This document shows positions 1-64,000 of a stretch of 64,000 nt of DNA, piece after piece. Under the pieces are notes generated by a model. That model searched no databases. It was not told the origin of the DNA and saw only the letters and a list, made by a program, of their open reading frames with translations. Origin of the DNA: Chloroflexota bacterium (GTDB taxonomy: Bacteria > Chloroflexota > Anaerolineae > Anaerolineales > Anaerolineaceae); assembly GCA_016887485.1 (NCBI GenBank), contig CP069394.1:1302001-1366000 (forward strand), in the 5' to 3' direction. The translations under genes were made by a program, and so were the position numbers. Positions within the stretch are counted from its first letter, which is position 1, and each line of letters opens with the position of its first letter.

Positions 1-1
1 C

Positions 2-856
2 CAAAAAGATGTCCTCTCATGCGTCAACGGCGCTTTTTCCGAACGCTGGTATAAAGTTGCCGTCAGCAATGGCAAACAGGCCGACCGCCTGGAAGCCACC
101 TGGGGCCAGGCGATCCTCCCCGACCAAATGGCGGATGCCCTCAAGAAGAAACACTACGAAGCGGTCACCATCGTTCACAATGAAACCTCAACCGGTGTCG
201 AGAATCCCTTGAAAGAACTCGCCCAGGTTATCCATGAGATCAGCCCCGACACGCTGATCCTGGTGGATGCCGTTTCCTCCATGGGCGGCGTCAAGGTCGA
301 AACCGATGCCTGGGGACTGGATTTCGTGCTAACCTCCTCCCAGAAATGCTTCGCCATGCCGCCAGGGATGTCTTTTGCCGCCGTTTCGGACCGTGCGCTC
401 AAGAAAGCCGAAACTGTTGACAACCGCGGCTGGTATTTCGACCTGCTGCTGTTGGAAAAACACCGCGTTAAGAATTCCACGCCCATGACCCCTTCAATTT
501 CACTGATTTGGGCTTTGGACGCCGAATTGAACAAAATGATGGCAGAAGGTTTGGAAAATCGCTACGCCCGGCACATCGCCATGGCCGAACGGGTGCAGAA
601 ATGGGCCGAAGAGCACGGCATGCCGCCGCTGGCCGACAAAGCCTACCGCTCCAAGACCGTGTCCTGCATCCAGAATCTGCCTGGGATCGATTTTGCCGAC
701 TTCAACGCCTACCTGATGACCAAGGATATGCGCATGGCCAATGGTTACGGCGATCTGAAGAACAAGACCTTCCGCATCGCTCACATGGGCCAGACCCAAA
801 TGCACCACATTGACGAACTGCTGGATGCCTTTGAGACCTATCTAAAAGAAATGTAG
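2..856 (+). CDS. Class V PLP-dependent aminotransferase (alanine-glyoxylate / serine-type), 5' truncated
   Basis: The reading frame is open from the window edge, so the N-terminus lies outside; about 284 residues are visible. The family transfers amino groups using pyridoxal phosphate, typically with alanine, serine or phosphoserine as donor and glyoxylate or 2-oxoglutarate as acceptor. Visible motifs are 'HNETSTGV', the 'LVDAVSSMGG' strand with the PLP-contacting Asp, and 'SSQKCFAMPPG', whose Lys is the expected Schiff-base residue. The C-terminal part ('RIAHMGQ...HIDELLDAFE') is the small domain and is complete to the stop. The missing N-terminus prevents choosing between alanine-glyoxylate, serine-glyoxylate or related substrates. 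The next gene starts about 80 bp downstream on the same strand. Confidence 0.85.
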   Translation, partial: QKDVLSCVNGAFSERWYKVAVSNGKQADRLEATWGQAILPDQMADALKKKHYEAVTIVHNETSTGVENPLKELAQVIHEISPDTLILVDAVSSMGGVKVETDAWGLDFVLTSSQKCFAMPPGMSFAAVSDRALKKAETVDNRGWYFDLLLLEKHRVKNSTPMTPSISLIWALDAELNKMMAEGLENRYARHIAMAERVQKWAEEHGMPPLADKAYRSKTVSCIQNLPGIDFADFNAYLMTKDMRMANGYGDLKNKTFRIAHMGQTQMHHIDELLDAFETYLKEM

Positions 857-938
857 CCTGACCACCACAGTTGAAACCATGCCCGGCCAGCCCAATCGTG
901 TTGACCGGGCATTCTAATTTCAGTAAGGATTGATGAAC

Positions 939-2183
939 ATGGCAGAGACCTATCAAGTGACAATGGAAAAACTGGTCTATGGCGGCGATTGTATGGGCCA
1001 CCTGCCCGATGGGCGCGCAGTCTTCGTGCCTTTTGTCCTGCCAGGTGAACTGGTCTCAGTGGAGATCGTGGAGGATAAGAAGCGCTTCGCCAAAGGGCGG
1101 GCGGTGAGCATTGTCACACCTTCTCCTGACCGGATCGACCCCCGCTGCCCACATTTTGGGATCTGCGGCGGCTGCCAATATCAATATCTTGACTATACGA
1201 AGCAGCTGGAGGCCAAACAGGCGGTCATGCTTGACCAGCTTCAGCGCATCGCTAAAATCGAGAATCCACCCCTCCAGCCGATTGTGCCCTCCCCTTCGCC
1301 CTGGAATTATCGCAATTACGTGCAGTTCCACCTTGGCCAGAAAGGTGAACTGGGGTACATCGCCGCAGATGGCGAACACCTGCTGCCGATCTCAGAATGC
1401 CACCTCCCCCTGGATGGGATTGGAACCCTCTGGCCGCAGCTCGAACTCGGTGAAGAATCGGGCGTTTTCCGGCTGGGCATGCGTCAGGATTCCTATGAAG
1501 AGATCATGCTGATTATGGAAGGTGAAGACCCCAAGCCGCCCGAGTTCAGCGAAGATATCCCCGTCTCGGCCGTTTACACCCCACCCGATTCCCGGCTGAC
1601 CGTCCTGGCAGGTGAAGATCACCTGGTGTTCACGCTGCTGGACCGCAATTTCCAGGTCTCAGCCCGTTCCTTCTTCCAGGTCAACACCCCCATTGCCGAG
1701 AAAATGATCCAGCACGTCCTGGATAACCTGGACTTCTCCAGCGAGCCTAACGCCGTGGAACTTTATGCCGGCGCAGGTTTGTTCAGCGCCTTCTTGGCTC
1801 CCCGTGTGGGGCAATTAACTGCCGTGGAAAGCGCTGGTTCCTCCTGTCATGACTTCGCTGTGAATCTGGATGAATTTGACAATGTGGCGCTCTACGAAGC
1901 CGAAGCGGAAGAAGTCATCCCCGCCCTGGAAGGGCCCGTGGATATCCTGGTGATGGATCCACCCCGGTCAGGGCTGGCCCCCGAAGTACATGATGCCCTC
2001 GGCAAGCTCCTCCCCCGCCAGATCGCCTATATCTCCTGTGACCCCGCCACTCTGGCCCGTGACCTCAAGAAGATCCTGCAAAAAGGTTACGAGCTGATCT
2101 CCATCACACCTTTCGATCAGTTCCCCCAGACCGGGCATATCGAGAGCGTCTCAATCCTGGTGCTGGCCGGTACCCCAGAATAA
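939..2183 (+). CDS. Class I SAM-dependent RNA (uracil-5-)methyltransferase, RlmD/TrmA family
   Basis: This protein of about 414 aa has the three parts of the RumA/TrmA family. An N-terminal TRAM-like RNA-binding domain carries 'MEKLVYGGDCMGHLPDGRAVFVP'-type residues. An iron-sulfur Cys cluster is seen as 'CPHFGICGGC' plus a later 'ECHLP' Cys. The C-terminal Rossmann methyltransferase has 'VELYAGAGLFS' for SAM binding, 'MDPPRSGL', and the catalytic-Cys segment 'ISCDPATLARDL'. It should methylate C5 of a uridine in 23S rRNA or tRNA; which one cannot be decided here. The second of several in-frame starts was preferred because AAGGA at 925-929 sits 9 bases before the ATG at 939. Confidence 0.9.
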   Translation: MAETYQVTMEKLVYGGDCMGHLPDGRAVFVPFVLPGELVSVEIVEDKKRFAKGRAVSIVTPSPDRIDPRCPHFGICGGCQYQYLDYTKQLEAKQAVMLDQLQRIAKIENPPLQPIVPSPSPWNYRNYVQFHLGQKGELGYIAADGEHLLPISECHLPLDGIGTLWPQLELGEESGVFRLGMRQDSYEEIMLIMEGEDPKPPEFSEDIPVSAVYTPPDSRLTVLAGEDHLVFTLLDRNFQVSARSFFQVNTPIAEKMIQHVLDNLDFSSEPNAVELYAGAGLFSAFLAPRVGQLTAVESAGSSCHDFAVNLDEFDNVALYEAEAEEVIPALEGPVDILVMDPPRSGLAPEVHDALGKLLPRQIAYISCDPATLARDLKKILQKGYELISITPFDQFPQTGHIESVSILVLAGTPE

Positions 2184-2203
2184 TCCATTCCGAAGTTTTT
2201 CGC

Positions 2204-3070
2204 CTATCCCTGCAAAAATGGGATTACATAATCAAGGACATTGTAAATCACATGTCCGGTGTTTTCGACCACCACAACCTTGGATTGAGGCAATAAGTGG
2301 TTGAGCCGCTTTACGCACTTCGGTACATTCGTCAGCTGGTCATCCTCGCCCGCAATATAGAGCAGGGGCATATTTATCCTGGCCATCTCAGAATCACTCA
2401 AAACAGGTACTTCACCGGTGTAAGGACTATAGTTAGCTGAGATAACTTGAATATAGTCTAGGACGGCCTGGGGGATTTCGTCCTCGCCATACACCATGCG
2501 GGTAATTGCCTCCCCGCCTTTTCTCCCACGCAAGCTGAACAATATCAATTGAAGGATAAAAGCTAGCCGGACAGGGGCTATGCCGGAGGGGGCCAATAGA
2601 ACCAGCTTTTCAACCTTTTCAGGGTAGACCGACGCGAATTTCAAGCCCATCCAGCCACCCAGTGAATTGCCCATGATTGAGGCATTCTCAATCCCCAGGC
2701 TGTCAAATATCGCCCTGACCCACTCAGCATAGGCCTCCGTCTTCATATCCAGACGGGTCTCCGCACTGTGGCCGGCATCCCCGATCAGGTCCACGGCATA
2801 GATATGGAAATCCTTAGCCAGTTTCTCGATATCGGCAAACCAGGCCGCGCTGTTACTGGAAGACCCATGAAAGAGGAAGAGCGGCGGTAGACCTTCCGCA
2901 CCGGATTCCAGAATATAGGTTGAGCCAAAAGGCGTGTCGATATATTGCTCTCGATATTCAAAATTGAAGTGTGCCAACAACTGATCGTAGAAACTCAGAA
3001 TCAATTGACGGCCCTCATCGGATTTAAAAATCGGAATCGGTGTTTGGGTGGACTTTCTATTCTTCGCCAT
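2204..3070 (-). CDS. Alpha/beta hydrolase
   Basis: A 288-aa cytoplasmic protein with the alpha/beta-hydrolase fold. The oxyanion-hole strand 'LFLFHGSSSNSAAW' lies near residue 65, the nucleophile elbow 'GNSLGGW' near residue 135, an acid in 'AGEDDQLT' near residue 240, and the catalytic His in 'NTGHVIY' near residue 270. The triad is complete, so an active enzyme is expected, but substrate is not predictable from sequence. It is convergent with the upstream methyltransferase with only about 20 bp between stops. The start has a good ribosome site (GGGAG). It is followed upstream by a HTH regulator on the same strand 10 bp away, so the two may be co-transcribed and the regulator may control it. 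Confidence 0.85.
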   Translation of the reverse strand: MAKNRKSTQTPIPIFKSDEGRQLILSFYDQLLAHFNFEYREQYIDTPFGSTYILESGAEGLPPLFLFHGSSSNSAAWFADIEKLAKDFHIYAVDLIGDAGHSAETRLDMKTEAYAEWVRAIFDSLGIENASIMGNSLGGWMGLKFASVYPEKVEKLVLLAPSGIAPVRLAFILQLILFSLRGRKGGEAITRMVYGEDEIPQAVLDYIQVISANYSPYTGEVPVLSDSEMARINMPLLYIAGEDDQLTNVPKCVKRLNHLLPQSKVVVVENTGHVIYNVLDYVIPFLQG

Positions 3071-3080
3071 GTCTTCTCCC

Positions 3081-3539
3081 TTAATTCAAATCAATGTCAG
3101 AAATAAAATGTAATATGCGCTCAACTAAAGCCGGACTTCCCCAAAGCATGATGCGGATCTTCTTCTCCGGATCAATATACTGGGATGAAAAAGATTTGTA
3201 TCCATATTCCGGCGACTGGGAATTCAGAGATGCCGACATCCAATTGACAACCTGAACGGCTTCGGCGGAATTCTTGACGGGGATATCAATCACCGCCGAG
3301 ACAGTGATCTCGTTCCTGGCCGCCCCAACAATCGCTTGCAGCCCTGGCGTAGCTTCTGTCACCGAAGTGCCGTTCTGATCTTCTTCGAGGAACACACTCA
3401 GGTCATGGCCTGACACCCGCCAGGCTTTCCCGACTTTTTGGGCATTCAGCCGCCCCTCGCGGATATACCGCTGGATCGTCTTTGGATGGAGGTTGATGAT
3501 CTCAGCAATCTGCTCCACCGTGTAGTATTTCTCAACCAT
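3081..3539 (-). CDS. Helix-turn-helix (excisionase/MerR-like) DNA-binding protein
   Basis: A 152-aa protein. Residues 1-55 form an excisionase-type winged HTH: 'YYTVEQIAEIINLHPKTIQRYIREGRLNAQKVGKAWRV' is the classical pattern (quoted here as two halves, recognition helix 'KTIQRYIREG'). The remaining ~95 residues are an unrecognised ligand-binding or dimerisation domain. Ribosome site GGAG precedes the ATG. The promoter region just upstream contains an 11-bp perfect inverted repeat (3550-3594), a plausible autoregulatory operator. It lies directly ahead of the alpha/beta hydrolase and is probably in one operon with it. Confidence 0.8.
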   Translation of the reverse strand: MVEKYYTVEQIAEIINLHPKTIQRYIREGRLNAQKVGKAWRVSGHDLSVFLEEDQNGTSVTEATPGLQAIVGAARNEITVSAVIDIPVKNSAEAVQVVNWMSASLNSQSPEYGYKSFSSQYIDPEKKIRIMLWGSPALVERILHFISDIDLN

Positions 3540-3549
3540 ATTACTCCTT

Positions 3550-3594
3550 ATTATTACTTATTATTACTCAATGGAAGCTATTATAAGTAATAAT
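3550..3594. promoter_or_regulatory. Inverted repeat upstream of the HTH gene, probable operator
   Basis: ATTATTACTTA at 3550-3560 is exactly mirrored by TAAGTAATAAT at 3584-3594, with a related ATTATTACT tract directly after the left arm. It lies 10-55 bp upstream of the start of the excisionase-like regulator, where an autoregulatory site would be expected. Binding is inferred, not shown. Confidence 0.5.
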
Positions 3595-3723
3595 TAGGAA
3601 TTAAGCAAGGGTAAAAAGACATTATTTACTCAATTGGATCCAAAAAATGAATTGGCGGTTTACGCTACTCCCCCTTTGATATAATGGAGTTTAAACAACA
3701 CCCTGAACGACGGGGAGAATAAA

Positions 3724-4398
3724 TTGAAGAAAATTCCTTTCGTGATCGCAGCTATCCTCATAGGATTCCTACTATTTATAGTGGTAACGGTGAAACACGA
3801 CGCCACATTATTTGAATCACCTTATACAGTGAAGATCATTGTATATAATCATCCTCGGAATATGTACTATAGCCTGCGCTCAGGAAATGAAGGTGAAGGA
3901 TCTTATTCAACGAGAGTATTAGAAGGATACTTAATTTATAGATTTTCAGATTTATCAAACGATGACGAAATAAAAATTCAGGTCGTGGGTGGAGGAACTG
4001 CCCTCACATTTTCAATTGAACCGCCAAGCAAGCCAGGGAACTTCTTCTACACATTGAATCTTAAGACACGTGAAATCAAAGAAGGAAGAGAGCCTATACG
4101 GTCAATTCTGATAGCAGCTTTCCGAGTGGGCTTTATTTCCTTACTAGAAGCTCTCATACTCTGGTCCGTTGATTTAGAGCACACAAGAGGTTGGAAAATA
4201 CTACTCTGGATCACTGCGATATCCCAGATTATCTTAAACTTCTTTATCGATTCCAATGCCCGTATTTCTGCAGAGGGTGCGTTTCTTGTAACAATCCTAT
4301 CAATTTATATTTTGATCATATTTGATTTGATCGTCATACCTCTCTTTCTTAAAAAAGAGCAGGATAAGCAAGATGAAGTATTGATAATAAATCCATGA
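3724..4398 (+). CDS. Hypothetical membrane protein, paralogue of the next gene
   Basis: Unrecognised family, 224 aa, TTG start with GGGAG upstream. One N-terminal hydrophobic segment (residues ~5-23), an extracytoplasmic beta-rich region of about 100 residues, then roughly three hydrophobic segments in the C-terminal half ('ILIAAFRVGFISLLEALILWSVD', 'ILLWITAISQIILNFFI', a final helix before 'KKEQDKQDE'). The downstream gene has the same layout and shares the motif pattern 'R-SILIA-RVG-F-LEA-LLW', so the pair arose by duplication. A TATAAT at 3680-3685 is a likely -10 box. Function unknown. Confidence 0.65.
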   Translation: MKKIPFVIAAILIGFLLFIVVTVKHDATLFESPYTVKIIVYNHPRNMYYSLRSGNEGEGSYSTRVLEGYLIYRFSDLSNDDEIKIQVVGGGTALTFSIEPPSKPGNFFYTLNLKTREIKEGREPIRSILIAAFRVGFISLLEALILWSVDLEHTRGWKILLWITAISQIILNFFIDSNARISAEGAFLVTILSIYILIIFDLIVIPLFLKKEQDKQDEVLIINP

Positions 4399-4438
4399 AT
4401 GAAGATCAGACAACAACCTGAACTATGGGAGGAACGAA

Positions 4439-5161
4439 ATGAAGAAATGGCCCTATATCTTCACAATCCTGTTTCTCTGTTCATTGCCATGCATTCTGGT
4501 AATGACATTTGGTGTCGCCGATAACATGAAACACTTTGTCGACTATACTATGACCTTCGTCATACCCTTTCCCCCTTCGAAAGTGAGGATGACAACAAAT
4601 ACGCCTGAGAAGCGAGGCGGATATTTTTCAAGATACTTCTGTGAGGGATACAATACCTTTTACTTCGATGAACTCTCAGAAGATGCTGAGTTAACCTTCA
4701 GTGTTAGCTCGGAAAAATCATCCTTCGAATTTACACTTGAAAAACCGAGCCAACTCGGTGAGACTCTTTACACAATAGATTTATCCAATCAACAAGTCTA
4801 TGAAGGGTATTACCCATATCGGACCGTTATCCTGGTTGCCATCCGGGTGGGCATTTTCATGGCCCTTGAAGCGATTTTGCTTTGGATAATTGGTTTTAAA
4901 CAAAAGAGGAATTGGGTCATAATATTGGGGTTAACCTTAATCTCTCAGACCCTTTTCAATTACCTCCAAGGTAATCCAATGATAGAAGACTTTTACGAGT
5001 TTTTGTTCATGACAATACGGGGATTGATTATCCTGGCTTCTATTGAGACCATCACATTCTTTTTCGTGGTCACTGATGAGGGTAATAATCGAAGAATAAA
5101 GTTGTTTCTGTTTTCAAACCTGTTAAGAGTCATTATTACCGCATTAATGATTTTCGGATAG
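4439..5161 (+). CDS. Hypothetical membrane protein, paralogue of the previous gene
   Basis: 240 aa, ATG with GGGAGG ribosome site. N-terminal signal-anchor ('YIFTILFLCSLPCILVMTFG'), a soluble beta-rich section, then about three C-terminal membrane segments. It matches its upstream neighbour in organisation and in local sequence around 'RTVILVAIRVGIFMALEAILLW'. The two are 40 bp apart and most likely one transcript. Both are richer in A+T than the surrounding housekeeping genes. No function can be assigned. Confidence 0.65.
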   Translation: MKKWPYIFTILFLCSLPCILVMTFGVADNMKHFVDYTMTFVIPFPPSKVRMTTNTPEKRGGYFSRYFCEGYNTFYFDELSEDAELTFSVSSEKSSFEFTLEKPSQLGETLYTIDLSNQQVYEGYYPYRTVILVAIRVGIFMALEAILLWIIGFKQKRNWVIILGLTLISQTLFNYLQGNPMIEDFYEFLFMTIRGLIILASIETITFFFVVTDEGNNRRIKLFLFSNLLRVIITALMIFG

Positions 5162-5317
5162 CGTTATTATTGTCCGATCCGTTACCTTGGCCCATTCTTC
5201 ATTACTTTTCCCCTTAATTTAGCGCATAATTAGATCATCGAAAACGCCATGCTTTCGATACTTCAAATTATTGGTAGAACAAAACACCTCTTATTCGGTT
5301 GAAAAAGGAAGGTCGCT

Positions 5318-6157
5318 ATGGAAAGAAAAATCAAAGAACGGATCACCGGCTATCGGACTCAGGACGGCGCGGGCGTCAGCCTGGTGCGTGTCCTGGGGAA
5401 CCAGACCGCCCTGGCATTTGACCCCATCCTGCTGCTGGACTCCTTTGATAGCACCAACCCTGAGGAATACATCGCAGGTTTCCCCCTTCATCCTCACCGG
5501 GGCATCGAAACGATCAGCCTGATCGTTTGGGGCAACATGGTTCACAAGGACAGCCTCGGCAATTCAGATGCCATCTCGGATGGTGAGGTGCAGTGGATGA
5601 CGGCAGGCTCCGGCATCCTGCACGAAGAACGGCTCCCCGCCTCGGAAAGGATGCTGGGTGTGCAGCTTTGGCTGAACATGCCCAGGGAGCATAAAATGGC
5701 ACCCCCGGAATATCGCAGCATCCATGCCGATGAAATCGAGGCTATTCCAATCGAAGGCGGCATTCTGCGACTGGTCTCTGGCCATTATCAAGGTCACCAG
5801 GGGCATACGGGAAAGTATCTCCCCCTGAATTATTACGATATCCGTCTCGAACTGCACCAGAAATTGGTGATCGACACCGACGAGGACAAATCCGTCATGG
5901 TCTTCACCCTGCTGGGTGAAGCGAAAATCGCAGGTGAATTGGTTAGCGAAAAGACTGCGGTCAAGCTGACCCCCGGTGATAGCCTTACGGTCGAATCCCT
6001 GAATGAGGATATCATCCTCCTGTTCATCAGCTCAGATAAACTGGATGAGCCAATTGCCTGGGGCGGACCAATTGTGATGAACACCCGGGAAGAGCTGGAA
6101 ACGGCCTTCATGGAATATCGCAATGGCAGCTTCATCAAAGAAGTGATTGATTATTAG
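5318..6157 (+). CDS. Pirin family protein
   Basis: A 279-aa bicupin. The N-terminal cupin shows the metal-binding pattern of pirins: 'GFPLHPHRGIETISLI' (two His), 'DSLGN', 'GEVQWMTAGSGILHEE' (His and Glu). The C-terminal pirin_C domain follows around residue 175 onward ('VMVFTLLGEAKIAGE'). Pirins are Fe-binding cupins with either quercetinase activity or a regulatory role. The length is typical. GGAAGG precedes the ATG. A rho-independent terminator follows at 6195-6224, so it is probably monocistronic. Confidence 0.9.
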   Translation: MERKIKERITGYRTQDGAGVSLVRVLGNQTALAFDPILLLDSFDSTNPEEYIAGFPLHPHRGIETISLIVWGNMVHKDSLGNSDAISDGEVQWMTAGSGILHEERLPASERMLGVQLWLNMPREHKMAPPEYRSIHADEIEAIPIEGGILRLVSGHYQGHQGHTGKYLPLNYYDIRLELHQKLVIDTDEDKSVMVFTLLGEAKIAGELVSEKTAVKLTPGDSLTVESLNEDIILLFISSDKLDEPIAWGGPIVMNTREELETAFMEYRNGSFIKEVIDY

Positions 6158-6194
6158 CTCAAGAGCGCTTGGTTCTATCTGAGGAAATAAATAA

Positions 6195-6224
6195 AGCTGA
6201 CATGGATTAACATGTCAGCTTTTT
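6195..6224 (+). terminator. Rho-independent terminator after pirin gene
   Basis: AGCTGACATG pairs with CATGTCAGCT around a short loop, followed by TTTT; it lies 37 bp after the pirin stop codon. Confidence 0.8.
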
Positions 6225-6259
6225 GATTCTAAATGATCTGTTTTCGGGCTCAGCTTATG

Positions 6260-7090
6260 TTAGAACAGCACCGCCGACAGGTCCTGCCGATATTGGCGGG
6301 ATTCGGGATGTTCTTCCCCGATCAGTGTCAGCCAGCCCACGAAAATGTCCTTGACCAGACCATCGCGGTAGGTTTTATCCTTGCGCAGGATATCCAAGAA
6401 ACCATCCATCGCGGCCAGGATCTTGCCATTCTTTGCCAGCCGAATGCCATTCCGGAAGGCAGCCTCAAGCGGCGAATCGGCGTCAGCAGGGTTCAGGTCC
6501 TCATTCTGGTAAGCTTCCGCAACCGGTTTCAGCAGCTGCGCAGCGCCATAAACCGGGCTGGCAGGAAAATGCCGCAGCAAGTGCACCGCTTCCACGCCCT
6601 TCCCCTGGAACAGAAGCGAGCGAATCAGTCCCAAATTCGCCTCGGGGTGATCCGGATGAACGGCCAGGAACTCGCGGAAGGCATCCTCCGCCTCGCCGTA
6701 ATCGGCCAACAGCAGAAGGTTCTTGCCCTTGGCGAACATCAGGTCTTCCGGGGCCGGGACAAGCCGCCGGATGAAGTCCCGCAGGCCGTCTTCTGCCACC
6801 ACGCCGGAAAATTCCGCCACAACATGCCCATCCACAAAGGCCTTCACCATCGGGAGGTTGCGCACCTTATAATGGCGGGCCAGATTAGCACTTTCTTCCA
6901 CGTTGACTTTAGCCAGCCGGAAGCTCCCCTCCCCTTCCAGGGCCAGTTGCTCCAGCCGGGGGCTCAGCACGCGGCAAGGGATACACCAATCCGCCCAGAA
7001 ATCCACAACAACCGGAGTTCGGGTGGAATATTGTAATACTTCATATTCAAAATCCGATTCGTCCACGTGGACGATGAAATCTGAAACCAT
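6260..7090 (-). CDS. Thioredoxin-domain co-chaperone, YbbN/CnoX-like
   Basis: 276 aa. Residues ~5-110 are a thioredoxin fold with 'FWADWCIPCRVLSPRLEQL'; here the active-site CxxC is C-I-P-C, so both cysteines are kept. The rest is a TPR-like helical region ('LLADYGEAEDAFREFLAVHPDHPEANLGL'-type repeats) and a C-terminal TPR_20-like domain ending in 'ILRKDKTYRDGLVKDIFV'. This order is that of YbbN/CnoX, a holdase that protects folding proteins against oxidation and hands them to chaperonins. CAGGAG ribosome site before the ATG. Confidence 0.85.
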   Translation of the reverse strand: MVSDFIVHVDESDFEYEVLQYSTRTPVVVDFWADWCIPCRVLSPRLEQLALEGEGSFRLAKVNVEESANLARHYKVRNLPMVKAFVDGHVVAEFSGVVAEDGLRDFIRRLVPAPEDLMFAKGKNLLLLADYGEAEDAFREFLAVHPDHPEANLGLIRSLLFQGKGVEAVHLLRHFPASPVYGAAQLLKPVAEAYQNEDLNPADADSPLEAAFRNGIRLAKNGKILAAMDGFLDILRKDKTYRDGLVKDIFVGWLTLIGEEHPESRQYRQDLSAVLF

Positions 7091-7141
7091 TTTTTCTCCT
7101 GTTATGGCTTCATTGTACTTGAAAAATTATCGCAAACGGGA

Positions 7142-7567
7142 TCATTCATCCCCGGATTCATCCACCATGCCGGGCTGCACGACTTCCAACACCTCGCCAT
7201 GAATTGAAATGATGATCCGGAAACCCATCATCCCCAAATAGGCCCGGCTTTCTTCGGGAATCCCGATTTCCGCCATCTGATCAAATTGTTCATCCATATT
7301 CTTCAATTGATTTTCGATGGCGGCCTTGGTGAAGATATCCGCCTCACCCATCATTTCCGCTGCTTTTTCCGAGATCGTCCCCTCATTCCCTTCAATCTGA
7401 GATGTCATGAAATGCCAAACCTGGCGATCAACCTCATCCGCAGGGATATGCCGTTTGAAGCCATCATCATCCACGATATAGCAGGGCTCATCCCCGACCC
7501 GGGCGGTCGTGACAGGGCGATCCCATTCATCAAAAACCAGTCCTTCAAAGACGGCTTTCTTTAACAA
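7142..7567 (-). CDS. Conserved hypothetical protein, acidic
   Basis: 141 aa, not recognised. The N-terminus ('AVFEGLVFDEWDRPVTTARVGDEPCYIVDDDGFKRHI') looks like two small beta strands; the middle is helical with Met-rich segments; the C-terminus is acidic ('GMVDESGDE'). No signal peptide or membrane segment. It is 50 bp downstream of the thioredoxin gene's promoter side and reads in the same direction, but the two are separated enough to have independent transcripts. Confidence 0.6.
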   Translation of the reverse strand: MLKKAVFEGLVFDEWDRPVTTARVGDEPCYIVDDDGFKRHIPADEVDRQVWHFMTSQIEGNEGTISEKAAEMMGEADIFTKAAIENQLKNMDEQFDQMAEIGIPEESRAYLGMMGFRIIISIHGEVLEVVQPGMVDESGDE

Positions 7568-7679
7568 TCCATCCTCCTACAATAAACCATACTTTTTGAT
7601 TGTTGAGTATAAGCCCTGGATATAAGATTCGGATTAACTTTAATTCACTATTGCTGATAAATATTTGAAGGGACTATTC

Positions 7680-8738
7680 TTACTGAATCACTACTCGCGT
7701 GCCAAAAGCGTCGGAATAAACATACTCATCCGGCGGCACGGTGGGCAGCGTCCAGCGATAGATCCATTTCGCAGCCTGGGGCGCCATATTGATGCAGCCG
7801 TGGCTGGAAGGGATCCCATAATTATTATGCCAATATGCGCCATGAAAGGCAATCCCATCCCCCGTGAAATAGCTGACCCAGGGGACCCCGGGCAGGTCAA
7901 AGCCTGTGCCGTATTCATTAGCCGGGTTGGACATGTGCCGGCAGGGACGCTTTCGCATGGTATGGAACAGCCCCCGAGGAGTGGCAAACCCACCTTCGGA
8001 TAACCGCACACCACTGGAAATCCGGGATTGAAAAACGATCCGGTCTTTCTCATAAGCCGTCAGCATTTGGCTATTGAGATCCACCAAAATCGATTTTTCA
8101 TCCGCTCTTAAATCCGGTGAGATAGCGGTCAATTCCACATCAGGGACCAGGCGGATGGTCCTGGCAGGGACATAATAGGACTGGTAAAACTTATCATCGA
8201 GGAGTTGATACCAGACCTTACCATCCTCATCCACGATCCTATCCGTCACCCAGAAGGTCGAAGCGTAATAAAAGCGATATTTGATCTGGCGGCCAATTTC
8301 CATGCTGTTATAGGCATCCACAAAGGGCACAGTCACTTCACCTAACCGGCCACCCTCCGGGACATAGGTTCTGACAGGGTTGAACTGATTCATCACAGGC
8401 TGGACCCTTCCGGAATAGGCATAGCCCTTGCCATCCAGCTCATACCAGATCCGGTTCGGATTGGTCTCATCACCGCCGATCGTCGTCCCGGTGATCTTCC
8501 AGAGCATATCTTTATACATTTCATCCAGGACTTCCGCGCCAAAGTTTGGCTCTGAAAAGAGTTTGAGGCCGTTGATGGTGATCCGGCCCAATTGTTGCTG
8601 GGTGACATCTGTGGCTTTATCAACCATCCGCACCGCCGGCTCTGGCAGCGCCAAACCAGCAAGACCAAACCCGCAAAACTGCAGGAACTCTCGACGATTG
8701 ATGGATTTACTAAGAGGTGATTTTGAGGATTTAGTCAT
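7680..8738 (-). CDS. L,D-transpeptidase (YkuD domain) with Tat-type signal
   Basis: 352 aa. The N-terminus has a twin-arginine signal ('INRREFLQFCGFGLAGLALP'), predicting export by the Tat pathway. Two SH3-like segments are plausible before the C-terminal YkuD catalytic domain, which carries 'HGAYWHNNYGIPSSHGCINM' with the catalytic Cys in SHGC. The enzyme makes or remodels 3-3 peptidoglycan cross-links or attaches proteins to the wall. Its ATG overlaps the end of the upstream L,D-transpeptidase gene by 8 bp, indicating translational coupling and a shared cell-wall function. Confidence 0.9.
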   Translation of the reverse strand: MTKSSKSPLSKSINRREFLQFCGFGLAGLALPEPAVRMVDKATDVTQQQLGRITINGLKLFSEPNFGAEVLDEMYKDMLWKITGTTIGGDETNPNRIWYELDGKGYAYSGRVQPVMNQFNPVRTYVPEGGRLGEVTVPFVDAYNSMEIGRQIKYRFYYASTFWVTDRIVDEDGKVWYQLLDDKFYQSYYVPARTIRLVPDVELTAISPDLRADEKSILVDLNSQMLTAYEKDRIVFQSRISSGVRLSEGGFATPRGLFHTMRKRPCRHMSNPANEYGTGFDLPGVPWVSYFTGDGIAFHGAYWHNNYGIPSSHGCINMAPQAAKWIYRWTLPTVPPDEYVYSDAFGTRVVIQ

Positions 8739-9741
8739 GAATATTCACCAGGATTCCAACATACGCCCAGTTATAAAGCCAGCCGGCTTCCGAAGTGCGC
8801 ATATTGACGCAGCCATGACTCATTGGCGTGCCGAAATTATCGTGCCAATAGGTGCCATGAATACCGTAACCCTGATAAAAATACATTGTGTAAGGCACAT
8901 CCGGCAGGTAATAGCCCGGCCCGGACATATCTGTATAAAGCAGCTTGATCCAGACAGCATATTGACCTGCAGGCGTCGGATGCAGATACGTTCCGGTCGA
9001 TACCAGGAAAGAGCGAACAATGGTATCGCCTTCATAGGCATAGAGCATCTGCGATGAGAGGTCAACATCAATCCATTTTTCATCATCCCCCACATCAGGG
9101 ATGGCATAGGTATAAGGAGCCTGGGTCGGCACCAGGGTTGGTGTAGGCGTAGCGGTTGGCGTAGACGTCGGTGTGGCTGTCGGTGTGGCAGTCGGGGTGC
9201 TGGTTGGCGTCGGGGTATTCGTGACGGTTGGTGTCAGGCTGGGTTTGTTAAATTCTTCCTGGCGGATCGGTCCGGCATTCTCAGCAGCTTTAACAATCCG
9301 GCTGGGCAGGAAATCCATGCCAAAGAAGAATAAGGTAATCATCAACACTATGGCGAACGTGCCCACCCAAACCGGGCTTTGCTTCTGAACGGTGATTGGG
9401 GGTGGCACCTTGAACGAGGGCGTCGGGGAAGGTTGGAATAAGCGGATCTCACGCGTCCGGTCCAGGTCAACATGCTGAGTTTCCTCAGCCATAACGCGCC
9501 CTTTGGCCCAGGCCAGTGCTTGTCGCACACGGGGATCGTATGGGTCAATCTCTTCTGCTTTTCGTAAATATGCCAGGCTGGCCTTTGGACTGGATAAGCC
9601 ACCGAGTAACAGCCAGCCTTCAATATCCTCAGGGTGTTCCCTGACTAATTTTTGGGCAATTCGCCGCGAGAGCATCCTGTCCCCGCGTCGCAGCGCCGAC
9701 TTGGCTTGTTCCAATAATATGAGATCGTGCCTGCTTGTCAT
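8731..9741 (-). CDS. L,D-transpeptidase with N-terminal TPR-like region and Thr-Pro linker
   Basis: 336 aa. An N-terminal helical/TPR-like cytoplasmic part ('ALRRGDRMLSRRIAQKLVREHPEDIEGWLLLGGL') is followed by a transmembrane helix near residue 130 ('VGTFAIVLMITLFFFGM'), a ~45-residue Thr/Pro/Ala linker and a C-terminal YkuD domain. The catalytic motif is 'HGTYWHDNFGTPMSHGCVNM'. The topology places the catalytic domain outside, tethered by the TP-rich spacer. It overlaps the downstream L,D-transpeptidase and sits next to an amidase, forming a peptidoglycan-processing cluster. Confidence 0.9.
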   Translation of the reverse strand: MTSRHDLILLEQAKSALRRGDRMLSRRIAQKLVREHPEDIEGWLLLGGLSSPKASLAYLRKAEEIDPYDPRVRQALAWAKGRVMAEETQHVDLDRTREIRLFQPSPTPSFKVPPPITVQKQSPVWVGTFAIVLMITLFFFGMDFLPSRIVKAAENAGPIRQEEFNKPSLTPTVTNTPTPTSTPTATPTATPTSTPTATPTPTLVPTQAPYTYAIPDVGDDEKWIDVDLSSQMLYAYEGDTIVRSFLVSTGTYLHPTPAGQYAVWIKLLYTDMSGPGYYLPDVPYTMYFYQGYGIHGTYWHDNFGTPMSHGCVNMRTSEAGWLYNWAYVGILVNIHD

Positions 9742-9770
9742 AATAAACGACCTCGAACCAGCTAAAACGA

Positions 9771-10628
9771 TTAATTATTCAAAAAACAAAGAAGGCCGGC
9801 AACAATGCCATCGGCGATCAATTCCGGGTTCTCTGTAATCATCTGGTAATCCATGTTCAAAAACCCAGCTTCGATAATCGCTGCGGGGGTTTGTGGGTTA
9901 ATCTCAGTAAATGCATGATAATACGTCATGTCATCCGTCACCGAACCAGCATGATAGGCCAATGCGGTCACTTCACCATATTGCTCCGAGAGGCATGTGG
10001 TGAGTTTCTGGCTTGTGGCCATATTCTGATCCGATAAAGCTGAAGCTACTTTATAACCAGTCGCTAAATCGTTGATATATTCACAAGAGTCCAGGTGAAT
10101 TGAGATGAGGACGCCTGCCTGGTAACCTTCCAGCCTGTCATCGAACTCTTCCAACAGATCGACTGTATAACCCATATCGGTCAGTTTCTTCTGGACCAAT
10201 GTGGCGATCTCCAGGTTTGAGGCTGCTTCTGTTGTGCCATTGGAACAGACAGCGCCGGAATCAAAGCCATAGTGCCCTGCCACGATCCCGATGTTTTTTG
10301 GCCCATTGTCAACGGCTGATTCCGCCGTTGCTTCAGCCAGATTCTCATAATTCCCGGAAGCTGATTGCAGCGCCTGGGCCATTCGGGATTCCAGGCTGCC
10401 TTCCACAAGGCTGCCCGGCGTCCAGATGGTGAATAAAGTAGCCACCACAAAAGCGGCTGCCAAAGCCGTCTGCATCCCCCGCCAAAAGGTAAAGGGCTTG
10501 ATTGCGGCTTGTTTTTTCTGACGCGGACGTTCCTTCGGGGGTTCCTGCGTCAGTTCTTCCCCGTTTTCCGGCTCATCATTCACCGGTTGTTGCTGCTCAA
10601 TGGGATCAAAGTCATCGGACATGTTCAT
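9771..10628 (-). CDS. N-acetylmuramoyl-L-alanine amidase (Amidase_3) membrane-anchored
   Basis: 285 aa. A charged cytoplasmic N-terminus (~70 aa) precedes one transmembrane segment ('GMQTALAAAFVVATLFTIW'). The extracellular domain has the zinc-amidase pattern: 'GIVAGHYGFDSGAVC' (His), 'ISIHLDSCEY' (His), and 'AAIIEAGFLNMDYQMI' (Glu). It cleaves the bond between MurNAc and L-Ala of the stem peptide. It is read in the same direction as the two L,D-transpeptidases just downstream (29 bp), so co-expression is likely. A second ATG two codons in is an equally possible start. Confidence 0.88.
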   Translation of the reverse strand: MNMSDDFDPIEQQQPVNDEPENGEELTQEPPKERPRQKKQAAIKPFTFWRGMQTALAAAFVVATLFTIWTPGSLVEGSLESRMAQALQSASGNYENLAEATAESAVDNGPKNIGIVAGHYGFDSGAVCSNGTTEAASNLEIATLVQKKLTDMGYTVDLLEEFDDRLEGYQAGVLISIHLDSCEYINDLATGYKVASALSDQNMATSQKLTTCLSEQYGEVTALAYHAGSVTDDMTYYHAFTEINPQTPAAIIEAGFLNMDYQMITENPELIADGIVAGLLCFLNN

Positions 10629-10764
10629 TGGATTAAATGTTACCTTAATTCTCCGAATTTTGACAGATTGGAAACAATTTTTACCAATACTAGTGCTATT
10701 GTATCAGATGAGAGTCTCGTAAGTATCTTGACGATTGCTGGTCGAGAAAGTATAACAAATTTAT

Positions 10765-11280
10765 ATGAAAGATGAAAAAATAATTCAAATGATAAAACCT
10801 GAAGACTTAAAAGAAGCCATGCGTTCATGGCTGACCGGGGTGGCAATTGTGACAAGCAAATATGGTGAAGCAGTTCATGGTATGACAGCCAATAGCTTCA
10901 ACTCCCTTGCCCTTGATCCACCAACAGTATTGGTCGCTCTGCGACACCATACTCGGACGCAACAAATGGTCCGTGCAAGCGGGATATATGCCATCAGTAT
11001 TCTGGATATCCACCAAATCGGCCTTGCCAGGCGTTTTGCGGGACAAACAGAAACCGGCAAACCTCGTTTTGAGGGCGTGGAAACCTTTGAAATGACCACC
11101 GGTGCACCGATGATCCAAAATGCCACGGCTTTTCTTGATTGCAAGGTCGTCAAGGATTTTGACATCGGCGATACCACGGTTTTCATCGGCGAAGTCGTTG
11201 CCTCCAAAGTTATCCCCGGGAATGGAAAAGACCCATTGCTCTATTTCAACCGTCAATGGCGGAAATTGGAGAAGCTATGA
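10765..11280 (+). CDS. Flavin reductase-like domain protein
   Basis: 171 aa with the FMN-binding split-barrel of flavin reductases: 'AMRSWLTGVAIVTSK', 'HGMTANSFNSLALDPPTVLVAL', 'FAISILD'-like strand and 'FEGVETF...GAPMIQNATAFLDCKV'. These proteins bind FMN and either supply reduced flavin to a partner monooxygenase or act as independent oxidoreductases. No monooxygenase is adjacent. Its TGA stop overlaps the start of the AMMECR1 gene (ATGA), so both are translated from one message. Confidence 0.88.
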   Translation: MKDEKIIQMIKPEDLKEAMRSWLTGVAIVTSKYGEAVHGMTANSFNSLALDPPTVLVALRHHTRTQQMVRASGIYAISILDIHQIGLARRFAGQTETGKPRFEGVETFEMTTGAPMIQNATAFLDCKVVKDFDIGDTTVFIGEVVASKVIPGNGKDPLLYFNRQWRKLEKL

Positions 11281-11846
11281 CAGATCACCTTGATTCAGCT
11301 GAACAAAAACGCCTTCTGGAAATCGCCAGAGAATCTCTGACCCTTTCTGTGCAGGGAAAAGCGCTGCCGGAACTCAATTTACAGGACCTACCCCAAGCGC
11401 TTCAAGCAGATGGTGCATCATTCGTCACGTTGACCGAATCCGGACAACTGCGGGGGTGCATAGGTGCACTGGAGGCCTATCAGCCCCTCGCACAGGACGT
11501 GCAGGAACATGCTATGGCAGCGGCGTTGCAAGATTATCGCTTCCCCCAGGTTCGGCCGGATGAGCTTCCGGTGATCGAGATCGAAGTCTCCATCCTGACA
11601 CCCAAAGTTCTGCTGGATTATGATGATGCAGATGACCTGCTTAGGAAATTGCGGCCAGGCGTGGATGGCGTGGTTCTGCAGGATGGCTTCCGCAAAGCCA
11701 CCTTCCTCCCCCAGGTTTGGGATCAGCTTCCCCAGCCGGAGCAATTCCTGGCCCACCTCTGCCAAAAGATGGGAGCAAGTTCCAACCTCTGGCAACGAAA
11801 ACACCTGACGGTTTTCACCTATCAGGTGCAGGAATTTCAAGAGTAA
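11277..11846 (+). CDS. amrA: AMMECR1 domain protein (AmmeMemoRadiSam system protein A)
   Basis: 189 aa. The AMMECR1 signature 'LRGCIGALEAYQPLAQDV' is near residue 55-72, followed by 'AAALQDYRFPQVRPDELPVIEIEVSIL' features and 'GVDGVVLQDGFRKATFLPQVW'. The family often occurs with a Memo-like protein and a radical SAM enzyme (AmmeMemoRadiSam), whose chemistry is not settled; neither partner is in this window. The ATG at 11277 was preferred over an upstream in-frame ATG because it forms an ATGA overlap with the flavin reductase stop. Confidence 0.85.
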   Translation: MTDHLDSAEQKRLLEIARESLTLSVQGKALPELNLQDLPQALQADGASFVTLTESGQLRGCIGALEAYQPLAQDVQEHAMAAALQDYRFPQVRPDELPVIEIEVSILTPKVLLDYDDADDLLRKLRPGVDGVVLQDGFRKATFLPQVWDQLPQPEQFLAHLCQKMGASSNLWQRKHLTVFTYQVQEFQE

Positions 11847-11865
11847 TCCATCAATAGAGATCAAA

Positions 11866-11897
11866 AAAGAGCCACATGATTATGTGGCTCTTTCTAT
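11866..11897. terminator. Bidirectional terminator between convergent genes
   Basis: AAAGAGCCACA pairs with TGTGGCTCTTT, with A-rich sequence on the left and TTTCTATTTT on the right, so it can stop transcription from both the AMMECR1 gene and the convergent DUF4013 gene. Confidence 0.8.
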
Positions 11898-11929
11898 TTT
11901 ACAACTTGAGTAATTAAAACCAGATCAGG

Positions 11930-12592
11930 TTAAACCGCTTCAAAAACCTCTGGCCTGGAGGCGTTATATGCCTGACCAACCATGTGCATCACGATCAGGT
12001 TTGCATAAGCGGCCGTCAATACTGCGCCGATACCACATACGATACCGCCCAATGGGGCAATGATGCCCATCGCAAGGAGGTAACCAACGGCAACCAATAA
12101 CCATGAGACGAAAGATTTCTTCAGCAGGGCAAATAGCTCTTTGAACTTGAAAGCAGCCCCGAATTCACCCTTGGCAATGTAATTGGCAATACCAACAGCA
12201 CTCAGGAACATGATCAGTAGAGCCAAGAGCAAGCCGAACAGGCCAAAACAACCACCGAGAATATAGAAAATCACACTCATTGCCTGTTCCGAATTGGGAG
12301 CGGCAGAGAATAAACCAGAGGAAATGCCAGCGAAAATCGCAATGGGCAAGCTATAAATGAGGCCAATGATCGTCACCATGAAACCTTTGCCCAGATCAGC
12401 ACCGAAATCCAGTTCAGGCAATGCATTTTCCAGATTTCCGTCCATCACATTCTTGGCGGCTTTCATTGCCCAACCTATCAGGACAAAGGGGCCAACCACA
12501 GGAATCAGGCTGCATACGGCAGGAATGGCTACCTTTTTAAACCAGTCCGGGTCCTTGAAAACATAACTAAAAGCAAGACCGAAATCCATCAT
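11930..12592 (-). CDS. DUF4013-type membrane protein
   Basis: 220 aa, almost wholly hydrophobic with about five to six transmembrane helices: 'VAIPAVCSLIPVVGPFVLIGWAM' near 20-45, 'GFMVTIIGLIYSLPIAIFAG', 'VIFYILGGCFGLFGLLLALLIMFLSAVG', 'SFVSWLLVAVGYLLAMGIIAPLGGIVCGIGAVLT'. The 'NVMDGNLENALPELDFGADLGKG' loop after the first helices is typical of DUF4013. Function unknown. Ribosome site AGGAGA. Confidence 0.75.
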   Translation of the reverse strand: MMDFGLAFSYVFKDPDWFKKVAIPAVCSLIPVVGPFVLIGWAMKAAKNVMDGNLENALPELDFGADLGKGFMVTIIGLIYSLPIAIFAGISSGLFSAAPNSEQAMSVIFYILGGCFGLFGLLLALLIMFLSAVGIANYIAKGEFGAAFKFKELFALLKKSFVSWLLVAVGYLLAMGIIAPLGGIVCGIGAVLTAAYANLIVMHMVGQAYNASRPEVFEAV

Positions 12593-12699
12593 TTCTCCTA
12601 TTCTAATTATCTATGATTTATCGAATAATCCAAATTGATCCAAACTTTTGAATTAATAAAAGGAACTTTTAGGTGTAAGAAGAACGCCCCACCCTGGCC

Positions 12700-12966
12700 C
12701 TAGAGCTGGGTGAACTTATCCACATTGAGTACGAAAATGGTCGCCCGCTTTTCATCCGTCTGGTTGGGCTTCTTGCAGCTTTTGCGGATCACATCCAAAG
12801 CTGTCGCCACCTTGTCATCATCTACGCCAATCAGGAGCGTGCTACGACCGCTGCGCAGGAAACCACCGGTGGACGCAATAAAGGTTACCCTGAAGTTTTC
12901 CTTCGTCAGGGAGCGGGAAACGCTATCGTTATCTTCGTCTTTAATAATGGCAATGATCAATTTCAT
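12700..12966 (-). CDS. Cyclic-di-AMP receptor (P-II-like, DarA/PstA family), copy 1
   Basis: 88 aa, a short P-II-like ferredoxin fold: 'MKLIIAIIKDEDNDSVSRSL' followed by 'FRVTFIASTGGFLRSGRSTLLIGV', the loop that binds cyclic-di-AMP in the PstA/DarA family. It is shorter than the ~109-residue Firmicutes proteins. It lies 2 bp after a second, longer receptor-like gene on the same strand. Cyclic-di-AMP usually coordinates potassium and osmotic balance and wall homeostasis; the immediate target of this receptor is not visible. Confidence 0.88.
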   Translation of the reverse strand: MKLIIAIIKDEDNDSVSRSLTKENFRVTFIASTGGFLRSGRSTLLIGVDDDKVATALDVIRKSCKKPNQTDEKRATIFVLNVDKFTQL

Positions 12967-12968
12967 CG

Positions 12969-13322
12969 CTAGAATTCCTCATAATGTTCAACTTCAAGTG
13001 AAAATACATTCGCGCCGCCAATCGTGATCGGCGTGGGAGCCGGCATCGGCAATGGTGCACTTTCCATCGGCACAGCAATGAAAGCCACCCGCTGACGACA
13101 GGTCTTATTCAATAAATCAATGGCCTTTTCATATTGTTCGGTTTCGATATCGATCATCAGGGTCGCATTCTTTCGGCCAAGAAATCCCCCAACGCTGGGC
13201 AGGCGGGTCACGCTGATGCCCTCATCGGTCAGAGATTGGATTGCCATATCGGCATCCTGACCCTGAACGACAACGATCATGAGATCATGTTGTGATTGAT
13301 CCATTTCAGTTTCTGGTGTCAT
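12969..13322 (-). CDS. Cyclic-di-AMP receptor-like protein, copy 2
   Basis: 117 aa with the same P-II-like fold: 'DLMIVVVQGQDADMAIQSLTDEGISVTRLPSVGGFLGRKNATLMIDI' features correspond to the ligand loop 'STGGFL-R' of its downstream neighbour, here 'SVGGFLGRKN'. A C-terminal extension of ~25 residues is absent in copy 1. The two genes are translationally adjacent (2 bp), suggesting a heteromeric or divided sensor. AAGGA ribosome site. Confidence 0.85.
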   Translation of the reverse strand: MTPETEMDQSQHDLMIVVVQGQDADMAIQSLTDEGISVTRLPSVGGFLGRKNATLMIDIETEQYEKAIDLLNKTCRQRVAFIAVPMESAPLPMPAPTPITIGGANVFSLEVEHYEEF

Positions 13323-13429
13323 ACCTTTCCTTTTTTCAACCCACTGTAATAATATCAGGGATGGTCTAAGTATACCTTAATCCCTTTTCCGAGAGCCTTT
13401 TCTACGTGTTTTTGATCTTCCCGCGGGGG

Positions 13430-13876
13430 TCAATCGAACCAATCCACGACCATATCTTCCAGGTCATCCAGATCCACTTCCGCTTCGGCCACGGCCTTGC
13501 CGCAGACCGAAACACCGACCTGGCGGACCGTGTCCGGGTCACCAGAGTTCAGCGGATGCCACCAGGCCAAAGACCGCCCTTCCGCCAATCGTCGGTAAGC
13601 GCAGCTTTCTGGCAGCCAACTCAGCTCATGGGCCAGGTCGGCTGTGAGTTGAAGGCAGTCCGGCACCAGTCTGGACCGATTGCCGTAATCCTGGCAGCGG
13701 CAGGTCTTCAGGTCCAACAGGCGGCAGGCTACATTGGTGTAATAAACCTCGCCGGTGTCAATATCCTCGATCTTATGCAGGCAGCATTTCCCACAGCCGT
13801 CGCATAAGGCTTCCCATTCTTCCAATGTGAGTTCTGAGAGCGTTTTTTCTTCCCAAAAGCGGTTCTTTTCAGCCAA
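13430..13876 (-). CDS. YcgN family cysteine-cluster protein (UPF0260)
   Basis: 148 aa with the family hallmark '[17 protein letters not shown]' near residue 20-36, and further cysteines in '[15 protein letters not shown]' and 'PDCLQL...ESCAYR'. The family is thought to bind a metal or iron-sulfur cluster; function is not established. Full length compared with YcgN proteins. Monocistronic by position. Confidence 0.85.
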
Positions 13877-14015
13877 GGTTCCTCATTCATTTCAGCGGTA
13901 ATGTTTTCTTTTTTATAGCACGGGTCTGATTCCTTGTCCATAATTCACAACGTTTGTCATTCTTTCACAATGAAGTTATACTAAATAAGAGGATCAATCA
14001 GAACGGGAGACACAC

Positions 14016-14414
14016 ATGGCTGGAAAAAGTGTAAAGAAAATGGATGTCAATTCCGCATCATTGGCGGAGCTGGTCGCGATCAATGGCGTTGGCGAAAGTC
14101 TGGCCGAAAAGATTGTTGCTGGACGCCCTTACGCCAAACTTAAAGACCTGTTGGCGGTTAACGGGATCAGTGAGAAAAAGCTGGAGGTCCTTTCGGATTA
14201 CCTTAAAGTCCCCGCCGCACCAAAGAAAATTGAACCCAGCCTAGTAGAGCCCTACGATCACATTTCCAGTGACAAGCCCTTCACCAAGGTGGGCAATACT
14301 GAAGCCTTCGTGTTCCTTGAGGACCGCAATGAACGCCAGGACGCTTTCCTGATGATCGCCGGCGGCTTCATCCTCGGGCTCATCATCCTCCTGCTCCGGC
14401 GCGGCTCGGACTAA
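14016..14414 (+). CDS. Helix-hairpin-helix protein with C-terminal membrane anchor
   Basis: 132 aa. Residues ~8-65 hold a ComEA-like double helix-hairpin-helix: 'MDVNSASLAELVAINGVGESLAEKIV' and 'LKDLLAVNGISEKKLEVLSDYL'. A linker follows, then one transmembrane helix near the C-terminus ('MIAGGFILGLIILLLRRG'). The order is opposite to ComEA, whose anchor is N-terminal. DNA contact at the membrane is an inference. CGGGAG ribosome site; strong terminator directly downstream. Confidence 0.75.
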   Translation: MAGKSVKKMDVNSASLAELVAINGVGESLAEKIVAGRPYAKLKDLLAVNGISEKKLEVLSDYLKVPAAPKKIEPSLVEPYDHISSDKPFTKVGNTEAFVFLEDRNERQDAFLMIAGGFILGLIILLLRRGSD

Positions 14415-14447
14415 ACCATTTACAGTTTTACCCTAACCTGAGAAATT

Positions 14448-14474
14448 ACACCCCCGCTGTGCGGGGGTGTTTAT
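14448..14474 (+). terminator. Rho-independent terminator
   Basis: ACACCCCCGC / GCGGGGGTGT hairpin with a 3-base loop, followed by TTATTT, 34 bp after the helix-hairpin-helix gene. Confidence 0.8.
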
Positions 14475-14508
14475 TTACATCGTTTTGATCTTTAGAAAAA
14501 GAATATTA

Positions 14509-15036
14509 TCAATACAGTTCTGAATTTTTAAAAGGAATCAACGCTAAAACCACTGCCTGCTCATAAAGTGAGGTGCGGGTCTCCACATTACCCGTCAACA
14601 GACCCACTGCACCGTTCTGCTGCTTGGAGTTGGATTCGCCAAAGACCAGGTCATCAGCATCCCCCAGTTCCATCCCATCTTCAACCAACTTGCGTACTCG
14701 GTCCGGTAATCGAAAAGATGCCGTCCGGGCATTACTTTCCCGTTCATCGCTGAGGATCTCCACCCAGGCAAAAGCCACCAAATCACCCTCCTGGATTTCG
14801 CAACCCCCTTCCACGCCCGTCCAATAATCCGCCTTAGGTGTAAGCTCTCGGGCATGCCTGGCGCGGTTTATTGCGCCCTGGCGGGTTTCCACATCAGACA
14901 TCGGTTGATCCGATACGTCCGATGGCACAGACACCGCGTTAACTTGGAAAGTCTCCTCCGGGAAGAGGCGTTGGAAAGCGCTCAGGACAGCCGCGGCTTT
15001 TACAGGGTTGAGTGATGCAACGGTGATTGTTTTCAC
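14509..15036 (-). CDS. yjjX: Inosine/xanthosine triphosphatase, YjjX family (DUF84)
   Basis: 175 aa. It starts with the substrate-binding motif 'ITVASLNPVKAAAVLSAF' and has 'VPSDVSDQPMSDVETRQGAINRA' and 'GVEGGCEI' typical of YjjX. The enzyme hydrolyses non-canonical ITP/XTP to keep them out of nucleic acids. GTG start. It lies 9 bp downstream of the dCTP deaminase gene, giving a nucleotide-pool pair in one transcript. Confidence 0.88.
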   Translation of the reverse strand: MKTITVASLNPVKAAAVLSAFQRLFPEETFQVNAVSVPSDVSDQPMSDVETRQGAINRARHARELTPKADYWTGVEGGCEIQEGDLVAFAWVEILSDERESNARTASFRLPDRVRKLVEDGMELGDADDLVFGESNSKQQNGAVGLLTGNVETRTSLYEQAVVLALIPFKNSELY

Positions 15037-15045
15037 AGTCAGATC

Positions 15046-15600
15046 CTATAGCTTCGGCAGTTCAATAGTCTTCTGGAACTGGTATTTACCCTTCTTATCC
15101 GCGTAGGATATCTCGCATTCCTCGTCCGATTCAAAGAACAAGACCTGCGCGATGCCCTCAAAGGAATAGATCTTCGCGGGCAGCGGCGTGGTGTTTGAGA
15201 TCTCCAGAGTCACGTAGCCTTCCCATTCGGGTTCAAACGGGGTTACGTTGACGATGATCCCGCAGCGGGCATAAGTGCTTTTCCCCACACAAATCGTCAG
15301 GACGCTGCGCGGGATGCGGAAATATTCCACTGTGCGAGCCAGAGCGAAGGAGTTCGGCGGGATGATGCAGACATCTCCGGTAAAATCAACCATGGAGTGT
15401 GGATCAAAGTGCTTCGGGTCCACCACAGCGGAAAAGACATTGGTAAAGATCTTAAATTCATTCGCAACACGAATATCATATCCATAAGAGGATGTCCCAT
15501 ATGAGATCACACCCTCCCGGACCTGCCCCTCTTCAAACGGCTCAATCATTTTCTGTTCCATCACCATTCGACGGATCCAACGGTCGGATTTGATACTCAT
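15046..15600 (-). CDS. dcd: dCTP deaminase
   Basis: 184 aa, matching the family length. Motifs: '[28 protein letters not shown]', '[53 protein letters not shown]' features including 'KSTYARCG' and catalytic Glu in 'PFEPEWEG'. It converts dCTP to dUTP for thymidylate synthesis; bifunctional forms also release dUMP, which cannot be excluded. The ATG at 15600 is chosen since AAAGGAG lies 8 bases upstream; a GTG two codons earlier is less well placed. Confidence 0.92.
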
Positions 15601-15645
15601 GTGCACTTCTCCTTTAAAGCAATAAGATCTTATGGTAATGTCTGG

Positions 15646-16629
15646 CTAATTCCAGGGCAGCAAAACTAACCCCAGCGAACCCGGTTCAAGGGTGAAATAC
15701 TGAGTATGCAATGCACCGGTAATATAAGTCAATTTATAGTTGCCAGATGGCAGATCCGAGATGCCAAAGTTCTCCCCGGTCACCGGATTGGCGTTGGCAC
15801 CATAGGTGTAATACGTCACCGGGTAAAACCACCGAACAGGATTTCCTTCCGCATCCAACAATTCCAGGGTAATAACGAGCTGGTCAATCGGCTGATCTAA
15901 AGTATTTACAGCCAATCCCGCCAAAGCAGCGCCTTCACCACCATTGACGCGGTCAACCGGTGAAAACCACAGAGAGGGGTTGGTGGTCTTGAAGTAATCA
16001 TTCTCATCCAGCCTGACCTCAAAATGCAGGTGAGTGCCGGTGGCGATCCCCGTCATCCCTACCGCGCCGACCTGCTGGCCCACGGTGACGAGCTGCCCTG
16101 CTTCCACCATGATCTCAGACATATGACCATACAAGGTGAACAGGTCCCGGCCTTCAAACAAGCCGGGGTGCTTGATCACGACCACATTGCCATAAAAACC
16201 GGCATACGGTCCCAACGCATCCGGGTAATCCGACCCTGCAAACACGACTTCACCATCCTGAGCCGCCAAAACCGGGGTTCCGAATTCATTCACAAATTCC
16301 ACCCCATGATGCGGGTCCAGAAGGCCATTTGCCGTGCTGGCATAAGGATAGGTCAAATCAATGAATTGATTGTATTCCAGTCCAATCGGCTTTTCGAGCA
16401 GCCCAGCCCAGGCAGCCTGACAGAAGATCTCGCCGCAAGCCAGGTCCGGTGGGAAGGCTGGCGTCGGTTCCAGAGTTGCAGTCGGCGTCATGGTCGGCAC
16501 CAATCCAACCGTGGCCGTCGCCTCAGGTACAATGGTCGCAGTTGGGTCAACTGTCGGCATTGTGCCCGACTGACAAGCCGCGGCCAACACTGGAATCAGC
16601 AAGAAGATCGTCAGGTATTTAATTTTCAT
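15646..16629 (-). CDS. M23-family metallopeptidase, lipoprotein
   Basis: 327 aa. Lipoprotein signal 'LLIPVLAAACQS' with the lipobox Cys at residue ~19, a Thr-Pro-rich linker, then an LytM/M23 domain: 'HHGVEFVNEFGTPVLAAQDGEVVFAG' (His, Asp-like region), 'VVVIKHPG', and 'GTHLHFEVRL' with the HxH zinc motif. A C-terminal beta domain follows. It should cut peptidoglycan cross-bridges at the outer face of the membrane or act as an amidase activator. Two bases separate it from the upstream FTCD gene stop, so they are co-transcribed even though functions differ. Confidence 0.87.
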   Translation of the reverse strand: MKIKYLTIFLLIPVLAAACQSGTMPTVDPTATIVPEATATVGLVPTMTPTATLEPTPAFPPDLACGEIFCQAAWAGLLEKPIGLEYNQFIDLTYPYASTANGLLDPHHGVEFVNEFGTPVLAAQDGEVVFAGSDYPDALGPYAGFYGNVVVIKHPGLFEGRDLFTLYGHMSEIMVEAGQLVTVGQQVGAVGMTGIATGTHLHFEVRLDENDYFKTTNPSLWFSPVDRVNGGEGAALAGLAVNTLDQPIDQLVITLELLDAEGNPVRWFYPVTYYTYGANANPVTGENFGISDLPSGNYKLTYITGALHTQYFTLEPGSLGLVLLPWN

Positions 16630-16631
16630 TA

Positions 16632-18182
16632 TCAGGAAAGCCCTAATCCACCACGGTTATTTAAAATGGTGTCCATTTCCTCGCTAAATTTTTCCGCCTG
16701 TTTCTCGATGTTCTCCAACTCGGTAAGCATTCGGGCAGCCTGAGTCTCTTTTTCGAGCCCCAGCAAATTAATCCGAACGTTCAGTCCCGCACCCTTGATG
16801 GCAGCCCGGCAAAAGGCAGCTGCTGTGCCGGCATCGGAGATTGCATTGACATTCCCAATCGAAGCCGCTTTGACAGCCAGCTTGAGAACGGCGAAGGTAT
16901 CCCGAGTCACCTGCAACGGTACCTGGGCGGCATGAATGGAAGCGGCCTGGATCGCCTTGATCCGGTCCGATTTTTGTTCTTCAGTGTCCCTGGGTAAGCG
17001 CCTGGCAGCCATATAGTCATCAAAGGCTTCGCCATCTTCCTTCACCGCTGCATGGAGTTTCGTTTTCAGGCTGTTGGCCTCATCAATCACCGGCCAAATC
17101 TCATTCTCAACATCGGCATATTTCTTCTTACCAACGGTCAGCCTGCCGACCATAGCAACCAGTGAAGCCGCCATTGCCCCGCCATAAGCGGAGGCAGAAC
17201 CGCCACCCGGGGTTGGTTCGTCCGATGCCAAGGCATCCAGGAACTGTTCCGCGTCCGCAGGCAGCGATTCATCCTGGCTGGGTGCGCCCTTTTCAAACAG
17301 TTTGGATTCAAGGATCTGATCAGGTTCAAACTGGTCCATCTGCATATACCAAATGGCAGCATCCACCAGCGCTTCGCTGGGTACCAGGCCGACCAACTCG
17401 GAGTGATGCACCTGAACGCCATAGCGCTGCGCCTCACGCCGGATCATCTCAACCACCCGCGCCATAGAAGTCTTATGGAAGTTCGTCAGGTTCATTGACA
17501 CCTGAGCCCTGCCCTCTACAAGGACGCCCATGGATTTTACAAAGCGCAGCCCACCCGAAGAATTACGGATGACACGCGCAATTTTATTGGCAATGGAAAC
17601 ATCGTCTGTCGTCAGATAGACATTAAAAGCGATCAGAGGCTGCCGGGCACCAATGACGGTCGCGCCTGCACCGGATAATTTCTCCGGTCCAAAATCAGGT
17701 TTTCGGGCAGGGTTAACCCCGATATCTTCCTTTAATCCTTCATATTGCCCCCGACGGATATTTTCAAGGTTGGTACGTTCAGGGCTGGTAGCGGCTTCCT
17801 CATAAAGGTAAACCGGGATATCCAGTTCCTCGCCGACCCGTTTACCAAGCCGGCGCGCCATTTCAATACAATCCACCATGGAAACACCAGAAATCGGAAC
17901 AAAAGGCACCACGTCCGTTGCCCCGATGCGAGGGTGTTCCCCTTTATGGTGGTCTAAATTGATCAATTCAGCCGCTTTGGAAATCGCCTTGAAAGCGGCT
18001 TCCTCCACAGCCTGCGGACCGCCCACAAAGGTGATAACAGTCCGATTGTGATCAATATCCGAATGCTGATCCAACACCCGGACGCCAGATTCCTGGCTAA
18101 TGGCAGCCATTATTGCAGCCACAACTTCCGGCCGTCGAGCTTCAGAAAAATTAGGTATACATTCAACGATGGATTGAGGCAT
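16632..18182 (-). CDS. Bifunctional glutamate formimidoyltransferase / formimidoyl-THF cyclodeaminase
   Basis: 516 aa from the ATG at 18182, which has GGAG 7 bases upstream and begins with the conserved 'IVECIPNFSEARRPEVV'. Residues 1-~295 are the formiminotransferase N- and C-subdomains ('HPRIGATDVVPFVPI', 'NLTNFHKTSM'). Residues ~320-516 are the helical cyclodeaminase domain starting 'FLDALASDEPTPGGGSASA'. The fusion, normal in animals and found in some bacteria, moves the formimino group from formiminoglutamate to tetrahydrofolate and releases ammonia, giving 5,10-methenyl-THF. No other histidine-degradation gene is near, so the role may be in folate one-carbon supply. Confidence 0.92.
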   Translation of the reverse strand: MPQSIVECIPNFSEARRPEVVAAIMAAISQESGVRVLDQHSDIDHNRTVITFVGGPQAVEEAAFKAISKAAELINLDHHKGEHPRIGATDVVPFVPISGVSMVDCIEMARRLGKRVGEELDIPVYLYEEAATSPERTNLENIRRGQYEGLKEDIGVNPARKPDFGPEKLSGAGATVIGARQPLIAFNVYLTTDDVSIANKIARVIRNSSGGLRFVKSMGVLVEGRAQVSMNLTNFHKTSMARVVEMIRREAQRYGVQVHHSELVGLVPSEALVDAAIWYMQMDQFEPDQILESKLFEKGAPSQDESLPADAEQFLDALASDEPTPGGGSASAYGGAMAASLVAMVGRLTVGKKKYADVENEIWPVIDEANSLKTKLHAAVKEDGEAFDDYMAARRLPRDTEEQKSDRIKAIQAASIHAAQVPLQVTRDTFAVLKLAVKAASIGNVNAISDAGTAAAFCRAAIKGAGLNVRINLLGLEKETQAARMLTELENIEKQAEKFSEEMDTILNNRGGLGLS

Positions 18183-18265
18183 ATTTTCTCCTGGTGAGTT
18201 TTGTTCATTATACCCATATTCTCTAAACCTTCCAGTTATCACTAAAAGCTGTTTCTGGGTAACAA

Positions 18266-18290
18266 AAAAGCCACCATAAAGGTGGCTTTA
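18266..18290 (-). terminator. Rho-independent terminator after osmC-like gene
   Basis: Read on the minus strand, AAAGCCACC pairs with GGTGGCTTT and is followed by a T tract; it sits just after the OsmC-family stop. Confidence 0.75.
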
Positions 18291-18311
18291 ATCGTTCATT
18301 TTTTTGACAGA

Positions 18312-18743
18312 CTAGGCAACATTGATGACAACGTTTGATTCGTTGGCCAGAATGTCGGAAATCGGGCAGCGAGCATCAACTCGTTCGAGGAAGGCTTTTT
18401 TCTCTTCATCAGTCATATCAGCATCAATTGTAGCATTGACACGAATTTCGGTGAAACCGGCACGACCTTCGGTGGTCTTGCCCATGAGGAAATCGGTATC
18501 AAGATCAGCCTCAACAGCAACGGACAAGGCCTTGAGGGCAATGCGTTCCTGTTTGGCAACGATCAAAGCGATGGTGCCGATGCAGCCGCCCAAAGAAACC
18601 AGCTGATATTGCAGAGGATTGGCGCCTTCGTCCTTGCCACCCATGCCTGCTGGCTGGTCAACAACCAAAGTATGTGCGCCGGCTGCCACATCAATTCGCA
18701 TGCCACCCTTCCAGGTTGAATCAACTTTCACTGTCTTAACCAT
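18312..18743 (-). CDS. OsmC/Ohr family protein
   Basis: 143 aa. OsmC features: 'GANPLQYQLVSLGGCIGTIALIVA' with one Cys at the domain core and 'RCPISDILANES' with the second Cys. The pair of cysteines is the expected peroxidatic couple for hydroperoxide reduction. The start at 18743 has GGAG 7 bases upstream. A terminator follows. Substrate (organic hydroperoxide versus another role) not settled by sequence. Confidence 0.87.
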   Translation of the reverse strand: MVKTVKVDSTWKGGMRIDVAAGAHTLVVDQPAGMGGKDEGANPLQYQLVSLGGCIGTIALIVAKQERIALKALSVAVEADLDTDFLMGKTTEGRAGFTEIRVNATIDADMTDEEKKAFLERVDARCPISDILANESNVVINVA

Positions 18744-19150
18744 GTTCAATCTCCATTCCTATAATGTACTGTAGTGGGCAATTAACCTTCAAAAAAACCT
18801 TCATAATTATACAGGCGCGATTCGTGAGATTCGTCACTGAAAACCTTACAAATTGTCACAGATATGTCACGCCAATATCACATAAAAATCACAAAGGGAC
18901 TCGCAAATCCTCCATTTTCCAGGTCGTTACCTGGAAAGAAATTGACTTTTACTAATCGAAATATTAATTTTTCAAATAATTAGGGGTAAAAAAATAAATA
19001 TTATCAATATCAATATTGACAATATTTATGAATATGTTACAATATGAAAGCGGCGATCCATTTTCTTTAGGATCACTTCACTATTTTCAATATCCATTAT
19101 AGCATCCAAATCATTTCGCCGCCAGTTTAACTGAAAGTAAGGAGGTCGCT
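18744..19150 (+). promoter_or_regulatory. Divergent intergenic region with promoter and palindromic operator
   Basis: Between the osmC-like gene and the DUF2089 gene. TTGACA at 19016-19021 and TACAAT at 19038-19043 (16-bp spacer) form a clear sigma-70-type promoter. Overlapping its -35 is a 30-bp near-perfect palindrome at 18997-19026: arms AATATTATCAATAT and ATATTGACAATATT differ at one position. The placement suggests repression of the downstream pair. AAGGAGG at 19140-19146 serves the GTG start. Confidence 0.7.
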
Positions 19151-19558
19151 GTGCAGCAATTACCTGAAAAATGCCCAATCTGTAATTCGGACATCCTGGT
19201 CACTCGTTTCTTTTGCCCCAGGTGTGATTCCGTTATCGAAGGCCATTTTCAACCCAATTCAGGCCCCTTTTCAGCGCTTAATGAGGAACAGATCAATTTC
19301 GTTCTAACCTTTGTCCGCTGTGAAGGACGATTTAATCGAATGGAAGAGGAACTTAACCTCTCCTATCCCACACTGCGCAACCGCTTGTATGAAGTAATCC
19401 GGACGTTGGGCTTCGAACCTGGCAAGGACGAAGAACCCACCCTCTCGCCTGAGGACCGCCGTAAAATCCTGGACGAACTCGAACAAGGCAAAATATCTCC
19501 CCTCCAGGCCCAGCAATTGCTCTCCGGCCTCGAAGTGGAATCCAAAAAAGGAGAATAG
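19151..19558 (+). CDS. DUF2089 domain zinc-ribbon regulator
   Basis: 135 aa, GTG start with perfect AAGGAGG. N-terminal zinc ribbon 'CPICNSDILVTRFFCPRCDSVI' (two CxxC), then a HTH-like segment ('EEQINFVLTFVRCEGRFNRMEEELNLSYPTLRNRLYEVI') and a C-terminal SHOCT-like helix pair ('ILDELEQGKISPLQAQQLL'). This is the DUF2089 family, suspected to regulate transcription or membrane stress. The next gene shares the final helix motif and starts 2 bp after. Confidence 0.82.
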   Translation: MQQLPEKCPICNSDILVTRFFCPRCDSVIEGHFQPNSGPFSALNEEQINFVLTFVRCEGRFNRMEEELNLSYPTLRNRLYEVIRTLGFEPGKDEEPTLSPEDRRKILDELEQGKISPLQAQQLLSGLEVESKKGE

Positions 19559-19560
19559 AC

Positions 19561-19959
19561 ATGGCCTCATCAGAAGAAAGAATGCGTATTTTAATGATGA
19601 TTCAGGAAGGCAAAATTTCTGCTGCCGAAGGCGCCCGTCTGATTGAAGCGCTGGAAGAAATCAGCGAACCTTCTGCCCCGTCCAGTCCTCCTTCGCCAAC
19701 TGGAAGCACAGGCGGCAAAAAGCCCCGCTACCTGCGTGTTCTGATCACAGATACCGATTCGGGTAAAGCGCGGGTCAATGTCAGCCTCCCAGTCTCGCTA
19801 ATCAATTCAGGCATGCGCATGGGCGCCAGATTTGCGCCTGAAATCGAAGGCCTAAATATGGAAGACCTGAACGCCTGGATGAATTCCGGTGAGATCGGCC
19901 AAATTGTGGATATCTTCGATGAAGATGACGGCGAGCATATCGAGGTTTTCCTGGAATAG
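19561..19959 (+). CDS. SHOCT-like / DUF2089 C-terminal domain protein
   Basis: 132 aa. 'RMRILMMIQEGKISAAEGARLIEALEE' at residues 7-33 is the same helical module as the end of its upstream neighbour. A Pro/Ser/Gly linker and a conserved domain 'YLRVLITDTDSGKARVNVSLPVSLINSGMRMGARFAPE' follow, as in LiaX/YvlB-type proteins. Shared motif, 2-bp spacing and a common promoter suggest that the pair act together. Confidence 0.8.
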   Translation: MASSEERMRILMMIQEGKISAAEGARLIEALEEISEPSAPSSPPSPTGSTGGKKPRYLRVLITDTDSGKARVNVSLPVSLINSGMRMGARFAPEIEGLNMEDLNAWMNSGEIGQIVDIFDEDDGEHIEVFLE

Positions 19960-20081
19960 TCTAAAACCCTTCTTAGTACCGAACAATTTCAATAATTAAT
20001 TAATCCTGATCCCCCGGGTTTATTCAGTGCGCCCAGTTTCACCATAACGCACACTTTAGTTATTTCCTAAAGAGATCCATT

Positions 20082-21353
20082 ATGACAACCGCTGAATCAA
20101 GTCCTAAAAAACAACCCTTATTAAGCAGCCTACTCTGGCTATTCCTGATCGCCATGGTTCTGGCGAACGTGGCCGCCCAGATGTACAGCAGTTTCATTCC
20201 GCTCTATCTCAAATCACTGGGTGCGTCTGTTGCCCAGATCGGCCTGTTCTTCACCCTGTTCCAGATCATCCCACTCGTCCTGCAAATCCTCGGCGGCTGG
20301 ATATCTGATTCCCTGGGCCGTTTGCGGTCAATCGCCATTGGCAGTTCTATTGGAATTATTTCCTATTTTGGCCTGCTCTGGGCGCCCACCTGGCAGTGGG
20401 TTTTCCTCGGTCAAAGTCTGAATGCAATCACCACATCCCTCGTTAGTCCCAGCTTTGGCGCATTTATCGCTGAAGAATCCTCGGAAGAAAACCGTGCCAG
20501 AGTCTACGGCATCACTCAAACGATTTTCCTCAGTGTGCTCGTAATTGGTCCACCGATCGGCGGCTGGCTGGTCGACCGCTTCAGTTTCAAGTTTATGCTG
20601 CTGATCGCCAGCCTGATCTACACCTGCGCCACAGTACTGCGGATCGTTATGGCAAGAAAAGCCTCTAAAAAGGAACGAGAGACCACACCGGGCAAATTAT
20701 CACTGGATTCACTCAAGGATAACCTCGGCTCGATGGTAACCCTCCTGCTCTCGGGCGGGCTGATCACCTGGCTGCTTATCACGGACGGCGTGCGCGATAT
20801 CGCCTTCAGCCTGACCGGCACCTATTTCCCCATTTACATTGAAGAAGTGGGCGGCCTGACCACAACCCAGATCGGCCTGCTGACCTCACTGACCGGCATC
20901 GCCAGCATGATCGTCAATATCCCCGCGGGATGGTTGGCCGACAAAAAAGGTGAACGCCTCAACATCATTATGGGATTCGTGATGCATTTCATCGCTTTGA
21001 TGATCTTCATCCGGGCAGAAACCTTCTGGGGTTATGTCGCTGTTTTCGTTGTCTTTGGTCTGGGAAGCGGGATCATGCAGCCAGCCTATCAATCCCTGCT
21101 CAGTAAGGCAATCCCCAAAAAGCTTCGCGGGACGGGTTTTGGGCTGATCCAATCCAGCCTGGGCATATTCTCTCTGCCCGCCCCCTACCTCGGCGGATAC
21201 CTCTACCAGAATATCTCGCCCCTGCTGCCCTTCCGGATCACAGCCTGGGTCAGCCTCTTGGCAGTCATTCCAGCCTGGCTCAAATTCAAGCTGCCCAAGT
21301 CCCAGGGTAAAACCGAAAACCAATCCCTGCCAACAGAATCATCCACGGAATAA
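20082..21353 (+). CDS. MFS transporter
   Basis: 423 aa with ~12 hydrophobic helices and MFS features: 'GGWISDSLGRLRSI' loop 2-3 motif A, 'NRARVYGI', and the repeated 'AGWLADKKGERLNII' in the second half. A membrane exporter or importer; cargo is not predictable. ATG with AAAGAGA upstream. Another MFS gene of a different subfamily follows 100 bp later. Confidence 0.88.
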   Translation: MTTAESSPKKQPLLSSLLWLFLIAMVLANVAAQMYSSFIPLYLKSLGASVAQIGLFFTLFQIIPLVLQILGGWISDSLGRLRSIAIGSSIGIISYFGLLWAPTWQWVFLGQSLNAITTSLVSPSFGAFIAEESSEENRARVYGITQTIFLSVLVIGPPIGGWLVDRFSFKFMLLIASLIYTCATVLRIVMARKASKKERETTPGKLSLDSLKDNLGSMVTLLLSGGLITWLLITDGVRDIAFSLTGTYFPIYIEEVGGLTTTQIGLLTSLTGIASMIVNIPAGWLADKKGERLNIIMGFVMHFIALMIFIRAETFWGYVAVFVVFGLGSGIMQPAYQSLLSKAIPKKLRGTGFGLIQSSLGIFSLPAPYLGGYLYQNISPLLPFRITAWVSLLAVIPAWLKFKLPKSQGKTENQSLPTESSTE

Positions 21354-21453
21354 ATATTATTCATCCTTAATAAGCTTTCAGGAATACAACCCTTAGCCTA
21401 TAATTGAACAAAAATGACGACTATAATAATAAAGATTAAAATAAAGGAAAACA

Positions 21454-22752
21454 ATGAACGAAAACCAATCTCAATCAAGCCTTAAGAAATGGCAAACTCG
21501 TTTTTTTACAATCTGGTTCGGACAGGCATTTTCAATGCTGGGATCACAGCTTGTTGGCTTTGCCTTCGTCTGGTATCTCACTAAACAAACCGGTTCAGCC
21601 ACCGTCCTCGCCATCGCCAGCCTGATGAGCATGCTGCCCAATATCATTGTTGGTCCTCTGGCCGGCACTTTTGTTGACCGCTGGAATCGGAAATGGGTCA
21701 TGATAATTTTTGACTCCATTACGGCCCTGTTCACTTTTGGCCTGGCTGCCCTCTTTTTCTTCGATATCGCTGAGATCTGGCATATTTATGTGATAATGTT
21801 CATCCGGAGCTCCTGCGGGCAATTCCAATGGGCTGCGATGAAAGCCTCCACTTCCCTGATGGTGCCCAAGAAGCACCTTTCCCGGGTTGCCGGTGCAAAC
21901 GAAACCCTGAACGGTTTGATAAACATCCTGGGCCCCGCTCTGGGCGCCTTCCTGATCCAAGTCATGTCAACCCAAGGGATCCTGATGGTTGATGTCAGCA
22001 CAGCAGCGATTGCTGTCATCCCTTTGCTATTTTTCGCCATTCCTCAGCCGGTTCGGAATGGGTCAAATGCTAACGGCAAGACCGCCGAAAAGCCCTCCTT
22101 TTGGCAGGACCTGAAAGAAGGCTGGCAATATGTCGTCAGTTGGCCCAGCCTCATGGCAATCATCTTTCTGGCGATGTTGATCAATTTCCTGATCAATCCT
22201 GCTTTCACCTTGCTACCCCTGGTTGTCACGGAACATTTTAACAAAGGCGCGGTTGAACTCGGCCTCATCAATTCCGTTTGGGGGGTCGGAGTGATTCTCG
22301 GAGGCCTTGTTCTAAGCTCCTGGGGTGGGTTCAAGAACCGGCTGATCACCTCTTTGGTCGGGTTAATCATCAGCGGATTTGCCATCACAGCCATCGGCCT
22401 CGCCGGACCTGATATGTATTGGCTGGCAATGGTTGGTATGGGTGTTTTTGCATTCCTCAACCCCATGATCAATGGCCCCATCTTTGCCGTCATGCAATCC
22501 CAGGTAGAACCGGAAATTCAGGGACGTGTTTTCTCACTCCTGACGGCAGGCGCAGCTCTAGCCAGCCCCCTCGGCATGGCAATTGCCGGCCCCGTTGCTG
22601 ATGCAACCAACAATCAGTTCTGGTTCGTAATAGGCGGCATCTTAACAATTGCTGCTGGACTAGGGTCACTGTTTTTCCCCACAATCCGCAAGCTGGGTGA
22701 AGTACCTGACGAGGCCCAGCCTGAACCAGCCAAAGATCCCGTAACAGCATAA
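21454..22752 (+). CDS. MFS transporter, MacrolideEfflux/MFS_3-like
   Basis: 432 aa, ~12 membrane segments. 'FFTIWFGQAFSMLGSQLVGFAFVWYLTKQTGSATVLAIASL' and 'GPLAGTFVDRWNRKWVMIIFD' match the enterobactin/macrolide-efflux branch of MFS. 'EPEIQGRVFSLLTAGAALASPLGMAIAGPV' is the characteristic late motif. Export of a small molecule is likely. It ends at a strong terminator (22783-22810). Confidence 0.88.
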   Translation: MNENQSQSSLKKWQTRFFTIWFGQAFSMLGSQLVGFAFVWYLTKQTGSATVLAIASLMSMLPNIIVGPLAGTFVDRWNRKWVMIIFDSITALFTFGLAALFFFDIAEIWHIYVIMFIRSSCGQFQWAAMKASTSLMVPKKHLSRVAGANETLNGLINILGPALGAFLIQVMSTQGILMVDVSTAAIAVIPLLFFAIPQPVRNGSNANGKTAEKPSFWQDLKEGWQYVVSWPSLMAIIFLAMLINFLINPAFTLLPLVVTEHFNKGAVELGLINSVWGVGVILGGLVLSSWGGFKNRLITSLVGLIISGFAITAIGLAGPDMYWLAMVGMGVFAFLNPMINGPIFAVMQSQVEPEIQGRVFSLLTAGAALASPLGMAIAGPVADATNNQFWFVIGGILTIAAGLGSLFFPTIRKLGEVPDEAQPEPAKDPVTA

Positions 22753-22782
22753 CTATCTCCAACAACACAATCCACAAATTCC

Positions 22783-22810
22783 ATCCCATTTCAATTGAAA
22801 TGGGATTTTT
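22783..22810 (+). terminator. Rho-independent terminator
   Basis: ATCCCATTTCAA / TTGAAATGGGAT perfect hairpin followed by TTTTTT after the MFS gene. Confidence 0.85.
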
Positions 22811-22842
22811 TAATTTCCGAAATTTTCCATTAACATCCCACG

Positions 22843-22891
22843 TTGACGAATGGATGCTGTTGTGCTAGACTAATTTTAGGTATAACTAAAA
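22843..22891 (+). promoter_or_regulatory. Promoter with DtxR/MntR-like operator
   Basis: TTGACG (22843-22848), 17-bp spacer, TAGACT (22866-22871). Directly after the -10 lies TTTTAG-GTATAA-CTAAAA (22874-22891), a perfect 6+6 palindrome resembling DtxR/MntR boxes (TTAGG..CTAA). It precedes the DtxR-family gene, so metal-dependent autorepression is likely. Confidence 0.65.
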
Positions 22892-22921
22892 CTTGGTTTA
22901 CCCAACACTTAAAGGATACCA

Positions 22922-23596
22922 ATGCCGAAGGAATTAAGCCCTAACATCCAGGATTACTTAAAACGGATTTATGAATTGACCTGTGACGGCGGGATGGCGA
23001 CAACCAGCGAGCTGGCCGACCTGATGTTAATCTCCCCTGCTTCCGTCACAAACATGCTCCAAAAGCTGTCGGTCACCGACCCACCCTATCTGACCTACAT
23101 CAAACATCAGGGCGTCCGTCTGACCGATGAAGGCAAACGAACAGCCCTCAAGATCTTACGCCGCCACCGCCTGCTCGAAGAATTCCTAGTGGCCAAACTG
23201 GGCTACAGCTGGGATGAGGTCCATCCAGAAGCGGAAGTCCTCGAACATGCCATGTCGCCTCTCCTGGAAGAAAGGATGGATGCCGTGCTGGGACATCCCG
23301 AGTTTGATCCTCACGGCGACCCAATCCCGGATTCCAACCTGGATATCCCCAGTATCAAGCAGATGTCCCTAAACAGCCTTGAGATAGGTCAGGGCGGCCA
23401 GATCCTACGGGTGCCGCATGAGGATCCTCAAGTGTTGCGCTATCTCGGGAAATGTGGGTTACGGCCCGGTGTGGTCATCAAACTGGTCTCCCGCACACCA
23501 TACGACCAAACCATGCGGCTGCTGATCGCCGAAACAGGGGAAGAAGTTGTGATCGGCCCCACCCTCGGTGAACAGATCACCGTTCGGATGGCCTGA
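22922..23596 (+). CDS. Metal-dependent transcriptional regulator, DtxR/MntR family
   Basis: 224 aa. Winged HTH at residues 5-65 ('NIQDYLKRIYELTCDGGMATTSELADLMLISPASVTNMLQKL'), a dimerisation/metal domain ('HRLLEEFLVAKLGYSWDEVHPEAEVLEHAMSP' with His and Glu ligands; 'GHPEFDPHGDPIP'), and a C-terminal SH3-like FeoA domain from ~150. It binds DNA when loaded with iron or manganese. A matching palindrome lies in its own promoter. AAAGGA ribosome site. It is followed by a methyltransferase 7 bp later. Confidence 0.9.
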   Translation: MPKELSPNIQDYLKRIYELTCDGGMATTSELADLMLISPASVTNMLQKLSVTDPPYLTYIKHQGVRLTDEGKRTALKILRRHRLLEEFLVAKLGYSWDEVHPEAEVLEHAMSPLLEERMDAVLGHPEFDPHGDPIPDSNLDIPSIKQMSLNSLEIGQGGQILRVPHEDPQVLRYLGKCGLRPGVVIKLVSRTPYDQTMRLLIAETGEEVVIGPTLGEQITVRMA

Positions 23597-23603
23597 AGGT
23601 GAT

Positions 23604-24245
23604 ATGCTTCCCATTAACCGACCCAAAGCCCAGGCACGGCGTTATTATGATCGCCTGAGCCGCTTCTATGATTGGCTGACTGCCAGCGAACAAACCCTGA
23701 TCCTTAAAGGGATTGAAACCCTGGCACCCCACCCCGGAGAAACGGTTCTGGAGGTTGGCTGCGGAACCGGGACAGGTTTGATTGAAATTGACAGGCAGAT
23801 GCAAGCCAGGGGGCAGGTTATCGGCCTGGACCTATCCTTTAAGATGCTCAAGAAATCAAAGGATCGAATGACCACCGCTCAAAGGCGCTGCCTTCTGGTG
23901 GAAAGTGACGCAGATCAGATCCCCCTGCCCTCCAGCTCTATAGATGCCGCTTACTGCGCTTTTACCCTGGAATTATTCTCCCACCAGGATATGCTCGCTA
24001 CTTTAAATGAAATCAGACGGGCCCTGGTGCATAAGGGAAGGATAGTGGTCGTCTCCCTCTCTCGGGAACCGCATAACCTGATGACCCGGCTCTATGAACT
24101 TGGTCACCGTCTCTTTCCCGTGGCGCTAGACTGCCGGCCCATCCCAACCGAGTTCATATTACTGGAAGCAGGCTTCGACCTTATAAGCGTACAGAAATTC
24201 ATGAATTGGGGACTGCCTGTTGACATCGTCCTAGCGAATGGATAA
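23604..24245 (+). CDS. SAM-dependent methyltransferase, class I
   Basis: 213 aa from the ATG at 23604, preceded by GAAGGTG. Rossmann motif I 'VLEVGCGTGTGLIEID' at residues ~43-58, motif II 'VIGLDLSFKMLKKS', and 'IDAAYCAFTLELFS'. 'RRYYDRLSRFYDWLTASE' at the N-terminus resembles UbiE/PMT-type lipid methyltransferases; the substrate may be a quinone or phospholipid, but this is a guess. In an operon with the DtxR regulator. Confidence 0.82.
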   Translation: MLPINRPKAQARRYYDRLSRFYDWLTASEQTLILKGIETLAPHPGETVLEVGCGTGTGLIEIDRQMQARGQVIGLDLSFKMLKKSKDRMTTAQRRCLLVESDADQIPLPSSSIDAAYCAFTLELFSHQDMLATLNEIRRALVHKGRIVVVSLSREPHNLMTRLYELGHRLFPVALDCRPIPTEFILLEAGFDLISVQKFMNWGLPVDIVLANG

Positions 24246-24280
24246 GGTTAACCAATTAGGACATCAAAAGAAAGTTCAAA

Positions 24281-25129
24281 ATGCCTGAATTGCCTGAAGT
24301 TGAAACCATCATGCGCCGCCTGCGGGATGGCACCCCTGAATCCGAAACGGTCATTGGGCAGGTCATTGATACCGCTGCGGTTTACTGGCCAAAGATCGTT
24401 GAACAGCCGGATGCCAAACAATTTATCGCTGATCTCCAAACGAAAACCATCACCGACGCCCGTAGGAGGGGCAAGTTCCTGCATTTCCCGCTGTCTCAAG
24501 GTCACCTGATCGCCCACCTGCGCATGAGCGGGGATATGCGCATGGAACAGCGCCTATCCGATAACGGCAAACCCCTCCCCAGGCAGGATTACGACCAGGT
24601 GATCGTCAATTTCCAATCGGATTGGCGGATGGTATTGAGCTCAATCCGCAAGTTCAGCCGAGTTTGGTATGTTATGGACCCGCAGACCGTTTTGGGTAAA
24701 TTGGGTCCAGAGCCTTTGGGGCTGAACCTCAACCCTGATAAGCTCTACACCATGCTGCACGCTCATCACCGACAGATCAAACCGCTCCTCTTGGATCAGT
24801 CCTTTATCGCAGGCTTGGGAAACATCTATACCGATGAGGTGTTGTTCTCAGCCCAAATTCATCCCTTGCGGATCTCAGACACGATCACAAAAGCGGAGGC
24901 AGCGGCCCTTTATCAGGGCATGCAATCCGTCCTCCCCCTGGCGATCAAGAAACTCGGTTCCAGCCTGGATTGGATGTATCGGGGGGGCGAATTCCAGAAC
25001 TATTTCAAAGTCCACCAGCGCGAAGGGCAGCCCTGCCCAGATTGCAGTTGCACGATAAAGAAGATCACTGTCGGCCAGCGCAGCACCTATTTCTGCCCTT
25101 GCTGTCAAAAAGCCCCCAAGCGCTCATAA
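24281..25129 (+). CDS. mutM: Formamidopyrimidine-DNA glycosylase (Fpg/MutM)
   Basis: 282 aa, normal length. The mature N-terminus 'PELPEVETIMRRL' gives the catalytic Pro2 and Glu3. 'ARRRGKFLHF' is the beta-strand with Lys; a helix-two-turn-helix near 150-180 contains 'LLLDQSFIAGLGNIYTDEVLF'; the C-terminal zinc finger is 'CPDCSCTIKK...RSTYFCPCCQ' with four cysteines. It removes 8-oxoguanine and Fapy lesions and nicks the DNA. Terminator follows. Confidence 0.93.
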   Translation: MPELPEVETIMRRLRDGTPESETVIGQVIDTAAVYWPKIVEQPDAKQFIADLQTKTITDARRRGKFLHFPLSQGHLIAHLRMSGDMRMEQRLSDNGKPLPRQDYDQVIVNFQSDWRMVLSSIRKFSRVWYVMDPQTVLGKLGPEPLGLNLNPDKLYTMLHAHHRQIKPLLLDQSFIAGLGNIYTDEVLFSAQIHPLRISDTITKAEAAALYQGMQSVLPLAIKKLGSSLDWMYRGGEFQNYFKVHQREGQPCPDCSCTIKKITVGQRSTYFCPCCQKAPKRS

Positions 25130-25158
25130 CAAGCCCCTGACTTCCTTTAAATAACAAA

Positions 25159-25189
25159 CCGGGTCAGCATAAGCTGGCCCGGCTTTTTC
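25159..25189 (+). terminator. Rho-independent terminator after mutM
   Basis: CCGGGTCAGC / GCTGGCCCGG hairpin with a 4-base loop, followed by CTTTTTCTT. Confidence 0.82.
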
Positions 25190-25193
25190 TTCC

Positions 25194-26195
25194 TTAGAAC
25201 CTGAGCGATCGATGGGTCAAACCCAGGTTTTCCATCCACCATTTGACCGTGTCCGTCACCGTCTGCAGCATAGACCTGGGATGGTAGCCCAGTTCCTGCT
25301 TGGCTTTCTCACTGCTGATCGCGGAATTGCTGACAACCGTCTCAATCGAGTAACGCGTGATGCGGGGTTTGGTCTTGGTGATCTTATAGAAAAACTCCGC
25401 CATGGGGGCGACAATCATCGCAATGGGCAGCGGGAAAGTGATCATTGGCGATTTCCTGCCCGTGACCTTTTGAATGACCTGGTGCAGCCAGGGGAGCTCA
25501 ATCCTCTCACCACCAAGGATATAGGTCTCACCCCTTTTTCCCTTATCCCGTGCCAGAATTTGTCCCAACGCAACATCCCTCACATCGACGAAATCAAACG
25601 CCCCGTCAATCATGAAATGAAGGCCGCGTCGCATCCAGGAGAGGATCAACTCGCCCATTTCGGATCGTTTGTAGTCAAAGGGGCCAACCACGCCAGTCGG
25701 ACAGATAATTCTTGTATCCAGTCCCTCCTCACTGGCCGCCTGGACCAGCAATGACGCCTGGGCCTTGGTCCGGTCATAGGGGCCAGCCGGGTTCATCGGA
25801 TCAAACGCTAGGTTTTCATCTATGGGCACGCCCTCAGGTGCCCTTTCCAAAGCGTGAATGGAACTGGTATAGATCAACTGCTTGACGCCCATTTCCTTGG
25901 CCACATCAATGACATTTTGAGTACCTTCGACATTGACTTTCTCCAGGAGATTTGAACCATCCTCTGTTATCGAGACCAGGCCGGCAAGATGGAAGACCAC
26001 TGAGACGCCCTGCATAGCCGCCCTCAGCGATTCGCGGTCCAATATATTCCCTTCAACAACGTCAATATCCAAACCCTCAAGCGATTGAATATCCTCCCCG
26101 GGCAAAACCAAAACCCGGACTCTCTCCCCCCGTTCGAGCAATTCTCTGGTCAAAACGTTCCCCAAATGACCTGCCCCACCTGTTATTAAATTCAT
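25194..26195 (-). CDS. NAD-dependent epimerase/dehydratase (extended SDR)
   Basis: 333 aa. Rossmann 'LITGGAGHLGNVLTRELLERG' at the N-terminus with the TGxxGxxG pattern, 'VVFHLAGLVS', 'YTSSIHAL' and catalytic 'YDRTKAQAS' (YxxxK, near residue 140-147). The family includes sugar-nucleotide epimerases, dihydroflavonol reductases and steroid dehydrogenases; substrate unknown. It is 4 bp downstream of a TetR regulator and is the probable regulated gene. Confidence 0.87.
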   Translation of the reverse strand: MNLITGGAGHLGNVLTRELLERGERVRVLVLPGEDIQSLEGLDIDVVEGNILDRESLRAAMQGVSVVFHLAGLVSITEDGSNLLEKVNVEGTQNVIDVAKEMGVKQLIYTSSIHALERAPEGVPIDENLAFDPMNPAGPYDRTKAQASLLVQAASEEGLDTRIICPTGVVGPFDYKRSEMGELILSWMRRGLHFMIDGAFDFVDVRDVALGQILARDKGKRGETYILGGERIELPWLHQVIQKVTGRKSPMITFPLPIAMIVAPMAEFFYKITKTKPRITRYSIETVVSNSAISSEKAKQELGYHPRSMLQTVTDTVKWWMENLGLTHRSLRF

Positions 26196-26199
26196 ACCT

Positions 26200-26793
26200 T
26201 CACCTCATACTGTTTAAAAGGATTTTGATTCCAGAACGGGTGACTTCCTGCCAATCAGTACCTTCGGGGTCGAATGTGGCCTGCAAAAGCAGCCCCATCA
26301 CAATCGCCGTCAGGAACCTGGAGGTCATCTCAGGATCAAGATCTTTCCTGAAGGCTTGCTGATCAATCCCTAATTGGATCACATCGGCAAAATAGGAAAG
26401 ATACTTTCTGTAAGGTTCAACCACCTTACGCCAGATCTCCGGCTGACGGCTGGCCTGGGTCCAAAACTCCAGCAAGAACGGAAAACCGTCCTGCAGATCC
26501 TCGAACACCTCACCTGACGCATCCGCCATTTTTTCGATGGCCTGAGGGATGTCCTGCGCCGAAGCGGAGGCCACCTGCAGGTTCACATCAAGAGCACTTA
26601 GCCAGTCTGCCAGCAGCGCCAGGAAGAGATCCTGCTTCGAGGGGAAATGGTAGTAAAACGCACCCTTACTAACCTTGGCCCGTTCGCAGATCTCTGCGAC
26701 GCCGGTGGCATCGTAACCGTTCTTAGAAAACAATTCCAGAGCAGTATGAAGGATTTTGGAACGAGTCTCCTCGCTCCGGGATGAATTAACCAT
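26200..26793 (-). CDS. TetR/AcrR family transcriptional repressor
   Basis: 197 aa. N-terminal HTH 'ILHTALELFSKNGYDATGVAEICERAKVSKGAFYYHFPSKQDLF' is diagnostic. The C-terminal ligand domain is TetR_C_6-like. A perfect palindrome GACCGATCGGTC lies 27 bp upstream of the start. It leads an operon with the epimerase, which suggests that a ligand of the enzyme pathway induces both. Confidence 0.9.
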   Translation of the reverse strand: MVNSSRSEETRSKILHTALELFSKNGYDATGVAEICERAKVSKGAFYYHFPSKQDLFLALLADWLSALDVNLQVASASAQDIPQAIEKMADASGEVFEDLQDGFPFLLEFWTQASRQPEIWRKVVEPYRKYLSYFADVIQLGIDQQAFRKDLDPEMTSRFLTAIVMGLLLQATFDPEGTDWQEVTRSGIKILLNSMR

Positions 26794-26816
26794 AATAACC
26801 AGACAATAAAAAATAA

Positions 26817-26834
26817 TCCGACCGATCGGTCTGT
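26817..26834. promoter_or_regulatory. TetR-type operator palindrome
   Basis: GACCGATCGGTC (26820-26831) is a perfect 12-bp palindrome, extended imperfectly on both sides, of the form often bound by TetR-family repressors. It lies just upstream of the TetR gene. Confidence 0.65.
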
Positions 26835-27117
26835 TTTAATTTACCATGAAATCAAGCGGGATACAAGGGAAAGTTGTAAATTTTATGTAAGGGAAAATAA
26901 ATAATACTCGCCAGCCTGACATTCTCCCCACAATCAGGCTAGCGAGTCTCACATCTTCAAAGCGCTCCCTCCTTTGAAGAAGGTAATTCTAGGTAGATTC
27001 TAAAGGTTCGCCGTAAATATACACTAAAGCCCCAGATTCAGTCAGGCCCATTTGATTAATACTCGTAAACATTTGTACCATATCTATGGTAAACATTTTA
27101 GCTCAATTGGAATACAG
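26835..27117. other. Intergenic region with two hairpins
   Basis: No gene seen. Two inverted repeats stand out: CTCGCCAGCCTGA / TCAGGCTAGCGAG (26907-26946, one unpaired position) and TCTTCAAAG / CTTTGAAGA (26954-26980, perfect). They are adjacent and could be part of a small RNA or tandem terminators; neither has a clear T tract. Confidence 0.4.
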
Positions 27118-27118
27118 A

Positions 27119-27142
27119 AACACCCCACTATCGTGAGGTGTT
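27119..27142 (-). terminator. Terminator downstream of tRNA-Cys
   Basis: On the minus strand AACACC..AC / GT..GGTGTT forms a hairpin just after the encoded CCA of tRNA-Cys. Confidence 0.6.
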
Positions 27143-27147
27143 CATTT

Positions 27148-27222
27148 TGGAGGCGACGATGGGACTCGAACCCATGATCGGGGTTTTGCAGACCCTTGCC
27201 TTACCAACTTGGCTACGTCGCC
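27148..27222 (-). tRNA. tRNA-Cys (GCA), CCA encoded
   Basis: Read on the minus strand: acceptor GGCGACG pairs with CGTCGCC, D-loop 'AGTTGGTAAGGC', anticodon loop CTGCAAA with GCA, T-arm GGGTTCGAGTCCC. U73 discriminator, a tRNA-Cys identity element, and CCA is present in the DNA. Confidence 0.95.
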
Positions 27223-27289
27223 CGGAAAATAAAAACTGATATCGTAGGCCGATATGGCCTTTGGATATCAGCCCATCATTCTGATGAAG

Positions 27290-27362
<73 letters not shown>

Positions 27363-28371
27363 ATAGCTACCCTATATATAGGGGCTTACAAATTCTGCGC
27401 CCCAAAATCTAGGGGCATTAGACCCTGGTTTTCATAGACTACCTCCGCAGAGGAGAAGTGCTATGACTGAACTTTTTAAGGTCACTCTAAAAAGTGGAGC
27501 AGTTTATAACTCCAGCGAGTTCTTATTTTATCATCTAAGGCTGAAATGTCAAGTATTTGACTGACTTAATAATATGAAGTTGGTAAATGTCCTCATCTCG
27601 AGCAGAGAACAGAGATAATTATTGCCAATATGAAAGCTGTTTTATTACCTTTTTAATCCTTATACCAATCATAAAAAGAGAACAGAAAAACCCCAATTTA
27701 TTTACTCCTCCGAGATAACTTTGTTAATTTATTGATTTACTGAGTTTTAGAGGCAAACACCCCACCCCCCTTATATACTATGACTAGATCAGCAAAGACT
27801 AATCCGACGTCAGATTGAACTTTGCTAACTTATCTCTATGAACAATTACGGATTCTGATCACTCATTCCATCCAATATTTCTTCAAACTGTGCCGAAGCA
27901 GTTTAAAGATCCTCATCAACCTGAGATGCCGGGCTATCATTTTAAACTAATTCCTGCGTACGGCCTTTGCTCTCCCGCGTAAGGCGAGAAACAATTTTGT
28001 TGAGAGTTCAAATCTCTCTGTGGCCAGGTTTAAGGTACCCCCTTTGTAAGTAGAGATAACAGGTAATAACCTTGATAAGAACGTTTCAAGCAACGGTCCC
28101 CCCACGCATGTGGGGGAAAAATACCATTTGTTTTCCTGTCTAAAATAAATGTAAATTCTGCCATATTTTATAGAACCAAATTTTTACTATATAAAAGGGT
28201 TAATTAACTTCGTAAATATATCAAAAGGCTTTATAGAAACAACTTGGGTTATAATAATTATGTTGGCTGACCCCCTCAGCTGACAGATTGGAGCCCATCG
28301 AAAGGTGGGCTTCAATTATCTCCTCAGCCATCTGTTATAATTCAAAAAATCAAGTCGTGGGAGGATAAAAC
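27363..28371. other. ~1-kb gene-poor region between tRNAs and the CRISPR locus
   Basis: No convincing protein gene. A 32-codon reading frame begins with ATG at 27463 behind GAGGAG, but it has no recognisable motif. A tRNA-like T-arm and acceptor remnant lies at 28002-28026. A strong hairpin CCCCCAC-GCAT-GTGGGGG is at 28098-28116 without a T tract. Two further hairpins (GCTGA/TCAGC at 28265-28279 and GAGCCCA/TGGGCTT near 28291-28312) precede a TATAAT at 28336-28341 that probably serves the small gene and cas6. The region is visibly more A+T rich than the core genome to its left. Confidence 0.5.
28002..28026 (+). other. tRNA 3'-end-like remnant
   Basis: GAGAG-TTCAAAT-CTCTC is a perfect T-arm (5-bp stem, canonical 7-base loop), followed by seven bases TGTGGCC as an acceptor-strand candidate. 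The 5' acceptor partner and a proper anticodon arm are not found upstream, so this is a fragment rather than a gene. Such 3' ends mark sites of past element integration. Confidence 0.35.
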
Positions 28372-28581
28372 TTGGCAACCTATCGTGAAATTCAAGATTG
28401 GGTGAAAAAGCACCATGGTGGTCATATCAAGACCTGCTGGATTGCAGATATGAAAGAAGAATGCGGATTACCCGTAAGAGTAGCGGCCAATCGGCAGGGG
28501 CCAAAGCGTCTCAATCCCTGCCCAGACGAGAAAAAGAAAATCATTAAGAAAGCTTTCAGACATTTTGGCATGATCCGGTAA
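28372..28581 (+). CDS. Small conserved hypothetical protein ('KTCWIA' family)
   Basis: 69 aa from a TTG start with GGGAGG 8 bases upstream. Distinct motifs are 'YREIQDWVKKHHGG', 'KTCWIADMKEECGLP', 'NRQGPKRLNPCP' and 'AFRHFGMI' at the C-terminus. I recall such ~70-residue proteins as common in accessory regions, but no function is known to me. It lies 38 bp before cas6 on the same strand and probably shares its promoter. A disrupted second copy exists at 63,259-63,393 next to an IS element, so both borders of this accessory region carry the gene. Confidence 0.7.
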   Translation: MATYREIQDWVKKHHGGHIKTCWIADMKEECGLPVRVAANRQGPKRLNPCPDEKKKIIKKAFRHFGMIR

Positions 28582-28619
28582 CCAAAGGATTGCAAAGAAG
28601 TTTTTGGAGGGCCTTAACA

Positions 28620-29462
28620 TTGTTGCCTGAACTTATATCAGTTGTCATCACACTCACCAACCCGGAACCGGTAAGCTTCCCTTGTGATCAAGGCAGAGCT
28701 CTTTCAGCCGCTTTCCTCTCCTGGGTGCGGTACGTTGATCCCAACTTTTCAAAACAGCTCCATGATACTGGTTCTGCCCCCAAGCCGTACACCGTCTCAA
28801 ATCTCCACACTAACACAAAGCCAAAAACGGACCGCGTTTTCCTCCAGGCCGACTCCCAGGCATGGTTCAGGCTGACCAGCATCTCAGCTGATTTATCAAA
28901 ATTCATCCTGAACAACTTACTCAATAATCTCCCTGGTGAAAAAATGACCGTCTCAAAGTCTGCTTTTATAATCAAAGATGTCACTTGGAATCCCGAAAAT
29001 CACCCCTGGGCTGGTGGCACGAGTTACGCCAGCTTAATCAAAGATGGTTTGCTGGGTCAATCAACACCTCAGATCCCCTTATATTTCGCTTCACCAACAG
29101 CTTTCCATTCTCATGGCGTACATTTACCTTTCCCACGGCCTGAGCTTGCTATTCGTTCCTGGATGAAGAACTGGAATGCTTACTCGCCCATGAAATTCCC
29201 CGAATCCTTGTTCGAAGATCTTCAAGGAGCCATAGGCGTTTCTAATTTCAAAATGAAGAGCGATGTGATTCACTATGGTGAAGCGACCTTTATTGGTGGC
29301 GTGGGGAATTGCACTTATTCTATTGTCAATCGCGATTCCTGTTGGCAGCAGATGATCAACGGTCTTTCCAGCTTTGCTTTCTATGCCGGCACGGGCATCA
29401 AAACCACCATTGGTTTAGGACAAACCCGCCGGATGGACCAGGATGATTACCGGGCTTTATAA
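28620..29462 (+). CDS. cas6: CRISPR endoribonuclease Cas6
   Basis: 280 aa. The C-terminal Gly-rich loop 'FYAGTGIKTTIGLGQTRR' is the diagnostic Cas6 signature, and the two-ferredoxin length fits. It should cut pre-crRNA within each repeat to leave the 8-nt ATTGAAAC handle on crRNAs from all three arrays. His residues around 'FHSHGVHLPF' are candidates for catalysis, not proven. The TTG at 28620 is chosen because GGAGG (28606-28610) lies 9-10 bases upstream; an earlier in-frame TTG has no site. It directly precedes array 1. Confidence 0.9.
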   Translation: MLPELISVVITLTNPEPVSFPCDQGRALSAAFLSWVRYVDPNFSKQLHDTGSAPKPYTVSNLHTNTKPKTDRVFLQADSQAWFRLTSISADLSKFILNNLLNNLPGEKMTVSKSAFIIKDVTWNPENHPWAGGTSYASLIKDGLLGQSTPQIPLYFASPTAFHSHGVHLPFPRPELAIRSWMKNWNAYSPMKFPESLFEDLQGAIGVSNFKMKSDVIHYGEATFIGGVGNCTYSIVNRDSCWQQMINGLSSFAFYAGTGIKTTIGLGQTRRMDQDDYRAL

Positions 29463-29482
29463 ATTTGGTTAATATTATGAAA

Positions 29483-29751
29483 AACCGAGCGAGATGGGGG
29501 GTATGGGCACTTTTGGAGGTTCTCGGTTTTTAAGGTTGGTTATCCCCCATATATTGCAGACGAGGGCGCCATCGACCCCCATATGTGGGGTTTGTGGAAC
29601 CTTAAAAACCGAGCGAACCCCCTATTTTTGGGGGTTAATGAGTCGCTCGGTTTTTAAGAATATCAAGCAATTTGGAGAAATGTATTGAATCTCTATCGTA
29701 TTCACTTGAATTTTTCTCAAATCTGGTTTAAAATTCTAAAAGGTGAGAGCA
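29483..29751 (+). promoter_or_regulatory. CRISPR leader 1
   Basis: AT-rich leader with internal symmetry. Heptamer CGAGCGA or its complement occurs at 29486-29492, 29610-29616 and 29643-29649; CCCCCATATGTGGGG at 29577-29591 is a palindrome. A promoter TTGAAT (29706-29711), 17-bp spacer, TAAAAT (29729-29734) should start pre-crRNA transcription shortly before the first repeat. The last ~20 bases (ending AAGGTGAGAGCA) are shared with the other leaders. Leader 2 is a nearly identical copy. Confidence 0.85.
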
Positions 29752-31063
29752 GTGGAAATTTAACTAATCCCCTTCGGGGGATTGAAACCGTTTTTCTCCC
29801 AGAGCTGAAATCCAGCGCTGTCAGTGGAAATTTAACTAATCCCCTTCGGGGGATTGAAACCGCATGGCATTCTCCTTTTTAGCGCGAAAGTTTCCGTGGA
29901 AATTTAACTAATCCCCTTCGGGGGATTGAAACTTTTCGTCCGGGGGCTCTCGGAAGTCCAAAATCTACGAGTGGAAATTTAACTAATCCCCTTCGGGGGA
30001 TTGAAACATGAATTCTTCGATTTCTGGAAAATATGGTTTATCAACTGTGGAAATTTAACTAATCCCCTTCGGGGGATTGAAACGGTAAGTAAGTAAGGTT
30101 AACATACATAAACCCGCCAAGGTGGAAATTTAACTAATCCCCTTCGGGGGATTGAAACCAATTCCATATCCTCCAACCAATAACTATTTGGTTGAGTGGA
30201 AATTTAACTAATCCCCTTCGGGGGATTGAAACAACCGAAATCAATGAAACTGGGATCAAGATACCAGGGGAAAGTGGAAATTTAACTAATCCCCTTCGGG
30301 GGATTGAAACATAAATTCATCGATATCCTGCAGAGTTTGGCACGAGTGTGTAGAAATTTAACTAAACCCCTTCGGGGGATTGAAACGTTTGTCTTGTGGC
30401 TATCATTTTCCCTCCGAGGAAAAAAGTAGAAATTTAACTAAACCCCTTCGGGGGATTGAAACTCATTGCGTAGACCGTCAAACAAAATGTTGTTGCAATG
30501 TGGAAATTTAACTAATCCCCTTCGGGGGGATTGAAACAAGCTTTTCAGCTTCTTCCTGGGCAAGCAGAGATGGTGGAAATTTAACTAATCCCCTTCGGGG
30601 GATTGAAACTCTTGATACTCCGTAGAAACCGTTTCTTCCGTTGCCGGAGTCGTGGAAATTTAACTAATCCCCTTCGGGGGATTGAAACGATAGTGGGATG
30701 AGGTTATGATGCTCGTCCACCATGGGTTTGTGGAAATTTAACTAATCCCCTTCGGGGGATTGAAACAAGTGGTTTGTGGCCACTCCTCTACCTCTCTTGT
30801 ATTAGGTGGAAATTTAACTAATCCCCTTCGGGGGATTGAAACTTTAGATTGTTGAGAGCGACATCCTTCTGCAGAGGATGTGGAAATTTAACTAATCCCC
30901 TTCGGGGGATTGAAACCCTCAGCGAAGCCCAGGACCATGGTCATCATACTTGGTGGAAATTTAACTAATCCCCTTCGGGGGATTGAAACTCTATGCACAG
31001 TAATATTAGAGTAGAGGTTATAATTAGTGGAAATTTAACTAATCCCCTTCGGGGGATTGAAAC

Positions 31064-31517
31064 TCTTGATACTCCGTAGAAACCGTTTCTTCCGTTGCCG
31101 GAGTCGTGGAAATTTAACTAATCCCCTTCGGGGGATTGAAACGATAGTGGGATGAGGTTATGATGCTCGTCCACCATGGGTTTGTGGAAATTTAACTAAT
31201 CCCCTTCGGGGGATTGAAACAAGTGGTTTGTGGCCACTCCTCTACCTCTCTTGTATTAGGTGGAAATTTAACTAATCCCCTTCGGGGGATTGAAACTTTA
31301 GATTGTTGAGAGCGACATCCTTCTGCAGAGGATGTGGAAATTTAACTAATCCCCTTCGGGGGATTGAAACCCTCAGCGAAGCCCAGGACCATGGTCATCA
31401 TACTTGGTGGAAATTTAACTAATCCCCTTCGGGGGATTGAAACTCTATGCACAGTAATATTAGAGTAGAGGTTATAATTAGTGGAAATTTAACTAATCCC
31501 CTTCGGGGGATTGAAAC
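31064..31517 (+). repeat. 454-bp tandem duplication of six spacer-repeat units
   Basis: Positions 30610-31063 and 31064-31517 carry the same six spacers in the same order (first begins TCTTGATACTCCGTAGAAAC, last begins TCTATGCACAGTAATATTAG). I see no differences between the two copies. Confidence 0.95.
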
Positions 31518-32154
31518 TTTCAATGGGAATACGAAACCAAATGGTTCCGAGACCGTGGAAATTTAACTAATCCCCTTCGTGGGATTGAAACAAAATGTAA
31601 TCTAACATTTCTTCTCCTTTAAATACTTGTGGAAATTTAACTAATCCCCTTCGGGGGATTGAAACGATTACATACTGAGAGAGAGACTCTTGTTCTTCAA
31701 TTGTGGAAATTTAACTAATCCCCTTCGGGGGATTGAAACACACCCGGCGAGTAAACTCGCCACTACAAATACAACCGTGGAAATTTAACTAATCCCCTTC
31801 GGGGGATTGAAACTAGATTATTGGACCCAGACTGGACTGTCGAATCCATTGTCGTAGAAATTTAACTAAACCCCTTCGGGGGATTGAAACCCTTTCCCCT
31901 AGTTACTAGGAACCCGTATGGTTTAAGTAGAAATTTAACTAAACCCCTTCGGCCCCCTACGCGGGTGCTTCGCGAGGGATTGAAACAGTTTCGAGCATAT
32001 AGCGCACAGTGTCTGCTGGTGAGTGGAAATTTAACTAATCTCCTTAGGGGGATTGAAACGGCCGGACTTCTTCGGGTGCGCCTGGGATGTCGAGGGCGGA
32101 ACTTAAACTAATCCCCTTCGGCCCCCTGCGAGGGTGCTGCGCGAGGGATTGAAA

Positions 32155-32262
32155 GCGCGGGAGGTCACCTACTTCGTATGAGATGGGTGTGCTTGGACAG
32201 CCAGTGCATGGTATGTGCGCAAAAAACCAAGTATAGAAGTTTGGTATAATTTTCAGAGGATA
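32155..32262 (+). repeat. Array-embedded element, copy E1
   Basis: A ~108-bp segment between an elongated repeat and a half repeat. It starts GCGCGGGAGGTCACC, contains GTATGAGATGGGT and GGACAGCC, and ends GAAGTTTGGTATAATTTT-CAGAGGATAC. The end is an extended -10 (TGGTATAAT, TATAAT at 32245-32250). Clearly homologous to E4 in array 3. Confidence 0.8.
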
Positions 32263-32495
32263 CCTAATCCCCTTCGGGGGATTGAAACAATTTCATCGCC
32301 GCGACGTTGGTATTGAGTGCACTCATGCATGGAAATGTATATAATTCCTTTCGGCCCCCTGCGAGGGTGCCTCGCGAGGGACTGAAACCAACAACTATCC
32401 CACTGAATGGTTCCACTACAACATCCGTGGAAATGTATATAATTCCTTTCGACCTCCAGTGTCGGGGGTGATTGTTGGATGAAATTATTACCAGG

Positions 32496-32763
32496 AACCG
32501 AGCGAGATGGGGGGTATGGGCACTTTTGGAGGTTCTCGGTTTTTAATGTTGGTTATCCCCCATATATTGCAGGCGAGAGCGCCATCGACCCCCATATGTG
32601 GGGTTTGTGGAACCTTAAAAACCGAGCGAACCCCCCATTTTAGGGGGTTAATGAGTCGCTCGGTTTTTAAGAATATCAAGCAGTTTGGAGAAATGTATTG
32701 AATCTCTATCGTATTCACTTGAATTTTTCTCAAATCTGGTTTAAAATTCTAAAAGGTGAGAGC
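32496..32763 (+). promoter_or_regulatory. CRISPR leader 2 (duplicate of leader 1)
   Basis: Nearly identical to leader 1 over ~268 bp, with a few substitutions and one base missing at the repeat junction (GAGAGC versus GAGAGCA). Promoter TTGAAT 32719-32724 and TAAAAT 32742-32747. It follows the decayed end of array 1 directly. Confidence 0.88.
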
Positions 32764-34120
32764 GTGGAAATTTAACTAATCCCCTTCGGGGGATTGAAAC
32801 TCATCAAGCTTTCGAGACCAGCAATTGCAATTGGAAAAGTGGAAATTTAACTAATCCCCTTCGGGGGATTGAAACGTTGCTGGTGTTCCTGCTGCTGGTG
32901 TTCCTGCTGCTGTGGAAATTTAACTAATCCCCTTCGGGGGATTGAAACTTTTACACATACTACTTCATGTATACATTCCGATTCCGTGGAAATTTAACTA
33001 ATCCCCTTCGGGGGATTGAAACGCTTGTGCCTGTTGGCTGAGTGTCTTGAAGACCTCTAGTGGAAATTTAACTAATCCCCTTCGGGGGATTGAAACCCTC
33101 GTGGGGAATTGGATCACCCACAGTTGCGGTCCGTGGAAATTTAACTAATCCCCTTCGGGGGATTGAAACTATATCGGCCTTCTCGATAAAAATTCCAACG
33201 TTTCCGTGGAAATTTAACTAATCCCCTTCGGGGGATTGAAACTCATTGGCAAGATCGCCATTGAATTCTGGTGTATATGCGTGTGGAAATTTAACTAATC
33301 CCCTTCGGCCCCCTGCGAGGGTGCTTCGCGAGGGATTGAAACACACTTTCATAATGGGAACATCCTTTCCTATTGCCAGTGGAAATTTAACTAATCCCCT
33401 TCGGCCCCCTGCAAGGGTGCTGAGCGAGGGATTGAAAGCGAGGAAGTCCACCAATGGCGCATGGGATGGGTGCGCATTGACAATCGGTGGACGGTTTACA
33501 CACGCAAAAAAACGATTAGTGAAGTTTGGTATAATTTTTAGAAGATGACTTATCCCCTTCGGGGGATTGAAACTGATGCTGTGATGAGTGTGATCATTCT
33601 CCATAGATGAGTGGAAACTTAACTAATCCCCTTTGGGGGATTGAAACTTTTCGACGCAGTTTGTGTCATGGTTAACATGTTTTGTAGAAATTTAACTAAA
33701 CCCCTTCGGGGGATTGAAACTGACTGAAAAGACAGATTCCTCATCAGAAAAACTAAACGTAGAAATTTAACTAAACCCCTTCGGGGGATTGAAACAAAAG
33801 CTGTGTGTCGTATACATTCACCTTGAATCTTTCGTAGAAATTTAACTAAACCCCTTCGGGGGATTGAAACTCAGTTTTCTCCGGTCCCCAGATCTGCCAG
33901 CGCAAATCTAAAGCGTAGAAATTTATCTAATCCCCTTCGGGGGATTGAAACTTGAACCACACGGTTGATAAACTCGTTATCAAAGAGTGGAAATTTAACT
34001 AATCCCCTTCGGGGGATTGAAACTAGATTGTTGAGAGCGACATCCTTCTGCAGAGGATTATGTGGAAATTTAACTAATCCCCGGCGGCCCTCTACAAGGG
34101 TACTACGCGAGGGATTGAAA
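32764..34120 (+). CRISPR. CRISPR array 2, ~17 repeats
   Basis: Same 37-bp repeat as array 1, read rightward from leader 2. The first seven are uniform GTGG-type; distal ones include GTAG/AAACCCC types (33684, 33759, 33834). Elongated repeats at 33283-33342, 33379-33437 and 34062-34120; element E2 at 33438-33549. One spacer (34024-34061, TAGATTGTTGAGAGCGACAT...) also occurs twice in array 1. Another spacer (32876-32911) is a near-tandem repeat of GCTGGTGTTCCTGCT. Confidence 0.97.
33438..33549 (+). repeat. Array-embedded element, copy E2
   Basis: Begins GCGAGGAAGTCCACCAATGG. GTCCACC pairs with a downstream GGTGGAC and the inner AATGGCGCA with TGCGCATT, so the transcript would fold into a long hairpin. 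It ends GAAGTTTGGTATAATTTTTA (TATAAT 33530-33535), as E1 does. Confidence 0.8.
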
Positions 34121-34190
34121 GCGAGGGAGTCTACCAATGGTGTAAGGGATGGGTAGGCATAGACAGTCGGTGGGCGGGCTGTCCCAATAT
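34121..34190 (+). repeat. Array-embedded element, copy E3 (partial)
   Basis: Begins GCGAGGGAGTCTACCAATGG and keeps the hairpin arms GTCTACC / GGTGGGC, where changes relative to E2 retain pairing through G-U. The right end is replaced by unrelated sequence; a displaced right end (TTTTGGATTATTATCAGAGGAT) is found at 34333-34354. Confidence 0.65.
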
Positions 34191-34358
34191 TGCAACGGTT
34201 GGTGTTTGCCTGGGATAACCAGACACCGTAGTTGGATCTAGGGAGCGGGGATTTAGTTAAATCCAATTGAGATCTGAGGAAATCAGCCTCAAACCCAAAA
34301 TGAAAGTTGATTTCCAAAAAGGAAGTAATGAATTTTGGATTATTATCAGAGGATCATT

Positions 34359-34386
34359 AATCCCCTTCGGGGGATTTTTTAATTTT
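34359..34386 (+). terminator. Terminator built from a CRISPR half-repeat
   Basis: AATCCCC-TTCG-GGGGATT is the repeat hairpin itself, here followed by TTTT-AATTTTC instead of GAAAC. It lies after the end of array 2 and should terminate pre-crRNA transcription. Confidence 0.65.
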
Positions 34387-34429
34387 CTAAATTCAGTAAT
34401 CAGGGCGGTTAATTCCCGGAGGGATTATA

Positions 34430-34519
34430 TGAAACAGAAATATTCTGAATACCTCCATGCAAAGACCCTAATCCATCACATCAAAAAAACACATCTCACA
34501 AAACCTAAGAAAATCTAAG
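34430..34519 (+). CDS. Possible 29-aa small protein
   Basis: ATG at 34430 behind CGGAGGG with good spacing; 29 codons, Lys/His-rich ('KQKYSEYLHAKTLIHHIKK'). No homology recognised. The ribosome site is the only support; it may be chance. Confidence 0.25.
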
Positions 34520-34580
34520 GCGGCGGCTTCTAGGGCGCAGTAAACTAAGAACATCAAACAACAAGTGAATAGAGGGGGAA

Positions 34581-34886
34581 ATGAAGACACTTACGATCCA
34601 CGCAACTAAACGAGCTGCACAACGCAATTTATCCAAAGCTGATCTGGAATATGTCATACGACATGGAACCAGAGTCCACAAGGCCGGGGCATGCTTTTAC
34701 TTCCTGGGCGGTAAAGATATCCCGCCCGAAGATCGCAAAGACGCTGAGTTGGCCAGGCTTGAAGGCACTACGGTAGTTCTTGATCCCGGTCAGAAAGCCA
34801 TCGTGACAGTCTATCGCAATCGGACCAGCGGATTGAAAGGAATTCGGCACAAACAAGATTATCTGGGCGTAGCAAATCAATTCTGA
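34581..34886 (+). CDS. DUF4258-like small protein
   Basis: 101 aa. 'IHATKRAAQRNLSKADLEYVIRHGTRVHKAGACFYFLGGKDIP' follows the DUF4258 pattern (HA..R..QR.i....ve.vi..G), and the C-terminus 'VVLDPGQKAIVTVYRN' is the family's last strand pair. DUF4258 members resemble RelE-like folds and are often solitary or in toxin-like contexts; activity is unproven. It has AGAGGGGG upstream. A 158-aa membrane protein follows 27 bp later. Confidence 0.65.
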   Translation: MKTLTIHATKRAAQRNLSKADLEYVIRHGTRVHKAGACFYFLGGKDIPPEDRKDAELARLEGTTVVLDPGQKAIVTVYRNRTSGLKGIRHKQDYLGVANQF

Positions 34887-34913
34887 GATAACGTAATTTA
34901 GGGGGAATTCGAG

Positions 34914-35390
34914 ATGGAATGCAAACAGTTTGAAATTCAGGGTTATTTTGAGTCAGCTATTTTTGATGGCAACTTTGACTCGATCAAAACAAGTTTTGAG
35001 GGATCCACTTTTTGGGCGGCGGATATCCTTGAAAAAGCAGGTGCAAAGCGGCGCCTTATTGAGATCATCCAACGTTACAATCGACGCCATCCCTGTCGGG
35101 TGGTCAGGCCGAAGGGACAATCAGCCCTTGTCGTAGCACCGATTGGGAAAAAACAATGTCTGGCATATCGCCTCGAGCCATCGCCGGAGGGAAAGACGAG
35201 GATTACGCCTGTACCTTTCCTAATGACCAGGGACAAAATTGGAATCGTGGTCATCCTGACACTCGGTTTCATCCTGCCGGCGCTCCTAACACCCTTTGTG
35301 TGGCGTAATTATGAGCAGAAAAACCTCCGGATGTCCCGATATTACCTGATCAGTTTTTGTCATTACCTCGAAAGCCGGTTTGCTGCATGA
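34914..35390 (+). CDS. Hypothetical protein with one membrane segment
   Basis: 158 aa, not recognised. N-terminal ~95 residues are soluble and basic ('RRLIEIIQRYNRRHPCRVVRPKGQ'), then one or two hydrophobic stretches 'IGIVVILTLGFILPALLTPFVW'. In the same transcription unit as the DUF4258-like gene and ended by a terminator, hence separate from the cmr operon. Confidence 0.55.
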   Translation: MECKQFEIQGYFESAIFDGNFDSIKTSFEGSTFWAADILEKAGAKRRLIEIIQRYNRRHPCRVVRPKGQSALVVAPIGKKQCLAYRLEPSPEGKTRITPVPFLMTRDKIGIVVILTLGFILPALLTPFVWRNYEQKNLRMSRYYLISFCHYLESRFAA

Positions 35391-35407
35391 GGGGGAGCAA
35401 GCTGGCA

Positions 35408-35440
35408 GGGGCGGCTTCGGCCGCCCCAGTTTCATCAATT
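35408..35440 (+). terminator. Rho-independent-like terminator
   Basis: GGGGCGGC-TTCG-GCCGCCCC hairpin with UUCG tetraloop, followed by AGTTTCATCAATTTT, between the 158-aa gene and the cmr promoter. Confidence 0.7.
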
Positions 35441-35531
35441 TTCATAAATAATGTGTAGAGTGAAACTTGGATAAATTATTAAAATATTGTACTTAAGCCT
35501 AAATTTATTCGAAAATTCAATTTAAATACGA

Positions 35532-35537
35532 TATAAT
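35532..35537 (+). promoter_or_regulatory. Likely -10 box of the cmr operon
   Basis: TATAAT, 58 bp before the cmr1 start, in an A+T-rich segment; the -35 is weak (TTCGAA region at 35508-35513). Confidence 0.45.
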
Positions 35538-35595
35538 TATCGCATTGAGGGAAAAATAAATTAGCGAAGCCCATTGGATTGGACGGGAGGATACG

Positions 35596-36594
35596 TTGAA
35601 TGAAATCCAATTATTGCTGGAAGCAGTAACACCCATTTTTCTATTTGGAGCTGCCACAGGAAATAACGCTCAACCGGAATTGAGAGGGGCTCCTTTCCGT
35701 GGTCAGCTTCGTTACTGGTACAGAACTCTATATCCAAATTGTTCTTCAGAGAATCTCCTAAGGCTTGAAGCACAGGTGTTTGGATCTACCGAGATAGGCT
35801 CCAGGGTGAGTGTCATCACTAAACCTAAAAATTCGAGAAGTATGCCTGTGAATGCGAAGGTCGTTCTTCCCCACCGTAATCATGGTCGGTTTACACTAAA
35901 AGCATTTTCAGAAGGTTCTCAATTTTACTTGACCACCCGGGTGAAGGATAGAGCCTCCATAGATCCCTTGCTCAAATCCCTGCTGCTCCTGCTCAATTTC
36001 AGTGGCGTTGGTAAAAGGGTTCGCCGGGGTTTTAGCAGCCTGAAAGTCCTGGAGATGTCAGCTGACACCATTCCTGATGAATATCAACAGGGACTGGATC
36101 TCCTGGGGGCAAGTGAATTTAAGAACGTGGCTGAAATCAGACAGCATTATTCTTCCCTACTTTCCCATGTCCTGAATGATCGATTCAATTCGTCTACCAC
36201 CATTGCTGGCTTTCCCCAGGATGATGTTAGCCATTCATACCCAGCTTTTGCTGATGGCTCCTGGTGTGCCCTGGTGACCGAACAATCGCTAGGCAATGAT
36301 TATAAGGAGGCAATGGAAAACTTTTGGCATAGACATTTACGATCGGATGTGATCATTGATCATCCAAGAGATAGAGCGTTCGGTTATGCTAATGGCGGTC
36401 GACGTGCATCACCTTTCCATCTGCATATGGTCAGGGCGAAGGATGGTTTTCACTTAGTCTTGATAGCCTTCAATGCCAGCCCAATGCCGACAACCGATTC
36501 CTGGAAAAAACATTATAAACTTTATCAATCCTGTTTGAATGCGTATGGTGGAGCAATCTTCTTTTCTCCAGAAAGGGACAACAACGATGCCTAA
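35596..36594 (+). CDS. cmr1: Type III-B RAMP protein Cmr1
   Basis: 332 aa. 'LEAVTPIFLFGA' and 'ELRGAPFRGQLRYWYRTLYP' near residues 28-48 are the Cmr1 N-terminal signature; 'FSGVGKRVRRGFSSLKV' near 135-150 is the G-rich RAMP loop. Cmr1 caps the backbone near the crRNA 3' end and helps target capture. TTG start with GGGAGG. Its stop overlaps the cmr2 start (ATGCCTAA). Confidence 0.92.
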   Translation: MNEIQLLLEAVTPIFLFGAATGNNAQPELRGAPFRGQLRYWYRTLYPNCSSENLLRLEAQVFGSTEIGSRVSVITKPKNSRSMPVNAKVVLPHRNHGRFTLKAFSEGSQFYLTTRVKDRASIDPLLKSLLLLLNFSGVGKRVRRGFSSLKVLEMSADTIPDEYQQGLDLLGASEFKNVAEIRQHYSSLLSHVLNDRFNSSTTIAGFPQDDVSHSYPAFADGSWCALVTEQSLGNDYKEAMENFWHRHLRSDVIIDHPRDRAFGYANGGRRASPFHLHMVRAKDGFHLVLIAFNASPMPTTDSWKKHYKLYQSCLNAYGGAIFFSPERDNNDA

Positions 36595-38452
36595 CCCTTC
36601 TGACCTCGTCCTTTTTACATTTGGCCCTATCCAACCCTTCATCGCAGCTTCCCGCCGAACCCAGGACCTGGCCGTTTCTAGTCTAATCCTCTCTTCTCTG
36701 TCGCATGCAGGTTTATCCTATATTACAGAAAACCCAGATACTGAACCTATTTTTCCAATGCAGGGTGCTGAAAATTGGGAAAAACGATTGCCAAACCGCC
36801 TGGTTTTTCTGACATCGGAAGGACAGGGGAAAATCCAGGCAGAGGAAGTGGAAAAACGGGTCAAAGGTCGGTGGAATAACATTGCCGTCGCTGTGAGATC
36901 GTACCTTGCAGGGAAGACATCCAATACAAGCTGGTTCAATGACTGGGATACCCAGGTGGAAGAATGGCTGGAAATTTATTGGGTAACTGTCCATTGGGAT
37001 GGCAAAGACCAGACCTACCTGCATACATTCCAGACTCTAAACCTGGCAATTGATGCCCGTAAAGCTGTCCGATCTATTCGATCCACGCCGCAACCAGGGA
37101 CAAAAGGCGCTTTGGTTGGGACCTTATCGGCCATCGGGGTGGAACAGGACATCTGGCGTGAAATCAGTTCCAAAATCAGCAAGGTTCAGCTCAAGGATAA
37201 TGAAGTACTCTCCGCAATTGGTGCAATCAAGCGTTTTGCGGATCAGGCAGAAGTGCCAGGGATCGACCTGGATCGGTTCCCGTCAACAGGTTCCATAGCT
37301 GTCTCTTCCTTCAAACAGGAGATTCTGGATAATTGGATTTCCTTGGAACCCCAGGTAGCGGAATTTGTCACAGCAGTCGATGATCTGGGGTTGATGACAT
37401 TTTCTAAACCGGAGCCTTTTACCAGGCACCTGAAATCCAGTCAGGGAGATCCCGATAAAAATAAGCTCCTTCAGTTGGATGGAAATTATTTCTTCCGTGA
37501 TTTTTTCACTTTGGAAAAAGTCAATGCCAACAGGAAGGATACGCTGGGGGATATGGAGACCAGCGATCAAACCTCCAGCCTGATCAAGGCGGGATCCAAA
37601 TCCCTTACTGCGCTATTTGATAAAATCGCATCATTACCATCGGAAATTTCCATATCTATTCCAAAACCAAACGCCTATTATGCTGCTCTCGTGATGGATG
37701 GTGACCATATGGGGCAGATGATTGACAATGCGGGATCATTGGAAAAACATAAGGAAATCAGCAGGACGATGTCATCAACAGCCAATGATTTCCAGAAGAT
37801 CGTTGAAGAAGACCATACCGGGATACTGGTTTATTCAGGTGGTGATGACGTCCTGGCTTTATTGCCAATTACCTGTGCCCTGGATGTTGCCAAAGAAATC
37901 CGTGAAAAGTTCCAGAAAAACATGCAGACGATTGGGGTGGAGGCTGACATGAGTGGCGGGGTTGCAATTATGCACAATCAATCCCCGTTGGAAACAATTT
38001 TGCAGGAGGCACGCAAAGCAGAACACCAAGCTAAAGAAACCTATGGCAGGTCTTGCCTGGTGGTCTCAGTACTTAAAAGATCTGGTGAAAACTTATCTGC
38101 CGCAATGAATTGGTCAGATGATCCCCAATATGACCCGCCAATAAGCGATTTGATCCAGTATTTCTCTATGGGCTGGCTTTCAACAAAGTTCGTGTACGAC
38201 CTTCGTAGTGAGATCAACGCACTAGTTGAAAATCTGCCAGGATTGGAGCTTGAAATTAAGCGGCTCGCAAAACGGCATATTGATCCCGATGTTCAGAAGT
38301 CAACTCAACCCCAAATTGATGTAGATTTATTTGCGGACCGACTACTTAAATTTATCCCTTTGATGCCGCATGAAAAAATGATTCAAGCGATGGTGGATTG
38401 GATGGATTGGCTGATGATCGCAAGATTCATTGCCAAAGGAGAGCGCGCATGA
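36587..38452 (+). CDS. cmr2: Cas10/Cmr2, cyclase subunit without HD domain
   Basis: 621 aa. 'LFTFGPIQPFIAASRRTQDL' is the Cmr2 N-terminal motif. Palm motif 'VMDGDHMGQMI' lies near residue 367 and the catalytic 'SGGDDVLALL' with GGDD at residues 418-421, so synthesis of cyclic oligoadenylate from ATP is expected on target RNA binding. I see no N-terminal HD motif, and the protein is shorter than typical Cmr2 (about 850-900), so target-activated DNase activity is probably missing. It overlaps cmr1 by 8 bp and cmr3 by 4 bp. Confidence 0.93.
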   Translation: MPNPSDLVLFTFGPIQPFIAASRRTQDLAVSSLILSSLSHAGLSYITENPDTEPIFPMQGAENWEKRLPNRLVFLTSEGQGKIQAEEVEKRVKGRWNNIAVAVRSYLAGKTSNTSWFNDWDTQVEEWLEIYWVTVHWDGKDQTYLHTFQTLNLAIDARKAVRSIRSTPQPGTKGALVGTLSAIGVEQDIWREISSKISKVQLKDNEVLSAIGAIKRFADQAEVPGIDLDRFPSTGSIAVSSFKQEILDNWISLEPQVAEFVTAVDDLGLMTFSKPEPFTRHLKSSQGDPDKNKLLQLDGNYFFRDFFTLEKVNANRKDTLGDMETSDQTSSLIKAGSKSLTALFDKIASLPSEISISIPKPNAYYAALVMDGDHMGQMIDNAGSLEKHKEISRTMSSTANDFQKIVEEDHTGILVYSGGDDVLALLPITCALDVAKEIREKFQKNMQTIGVEADMSGGVAIMHNQSPLETILQEARKAEHQAKETYGRSCLVVSVLKRSGENLSAAMNWSDDPQYDPPISDLIQYFSMGWLSTKFVYDLRSEINALVENLPGLELEIKRLAKRHIDPDVQKSTQPQIDVDLFADRLLKFIPLMPHEKMIQAMVDWMDWLMIARFIAKGERA

Positions 38453-39597
38453 GCTGGTTTTATATTGAACCTTCCGATGTGTTATTCTTTAGGGATTCAA
38501 GGCCATTTGGCGCAGGGGAAGATCACCTTGCAACCAGTATTTTTCCCCCAAATCCCAGAACTGTAGCGGGTGCATTTCGCTCCTTATATCTGGGTCATTC
38601 AAAGGTAGACTGGAAGGATTTTACCAAAAGCGCCCCTTCGGCCGCATCTGTCCAATCGGTAATCGGCTCACCTGCAGGTTTTGAGGATTCGGCTTTTACA
38701 ATGCAGGGGCCCTTCCTTGTGTACCGCACCGGGAATCTCTTCAACCTTCACACAAAACTACCCAGTGATTCTTACTTAATTCCAAAAGAAGTTTGGGCGC
38801 AGGGCCATAAGGAATTTCAATCTTACTCTCCGGTCAAGAGCAGCACATTTTCAACAAACTGGCCCAAATCCTCTCTACACCCACTTTGGCCGCCCAATGG
38901 TGAAAGGAAAGATAATCCAAAGGAAATTTATTGGCTCCAGGTGGATGGTATTTCATCTTATAAAAAGGGAGGTGCCTTCTCAGCTAAACTTGAAAGTGAA
39001 GTCATCAGTTTTGAGCCTAGGATTGGAAACGCTCGGGATAGGATCACTCATTCAACCCGGGATGAACATCTATACCAGGCGACCTACATAAGGATGAAAC
39101 CTTCCTACGGGTTCCTTGTTCGCCTGAATAAAGAATTCGACACTCTTCCAAATAAGGGGAATTTGATCCTCGGAGGTGAATTCAAAGCCGCCAATTACGA
39201 AAGAGTTAAAACGGATATCAATTTCAATTTCGGTCTAGAAAAAGCCACAAACCGATTAAAAGTAGTGCTCATGACCCCAGCATTCTTTACAGCAGGCTGG
39301 GAACCCGCAAGGTCCGATTGGTCCTCTGTGCTGGGAATTCCGGCTAAATTAATTGCGGTCGCACTAGGGAAACCCCTTTATCTTGGCGGATACGATGTTG
39401 CTCGTCATAAACAAAGGGCTATCTATCCCTTTATCCCGCCTGGAAGTGTATTTTTCTTTGAAACTGATAAACCAATTCAACAATTGAATAGGCCATTTAC
39501 AGAAAGTCCTACCCCGGAAATGCCCTTAGATCGAATGGGTTATGGTCAGGCATTTTTAGGACAATGGGATTGGCAAACTCCTGAGGAGGAAAACTAG
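38449..39597 (+). CDS. cmr3: Type III-B RAMP protein Cmr3
   Basis: 382 aa. 'WFYIEPSDVLFFRDSRPFGAGEDH' at the N-terminus is the Cmr3 hallmark, followed by 'FPPNPRTVAGAFRSLY'. It binds the crRNA 5' handle with Cas10. ATG overlaps the cmr2 stop (ATGA). C-terminal 'GKPLYLGGYDVARHKQRAIYPFIPPGSVFFFE' is the second RAMP domain. Confidence 0.92.
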   Translation: MSWFYIEPSDVLFFRDSRPFGAGEDHLATSIFPPNPRTVAGAFRSLYLGHSKVDWKDFTKSAPSAASVQSVIGSPAGFEDSAFTMQGPFLVYRTGNLFNLHTKLPSDSYLIPKEVWAQGHKEFQSYSPVKSSTFSTNWPKSSLHPLWPPNGERKDNPKEIYWLQVDGISSYKKGGAFSAKLESEVISFEPRIGNARDRITHSTRDEHLYQATYIRMKPSYGFLVRLNKEFDTLPNKGNLILGGEFKAANYERVKTDINFNFGLEKATNRLKVVLMTPAFFTAGWEPARSDWSSVLGIPAKLIAVALGKPLYLGGYDVARHKQRAIYPFIPPGSVFFFETDKPIQQLNRPFTESPTPEMPLDRMGYGQAFLGQWDWQTPEEEN

Positions 39598-39599
39598 GC

Positions 39600-40532
39600 A
39601 TGTACTTAAAATCAAATATTCTTTACCTGCACGCAGAAACACCCCTTCATGTCGGCGCTGGCTCTGGGTTAGGAGCAATTGACTTGCCAATCCAGAGAGA
39701 AAGGCCTACATCCTATCCAATGATCCAGGCCAGCGGTATCAAAGGTGCGCTTCGTGATGCGCTGCGAACAGAACCAGCGCCAATTATTGAAGCAGTCTTT
39801 GGGCCAGATCCTGGAGAGAACGGAAACAAAGCCCATGCCGGTGCTTTTAGTCCCGGCGATGGCCGAATCCTGCTCTTCCCTGTCAGGAGCCTGAAAGGTG
39901 TTTTTGTCTGGGTTACTTCAGCCAATATCCTGCAAAGGTGGGCTAGAGATATTGAAGAAGTCACCGATCTGAGTTCTGTGTTGAATAATTTCATAGGGCC
40001 AGCATCAACAGATGATGTTGATTACTGTTATGCCAGCTCTCCCAATGTTTTAACCGGCCGGAATAACGTGATCCTGGAGGATTTTACTATCAGAAACCAA
40101 CCGCATGAAAAGATCCAAACAATTGCCAAACTCCTGGCAGAAAGGGTGTTTTCCTCCCATCTGGATCCATATTGGAAAGAATTATTACAGACGAACCTGG
40201 TTATCCTTCCTGATGATGCCTTTACTGATTTCGTAAAGTACACAACTGAAGTGATCACTCGCACCCGCCTAGAACCCGACACTAAAACTGTGGTCCGCGG
40301 CGCCCTATGGAACGAAGAATACCTCCCCATGGAGACTGTTCTCTACACGCCAATCCGGGCAACCCGGGTGCGGATGAATGAGGATGATATTCCAGCTGAT
40401 TTCAGTGGAGAACCCGAAGAACAGGCCCGGAAGGTCCTGAATTGGCTCAAGGAAAATCTCGGGAAAAAGCTCCAGCTTGGAGGAGACGAAACAGTTGGCC
40501 GTGGTCTAGTGAATTTGAATTGGGAATCGTAG
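39600..40532 (+). CDS. cmr4: Type III-B backbone nuclease Cmr4
   Basis: 310 aa. 'PLHVGAGSGLGAIDLPIQRE' contains Asp28 at the position of the family's catalytic Asp, so target-RNA cleavage at 6-nt intervals should be intact. 'MIQASGIKGALRDAL' is the RAMP substrate loop. The C-terminus 'LQLGGDETVGRGLVNLNW' is the G-rich loop. Two bases after cmr3. Confidence 0.95.
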   Translation: MYLKSNILYLHAETPLHVGAGSGLGAIDLPIQRERPTSYPMIQASGIKGALRDALRTEPAPIIEAVFGPDPGENGNKAHAGAFSPGDGRILLFPVRSLKGVFVWVTSANILQRWARDIEEVTDLSSVLNNFIGPASTDDVDYCYASSPNVLTGRNNVILEDFTIRNQPHEKIQTIAKLLAERVFSSHLDPYWKELLQTNLVILPDDAFTDFVKYTTEVITRTRLEPDTKTVVRGALWNEEYLPMETVLYTPIRATRVRMNEDDIPADFSGEPEEQARKVLNWLKENLGKKLQLGGDETVGRGLVNLNWES

Positions 40533-40541
40533 GAGAGAGCG

Positions 40542-40904
40542 ATGAGAAATTTAGATCAAAAACGAGCCCAAGTTGCCCTGAATTACATTGATAATGTCCC
40601 CTCGGATCAGCAGAAGGATTATGGTTCTGCAGCTAAAAGCCTTTCCATGATGGTTCAAACCAATGGCCTCGCCCAGACACTTGCTTTTCTGAAATCCAAA
40701 GCCCCCGAAAAACCCGCATATCGGCTGCTTTCAACCCAACTTTCCGATTGGTTGAATGAAAATCTCCGCGACCTGGAAAACCCTGGCGATTTTCTGGATT
40801 GGATTGTAGACCAGAATTCAGGAATCTATCGAAGAGCGAGCAGCGAAGCCATTGAATTCAGCATTTGGCTGAGGCGTTTTGTTGAAGCACAAGGTTGGGA
40901 ATAG
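40542..40904 (+). CDS. cmr5: Type III-B small subunit Cmr5
   Basis: 120 aa, all-helical. 'NLDQKRAQVALNYIDNV' and 'YGSAAKSLSMMVQTNGLAQTLAFLKSK' are the Cmr5 signature. It lines the crRNA-target duplex. GTAGGAGAG ribosome site. Confidence 0.95.
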   Translation: MRNLDQKRAQVALNYIDNVPSDQQKDYGSAAKSLSMMVQTNGLAQTLAFLKSKAPEKPAYRLLSTQLSDWLNENLRDLENPGDFLDWIVDQNSGIYRRASSEAIEFSIWLRRFVEAQGWE

Positions 40905-40924
40905 TCACTTAAAAGGCGAGGCCA

Positions 40925-42076
40925 ATGGCTAATATTACTGCAATAAATCGAGAATACGCACTCCCCAGAGATACACAAGAATCTGCCCTTGCAGAGAGTG
41001 TTAATTGTAAAAACCTTGGGTTGCTCTTGGATAAGTATCAACCCTGGTGTAAGTGTAGTTATAACATAGGTCCAGATAATTGGGACCTTTGCATGAAATA
41101 TAGAGACAATCACCATGATTTAAAATTTGCGGATTCCAGCGAAGCAAAAGGGTATTGGCTCAATCCAAACACCAAGTTTAATGTTGAAGAGCCCCCAAGG
41201 CAATTACGTGCCAACGATCGATTCGACAATGAATTGTTCAAAAAATTCCTTTCTCGATATCTTGGCGCACTTCCTGAAAGAAGCTTCCCTCTAAAAACTA
41301 GAAACCGGTTGATTATAGGATTGGGTGGTAAGGGAACCCTTGAAATGGGGATCACTTTGCACCATCTTTATGGCTTTCCTTATATCCCCGGGTCTGCTCT
41401 CAAAGGGCTTGCCAGATCTTATGGAATTAATATTATCGCTGAAATGTTTGAGATTCCACATCTTTCTGGTGAAGATCTCCTGAGAATCAAAGAGGATAAG
41501 AACCTCCCTAAGCCACCCCTGCAAATTCTGGATAGGCTGTTGGAGCTGCCTCTCGATGAAAAAGCGCCGCGGGTTCAATATCAGGAACAGCTTGTTGCCA
41601 TCAACTCGGTGTTTAAAGATCAGCTAAAAAACAGTCCTTATTTGTCATCCGACAGCGCAATCCATGAATACTCTCTTGATGAATTTATCAATTCTGACAT
41701 ATTCAAAGGATTCCGGGCTATTTTTGGAACAATGGGCCATGCTGGGGATATCATTTTCTTTGATGCGTTCCCGCTAACCATTGAAAATATCATTGTGGCT
41801 GAGATCATGACTCCCCACTTCGCTGATTTTTACCAGCAGAAAAAGCTTCCAAATGGGGAACAACCCATATTTCCATCGGAGGATCAATCTCTCCACCCAT
41901 TGGTATACCTGGCTGTCAGGGAAGGAACCCCGTTCGCCTTTTGTCTGAGTTCGAGACAGAAAGATAAAAAGGATTCCTTCCTACTCAAAAGTGCCAAGAA
42001 CTGGTTATATAAGGGACTCAGGGACTTCGGTCTCGGTGGGAAGACTTCCAGCGGCATGGGCTTATTCTCAAAGTAA
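40925..42076 (+). CDS. cmr6: Type III-B RAMP protein Cmr6
   Basis: 383 aa, longer than many Cmr6 because of a ~100-residue N-terminal extension containing a Cys pair ('[11 protein letters not shown]'). The RAMP core has '[14 protein letters not shown]' near residue 155, '[17 protein letters not shown]' and a final '[14 protein letters not shown]'. It forms the 3' end of the backbone with Cmr1. Last of the structural cmr genes. Confidence 0.92.
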
Positions 42077-42165
42077 GTGCGAGCCATGCCTTGGTTGAAA
42101 ATGTCAATGGAAATAGTATAGAGTTGGTTTGATCCATCAGTGAGATTACCCTTTTAGGAGCAGAA

Positions 42166-42990
42166 ATGAATAAATTCATTGTCACTTGTGGGACATCTCA
42201 AATCGATCCTTCAATATTTAAAATCCTTGATAAAAATTTAGCTAAAGAATATGACGGTTGGGGTTTTGAAGCATTCTTTAGGAATCATCCGTTAGAAGTC
42301 CCACCAAATTTCCTCCAATGGGTAGATGGTTCTCTTCTCAAGAAGTATCAGATTGTAATAAAAGGTGACCTGGATTCTCTGGATGAAAAAATTGGTAAGG
42401 GAAACAATCCCCTTGGGGCAGAGCTAAGCACGCTGCACCTCTTAAAGAATCGAGAGACAGGTGTCCGATGGAACCCTAAGGAAGACAGGATCATTCTCAT
42501 CTCATCAGAGACTGGAAAAGGACAGTCGGTAGCAAGTCTGATTAAACGCCTCCTCCAGGGTGTATATGGTTTGGAAGAAGGCCAGATTGATATCAAGGTT
42601 GTAAAAGATTTACGGGAGAAACCCGCAAATAGTGATTCGACCTTGATGAATTTTGCAAATAATATCTTACAATCCATTGACATCGATAACGAAGAGGAAT
42701 TTAAAAAATATTCCCATTATGTACTCGCTATTAGCGGTGGATTCAAATCAACCATTCCATGTATGACCCTCGCATCTTTCTTTTTTGGCATTGAAATGGT
42801 TTATGTTTATGAAGATTCGGACGGTTTACAATCTTTACAACCAAAATATGACCTTTCGACAAAAACGAAGAAAGAATTCTGGGGTCAGTTCTGGAAAGAA
42901 CTTGCAGCCCAAGGTGTTCAGAATAAACCGAACTGCATGACCGTTCTACTCCATAAAAGGTATGAGAAGAGAAACCGCAGGTACTTCTAA
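42166..42990 (+). CDS. CARF-domain CRISPR accessory protein (APE2256-like)
   Basis: 274 aa. N-terminal 'FIVTCGTSQ' and central 'LAISGGFKSTIPCMTLASFFFG' (near residue 188) are the two conserved cOA-binding motifs of CARF proteins, closest in my recognition to the APE2256/ring-nuclease-like group. No HEPN or nuclease domain follows; the C-terminus is short and basic ('LLHKRYEKRNRRYF'). It may be a sensor for the membrane protein encoded next, whose start overlaps its stop by one base, or a ring nuclease. AGGAG ribosome site. Confidence 0.8.
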   Translation: MNKFIVTCGTSQIDPSIFKILDKNLAKEYDGWGFEAFFRNHPLEVPPNFLQWVDGSLLKKYQIVIKGDLDSLDEKIGKGNNPLGAELSTLHLLKNRETGVRWNPKEDRIILISSETGKGQSVASLIKRLLQGVYGLEEGQIDIKVVKDLREKPANSDSTLMNFANNILQSIDIDNEEEFKKYSHYVLAISGGFKSTIPCMTLASFFFGIEMVYVYEDSDGLQSLQPKYDLSTKTKKEFWGQFWKELAAQGVQNKPNCMTVLLHKRYEKRNRRYF

Positions 42991-44645
42991 TGTTAAAAAT
43001 ATTCCCTTTTTCTTCCTTGTCCGGTAAACCTTCTGGTGATCTCTGGTCCATTTTGCTGGAAGTCAGCAACCAGCCGGAGCCAGAACCCGGCAATGCTGAT
43101 ACGATTTCCTGCAATGTAATTAATGTCAATTTAAATGATGCTTATCACAAATTTAGCCTGACAATAGAAAACCAATTAAGGGAAATTTTCAATCCGGACG
43201 GAAACAATCCTGTTTTTTCAAATTTCTCAGATCAAAATATCATAAAGGATAATGGGTATATTCTAGAATCATCCAAACAGGGGGTAAGTTCAACCAGGCA
43301 TGAAGACATCACATCCAATATTCAATTAGCAGCGATTTATAAAGCGTTATTCCAGTTCCTGGTGCAGGATAACCGGGCGAAGAAACTTGACGCAGAACTG
43401 CTGATGGTTATCTCCCTCTGGCAATGGTTTTCTTTTCTAAAAATTATCACCGATTCTAAATTCAATGAAATGATAAAAACGAGAAAACCAACCAATCTGA
43501 ATTTCTTAGCAAATATTAAAGGTTTTTTTTGCAAACAACCTGAGATGGATCTCTCAAGTATCCCACTATTAGATGAGCTGGCATATGCCTATAAGACCAT
43601 GAATAATATTATCCAAGATCCTGATTACTTTGATATAATCCCCAGAATCAATGAATTTGGGTCAGGCATTTCTCTACCCTCTGGCCTCGATGAATTCATG
43701 GCTTATTCTTTAGTGCTGACACCCCTGCCGGTACACCCCAAAATGGAGATCGAATTCCGAAAACCTCTACCTGCTCCAGGCCTAACAAAAAGAGATAGCT
43801 TTGATTGGAAATCGGTGATTCTTCATCCGGTCTTCAAAAATCACCGACCAGCAAGCGTTGCTGTCATTCGCCTTGTCACGCATTATGCCCTACCAAGCTA
43901 TGATTTTGATGCAAGCTTAAACCTTGCTCACCTTATGAAAACAAATGACCCACTATGGATCAAAAAGCCAACCTGGCTCTTTATTTTGGTGCTTGCAGCT
44001 CTTTCATTGATTCCTGGTTTGATTCTAAATATTACTTCACCTCTTGATGTCATCTTCTTTTCAGTCAACACAATGCCGACCTCGATCGCATACCTATTAT
44101 TCTTTATTGGATTGGCGGCAGCGATCTTCTATATACTAAAAACCTTTTCCTTTGAATTGATCATCCATTTACTTCTGCCACGAGTATGGGCCGGGATATT
44201 AGTCGGTTATTCCGCCCTTATATTTGAATCCAGTTCAGTTGAAATCACCTGCGCATTATGGAATAGCAAATTTCTTGGAGTACGATTTCTTTGGATTCCT
44301 ATCTTACTAGCTTTCACTTTAGCTGTCAGCTGGATTTATCTTTATCATGACATCCTCCCTTGGGCAATTGACCCCAAAGAAACCAGGACTCGGACAGCCC
44401 AAACCCTGGGATTGACATTCCTATTATCCATTTTTATTGGATTGATTGTCATCCCTCTCTCCACTTTGGCTTACACAACGTCAGATTATTGCTGTCAAAT
44501 ATTGATAAATAATATTCCTGGGGCAATTTCAGTTCCCCAATTGATTGTCTTCATCCCCCTTGCTTATATCACGGGCCTGATCAGCCAGTTCATCTTCGAG
44601 GAGAAACCGCTAACGACCTCTGTTTGGGCACCTATTCGAGAATAA
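42990..44645 (+). CDS. Unknown membrane protein of the type III locus, ~6 TM
   Basis: 551 aa. Residues 1-~325 are soluble and match nothing I know. The C-terminal ~220 residues contain about six hydrophobic helices: 'WLFILVLAALSLIPGLILNI', 'IAYLLFFIGLAAAIFYIL', 'VWAGILVGYSALIF', 'FLWIPILLAFTLAVSWIYLY', 'LGLTFLLSIFIGLIVIPLS' and 'LIVFIPLAYITGLISQFIF'. Start codon overlaps the CARF gene stop by 1 bp (TAATG), so they are coupled. By position it is a candidate membrane effector gated by the CARF partner. It does not resemble the CorA, Cam1 or Csx23 layouts I know. Function inferred only from context. Confidence 0.7.
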   Translation: MLKIFPFSSLSGKPSGDLWSILLEVSNQPEPEPGNADTISCNVINVNLNDAYHKFSLTIENQLREIFNPDGNNPVFSNFSDQNIIKDNGYILESSKQGVSSTRHEDITSNIQLAAIYKALFQFLVQDNRAKKLDAELLMVISLWQWFSFLKIITDSKFNEMIKTRKPTNLNFLANIKGFFCKQPEMDLSSIPLLDELAYAYKTMNNIIQDPDYFDIIPRINEFGSGISLPSGLDEFMAYSLVLTPLPVHPKMEIEFRKPLPAPGLTKRDSFDWKSVILHPVFKNHRPASVAVIRLVTHYALPSYDFDASLNLAHLMKTNDPLWIKKPTWLFILVLAALSLIPGLILNITSPLDVIFFSVNTMPTSIAYLLFFIGLAAAIFYILKTFSFELIIHLLLPRVWAGILVGYSALIFESSSVEITCALWNSKFLGVRFLWIPILLAFTLAVSWIYLYHDILPWAIDPKETRTRTAQTLGLTFLLSIFIGLIVIPLSTLAYTTSDYCCQILINNIPGAISVPQLIVFIPLAYITGLISQFIFEEKPLTTSVWAPIRE

Positions 44646-44706
44646 TTTCTACTCTTGATATTATGCTCATCATCCACTTTTCTGAAAATGTGAAAGAAAC
44701 TTCATT

Positions 44707-45621
44707 ATGTTGCTAATATCATTTCTTGGAGAACAACCTCTTCCCACCTTGCTGCCACTCTGGAATGATCCCAGGTTCACGGCTACCTGTGTGGTGCCAA
44801 CTGAGAAGACGGAAGACCTGGGTAAGATCGTGACCACATTCATCCAAAGCGACCCCGATCTATCCTGTGTTCAGGTGCTGCCTTACTTCAAAGTATCTGC
44901 GTATGATCTAGATAAGGCCAAGCAGACCCTTGTGAAACAGATTGGGCTGCTCCAAAATTCCTGCGACGAGCCTGTTTGCATCAACCTGACTGGCGGCACA
45001 AAGATCATGACCATGGCGGGGATGATGGCTGCTTATGAAATGGGTTACCAAATGCTCTATGTGGCGACAGAGAATAATGAGATCCTCCATCTCACGCCCG
45101 GTGTCCCCGATCCCGAAGTTGTTCCTTTAGATGTCAAAATAACCATTGATCAATATTTCTCTGCCTACGGAATCGAATCCAGCCTTGACCAAAGCTTTAC
45201 CAATCCTGATGAGCACACCTACCATCCTCCCAAAATTGGAGATGAATTAGAAGAAGTTGTTTACCGACATGCCGTTGATTCAGGATATTTTAACGACGTG
45301 AAGAAAGGCCTCTTTATTAGAAAAGCGATGGGCTTTGAACAGCCATTGCTTCATGAGTTGGATGTGGTTGTCATCAAGAATGGCCGGCTGGCTGTATGTT
45401 CCTGCAAATCCGGAAAATATAACCCAAAATTCCTGGCTGAGCTGGAAGCACTCACCGCCAGAGAGAAATTCGGGATCTACTGTGGTAAGGTTTTTGCCAG
45501 CGGGGAAGATTCCTTGACTGATTATCGAAAAAAAGAATTCAGACAAAATAAGGTAAAGTTGATCTATGGCGACCGGCTCCCTTATGTTGCGGATTACCTT
45601 CTGCTTTCTATGGAGCGCTAG
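44707..45621 (+). CDS. CARF-PD-(D/E)xK protein, Card1/Can2-like (DUF1887)
   Basis: 304 aa. CARF domain with 'INLTGGTKIMTMAGMMAAYEMG' near residue 93, then a C-terminal restriction-like domain starting ~180: 'IGDELEEVVYRHAV', 'HELDVVVIKNGRLAV' near residue 215 and 'CSCKSGKYNPKFLAELEAL'. Card1/Can2 are cA4-activated nucleases. In family members the last motif is normally E-C-K; here it reads S-C-K, so one metal ligand seems replaced and activity may be altered. It is followed directly by the Csx15-like gene with no spacer. Confidence 0.85.
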   Translation: MLLISFLGEQPLPTLLPLWNDPRFTATCVVPTEKTEDLGKIVTTFIQSDPDLSCVQVLPYFKVSAYDLDKAKQTLVKQIGLLQNSCDEPVCINLTGGTKIMTMAGMMAAYEMGYQMLYVATENNEILHLTPGVPDPEVVPLDVKITIDQYFSAYGIESSLDQSFTNPDEHTYHPPKIGDELEEVVYRHAVDSGYFNDVKKGLFIRKAMGFEQPLLHELDVVVIKNGRLAVCSCKSGKYNPKFLAELEALTAREKFGIYCGKVFASGEDSLTDYRKKEFRQNKVKLIYGDRLPYVADYLLLSMER

Positions 45622-46011
45622 ATGTTCCTGATCAACTTTGGTTACCCTCTTGCGGATCTTCAAAAAGCAAGGATTGAAGAACTGCTCTCCCATAATATCG
45701 GAGGGTATTTCCATATACCGGTTCAATTCGATAACGACATTTCCTTTGAAGAACAGGTTGAGAAATTACTTGCCAATAGTGATTTACCTTATCAGGAGTT
45801 CATGACCCACCCGCTGGCGATTATCCTTCCTTCCCATGCCTACATCGCCGCGCTGATCCTGATAGAAATCCAGGCCAGGATCGGACGCTTTCCAGCCATC
45901 ATCCGTTTCAAACCAAAGCCGGAGAGCTTGCCATTGGAATACGAAGTGGCGGAGGTTGTGGACCTGCAGCATCTACGGGACACCTTAAGGAAAAAGCGAT
46001 CAAATCAGTAG
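45622..46011 (+). CDS. csx15: Csx15-like CRISPR-associated protein
   Basis: 129 aa. 'LINFGYPLADLQKARIEELL', 'LPSHAYIAALILIEIQARIGRFPAIIRF' and 'EVAEVVDLQHLRD' match Csx15 in length and pattern. The family is small and single-domain; it has been proposed to bind or degrade cyclic oligoadenylate, i.e. to dampen the signal. The ATG follows the upstream TAG directly. Last gene of the operon, before a strong terminator. Confidence 0.8.
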   Translation: MFLINFGYPLADLQKARIEELLSHNIGGYFHIPVQFDNDISFEEQVEKLLANSDLPYQEFMTHPLAIILPSHAYIAALILIEIQARIGRFPAIIRFKPKPESLPLEYEVAEVVDLQHLRDTLRKKRSNQ

Positions 46012-46039
46012 GAGCTATTTGATTTAATCTATACTTCAC

Positions 46040-46076
46040 AAGAAATCCCCCAGCTGGGGGATTTCTTGTTTCTTAT
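46040..46076 (+). terminator. Rho-independent terminator of the type III-B operon
   Basis: AAGAAATCCCCCAGC / GCTGGGGGATTTCTT forms a near-continuous stem, followed by GTTTCTT, 28 bp after the csx15-like gene. Confidence 0.85.
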
Positions 46077-46112
46077 GCTTTGATTAATCACGGCCAATAG
46101 GAGATGCCAACC

Positions 46113-49100
46113 CTTTTAATCCCTCGCTCAGCACCCTCGCAGGGGGCCGAAGGGGTTTAGTTAAATTTCTACAAATCCAAACTTCGTTCCTGCCAAAGGG
46201 CGTTAAAAGACGTTTCAATCCCTCGCGCAGCACCCTCGCAGGGGGCCGAAGGGGATTAGTTAAATTTCCACGCATTTCCGTTAGGAAGATGCAATGGTTT
46301 GTTAGTGTTTCAATCCCTCGCGCAGCACCCTCAAAGGGGGCCGAAAGGGGATTAGTTAAATTTCCATGTGTTGTTCGATGCTGACACTCAGCGGGCAGGT
46401 GATGGGTTTCAATCCCCCAAGGGGGATTAGGTATCCTCTGAAAATTATACCAAACTTAATTAATTGTTATTGTGCACACAACTCGTCAATCGGCTGTCCA
46501 TACATACCCATCTCATACGATATTAGTGGCCTCCCGCACTTTCAATCCCTTGCGCAGCACCCTCGCAGGGGGCCGAAGGGGATTAGTTAATTTTCCACTG
46601 TGGCATCCTCAGTGCTGGCAATGATTTCACTGATCTCCGTTTCAATCCCCCGAAGGGGTTAAGTATATTTTACACCAACTTCCGAGCCACTATTGGTCAC
46701 TAAACGGTCGGGTTTCAATCCCTCGCGCAGCACCCTCGCAGAGGGGGCCGAAGGGGGTTAGTAAAATCTCCACAAGACGTGGCCTGTTGTCCTGTGTCAG
46801 CTTGCAGCGTTTCAATCCCCCGAAGGGGATTAGTCAAATTTCCCTAATATGTCTTCGGACACCTTGAAGCACCTGATAAATTATTTCAATCCCCCGAAGG
46901 GGTTATTTTATTCTACACCAATTTCCTGGCCATCGTTGGTCAATTAACTGCCAAGGTTCGGTCCCTCGCGCAACACCCTTGCAGGGGGCCGAAGGGGATT
47001 AGTTTTTTTCCACATACCCCACTCCTAATATGAGACTAAGCACCTACTTTGTTTGTTTCATTCCCCTAAGGGGATTAGTTAAATTTTCACACTACCAGAT
47101 AGGGTTACCTCTTTTTTTATGAAATTATTTCATTCTCACGCGCAGTACCCTCGCAGGGGCCGAAGACATTTGGTTTAATTTCCACAGTGGGGCAACCCTT
47201 TGAAAGAATTTATTGATGGAGCATTTCAATCCCCCGAAGGAGTTTAGTTAAATTTCTACTCTGGTTACATGACAGATTGGTATCTTGAAAATTGGTTTCA
47301 ATCCCCCGAAGGGGTTTAGTTAAATTTCTACATCCGGAGGTTGACTTTGAGGAATGGATTGATCGCAATGTTTCAATCCCCCGAAGGGGTTTAGTTAAAT
47401 TTCTACGAGTGCTTCGATGCAAATGGTAACCGCGAGGTTCCTTGTAACGTTTCAATCCCCCGAAGGGGTTTAGTTAAATTTCTACATTCCTACCGAAGTC
47501 CCCACCCCTACAGCTACTGCAGTACCTGTTTCAATCCCCCGAAGGGGATTAGTTAAATTTCTACTGAAAAGGCACATTGTTTCTGGCTATTTTGCCAAGT
47601 GTTTCAATCCCCCGAAGGGGATTAGTTAAATTTCTACAGGAAGAGCAACCAGAGAGAATGTCAAAAGACAAAAGGTTTCAATCCCCCGAAGGGGATTAGT
47701 TAAATTTCTACACAAAATCTCGGCTGGCCATCAAGGCAGTCAGATTAACATTTTGTTTCAATCCCCCGAAGGGGATTAGTTAAATTTCTACTCAAAATAT
47801 GGACAGTGCTTGGTTTGGAAACTACACGTTTCAATCCCCCGAAGGGGATTAGTTAAATTTCTACAATATGGATTATGGCGTTCCCGCAATAGCAAAGAAT
47901 TCGTTTCAATCCCCCGAAGGGGTTTAGTTAAATTTCTACCACAGGTAAGAATTTACCTACAAGATATGCTTAAGCAAGTGTTTCAATCCCCCGAAGGGGT
48001 TTAGTTAAATTTCTACTGTAAAGCTTGTTCTCGCCTCTCGAGGCGTGAATATTGTTTCAATCCCCCGAAGGGGTTTAGTTAAATTTCTACCCACTCTTAC
48101 AGCAGACCCGACCCCTGTCCCAACCGTTTCAATCCCCCGAAGGGGTTTAGTTAAATTTCTACTCTAAGAAAGCAATCTTATTGACCGATACACCACAAGT
48201 TTCAATCCCCCGAAGGGGTTTAGTTAAATTTCTACTTACCGTCCTTGCAATTGTTGTTGGGATCGGTTTTTTAATGTTTCAATCCCCCGAAGGGGTTTAG
48301 TTAAATTTCTACGAATCAAATTCTCTGACTGCCCAGTTTTCAGGGATAAATCGTTTCAATCCCCCGAAAGGGTTTAGTTAAATTTCTACTTAACCGTGTT
48401 CGCAGCAATAATAAGTCTTGAGCCAATGTTTCAATCCCCCGAAGGGGTTTAGTTAAATTTCTACTTTGTACAGAGAAAACGAAGAAGATTATTGGAAAAG
48501 GGTTTCAATCCCCCGAAGGGGTTTAGTTAAATTTCTACCAGATGATTCAGAATGGCGAGATTCCGGAATGTCCAGATCAAGTTTCAATCCCCCGAAGGGG
48601 TTTAGTTAAATTTCTACACTCTATCAAGTGTTTTAGAAAAGAGGATATTATGAGTTTCAATCCCCCGAAGGGGTTTAGTTAAATTTCTACTTTACATATT
48701 ATCTCGCTGTGGGCTTTGCTGTTGTGTTTCAATCCCCCGAAGGGGTTTAGTTAAATTTCTACGCAGCGTTGCCCGGCTTTGGTGCCAAGTGGGATCGTTT
48801 CAATCCCCCGAAGGGGATTAGTTAAATTTCCACTTATGCCCAATAAGAACGGGGTAAATGTTGAGATCACTTTCTATTTCAATCCCCCGAAGGGGATTAG
48901 TTAAATTTCCACTTTTGACCTCACCACTCCCAATCCAAATAAACCCAATTTCAATCCCCCGAAGGGGATTAGTTAAATTTCCACAAGGAAATGGTGTGAT
49001 AGAAGTGGAAAACGAATGTAATATTTCAATCCCCCGAAGGGGATTAGTTAAATTTCCACCCTTTTGTTTGTACGTTAACAAATTGGATTTTTATTCACCT

Positions 49101-49218
49101 TATTTCAATCCCCCGAAGGGGATTAGTTAAATTTCCACTGTATACCGGTTGTTGGTGATCCATTAGCCAGATACAATTCACATTTCAATCCCCCGAAGGG
49201 GATTAGTTAAATTTCCAC
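46113..49218 (-). CRISPR. CRISPR array 3, ~39 repeats, transcribed leftward
   Basis: Plus-strand repeats read GTTTCAATCCCCCGAAGGGG... ATTTCTAC or ATTTCCAC; the crRNA strand is minus. The five leader-proximal repeats (48876-49218) are GTGG-type and end GAAAT rather than GAAAC. The middle repeats (~47222-48833) are GTAG-type, mostly with AAACCCC. The leader-distal 1.1 kb (46113-47185) has at least seven elongated 60-bp repeats, several degenerate half repeats and embedded elements (E4 at 46430-46539, shorter ones at 46660-46710 and 46896-46955). Leader lies at 49219-49490. Confidence 0.97.
46430..46539 (-). repeat. Array-embedded element, copy E4
   Basis: Read on the minus strand it begins GTGCGGGAGGCCAC, shares GTATGAGATGGGTATG and GGACAGCC with E1, and ends AAGTTTGGTATAATTTTCAG (minus-strand TATAAT = 46444-46449). 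It is flanked by an elongated repeat and a half repeat in the same order as E1 and E2. Confidence 0.8.
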
Positions 49219-49490
49219 TGCTCTCACCTTCTAGAATTCTAATATAGTTTTTAGAAAAATTCAAGTTGACATGCATAGGTTGAAACACCTTCATCCTTTT
49301 TCCTCAATAATCTTTAGAATCGAGCGAGACAAAATCGTTAAAAACAGGCGAGTCGCTCGACTCTTTTTAAATTCAACCCCCATATATTGGGGTTGTGCGA
49401 CCCCTTTATGGCCATATATGGGTACACTAGCGCCATTGAGTCGAGCGACTCAAAATCTCCCCCTACCCCCCTTCTCGCTCGACTCCAGGG
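49219..49490 (-). promoter_or_regulatory. CRISPR leader 3 (diverged)
   Basis: Minus-strand promoter TTGAAT (plus 49259-49264), 17 bp, TAGAAT (plus 49236-49241), matching the promoters in leaders 1 and 2. The junction AAGGTGAGAGCA is identical to leader 1. CGAGCGA/TCGCTCG heptamers occur at 49321, 49353, 49442 and 49475, and a palindrome CAACCCC...GGGGTTG at 49376-49397. Confidence 0.82.
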
Positions 49491-49519
49491 AATAAAATAG
49501 ATTGCGATCAGGGCCAATA

Positions 49520-52111
49520 TTAGAGAGCAAGCCGTAATTCATTATCTTCGTTTTCCACTTCTGGCTGCTTCAGGCTTTCCTTGATGATTTCTCTCACTTC
49601 AGCCGCTGGACGGCTATATTTACGCCGGGATTCAGCCATCACGAGCTCTTTCACCTCAGGATCCGGAAGACCTGCAGAAGGGATGGTTTGCAGGTTAAAG
49701 GGGGGTACATTCTGTCCATTTAATGTGGTTTTGATGCAGGCAGTCCAATTAGGAAAATTCGCCAGTTCATGCCGGGTGAATTGCGGTGAAAACTGCGGCT
49801 CCAGCCGAACGGCATCATCTTTACCCACCCGGAAGGACAGCATTGTCCCGACATTTCCGAAGACGGCGTCCATAATCTTGGTATCTTTGATCTGGGAAAT
49901 GAACTGATTCGCCAAAACCAATGAGACACCAAATTTTCGGGCCTCCGACAGCAGTAAGCCGAAATTCTCGGTTGCCAGAGATTGAAATTCATCCACATAG
50001 AGGGTGAACGGTCTCCGCTCCTCAATTTTCTGGTTCCCGCGAGCCAGGATCTCACTTTGGAATTTCGCCATGATGATCAGGCCCAGGAATTGGGCCGTCG
50101 CTTCCCCAAGCAGTCCTTTTGCCAGGTTGATCAATAATATCTTCCCGTTATCCATGATCTCACCCAGATCTATGGTCGATTCCTTTTGACCAAAGATCAG
50201 TTGCAGCCTGGGATCAAGGATGAAATCATCAAATTTGGAACCAACATACTCCCCCATTGACACATTATCGGCACGGTTGCGATAGGTGTAATTGATCCGC
50301 GGCAGTACTTCCTCAACCCAATTTGCCAGAAGAGGTTCATCCCATTTCAATGGCAACCATTTCTTCCAATAATCATCGTTCTGGAATATCTGATAAAACT
50401 CGAGCAGAGTGCCTGGATTTTCGGGGTCGGACATTGCCAATAGCAGGTTCATCTGGACATGTTTATAGAAGATCGGCCCAATATAGTTATTGCTCACCTG
50501 ACCAAAGGTATCATGGAGTAAGCGGTGCATGATCGCTTTGATCTCTCGGGCAATGAAAATCCGTTTGGAAAGGTCGTCACAGGCCAGTAAATTGAACCCC
50601 ACCGGGAAGGTCATATCCAAGGGATCGAGCAAAACCACATCGTCCACGCGGTCTTGTGGAATGAGGCCAAGTAGTTCATCGTAAAGATCGCCATGGGGAT
50701 CGATCACAGCGACGCCTTTGTGATTGGCTATATCCCCTAAAATCATAGATTTTAGCAGGGTTGTTTTTCCTGTCCCAGATTGGCCGACGATATAGACATG
50801 CTGCCGGAGGTCTTTTTCGGCCAGGTAAATGGGCCTCTCAACACCAAAGGCGGCATTGGTTCCAATCATTTTCTTTTCAATCCCATCCTGATGCGCCAGG
50901 GCATTGATCTCTCTGGGTGGGGTGGTTAATTTCGTCTGGTGGGTCTTGAAGTCGACCATACTTAAATTTTCGGCATCAGGGAAACGGAAACCGCAAGTTC
51001 CCTGGTAACCGTCAACTAAAAATCTGAATCGTTCGAGTTTTTGCCCAGCAATCGTTTTTCCCCAACTGGATTTCCCGGGCTGAAAGAAATCCTTAGCAAA
51101 ATTACTCTGATCTTCTTCATCCTCTGGGAAAAGCACATCATAACCGCCCATTTGTAACCGGAGGTCAATATGATCCAGCGCAGAACCTGACCCCACAGAT
51201 TGAGAGAGAACACTGCCAACTGCTTCAGCGATTCCTCTGCCTATTGGCTCTGAGCTGGCAAGGAAAATCTGACAATAAAAAGGGGCATCCTGGAGGCGAA
51301 GAAGTTGATCAATCAGTCCCTGACGGATCAATCTGGCCCGGTCCAAATAGATCTGTCGAAGCGGAATTTCTGCTTTGGGTTGAAAACCTTCCCCTTTAGC
51401 GATTTCGGAGATCAGCGCTTTTTCTTCTTCACTATCGAGAACAGTCGGGGTCAGGCAGATATTAAGGATAAATGGATGACCGTTTGAAATTAACAGGCGA
51501 TAAAGTTGTTCAAAATCAGCTTCACGAGGAGAGAATGGATGAGAAAAATAAACCATATCCTCCTGATTAGGTTTGAAGCCTGGCTCTTCGTTTCTGAGAA
51601 AACCGATGGCTTTCTCGGGATGATTACTATTTAGATGGATCGCCGATTCCCTCTTTCTGATTTCACAAAAGTGTGCGCCTTCGAGGAAAGGAGGCGAATA
51701 CAACCTGATAAAATCCTGGTTATTGGATATCCATTGAAAATCATGATAAGGGAAGGAACTGACCAGGATCGCCCTCATTTGATGCTGGACCTGTTCAACC
51801 CGTTTATTTAATTCCCGTTTGGATGTGCCATTCAATATCCCGAACAGGGCAATTTCAACCGCGCTGTGCTGTCCGTTTTCCTGATGCGGGCAATAAACCG
51901 TTCTCAATGAGAAGCTCACTGATAAATCCGGGAGGTAGAGCTGGTTAATCAAATCAGAATATTTTTGAAGTCCAGTATGACTCGCTCGACCCGGATCACT
52001 TGAAAAAGCGGGAATTGAGACCAGTTGAAGCCCGAAAATTGCTTGTATAGCCTTGCTGCCAATGTCCTGGATGTGAATATATGGATCCATAACGTTATCT
52101 ATTTTTCCCAC
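49520..52111 (-). CDS. HerA/TraG-type P-loop ATPase (DUF87-like)
   Basis: 863 aa; GTG at 52111 or ATG at 52090 are both possible starts. The N-terminal ~420 residues are of unknown fold. Walker A 'VGQSGTGKTTLLKSMI' lies near residue 440, 'AVIDPHGDLYDELLGLIP' follows, Walker B 'LYVDEFQSLA' near 700, and a sensor region 'LVLANQFISQIKDTKIMDAVFGNVGTMLSFRVG' near 735. This resembles the type IV secretion coupling ATPases and HerA-type motors, here without an N-terminal membrane anchor. Last gene of the minus-strand five-gene operon; it may move DNA or protein through the assembly built by its neighbours. Confidence 0.82.
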   Translation of the reverse strand: MGKIDNVMDPYIHIQDIGSKAIQAIFGLQLVSIPAFSSDPGRASHTGLQKYSDLINQLYLPDLSVSFSLRTVYCPHQENGQHSAVEIALFGILNGTSKRELNKRVEQVQHQMRAILVSSFPYHDFQWISNNQDFIRLYSPPFLEGAHFCEIRKRESAIHLNSNHPEKAIGFLRNEEPGFKPNQEDMVYFSHPFSPREADFEQLYRLLISNGHPFILNICLTPTVLDSEEEKALISEIAKGEGFQPKAEIPLRQIYLDRARLIRQGLIDQLLRLQDAPFYCQIFLASSEPIGRGIAEAVGSVLSQSVGSGSALDHIDLRLQMGGYDVLFPEDEEDQSNFAKDFFQPGKSSWGKTIAGQKLERFRFLVDGYQGTCGFRFPDAENLSMVDFKTHQTKLTTPPREINALAHQDGIEKKMIGTNAAFGVERPIYLAEKDLRQHVYIVGQSGTGKTTLLKSMILGDIANHKGVAVIDPHGDLYDELLGLIPQDRVDDVVLLDPLDMTFPVGFNLLACDDLSKRIFIAREIKAIMHRLLHDTFGQVSNNYIGPIFYKHVQMNLLLAMSDPENPGTLLEFYQIFQNDDYWKKWLPLKWDEPLLANWVEEVLPRINYTYRNRADNVSMGEYVGSKFDDFILDPRLQLIFGQKESTIDLGEIMDNGKILLINLAKGLLGEATAQFLGLIIMAKFQSEILARGNQKIEERRPFTLYVDEFQSLATENFGLLLSEARKFGVSLVLANQFISQIKDTKIMDAVFGNVGTMLSFRVGKDDAVRLEPQFSPQFTRHELANFPNWTACIKTTLNGQNVPPFNLQTIPSAGLPDPEVKELVMAESRRKYSRPAAEVREIIKESLKQPEVENEDNELRLAL

Positions 52112-52115
52112 CTTT

Positions 52116-55100
52116 CTATGATTCTTTTGTAATCAGCCGGCTGCACGACTGGATTTTGATATCGGCTGTTTGATAATCTTCAGGAAGCTTTCCTACAGAC
52201 CACCCGGTCGCTGTCGCTTCAGCATAGTAATAATGATAACCGGAGTCAGAATCTATGGCAAACGAGCCTGGCATATGATCCACTCCAGCTATACCCATTG
52301 CACAATGGCCGGGAAGTAGGAGCAGCGCAACGTGGAAACCCAGGCGGTTCATGATGGCTGCTGTCAGGATAGCAACATCTTCGCAATCCCCGACCTGGTC
52401 ATAGAGCGTTTCAATTGGAGAGCGAGGCCACTCGGTTAATGGAGTTGTATCTTTGTCTAGGGCATATTTAATTCCCTGCTGAACAAAGGCAAGGATTGCA
52501 TTGGTTTGGTCATACCGTGTCCATTCTGGATGCTGAAGGAATAGATTAAGGAAGCAAGCGGCTAGATAGTTGAGCTCCTGTGAATCCTCCAGGACATATT
52601 GATACCACTCAGGTTGATCAAGCCTTTGCTCCAGGCGAGCCAGATGGTAACGTCTCTCATCAACAGGAAGAACAATGCTAAAATCTTCTTCAGGGTTTCC
52701 AAATTTCCAAGTAAAAGACCTATCGGTCAGGTTTGTCCCTTCAAGCGTTGGAATTGGGACAAATACGTTTTTCAACTGTTCTTTTTGGTCCTCATTCAAT
52801 TTGTCGTACGCCCACTGTAAATTTGAATTGAGTTCCGTGAATGCTTCCAGGGGCATCAAGTCCCGAACAGTTACTGCTGTGGCAATCCGCCGGTCATCCA
52901 CCTGACAGAACTTGATATTCTGCTCTCCAAGGACGGGTTGGACAAATGGCGATGACTTATTTTCGGCCAAGAAATACCTGCGCTTAGTGGAATATTCACT
53001 TCCCCCTATTGCATCAAAGTTTGGTCTCATCATCGGTAAAGCCGATCTGATCAATGGAAGATAAGGGTTGAACTCAACCTCATCTGGGTGGGTGGATTGC
53101 TCTTTTCGTAATTCCAATCCCTGTTCAAGCACCTGGTCGAGATGATAATCTCGCAGAGGGAGATACAAATCCTTGCTCGCAGCCAGAATAGCCTGACTGA
53201 AATTTTCCGCTGACAAATCTTCCCATTGGTCGAACACCTTCTTAGTTACCAGCAGATCCAATACAACCGATTTGATCGGCTGCTGAAAATGTTGGTAAGC
53301 CCATTCAGCGAATATTGGGTCAATGGCTGTGCTCCGAAAAGGATCGTATTCATCCGAGGAGTATAGCGTTTTAAAAATATCATTGCCAAAATCGAGCGCT
53401 AACAGGTTTTGTGTTTCCTTTAATTTACCATCGAAAGTATCAATCTGAGTTTCAAACTCGCCTAGGTCTTCCTTAATCGCGCTATATGCTAGTTTTATGC
53501 TCTCAAGCAAAACAGCTTCAATTCTAGCGGAATGTTCCTCAGCAAGCATCATCAGGATATGCCGCCTGAGACCTTCAAGCTTCAGGTAATTCCTGATAAT
53601 CCATTCAAGGTTAATTACGATGCTCAAAGGCTTTCGGAAAAACCTCGGCAAGAACCGCCAAAATATCGGTAGGGATTTCGCCTTCTTGAGTATAGTTTGG
53701 ATTTTCTCAAAATCCTCTTGAATGACATTGGAATTGTCGATAGCATCCAGTTTGTTAATTTGTTTGGTGATTACCTCTGCAGAAGAGATAGTAGTTTCAT
53801 CCAAACCTTTGAGTATGCGTTTAATCACTGACACACCTTGCGGATAAATCCCTGGATTTCCAACCAGCTCTGATAGGAATTGAACTATTTGACCGAATTT
53901 CCCAGAAGCCATCTGGATCGCCTGGGAATCAAACGTCTGCTGGAGATCAAGCAAGATCTCTTTTTTAAACTTCAGGGAATAGTCTGCAACCTCAATTTGC
54001 CAAGGTGTATTTCTGATATCCTCGAAATCCATCGGACTCAGATACAAGTGATCAATATTCACATTGATATCAGGAAGTTGCCCCTCATGAGAAACATGGA
54101 AGAAATTTTTTCCGGAGGATAATTGTGAATACCATTCTGGTAAATCGCCAAAATAGGCAGTTGCCCGATTTATCAAATTGATCAAATCTGAGTCGGTTCT
54201 ATGTTCTCCTAAGAAACCTTCGCTAATAATTCTGGATGAGAACAAATCAACGCATTTCTCAATCAAATGATCAGGATCATAGCTCAAACACGATGCCCCG
54301 ATACTGGAATAGAACGAGCCGTTCTTTTGGATATAACCCATCGGCCGTCCGAAGGACAATGTCTGAGGAATATCCGCAAGCATTAAACCAAGCAAGCTGT
54401 TGCCAAACACCAATTCCAACTCATCCACATCACGTGCGTCGTTTCCGTTGGGTTTCCGATAATCGAAAAGATAGGATGAAAGCGTTAACGGCGATCTATC
54501 CTTAATCCCCATTGCTTTTAGCATATCCAAAGTGGTTTTATCAGAGACATCCCGATATCCCTTATCGAGAATCAATAAGGATGAGAACAACCCCACCTCA
54601 TCTTTGTCATCCCGATCTTCCTTATCAGGAAAAATGGATATGTTCAGCATTAAATTACCGAGTGTATTATGAGTCTGTTGCATAATATCCTGAAGCAAAA
54701 AGGCAATAGGCATTAATGCAGCAGAGGATAATGCATCAGTCAGATCTGCAACAACATATAAATTGATATTCTTCCCAAGGCGTTTATCTAAATTGATTTC
54801 CATCAAGCTATCATGGGTTCTGATTTCATGAAAATGCACATTTAACGATGCTCGAATTTGATCTGCGCTCTTTACCAGATTTTCAATAAATTTCTGTCTC
54901 TCGCCAGCCGTGGATGCCAGTGGGAAATTAATTTCAGGGAGAGGTTCCCCATTCTCCTGTAAAATCGAGGCCAGGTCTAAGCCCTTTTCTTGGTCGGTTT
55001 CATAAAGAGCCACAAATTTGGTGATCTTCCTTCTAGTCGGATCGGAGTCGAAATATGATTTTGATACACGAGTAAGAATCTTTTGGGCAAACGGCCCAAT

Positions 55101-55142
55101 GCCAATGACAAGTGCAGGTGAAACCTTTGTTTGTTTTTCCAT
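52116..55142 (-). CDS. Giant protein with C-terminal transglutaminase-like domain
   Basis: 1008 aa from the ATG at 55142 (GGGGGG upstream). N-terminal 'ALVIGIGPFAQKILTRVSKSYF...KFVALYETD' parallels the beginning of the tubulin_2 protein encoded upstream, suggesting a diverged tubulin/Rossmann-like fold. The middle is long and helical. The C-terminal ~110 residues are transglutaminase-like: Cys in 'VGDCEDVAILTAAIMNRLG' near residue 916, His in 'LLPGHCAMGIAGVDH' and Asp in 'FAIDSDSGYHYYYAEAT'. The triad is complete, so protease, transamidase or peptidoglycan activity is possible. 66 bp from the next gene. Confidence 0.75.
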   Translation of the reverse strand: MEKQTKVSPALVIGIGPFAQKILTRVSKSYFDSDPTRRKITKFVALYETDQEKGLDLASILQENGEPLPEINFPLASTAGERQKFIENLVKSADQIRASLNVHFHEIRTHDSLMEINLDKRLGKNINLYVVADLTDALSSAALMPIAFLLQDIMQQTHNTLGNLMLNISIFPDKEDRDDKDEVGLFSSLLILDKGYRDVSDKTTLDMLKAMGIKDRSPLTLSSYLFDYRKPNGNDARDVDELELVFGNSLLGLMLADIPQTLSFGRPMGYIQKNGSFYSSIGASCLSYDPDHLIEKCVDLFSSRIISEGFLGEHRTDSDLINLINRATAYFGDLPEWYSQLSSGKNFFHVSHEGQLPDINVNIDHLYLSPMDFEDIRNTPWQIEVADYSLKFKKEILLDLQQTFDSQAIQMASGKFGQIVQFLSELVGNPGIYPQGVSVIKRILKGLDETTISSAEVITKQINKLDAIDNSNVIQEDFEKIQTILKKAKSLPIFWRFLPRFFRKPLSIVINLEWIIRNYLKLEGLRRHILMMLAEEHSARIEAVLLESIKLAYSAIKEDLGEFETQIDTFDGKLKETQNLLALDFGNDIFKTLYSSDEYDPFRSTAIDPIFAEWAYQHFQQPIKSVVLDLLVTKKVFDQWEDLSAENFSQAILAASKDLYLPLRDYHLDQVLEQGLELRKEQSTHPDEVEFNPYLPLIRSALPMMRPNFDAIGGSEYSTKRRYFLAENKSSPFVQPVLGEQNIKFCQVDDRRIATAVTVRDLMPLEAFTELNSNLQWAYDKLNEDQKEQLKNVFVPIPTLEGTNLTDRSFTWKFGNPEEDFSIVLPVDERRYHLARLEQRLDQPEWYQYVLEDSQELNYLAACFLNLFLQHPEWTRYDQTNAILAFVQQGIKYALDKDTTPLTEWPRSPIETLYDQVGDCEDVAILTAAIMNRLGFHVALLLLPGHCAMGIAGVDHMPGSFAIDSDSGYHYYYAEATATGWSVGKLPEDYQTADIKIQSCSRLITKES

Positions 55143-55208
55143 TCTAGAACCCCCCAGTGGGACTGGGTGTGGCACCCAGAACTGTGGATGCCACACCTTT
55201 GAAATTGA

Positions 55209-58103
55209 TTAATAATCTTTTACAACAGCACCCAACATGCGTTGATAATCTCGCAAGTAGGTAATTTCACGTTGAAGTTGGGGGCGCATCTCCTCGTTAT
55301 TGGTGGGCAAATTACTGATCCTGACTTTCAATTCAGTGATCGCCTCTTCGATTTTCTCAATGGCTGAGGTATTCCCCATATCCTGAACGAGGTCTTCAAT
55401 TCTGCGTTCAAGCTCTTTCCTGAAATCAATCTTATGAATCAGGACTTCCTCAGCTTTCGAACGACCCTGTTCAAGCCGGAATTCTGCAGTTGGTTTAATT
55501 TTGTGAGGCCCAGAATAGTCTCGTTTCAGATCAATATAGTAGAAGCTGCCAATTTGGATTATGAAATCAAAGACCAAACCCAGGGCAAACATCTGGCGGC
55601 TTTTCTTATGCTCGTCCGGGAAGATATCTTCATAGACTACGATATTTGGCAGAATGTGCAAAGGATCCATTGTTTCTTGTTGGACCAATTCATACATGAC
55701 CTTATATTCGTCCATATCCTTCAGCAAGAAGGCGGGCACACCGTGCTTTACCCGGACAACATCGATGCTATGCTTGAATCCAGTCGAGACCATATTAAAG
55801 TTTCGGTTCTGCCGAAAACGTTCTGGGATCAATGCATTGTTCTTGTTCTGAATGCCGATAATGCTCTTCCCTTCCTGATCAAAACGGCTGGTATCACGTT
55901 CAAACTGCCAGAAGGGACTGCAATAAGCAAGCAAATCATCCATCATGGATCCCAATCGCTCAGATGCATTATCAGGATACCTCTCATTAATAGCGTCCAA
56001 AAGAGAAGTTCCATTGATTGCATCAGTAAACTCGTCCATGGACATCCTGACCAAGTCTTCTTCAAATCGGCTCTCCATCCATTGGATAATCTCTTCCAAG
56101 GAATTAAGCTGTAACCGATCAATAAAATCCTTCAATATTACACTTTGGATAAGTGATGAAGACTTTTCCTGGTAGAAGTCTAGGAAATATTGTTTATCAC
56201 TAAGGATCTCTCGCTTTAGCTCAAATGTGCCTTCAGCTATTGTCTGAGGTTCAAGAAATTTCTTATGTTTTTCATCGAGGCTCGCCATTGTCTTCTTTAA
56301 AATTTGTTCAATGCTATCCAGCTCAGCAGATTTGACCTGAAGAAATGTCACTAATTGGTTATAAAGCTCTCTGGCTTTGTTTTGCGCGATATAAACAAGC
56401 CTTGTTTCGATATATTGTTCCATCAATGAAAGGCTTGCACGCTTCCGCTCTTCGAAAGCATTGTCCCATTTTTTTCGCAAGAGGAGCTGTTGAGCATTAT
56501 GGAGTAGATTACCGTCCATATCAGATAATCGACTTACGGATTTTTCATAGGTTTGCCGTAAATTAGAGAGCTTTGACTCTGAAACGCCTTGCTCTGTGAT
56601 CCTATTCTGCAAATCGTTTAAAGAAGTGACCAGATCGGATGCATCTGCGCGAATTGGGGACCGGAGAGTTTCAATTAATGCTTTGGCGTTCTTAATCCCG
56701 TGATTCAATAAAGTTGAAGCGATCACCTTCTCAATCTGTCCTTTGAAGCCCAGTACAATATTAGCTTGCTGATCAGAAAGCAGATCCGACTCTTGGTCAA
56801 AGAAGATGCCTGCTTCCTGAAATTGATTTGACAGCAATGTAATGGAATTTCGGAGTGATTCGCTTTTCAAAATGGCCGATTTTTTCAAAAGGTCCATGGA
56901 ACGATGCGCCTGGATCGAGCGCACAAGTGATTCATCATCCAGTCCAATATCAACAATCATGGATGAGGCTGTTGTCTTAATCCAACCACTATCCACATCG
57001 CGAAAAAGTTCGTTCTGAAGAATCTCGTAACCAAACCTGTTCCCACAGAATTTTTTAAGTCTCTCAGCAGGGTAGACAATCGATGCTGAAGCTAATGAGC
57101 TGTAAGCTTGTTTCCGCCCGAAAACATAGTTATCTAAAACGCCCACATTGGTCATGAAGCTGCTGTTTTCACCAGCAATAGCCGTTCCTGTGTCGAGGAA
57201 AATCGCCTGGGCCAGCATTTTATAAATATCCTCAGAGGAATCGAGTCGATTATTCGCCTCATTCAGCATATCAATCACAAAATGGACATCAAATGGGACA
57301 TGGTCCACATCCACGGGAGCAATCCCAGGATATTCAACATACCAATTAGGATGTTCCATGAGATATTGATCTTCCAGAAACCAGGCATATGTGTTTGCTC
57401 GGATTTTTCGACGCTGAAGCGTCGATTCATCCTTAATTTCCTGATCAATCACTGGAGGAAGGATGCTAAACGCCAGAAGTTCAGGATGGTTACCCCTAAG
57501 GAGTCGCCGGCAGAGATAGGCCAGGTCGAAAGACATTGAGCTACCAGTCCCGCCGCAAGTTGAGAAGATGAAGATCACCCTTGTATTGCTATCTGAGACA
57601 TTGAAGGTAATGGATTCATTGCTCTTTTCGTGAGTTTTCATAATGTTTTCGATATGGTGAATACTCTCAATCGCATATTGCAGCTTTGATAAGAATGAAG
57701 AGCCACCAACCGATTCAGTGAACTTCCGAAAAAGGCTGAGCCTGCCAATGAGACGCATCTGTTTAGCTGCGCCATTTGAAACAATGCCAGCGTGAATCTC
57801 AGTATTATGTGGCCACCATTTTTTAAGGGTGGGGAAGTTCTCAATATTTCGGATAACTGTATTGACATCATGTCCTACCAGTTCCGCCCTCTCATCAGCT
57901 GAGAACCAATTTTCTGCGCCTTTGGGAATATTGACATCGGTGTCCACCCAAAGGAATCTGACTATCGGAATATCTCCATACTGATTTTGGATCGCCTGCT
58001 TGACTCGAAATCCAATCTTCCCTGCAGTTGAGCCTTCCATAACAATTAAGGTTGGCGGTATATTGAGTTCAGTTTTTTGTGGACTATCAATTTGTTTAGC
58101 CAT
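55209..58103 (-). CDS. Tubulin_2 family tubulin/FtsZ-like protein
   Basis: 964 aa from ATG 58103. N-terminal strand 'TLIVMEGSTAGKIGFRVKQAI' and 'VRFLWVDTDVNIP', then the tubulin signature 'FSTCGGTGSSMSFDLAYL' near residues 180-198 (GGTGS motif for GTP phosphate). The C-terminal ~550 residues are mostly coiled helices ('IEEAITELKVRISNLPTNNEEMRPQLQREITYLRDY' at the end). It fits the large tubulin-like proteins annotated Tubulin_2. GTP binding or polymerisation is inferred. The ribosome site GAGGGG supports this start. In operon with VWA and ATPase genes. Confidence 0.82.
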   Translation of the reverse strand: MAKQIDSPQKTELNIPPTLIVMEGSTAGKIGFRVKQAIQNQYGDIPIVRFLWVDTDVNIPKGAENWFSADERAELVGHDVNTVIRNIENFPTLKKWWPHNTEIHAGIVSNGAAKQMRLIGRLSLFRKFTESVGGSSFLSKLQYAIESIHHIENIMKTHEKSNESITFNVSDSNTRVIFIFSTCGGTGSSMSFDLAYLCRRLLRGNHPELLAFSILPPVIDQEIKDESTLQRRKIRANTYAWFLEDQYLMEHPNWYVEYPGIAPVDVDHVPFDVHFVIDMLNEANNRLDSSEDIYKMLAQAIFLDTGTAIAGENSSFMTNVGVLDNYVFGRKQAYSSLASASIVYPAERLKKFCGNRFGYEILQNELFRDVDSGWIKTTASSMIVDIGLDDESLVRSIQAHRSMDLLKKSAILKSESLRNSITLLSNQFQEAGIFFDQESDLLSDQQANIVLGFKGQIEKVIASTLLNHGIKNAKALIETLRSPIRADASDLVTSLNDLQNRITEQGVSESKLSNLRQTYEKSVSRLSDMDGNLLHNAQQLLLRKKWDNAFEERKRASLSLMEQYIETRLVYIAQNKARELYNQLVTFLQVKSAELDSIEQILKKTMASLDEKHKKFLEPQTIAEGTFELKREILSDKQYFLDFYQEKSSSLIQSVILKDFIDRLQLNSLEEIIQWMESRFEEDLVRMSMDEFTDAINGTSLLDAINERYPDNASERLGSMMDDLLAYCSPFWQFERDTSRFDQEGKSIIGIQNKNNALIPERFRQNRNFNMVSTGFKHSIDVVRVKHGVPAFLLKDMDEYKVMYELVQQETMDPLHILPNIVVYEDIFPDEHKKSRQMFALGLVFDFIIQIGSFYYIDLKRDYSGPHKIKPTAEFRLEQGRSKAEEVLIHKIDFRKELERRIEDLVQDMGNTSAIEKIEEAITELKVRISNLPTNNEEMRPQLQREITYLRDYQRMLGAVVKDY

Positions 58104-58134
58104 TGCTAATTTACCCCTCTTATCCTTTTCTTGT

Positions 58135-60834
58135 TTAATAACCACTGTCACTTAGATATTGGAAATTATTATTTTCTACAGAGAATTTGATCTCATTTTC
58201 TAATTTCAATTCATTCACAACGTAATTGTATTTTTGCTTCACCTCTTCCACAGGAATTAGCACAATCTCAGACCTTCCAGAAATGACCTGCGATACTAGC
58301 TTAAAATAAACCGATTGACTTGTCCCTCTCTCTAAAAAGACGTCACAACTCGGATCACTACCAATGAGCAGTTGCCGTTTACTCATAGCGGTAAGATCAA
58401 ATGTACTTACAGCAGATCGATTCTTATCAGTCCAAATGCGTAATGTCCCAGTCACGAAAGATCTTTTTTGTCGCTGCTTTAGCGCTCCAATAACTTTGAT
58501 TGTAATCACTATTGTTCCAAGGATGATTAGGCCGGTCCAAAGCATGACCTTTTTACATCTGGAGAATAGTGAGGGCAATTCAATTCGAACTGGAATGGAT
58601 TGTGTGTCTTCCTCCATTCCTACTGAATCTTTTTCTGTTTCAAGTAGTAAATCGAATTCCTGCATTCCAGAAGTGAAAAGCTTAGTGTTGGTCACATCAA
58701 TTTGATATTCTCCTTGCCCAGGTTCCACAATAATTTCGTCGGAAACCAGTTTTATGGAGCTGTCCCCTAAAAGTGCTAAATAAAGCACTTCCGATTGTCT
58801 ACTTGAAGACGAAATTGTTAATTCCAGATTCGACTTCCAATTCAGGCAACCGATTGGCTCTTCACAGCCGATGGGCTGCACATTAAGGACTGTGATGGTC
58901 GGCTCAAAGACTGTCATCCTGATCGGGATGGAAGCGTTGGTAAAGTTCACTTTTGCCAGTGTCGAAAACACGATTTGTAGATCGTATGCCCCTAGCCCTA
59001 AGGACGAATCTGATTTGAGCCAAAGGTCTCGATATATAGTCTCATTCGATGTTAGCGTGATTTGACTGGGTCCCTCCAAATACACACCTGAAGGCCCTTC
59101 CATTGTCGGTGTTAGCGAAAGCACTTCACTGGCCGTCGAAGTAATTTTCACTTGAACTGGAACGCCTTCTACTAGTTCCTGGTTTTCAACCAGGATATTT
59201 GATTGCCCAGCCATAAGGTTTATAGCAATACTCGGAATGATTTGAACCTCAAACTCCAGTGTGCTAGTGTGAAGATAAGGCAATGTCTGACAATAACCGT
59301 TATCCACATAGGTGTCCAAAGTGTAGTGCCCAGTTTTCGAAGGCTCAAAGTGACCTGTATAAAGGTTCTCATTATTGACTAATTCAACTATTGTAATTTT
59401 TCCACTTTCATCAATGATTTTCCCTGTTACTGTCCCCGAATCCAACGCCTCTTCCTGGCTTTCGCCAATTCGAACACTAATGTCTACACTCTCGCCAGAA
59501 TTGATGGCAATCTTTTCGGATTGGGGCGATTCAATCACAATATCAGGCACAGAAATTAGAGTGACCATCTCTTTTGTACTCAACGGAATAAGCCCTTTAT
59601 ATCCCCTGAGCTCAATGGAATAGGTCCCTGGAACCGTGGTATTAGGATATAGTCTAGAGAAAAGACCGTCATCTGCAGTGATATCGCCATGCGTTCCATC
59701 ATCAAAAAGTTGATCTATCGCTTCCTGAGTTCCATCCGGCCACGTGATTACTGCACTAAATTGGCCTTCACCAATAACACGATGTGGTGTTGAATATTGA
59801 TCAAGTTCCAAGATTTGAGCCTCAATCAACATGGGTTGTCCAGTTTCAGCCAGGTTATTGCCAGAAAATAAGTCGGCTTTAAGATTAGAAGAAATAATCA
59901 CCCTTAGCTGTGCCTGCCCTTCACCTGATAGGTCAACCTGCCAATCCCCTGGAAAATTATCGGCAATGGTGATTACTGCATAATCAGGATCTGTCCCTTG
60001 ATAATAAGTCACCTCAGGATCATTAGGTTCAATAATCTGCCCATCGGGGTTTAGTAGTGAAACATTGATTTTCTCATCCTTTGTTACCACAAAACTAATT
60101 TCAGTAAGGTAAGGGGCAAGACCAAGGTCAATGTTTACAATCTTGTTTGAAGGACTAGGAATCTCACCTTCGCCAATAATCGTTCTATCCTTCCACTGGC
60201 CCAAAATGTCTAGATATACATCAATCAGATCTAAATACGATTTGGCTGAATATAATTTTCCATCTGTCTGCGATGAGACTTTTGCCAGAAATTGAACGGA
60301 CGCATGATTGGTCAATGCTACTGAGATCACTGGGATATTCAACGATCCAATTAGATCAATCGTATCCTGTTCGTAGGAGGTGTAAAAATTTACAGGTTCA
60401 GGTTGTCCATCCGTTAAAAAAATGATGATGGATTGATCAGAATTCTTTGAACCTGATTGAACTAACTCAGAAACAGCTAAAAATGCGGCTTTTACGTCTG
60501 TATAGCCGTCAGGTGTCACAGCATGAATGGATTCAGTTAAGGTCAACTTTGTCTGCATAGAAGTTATTGTTACAATCCCCTCATGTAAAACCTTGGCTTC
60601 GTTCGAGAAAATAACCGTTCCGACCGTATCACCTTGATCCAATAAAGAAATGAATAATTTTGTGGCAGCAAAGCGCAAATCTTCCGGATCGTTATTTGCC
60701 ATACTTCCAGAATTATCTATAACGAAAATTACATTAACATTCTCAGAGCTAGGCTCATAAATAGAGCCTGCAGATAAAGCACAGAGACAGATTAATGAAA
60801 TTATGAGTAATGTGAAATTAAATTTGTGTTTCAT
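58135..60834 (-). CDS. Secreted VWA-domain membrane protein with FHA-like tail
   Basis: 899 aa from ATG 60834 (AAAGGA upstream). Signal peptide 'FTLLIISLICLCALSAGS', then a VWA domain with MIDAS 'VIDNSGSMANND' near residue 40 and 'IIFLTDGQPEP'. Several Ig-like beta domains follow (~250-740), one transmembrane helix 'VMLWTGLIILGTIVITIKVIGAL' near 765-787, and a cytoplasmic tail with 'QLLIGSDPSCDVFLERGT', resembling an FHA phosphothreonine-binding domain. It could link an external surface to the cytoplasmic tubulin-like partner. Distances in the operon: 31 bp to the tubulin_2 gene. Confidence 0.82.
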   Translation of the reverse strand: MKHKFNFTLLIISLICLCALSAGSIYEPSSENVNVIFVIDNSGSMANNDPEDLRFAATKLFISLLDQGDTVGTVIFSNEAKVLHEGIVTITSMQTKLTLTESIHAVTPDGYTDVKAAFLAVSELVQSGSKNSDQSIIIFLTDGQPEPVNFYTSYEQDTIDLIGSLNIPVISVALTNHASVQFLAKVSSQTDGKLYSAKSYLDLIDVYLDILGQWKDRTIIGEGEIPSPSNKIVNIDLGLAPYLTEISFVVTKDEKINVSLLNPDGQIIEPNDPEVTYYQGTDPDYAVITIADNFPGDWQVDLSGEGQAQLRVIISSNLKADLFSGNNLAETGQPMLIEAQILELDQYSTPHRVIGEGQFSAVITWPDGTQEAIDQLFDDGTHGDITADDGLFSRLYPNTTVPGTYSIELRGYKGLIPLSTKEMVTLISVPDIVIESPQSEKIAINSGESVDISVRIGESQEEALDSGTVTGKIIDESGKITIVELVNNENLYTGHFEPSKTGHYTLDTYVDNGYCQTLPYLHTSTLEFEVQIIPSIAINLMAGQSNILVENQELVEGVPVQVKITSTASEVLSLTPTMEGPSGVYLEGPSQITLTSNETIYRDLWLKSDSSLGLGAYDLQIVFSTLAKVNFTNASIPIRMTVFEPTITVLNVQPIGCEEPIGCLNWKSNLELTISSSSRQSEVLYLALLGDSSIKLVSDEIIVEPGQGEYQIDVTNTKLFTSGMQEFDLLLETEKDSVGMEEDTQSIPVRIELPSLFSRCKKVMLWTGLIILGTIVITIKVIGALKQRQKRSFVTGTLRIWTDKNRSAVSTFDLTAMSKRQLLIGSDPSCDVFLERGTSQSVYFKLVSQVISGRSEIVLIPVEEVKQKYNYVVNELKLENEIKFSVENNNFQYLSDSGY

Positions 60835-60930
60835 TATTTCCTTTACTATCCCCCATTGTGACATAATTAATTTTGATGTAACTTGAGTTTTCCTTAAGAA
60901 TTCCATAGTGATCCATCCCTCATAAATTTA

Positions 60931-61728
60931 CTAATTGACAATTCTGGGCTTTGAATACACATGAAACGCTATTGTTTCTTTTGAGGTTCCATTCCTTGGT
61001 TTATAACCACAACCGTTTGATTCCACAAAATGAGATGATATAACCCCTTGTTTTTCGATATTAAAATTTATCCAGTCATCTCCATTCAATAGATCGGTAA
61101 CTCCCAAATTAGTATATAAATTGCTGATTAGGGTAAATGATGAGTTTGTTGATATCAATAATTCATCTGCAAGATTGCTTCGAGGCATACTGTGAATAAA
61201 TGCCAATCTTGCATATCGATTTTCCGTAGAAGTTAAATAATCGTCTGAATCTATTCCGTTAATGACCAAACACCTAGGACCAAAATCAAATCCCTGAGAA
61301 TTTGCTTCTTTCAATATAGTCTCTGTTATGACAAGTTTACCTTCCATTAAATATGCGATTGCCCACCCTAATGTTATGTCCGATTCAGACTTCAATAAGT
61401 ATCCTGAAATTCGATCATTGCTTAAATGAATTAAATTATCCTCCTCAACAGTGGATGCTAGTAATAGTGTTTTGATTCGAGGCAATACATTAATTAAATA
61501 GTTTAAGATTTCATTGAGGTTGTCCTTGTAGTCATCTACATCGATCAATAAGAAATCTATTTTTGATGTGATGGAATTAGCCTTTAATTCATCAAAGGAC
61601 ATTAATTCGCCAACTATCCGGGTACGCCAATCAAACAGGATTATATGGGAAATCCAATTTCGAGAATATGTATCTTTTGCTAGAATTGCAACTGTTGATA
61701 TTTTTTGTTTTTCTTTAGAAATATTCAA
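60931..61728 (-). CDS. Response-regulator-like protein (degenerate receiver and LuxR-type HTH)
   Basis: 265 aa, TTG start. 'KIDFLLIDVDDYKDNLNEIL' resembles the receiver strand with Asp; 'ISGYLLKSESDITLGWAIAYLMEGKLVITETIL' resembles the receiver end and linker of NarL-type regulators ('GYLLK'). 'YARLAFIHSMPRSNLADELLISTNSSFTLISNLYTNLGV' aligns in pattern with a LuxR HTH. First gene of the minus-strand operon, so it may control it. Similarity is weak; a divergent regulator is the best reading. Confidence 0.55.
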   Translation of the reverse strand: MNISKEKQKISTVAILAKDTYSRNWISHIILFDWRTRIVGELMSFDELKANSITSKIDFLLIDVDDYKDNLNEILNYLINVLPRIKTLLLASTVEEDNLIHLSNDRISGYLLKSESDITLGWAIAYLMEGKLVITETILKEANSQGFDFGPRCLVINGIDSDDYLTSTENRYARLAFIHSMPRSNLADELLISTNSSFTLISNLYTNLGVTDLLNGDDWINFNIEKQGVISSHFVESNGCGYKPRNGTSKETIAFHVYSKPRIVN

Positions 61729-62103
61729 AACCTTACCCCCTAAACTAGAAAAACTATATATATAAGAGTCTATCTAGGTTAATAAACCTAAACCATAGAT
61801 AATATATCGATTAAGTGTTTTAAGTTTTCATCATAAATTAATAAATCAGTAATAATCTATCCAATAGAAATAGAAAATACTGAAGAATTCATTTTATAAG
61901 TTTCACAGGAAATTCAATAGAAAATTACAATTTGATAATATACAAATTAAACTTTCCGAAATCGGAAATGCCAGGATGGTTTTTCTTAGATTTAAAAAAT
62001 GGTTATATTACCTCTTCTTCTATACGGAAAGTGAACACCTGATCTGACCCCCAAAAACTGATCCAGATAATGTGATAGTATTTGGTGAAATTGGAGTTTA
62101 GAA
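61729..62103. other. A+T-rich intergenic region and left end of IS element
   Basis: No gene. Contains the promoter side of the minus-strand operon (TATATATA at 61756-61763). From ~62038 the sequence TGAACACCTGATCTGACCCC begins the IS element; its CTGACCC core is echoed in inverse orientation at the right end near 63256. Confidence 0.45.
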
Positions 62104-62379
62104 ATGACACGAAGACGAGTTTATATTCCGGAACAAATCATCACCATACTACGAGAGGCTGAGATCCTCATCTTCAAGGCAAGACAGTGAAAGAAGCCAG
62201 AAAGCTACTGGAGATCAGCGAGTAGACCTATTATCGCTGGCGGAGAGAATATGAGGGCATGGATATAACACAGGCCAAAAAAATGGAGAGAATGAAGAAG
62301 AAAATACCAGGTTAAAAAACTGGTGACTGATCTCTCTTTGGAAAATGCCATCTATAAGGAGGTGCTGGGAAAAAAGTAA
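62104..62379 (+). pseudogene. IS3-family transposase orfA, broken
   Basis: ATG at 62104 starts 'MTRRRVYIPEQIITILREAE', the usual HTH start of OrfA, but the frame is lost near 62170 and internal stops appear ('EISE*TYYRWRREYEGM' in a second frame). The tail 'KKKIP...RLK' corresponds to the coiled region. Non-functional. Confidence 0.75.
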
Positions 62380-62417
62380 TTGCGCCTGACTGCAAGGGTC
62401 AAGCTGTCAGGTAGGCC

Positions 62418-63237
62418 GTGGAAGCCTTGGATATCTCCGAACACAGAGCCTGCCAGACGATAGGCCAGCCACGGTCAACCCAGCGTTACGACAAGCCTGT
62501 CCCTGAGGATGAAGCACTGCTCAGACAAAGGAAAATTGAGCTGGCCAGTCAGTATGGGCGCTATGGGTATCGGGTGATCACAGCATTACTAGGGAATGAG
62601 GGTTGGATCATCAACCACAAGCGGGGCAGCGCATTTAGCGGGAGGAAGTGCGAAAAATACCCCAAAAATAGCCAATACGTGGCAGATTATGACTCAATGA
62701 TGGTTCATTAGTAAGATTGAGGCCGTTGTTCTCCAAACATGTGTGGAGTTATGACTCCATGGAAGATTGCACCCAAATGGGGTCAAGTTCCGCATTCTGA
62801 ATGTAATCGATGAATATCCGCGGAAATGTCTCGCTGTGAAGGTGGCCAGGAGGTTGACCTTCCACAATGTCGTTGAGGTGCTCACTGACCTATTCATTAA
62901 GCGTGGCGCTCCCGTCCATATCCGTTCTGATAAAGGCCCTGAATTCATTGCCATGCGGGTCTGGGATTGTTCAGCAAGGCTCCATGTTCGTCCTTAATCA
63001 ATTGAGCCTGGTAACCCCTGGGGGAATGGTTATTTTGAATCGGTCAACGGCAAAATGCATGATGAGTTATTGAATAGAAAAATTTTCTACACACTAAAGG
63101 AGGCTCAAATATTGATCGAGGTGTGGCAGAAACATTACAACACGGTCCGTCCTCATAGTTCTCTAGGCTATCATCCCTCTGTACTTGCAACTAACTTGGT
63201 TCAACCTACTCAATTTCAGCCGATTGGACTATCATGA
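62418..63237 (+). pseudogene. IS3-family transposase orfB (DDE integrase), broken
   Basis: Recognisable pieces in different frames: 'EHRACQTIGQPRSTQRY' and 'YGRYGYRVITALL' (62418-62610), 'LNDGSLVRLRP' and 'HVWSYDSMED' with an in-frame TGA for the usual Trp, 'FRILNVIDEYPRKCLAVKVARRL' and 'HIRSDKGPEF' (62788-62950), then 'NGKMHDELLNRKIFYTLKEAQ' and 'HYNTVRPHSSLGY' to the stop. At least two frameshifts and a stop codon make it inactive. Confidence 0.8.
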
Positions 63238-63258
63238 AGGGACGATACAACATATAGG

Positions 63259-63396
63259 GTCAGGTTGCGGAGACGTGCAGATTTCCATTTAGGACAGCCT
63301 GGAATCGGTAAGGAAAGAAACGAGAGAACCCTTGTCCAAGAGATAAAGTGATACCAATTAAGGCCGCCTTTAAGCATTTTGGAATGATCTAGTAAA
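63259..63396 (+). pseudogene. Broken copy of the 'KTCWIA'-family small gene, 3' part
   Basis: The frame reads 'AETCRFPFRTAWNR-stop-GKKRENPCPRDKVIPIKAAFKHFGMI-stop'. Compared with the intact gene at 28372 (ECGLPVRVAANRQGPKRLNPCP...AFRHFGMI) it aligns throughout, with CAA (Gln) changed to TAA and the N-terminal part missing at the IS right end. The insertion probably cut the gene. Confidence 0.75.
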
Positions 63397-63568
63397 ACCG
63401 GAATTTCTGAAACAAAGATAAACGTTACTAAGCATGAGATGGTTACGATCATGGTTATGATCTTATAGATAACTCAATAGGGTCATAAACCTTATTGTTT
63501 ATATATGATGTTAAAAATAATGAAGTAGACCTCGGCAACAACGCATTGCATCACAGGAAACCGAATAA
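63397..63568. other. Short intergenic region
   Basis: No gene or strong signal; A+T rich. AGGAAA at 63555-63560 is a weak ribosome site for the next gene. Confidence 0.4.
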
Positions 63569-64000
63569 ATGAGTTTCCATAAAACAAAGAAATCAACACA
63601 TCAAAATTGTCGTTCTCTTTTGCAGAAAGCGATTAGGCGGGGCAATGAAGATATTACTCGAAAAACAGCTTACCATCTAATTGACAATGGAGATAAAGCA
63701 TGGCTCAGAAGCAGGTGTGTTGTCATTTGTGCTGAGGAGTGCTGGCCATACCTTAGAGAATTAAATTACACAACTGATGAGATCGAAACTTTAGAGAATC
63801 TATCGATCCTTGCCAGAAGAAAAAAGAATAAGGATGCGGCCGGATTAGGATCTTTAGGATATGCTCTGTCTCAGGGAGAGGAAAGCGTCCTCCAAGGCCA
63901 AACCAACAATAAACCCGTCAAAATAATATCTCGAGCTATTACACGTCCAGATGCATATTGGCTGTGGTTGAAGTCGCTCGCTTCCCGTCCAGAAGAAGAA
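63569..64000 (+). CDS. Hypothetical protein, 3' truncated by the window end
   Basis: Open from ATG 63569 to the window end (144 codons). 'NCRSLLQKAIRRGNEDITRKTAYHLIDNGDKAWLRSRCVVICAEECWPYL' resembles, in pattern, the C-terminal clamp-loader-like helices of MgsA/RarA ATPases ('LQKAIRRG...ALYWA...ii..ED'), without the P-loop part. The remainder 'ITRPDAYWLWLKSLASRPEEE' is unknown. Possibly phage- or island-derived. Confidence 0.5.
   Translation, partial: MSFHKTKKSTHQNCRSLLQKAIRRGNEDITRKTAYHLIDNGDKAWLRSRCVVICAEECWPYLRELNYTTDEIETLENLSILARRKKNKDAAGLGSLGYALSQGEESVLQGQTNNKPVKIISRAITRPDAYWLWLKSLASRPEEE

What the first reader, a model, noticed from the sequence alone, without database searches (positions are those of the whole stretch)
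49520..61728. Five-gene operon: RR-like / VWA-FHA / tubulin_2 / transglutaminase giant / HerA-TraG ATPase
The genes lie head-to-tail with short gaps (5-97 bp). They combine an exported VWA protein with a cytoplasmic FHA-like tail, a tubulin-like GTPase candidate, a partner with a complete Cys-His-Asp transglutaminase triad and a DNA/protein-pumping ATPase. Tubulin-like families linked to VWA genes have been proposed to act in membrane remodelling, but the joint occurrence with a transglutaminase and a P-loop motor next to a CRISPR locus is unfamiliar to me. It may be a contractile or translocating complex, a conjugation-like apparatus or an anti-phage device.
Basis: partly seen in the sequence, partly recalled or inferred. 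Interest (0 to 1): 0.8.

Follow-up and report, generated by a model that had tools for sequence, protein, structure and literature searches.

The report
Tubulin pair linked to CRISPR immunity
A bacterial operon that makes two tubulin-like proteins, a membrane anchor and a DNA-pump-like motor sits beside RNA-targeting CRISPR genes, and its relatives lie in one gene string with the enzymes that write CRISPR memory, which suggests that a cytoskeleton-like device takes part in bacterial immunity.

Summary
In detail: five minus-strand genes at 49520-61728, spacings 24, -17, 12, 4 bp. Two labels change. The "transglutaminase giant" is a second tubulin: a paralogue of the Tubulin_2 protein (hhalign probability 98.2) with a predicted tubulin fold (CetZ, Z 21.6), its GTP-loop signature lost and a transglutaminase-like domain fused at the C terminus. 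And CRISPR is not incidental: of 400 genomes drawn from the order, 12 carry this Tubulin_2 subfamily, and all 12 have cas genes, an array or a CRISPR-type RT on the same contig. In seven loci the order is VWA-TubA-TubB-RNase H-reverse transcriptase-Cas1-Cas2 (two cut by contig ends). The window's form instead has the transglutaminase fusion and a HerA/TraG ATPase beside a type III-B locus; its genome shows no Cas1 or RT. Best reading: a membrane-tethered tubulin-pair switch or scaffold recruited to type III CRISPR with exchangeable output parts. Linkage is strong within this subfamily; more distant relatives are mostly unlinked; mechanism is inferred. A 2023 survey (PMC10910872) has one sentence on vWA and tubulin proteins near CRISPR; my searches found no description of this operon.

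The parts
60931..61728 (-). P0001, 265 aa, NarL/LuxR-like (degenerate) response regulator, tentative
   Evidence: No Pfam hit; NarL E 0.029, below cut-off; homologue in the same place in L077, 9.2e-39
58135..60906 (-). P0002, 923 aa, VWA protein with two hydrophobic segments
   Evidence: PF00092/PF13519; segments 31-49 and 791-809, a DxSxS pattern present
60229..60735 (-). VWA domain (residues 58-226), predicted outside the membrane
   Evidence: topology is inference
55209..58151 (-). P0003, 980 aa, TubA: Tubulin_2 / FtsZl1 GTPase
   Evidence: PF13809 3.1e-39; model matches tubulins over residues 31-343, Z 12.6
57540..57557 (-). T4 GTP-binding loop of TubA, CGGTGS (residues 199-204)
   Evidence: alignment
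52116..55196 (-). P0004, 1026 aa, TubB: second tubulin with fused transglutaminase-like domain
52767..55127 (-). tubulin-fold part of TubB (residues ~24-810), with a long helical insertion
   Evidence: CetZ 3zid Z 21.6, 290 aligned, rmsd 3.8, model range 25-804; hhalign to TubA
52167..52520 (-). transglutaminase/peptidase-like domain of TubB (residues ~893-1010), C-H-E
   Evidence: DUF553 6.5e-5; alignment
49520..52111 (-). P0005, 863 aa, HerA/TraG/TrwB-type P-loop ATPase
   Evidence: orthologues adjacent (L102) or elsewhere in the same genomes
49226..49519 (.). spacer between operon and array, with GAGTCGAGCGACTC-type palindromes; possible CRISPR leader
   Evidence: inverted repeats; leader role is inference from the repeat direction and the decayed far end
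46113..49225 (-). CRISPR array next to the operon; direction inferred to be the operon's own
35596..42076 (+). type III-B (Cmr) genes: RAMP, Cas10, Cmr3, RAMP, Cmr5, RAMP
   Evidence: Pfam
42166..46011 (+). CARF protein, 551-aa multi-segment hydrophobic protein, CARF-nuclease (Card1-like), Csx15
28590..34082 (+). Cas6 and further CRISPR arrays with the same repeat
   Evidence: Cas6; arrays; orientation

Best explanation
The operon encodes a CRISPR-linked form of the FtsZl1 (Tubulin_2)-VWA membrane device. Shown: two tubulin-fold paralogues, TubA with an intact T4 loop and TubB with that loop lost; a VWA protein with hydrophobic segments at both ends of its outer part; linkage of this subfamily to type III CRISPR loci in the order; two main forms, one with RNase H-RT-Cas1-Cas2 in the same gene string, one with a TubB-transglutaminase fusion and a HerA/TraG ATPase. 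Inferred: TubA and TubB co-assemble, driven by GTP on the TubA side, at the inner face of the membrane on the cytoplasmic tail of the VWA protein when infection is sensed. The assembly acts as a scaffold or switch that brings a swappable output part to invader RNA/DNA: RT-Cas1-Cas2 writes memory in form A; in form B (this window) the transglutaminase-like domain (probably a peptidase) and the ATPase carry out a local response next to Cmr interference.
For: Order-wide search: 12 of 400 genomes hold TubA at E<=1e-10 and 12 of 12 have cas genes, an array or the CRISPR-type RT on the same contig. Cas10 is on the TubA contig, within about 25 kb, in 9 of 12 relatives searched. TubB and RNase H overlap by 1, 4 and 4 nt in the three loci measured. 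RNase H keeps D-E-D-D in 12 of 12 complete rows, RT keeps FADD in 7 of 7, Cas1 residues are conserved in 6 of 6. Tubulin fold of TubB, paralogy. Purifying selection: TubA dN/dS 0.026 and 0.052, below RT (0.063, 0.073) and Cas1 (0.063); TubB 0.117 and 0.156, VWA 0.140. Contrast: 0 of 12 loci of P0005-like ATPases hit the cas profiles. G683, not a seed of the RT search, joins RT-Cas1-Cas2, Cmr genes and VWA-TubA on one contig.
Against: Linkage is not function. The order-wide query (A1) was seeded by the window, G410, G150 and G029, and the RT query (A3) by six of the seven linked genomes it returned, so part of the agreement is built in; the RT clade outside the seeds gives G683 linked, G400 and G716 on 5.9 and 6.9 kb contigs without tubulin (in G716 a Cas6 gene, not TubB, precedes RNase H), G612 linked (partial), G030 without tubulin. 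Of 12 Tubulin_2 loci outside the clade, 9 show no cas hit. L079, inside the clade, shows no cas gene among the ORFs scanned in 21 kb. No CARF match in the five proteins. The window's genome has no detectable Cas1 or RT. Polymerisation, GTP hydrolysis and location are untested.
Confidence: 0.42

Rival explanations
1. Autonomous conflict device in a defence island: the VWA-tubulin system is its own anti-phage or cell-death system, as in the GTPase-centric systems of Kaur et al. 2020, and sits next to CRISPR because defence genes cluster or because CRISPR loci captured it repeatedly.
For: Strings without CRISPR: L079, L144, L146; 9 of 12 Tubulin_2 loci outside the clade unlinked; linkage changes at least 4 times on the tree; a TPR-CHAT protein between the device and Cas10 in L102; caspase-family genes beside a Tubulin_2 gene on an Azospirillum plasmid; vWA plus two tubulins in Kaur et al. 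(PMC7159879, passages); G716 has RNase H-RT-Cas1-Cas2 preceded by Cas6 rather than TubB.
Against: 12 of 12 in one order and overlap of TubB with RNase H upstream of RT-Cas1-Cas2 is tighter than mere clustering. I ran no systematic scan for other defence systems around the loci, so island clustering itself is untested.
Confidence: 0.32
2. Effector arm of type III immunity: Cmr/Cas10 activation triggers tubulin assembly that remodels the membrane or blocks division, so the infected cell stops; the transglutaminase-like domain cuts a target.
For: Cas10 on the TubA contig in 9 of 12 relatives and in the window; CARF proteins in some of the same loci; VWA with membrane segments.
Against: No CARF match in the five proteins; in form A the genes directly downstream are adaptation genes, not Cas10.
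Confidence: 0.18
3. Conjugation-like or translocating apparatus: P0005 is a coupling protein that pumps DNA through a membrane complex built on VWA and tubulins.
For: TrwB_AAD_bind over cut-off; SXT TraD match 6.5e-17, far below its cut-off; a HerA-type ATPase gene also lies downstream of VWA-TubA in L146.
Against: No hydrophobic segment in P0005 or L102's orthologue at the threshold used; no P0005 match at E<=1e-10 in 9 of 12 tubulin genomes. Relaxase and mating-pair genes were not searched for.
Confidence: 0.05

Closest known systems
FtsZl1 (Tubulin_2)-VWA systems, Makarova & Koonin 2010 (PMC2875224; parts 1 and 2 of 5 of the text read)
   Same: Tubulin_2 domain, long helical C-terminal part, VWA gene next door, membrane-associated partners
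   Different: The parts read name kinases, a P-loop GTPase and OmpA proteins as partners and no CRISPR, RT or second tubulin; they report no detectable C-terminal tubulin domain, whereas the TubB model here matches tubulins from residue 25 to about 804
vWA/tubulin genes noted near CRISPR by Altae-Tran et al. 2023 (PMC10910872; passages only)
   Same: [quoted passage not shown] another reports adaptation modules linked with RNaseH
   Different: No gene order, tubulin pair, RT link or mechanism in the passages seen; supplements could not be read, so some of those entries may be this system
GTPase-centric conflict systems with tubulins, Kaur et al. 2020 (PMC7159879; passages)
   Same: [quoted passage not shown]
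   Different: Built around a GTPase gene; tubulin neighbourhoods described for firmicutes and actinobacteria; no such GTPase match among the five genes here
RT-CRISPR clade 9 (Chloroflexi, RT separate from Cas1), Toro et al. 2017 (PMC5541045; passages)
   Same: Chloroflexi, RT next to but not fused with Cas1
   Different: 'tubulin', 'vWA' and 'RNase H' occur 0 times in that text; whether the present RTs belong to that clade was not tested
HerA-type ATPases of defence systems (PADLOC models)
   Same: HerA-type ATPase core
   Different: Best PADLOC match is mad8 (3e-16); no SIR2, NurA or other usual partner matched among the five genes (the partners' names are recalled)

Membership tests
FtsZl1 / Tubulin_2 (PF13809) | Tubulin_2 domain over the family cut-off | tested here: met
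   P0003 135.7 bits, cut-off 27
FtsZl1 / Tubulin_2 (PF13809) | GTP-binding T4 loop GGGTG(S/T)G-like | tested here: met
   CGGTGSS in TubA; not found in TubB
FtsZl1 / Tubulin_2 (PF13809) | VWA gene in the same operon | tested here: met
tubulin superfamily (for TubB) | tubulin fold over both domains | tested here: met
   CetZ Z 21.6 over 290 residues, model 25-804; predicted model, mean pLDDT 66
type III CRISPR accessory module | conserved linkage to CRISPR loci | tested here: met
   12 of 12 genomes of the order search, 4 of 12 in the phylum search with more distant matches
type III CRISPR accessory module | CARF or other signal-binding domain in the module itself | tested here: inconclusive
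   no profile match in P0001-P0005 by Pfam E<=1 or PADLOC E<=0.1; P0001 was not modelled
type III CRISPR accessory module | dependence on or effect on CRISPR immunity | not testable with these tools
   needs genetics
CRISPR adaptation module with RT (form A relatives) | RT with catalytic Asp pair, Cas1 and Cas2 in one string | tested here: met
CRISPR adaptation module with RT (the window's operon) | Cas1 and RT present | tested here: not met
   no Cas1 or RVT_1 match in the whole genome, assembly 95% complete
type IV secretion coupling protein (P0005) | N-terminal membrane segments | tested here: not met
   none at mean KD>=1.6 over 19 residues
type IV secretion coupling protein (P0005) | relaxase / mating-pair genes nearby | not tested
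   no search run
GTPase-centric tubulin conflict systems | P-loop GTPase gene in the operon | tested here: not met
   no such family over its cut-off in the five proteins

The most novel reading that the evidence does not exclude
A tubulin cytoskeleton is a working part of type III CRISPR: a TubA/TubB polymer nucleated at the membrane by a VWA receptor captures infecting nucleic acid (most likely RNA, given RNase H and RT) and delivers it to RT-Cas1-Cas2 for memory, and the same engine has been re-tooled with a protease-like domain and a DNA-translocase-like motor in the window's lineage.
Probability: 0.28. Interest if true: 0.93.

Novelty: new variant of a known kind. Interest (0 to 1): 0.8.

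Why it matters
No cytoskeletal protein is known to me (recall, not a search result) to act in CRISPR memory or interference. Here a tubulin GTPase under strong purifying selection lies in one gene string with RNase H, reverse transcriptase, Cas1 and Cas2, and in a sister form beside Cmr genes. It gives the FtsZl1 family, described in 2010 without a tested function in the text I read, a testable biological setting; it suggests a spatial (membrane) step in CRISPR immunity; and it supplies pairs of loop-bearing and loop-less tubulins for comparison with alpha/beta tubulin.

Tried and rejected
(1) 'Transglutaminase giant' as a stand-alone enzyme: the domain is absent from the TubB rows of the other loci aligned and occurs elsewhere in smaller open frames (122-455 aa). 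(2) CRISPR proximity as coincidence: 12 of 12 in the order search against 0 of 12 ATPase loci. Caveats: my cas profiles were built from the loci themselves and would miss other CRISPR types; control stretches are 5-20 kb; one control (L070) has a short periodic repeat at its end, not followed up; the 'arrays' called in L146 overlap a repetitive coding sequence (alanine-zipper protein) and are not counted; the query alignment was seeded by four of the twelve genomes. (3) Tubulin_2 loci outside the clade: 12 examined (L007, L009, L104, L142, L144, L146, L148-L153), 3 linked (L104, L142, L150), 9 not; L142 was left out of the tree because it is partial. In L104 and L150 the genes in the TubB place (708 and 710 aa) were not recognised by the TubB profiles. 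(4) Phage and plasmid carriage: no phage match, no relative in viral contigs, two distant plasmid matches at 24-25% identity, no CRISPR gene among the features listed. (5) A membrane role for the RT insert: about 150 extra residues are real (profile 193 to 347 against chain 185 to 188), but a hydrophobic stretch passes the threshold in only 7 of 12 RTs. (6) Promoter-like sites: 28 found, 33.1 expected; the terminator-like excess (33 against 15.5) is largely CRISPR repeats; no transcript claim rests on it. (7) TubA structure: only residues 31-343 were matched to tubulin; the C-terminal part has low confidence. (8) FHA tail: no Pfam support; FHA genes occur next to VWA-TubA in L144. (9) Notebook entry 5 says 13 of 15 VWA proteins have two hydrophobic segments; the listing gives 12 of 15.

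Literature limits: ten searches; brought up PMC10910872. Supplements could not be read, so I cannot say that this operon is absent from its tables.
Full report
What is there. The five ORFs are real and uninterrupted, all on the minus strand, with spacings of 24, -17, 12 and 4 bp. In order: a 265-aa protein that may be a degenerate NarL/LuxR-type response regulator (only a match far below cut-off; my reading); a 923-aa VWA protein with hydrophobic segments at residues 31-49 and 791-809; a 980-aa Tubulin_2 protein (TubA); a 1026-aa protein (TubB); and an 863-aa HerA/TraG-type ATPase. The claimed FHA tail has no Pfam support, and the transglutaminase triad is Cys-His-Glu rather than Cys-His-Asp.

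TubB is a tubulin. Weak second Tubulin_2 matches beside the first in G029 and G040 (24.3 and 21 bits) and in two TubB relatives (21.1 and 26.5 bits), all below the cut-off of 27, led to a profile-profile comparison: TubA against TubB gives probability 98.2, E 5.4e-14 for that single comparison, 587 aligned columns. An AlphaFold2 model of P0004 (9 sequences, mean pLDDT 66) matches CetZ (3zid, Z 21.6, 290 residues, rmsd 3.8), BtubB (2btq, Z 20.6) and many tubulins, the aligned range running from residue 25 to about 804-814; Foldseek's best is also CetZ, E 1.5e-4. So both tubulin domains appear to be there, separated by a long helical insertion; the transglutaminase-like domain is a C-terminal addition whose model is unreliable (pLDDT under 50 from residue 810). 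TubA keeps the T4 loop CGGTGSS (G200, G201, G203 and S204 invariant in 13 rows); in TubB that stretch reads differently. The TubA model matches tubulins only over its first domain (Z 12.6, residues 31-343).

CRISPR setting of the window. The operon ends about 300 bp from a CRISPR array; by the direction of its repeats (a rule of thumb, recalled) the array reads the same way as the operon. Beyond it lie a Cmr (type III-B) locus with Cas10, Cmr3, Cmr5 and three RAMP proteins, two CARF proteins, Csx15, a Cas6 gene and further arrays with the same repeat.

Linkage test. A scan of the genome collection gave 9 loci, and a search of 400 genomes drawn evenly from the order gave 12 with a TubA match at E<=1e-10. 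All 12 have, on the same contig, cas genes, an array or the CRISPR-type RT: the window; G029, G150, G410, G613, G754 with RNase H-RT-Cas1-Cas2; G687 with RNase H-RT up to the contig end and Cas10 upstream; G488 with Cas6, and a CARF-like match below cut-off; G534 with Cas6 and an array; G569 with Cmr genes; G681 with Cas10; G683 with Cas10, Card1-like genes, Cas6, Cmr genes and RT-Cas1-Cas2. The window, G410, G150 and G029 had supplied the query, so eight are new finds. That G handles and named loci are the same contigs is inferred from equal contig lengths and gene positions. Cas10 was found on the TubA contig, within about 25 kb, in 9 of 12 relatives (11 of the order search other than the window, plus G166). 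That the order is Anaerolineales is inferred from record titles of relatives.

Results against. In the phylum-wide search (12 of 400) 4 of the 12 are linked: the window, G150, G410 and G166, the last with RT-Cas1-Cas2 and an array. Of 12 Tubulin_2 loci outside the main clade, 9 show no cas hit. L079 is inside the clade and shows no cas gene among the ORFs scanned in 21 kb (one small ORF was not scanned). L144 (kinase, two FHA proteins, VWA, TubA, second tubulin-like protein) and L146 (VWA, TubA, a 1103-aa protein, two further genes, a HerA-type ATPase) show the device without CRISPR. On a TubA tree of 25 rows, 13 of 14 rows of a group with support 100/99 are CRISPR-linked; linkage needs 4 changes against 8.1 in shuffled labels, so it was gained or lost more than once; two linked rows, L104 and L150, lie outside on long branches.

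Form A: sigma factor - HTH - VWA - TubA - TubB - RNase H - RT - Cas1 - Cas2, complete in L075, L076, L078, L080 and L027; L081 stops after RT and its VWA is a fragment; L082 starts inside TubA. TubB and RNase H overlap by 1, 4 and 4 nt in the three loci measured. RNase H keeps D-E-D-D in the 12 complete rows aligned, the RT its FADD box, Cas1 its conserved Glu, His and acidic residues (which of them are catalytic is recalled). The RT is group II intron-like (best solved relative GsI-IIC RT, 8.7e-52) with about 150 extra residues between the two halves of its catalytic domain.

Converse test. Of 9 full-length RT matches (E<=1e-130) in 400 genomes of the order, 7 have TubA on the same contig. 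Six of these seven supplied the query rows, so the independent ones are few: G683 linked; G400 starts at RNase H on a 5.9 kb contig; G716 has Cas6-RNase H-RT-Cas1-Cas2 on a 6.9 kb contig, with Cas6 where TubB would stand. Of the 9 weaker genomes, G612 (L142) has TubA, a TubB-like protein, RNase H and RT; G030 (L143) has sigma-HTH-RNase H and RT-Cas1-Cas2 with two unknown ORFs and no recognised tubulin; the other 7 were not examined further.

Form B: VWA - TubA - TubB with fused transglutaminase-like domain in the window, G534, G569 and G681, all of one family. The close orthologue of the window's ATPase (37-39% identity) occurs in those three relatives and not in the other 9 tubulin genomes searched at E<=1e-10: adjacent in G681, about 21 kb away in G569, on another contig in G534. 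Wider relatives of it are common. Cas1 is on other contigs in G534 and G569 and was not found in G681 (76% complete) or the window's genome.

Selection. Between L080 and L081, dN/dS is 0.026 for TubA, 0.063 for RT, 0.099 for RNase H and 0.117 for TubB; between L078 and L080, 0.052 for TubA, 0.063 for Cas1, 0.065 for RNase H, 0.073 for RT, 0.140 for VWA and 0.156 for TubB, with dS of 1.7-2.4 in the second pair; two other pairs were mostly saturated. TubA is thus the most constrained gene of those compared, and VWA and TubB change faster, which fits an engine with faster-changing contact parts.

Interpretation. Shown: two tubulin-fold paralogues, a VWA protein with membrane segments, a conserved type III CRISPR setting for this subfamily, two forms with different attached genes. 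Inferred: a membrane-bound GTP-driven TubA/TubB assembly that serves type III CRISPR, by bringing invader nucleic acid to RT-Cas1-Cas2 in form A and by a local protease/motor response in form B. The lack of detectable Cas1 and RT in the window's own genome shows that form B is not simply an adaptation helper. The strongest rival is an autonomous conflict device captured repeatedly by CRISPR loci.

Relation to print. Makarova and Koonin 2010 described the FtsZl1-VWA association and proposed membrane remodelling (parts 1-2 of 5 read). Kaur et al. 2020 described vWA-tubulin conflict systems built around GTPases (passages). Altae-Tran et al. 2023 mention vWA and tubulin proteins near CRISPR loci and RNaseH-linked adaptation modules in one sentence each (passages). 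Toro et al. 2017 list a Chloroflexi RT clade separate from Cas1; tubulin and vWA occur 0 times in it (passages); Silas et al. 2017 and Toro et al. 2018 likewise have 0 occurrences of tubulin and vWA (term counts). Within the ten searches named under Tried and rejected I found no description of this operon; supplementary tables were out of reach.

Noticed in passing
window 46113-47170: The array end far from the operon has about seven odd repeats in which the hairpin is expanded by roughly 24 nt, mixed with normal and decayed repeats.
   Followed up: no
window 49308-49494: Several copies of a GAGTCGAGCGACTC-type palindrome lie between the operon's 3' end and the CRISPR array, like operator or leader sites.
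   Followed up: no
window genome G000: Type III-B genes and arrays are present, but no Cas1 and no RVT_1 match in the 2.9 Mb assembly.
   Followed up: yes
window 42990-44645: 551-aa protein with seven hydrophobic segments between two CARF genes, no Pfam match at E<=0.01 or PADLOC match at E<=0.001; possibly an unknown membrane effector of type III CRISPR.
   Followed up: partly
window 62100-63240: Looks like a decayed insertion-sequence transposase upstream of the operon (read from the sequence; no search run).
   Followed up: no
L102 13999-17328: TPR-CHAT (caspase-like) protein between the tubulin operon and Cas10.
   Followed up: no
L075, L076, L078, L080-L082, L027 RT genes: CRISPR-linked RT clade with about 150 extra residues between its two catalytic halves; a hydrophobic stretch in 7 of 12 RTs scanned, counting wider relatives.
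   Followed up: partly
L143 1463-6962: Same sigma-HTH-RNase H and RT-Cas1-Cas2 frame, but two unknown ORFs stand where the tubulin genes would be.
   Followed up: no
L155 11944-23051: Tubulin_2-type gene on an Azospirillum plasmid flanked by caspase-family and OmpA genes, another hint of a conflict role for the family.
   Followed up: no
L146 2919-15947: VWA-TubA gene string ending in a HerA-type ATPase without CRISPR, in another family of the phylum: the ATPase may be an old partner of the device.
   Followed up: partly
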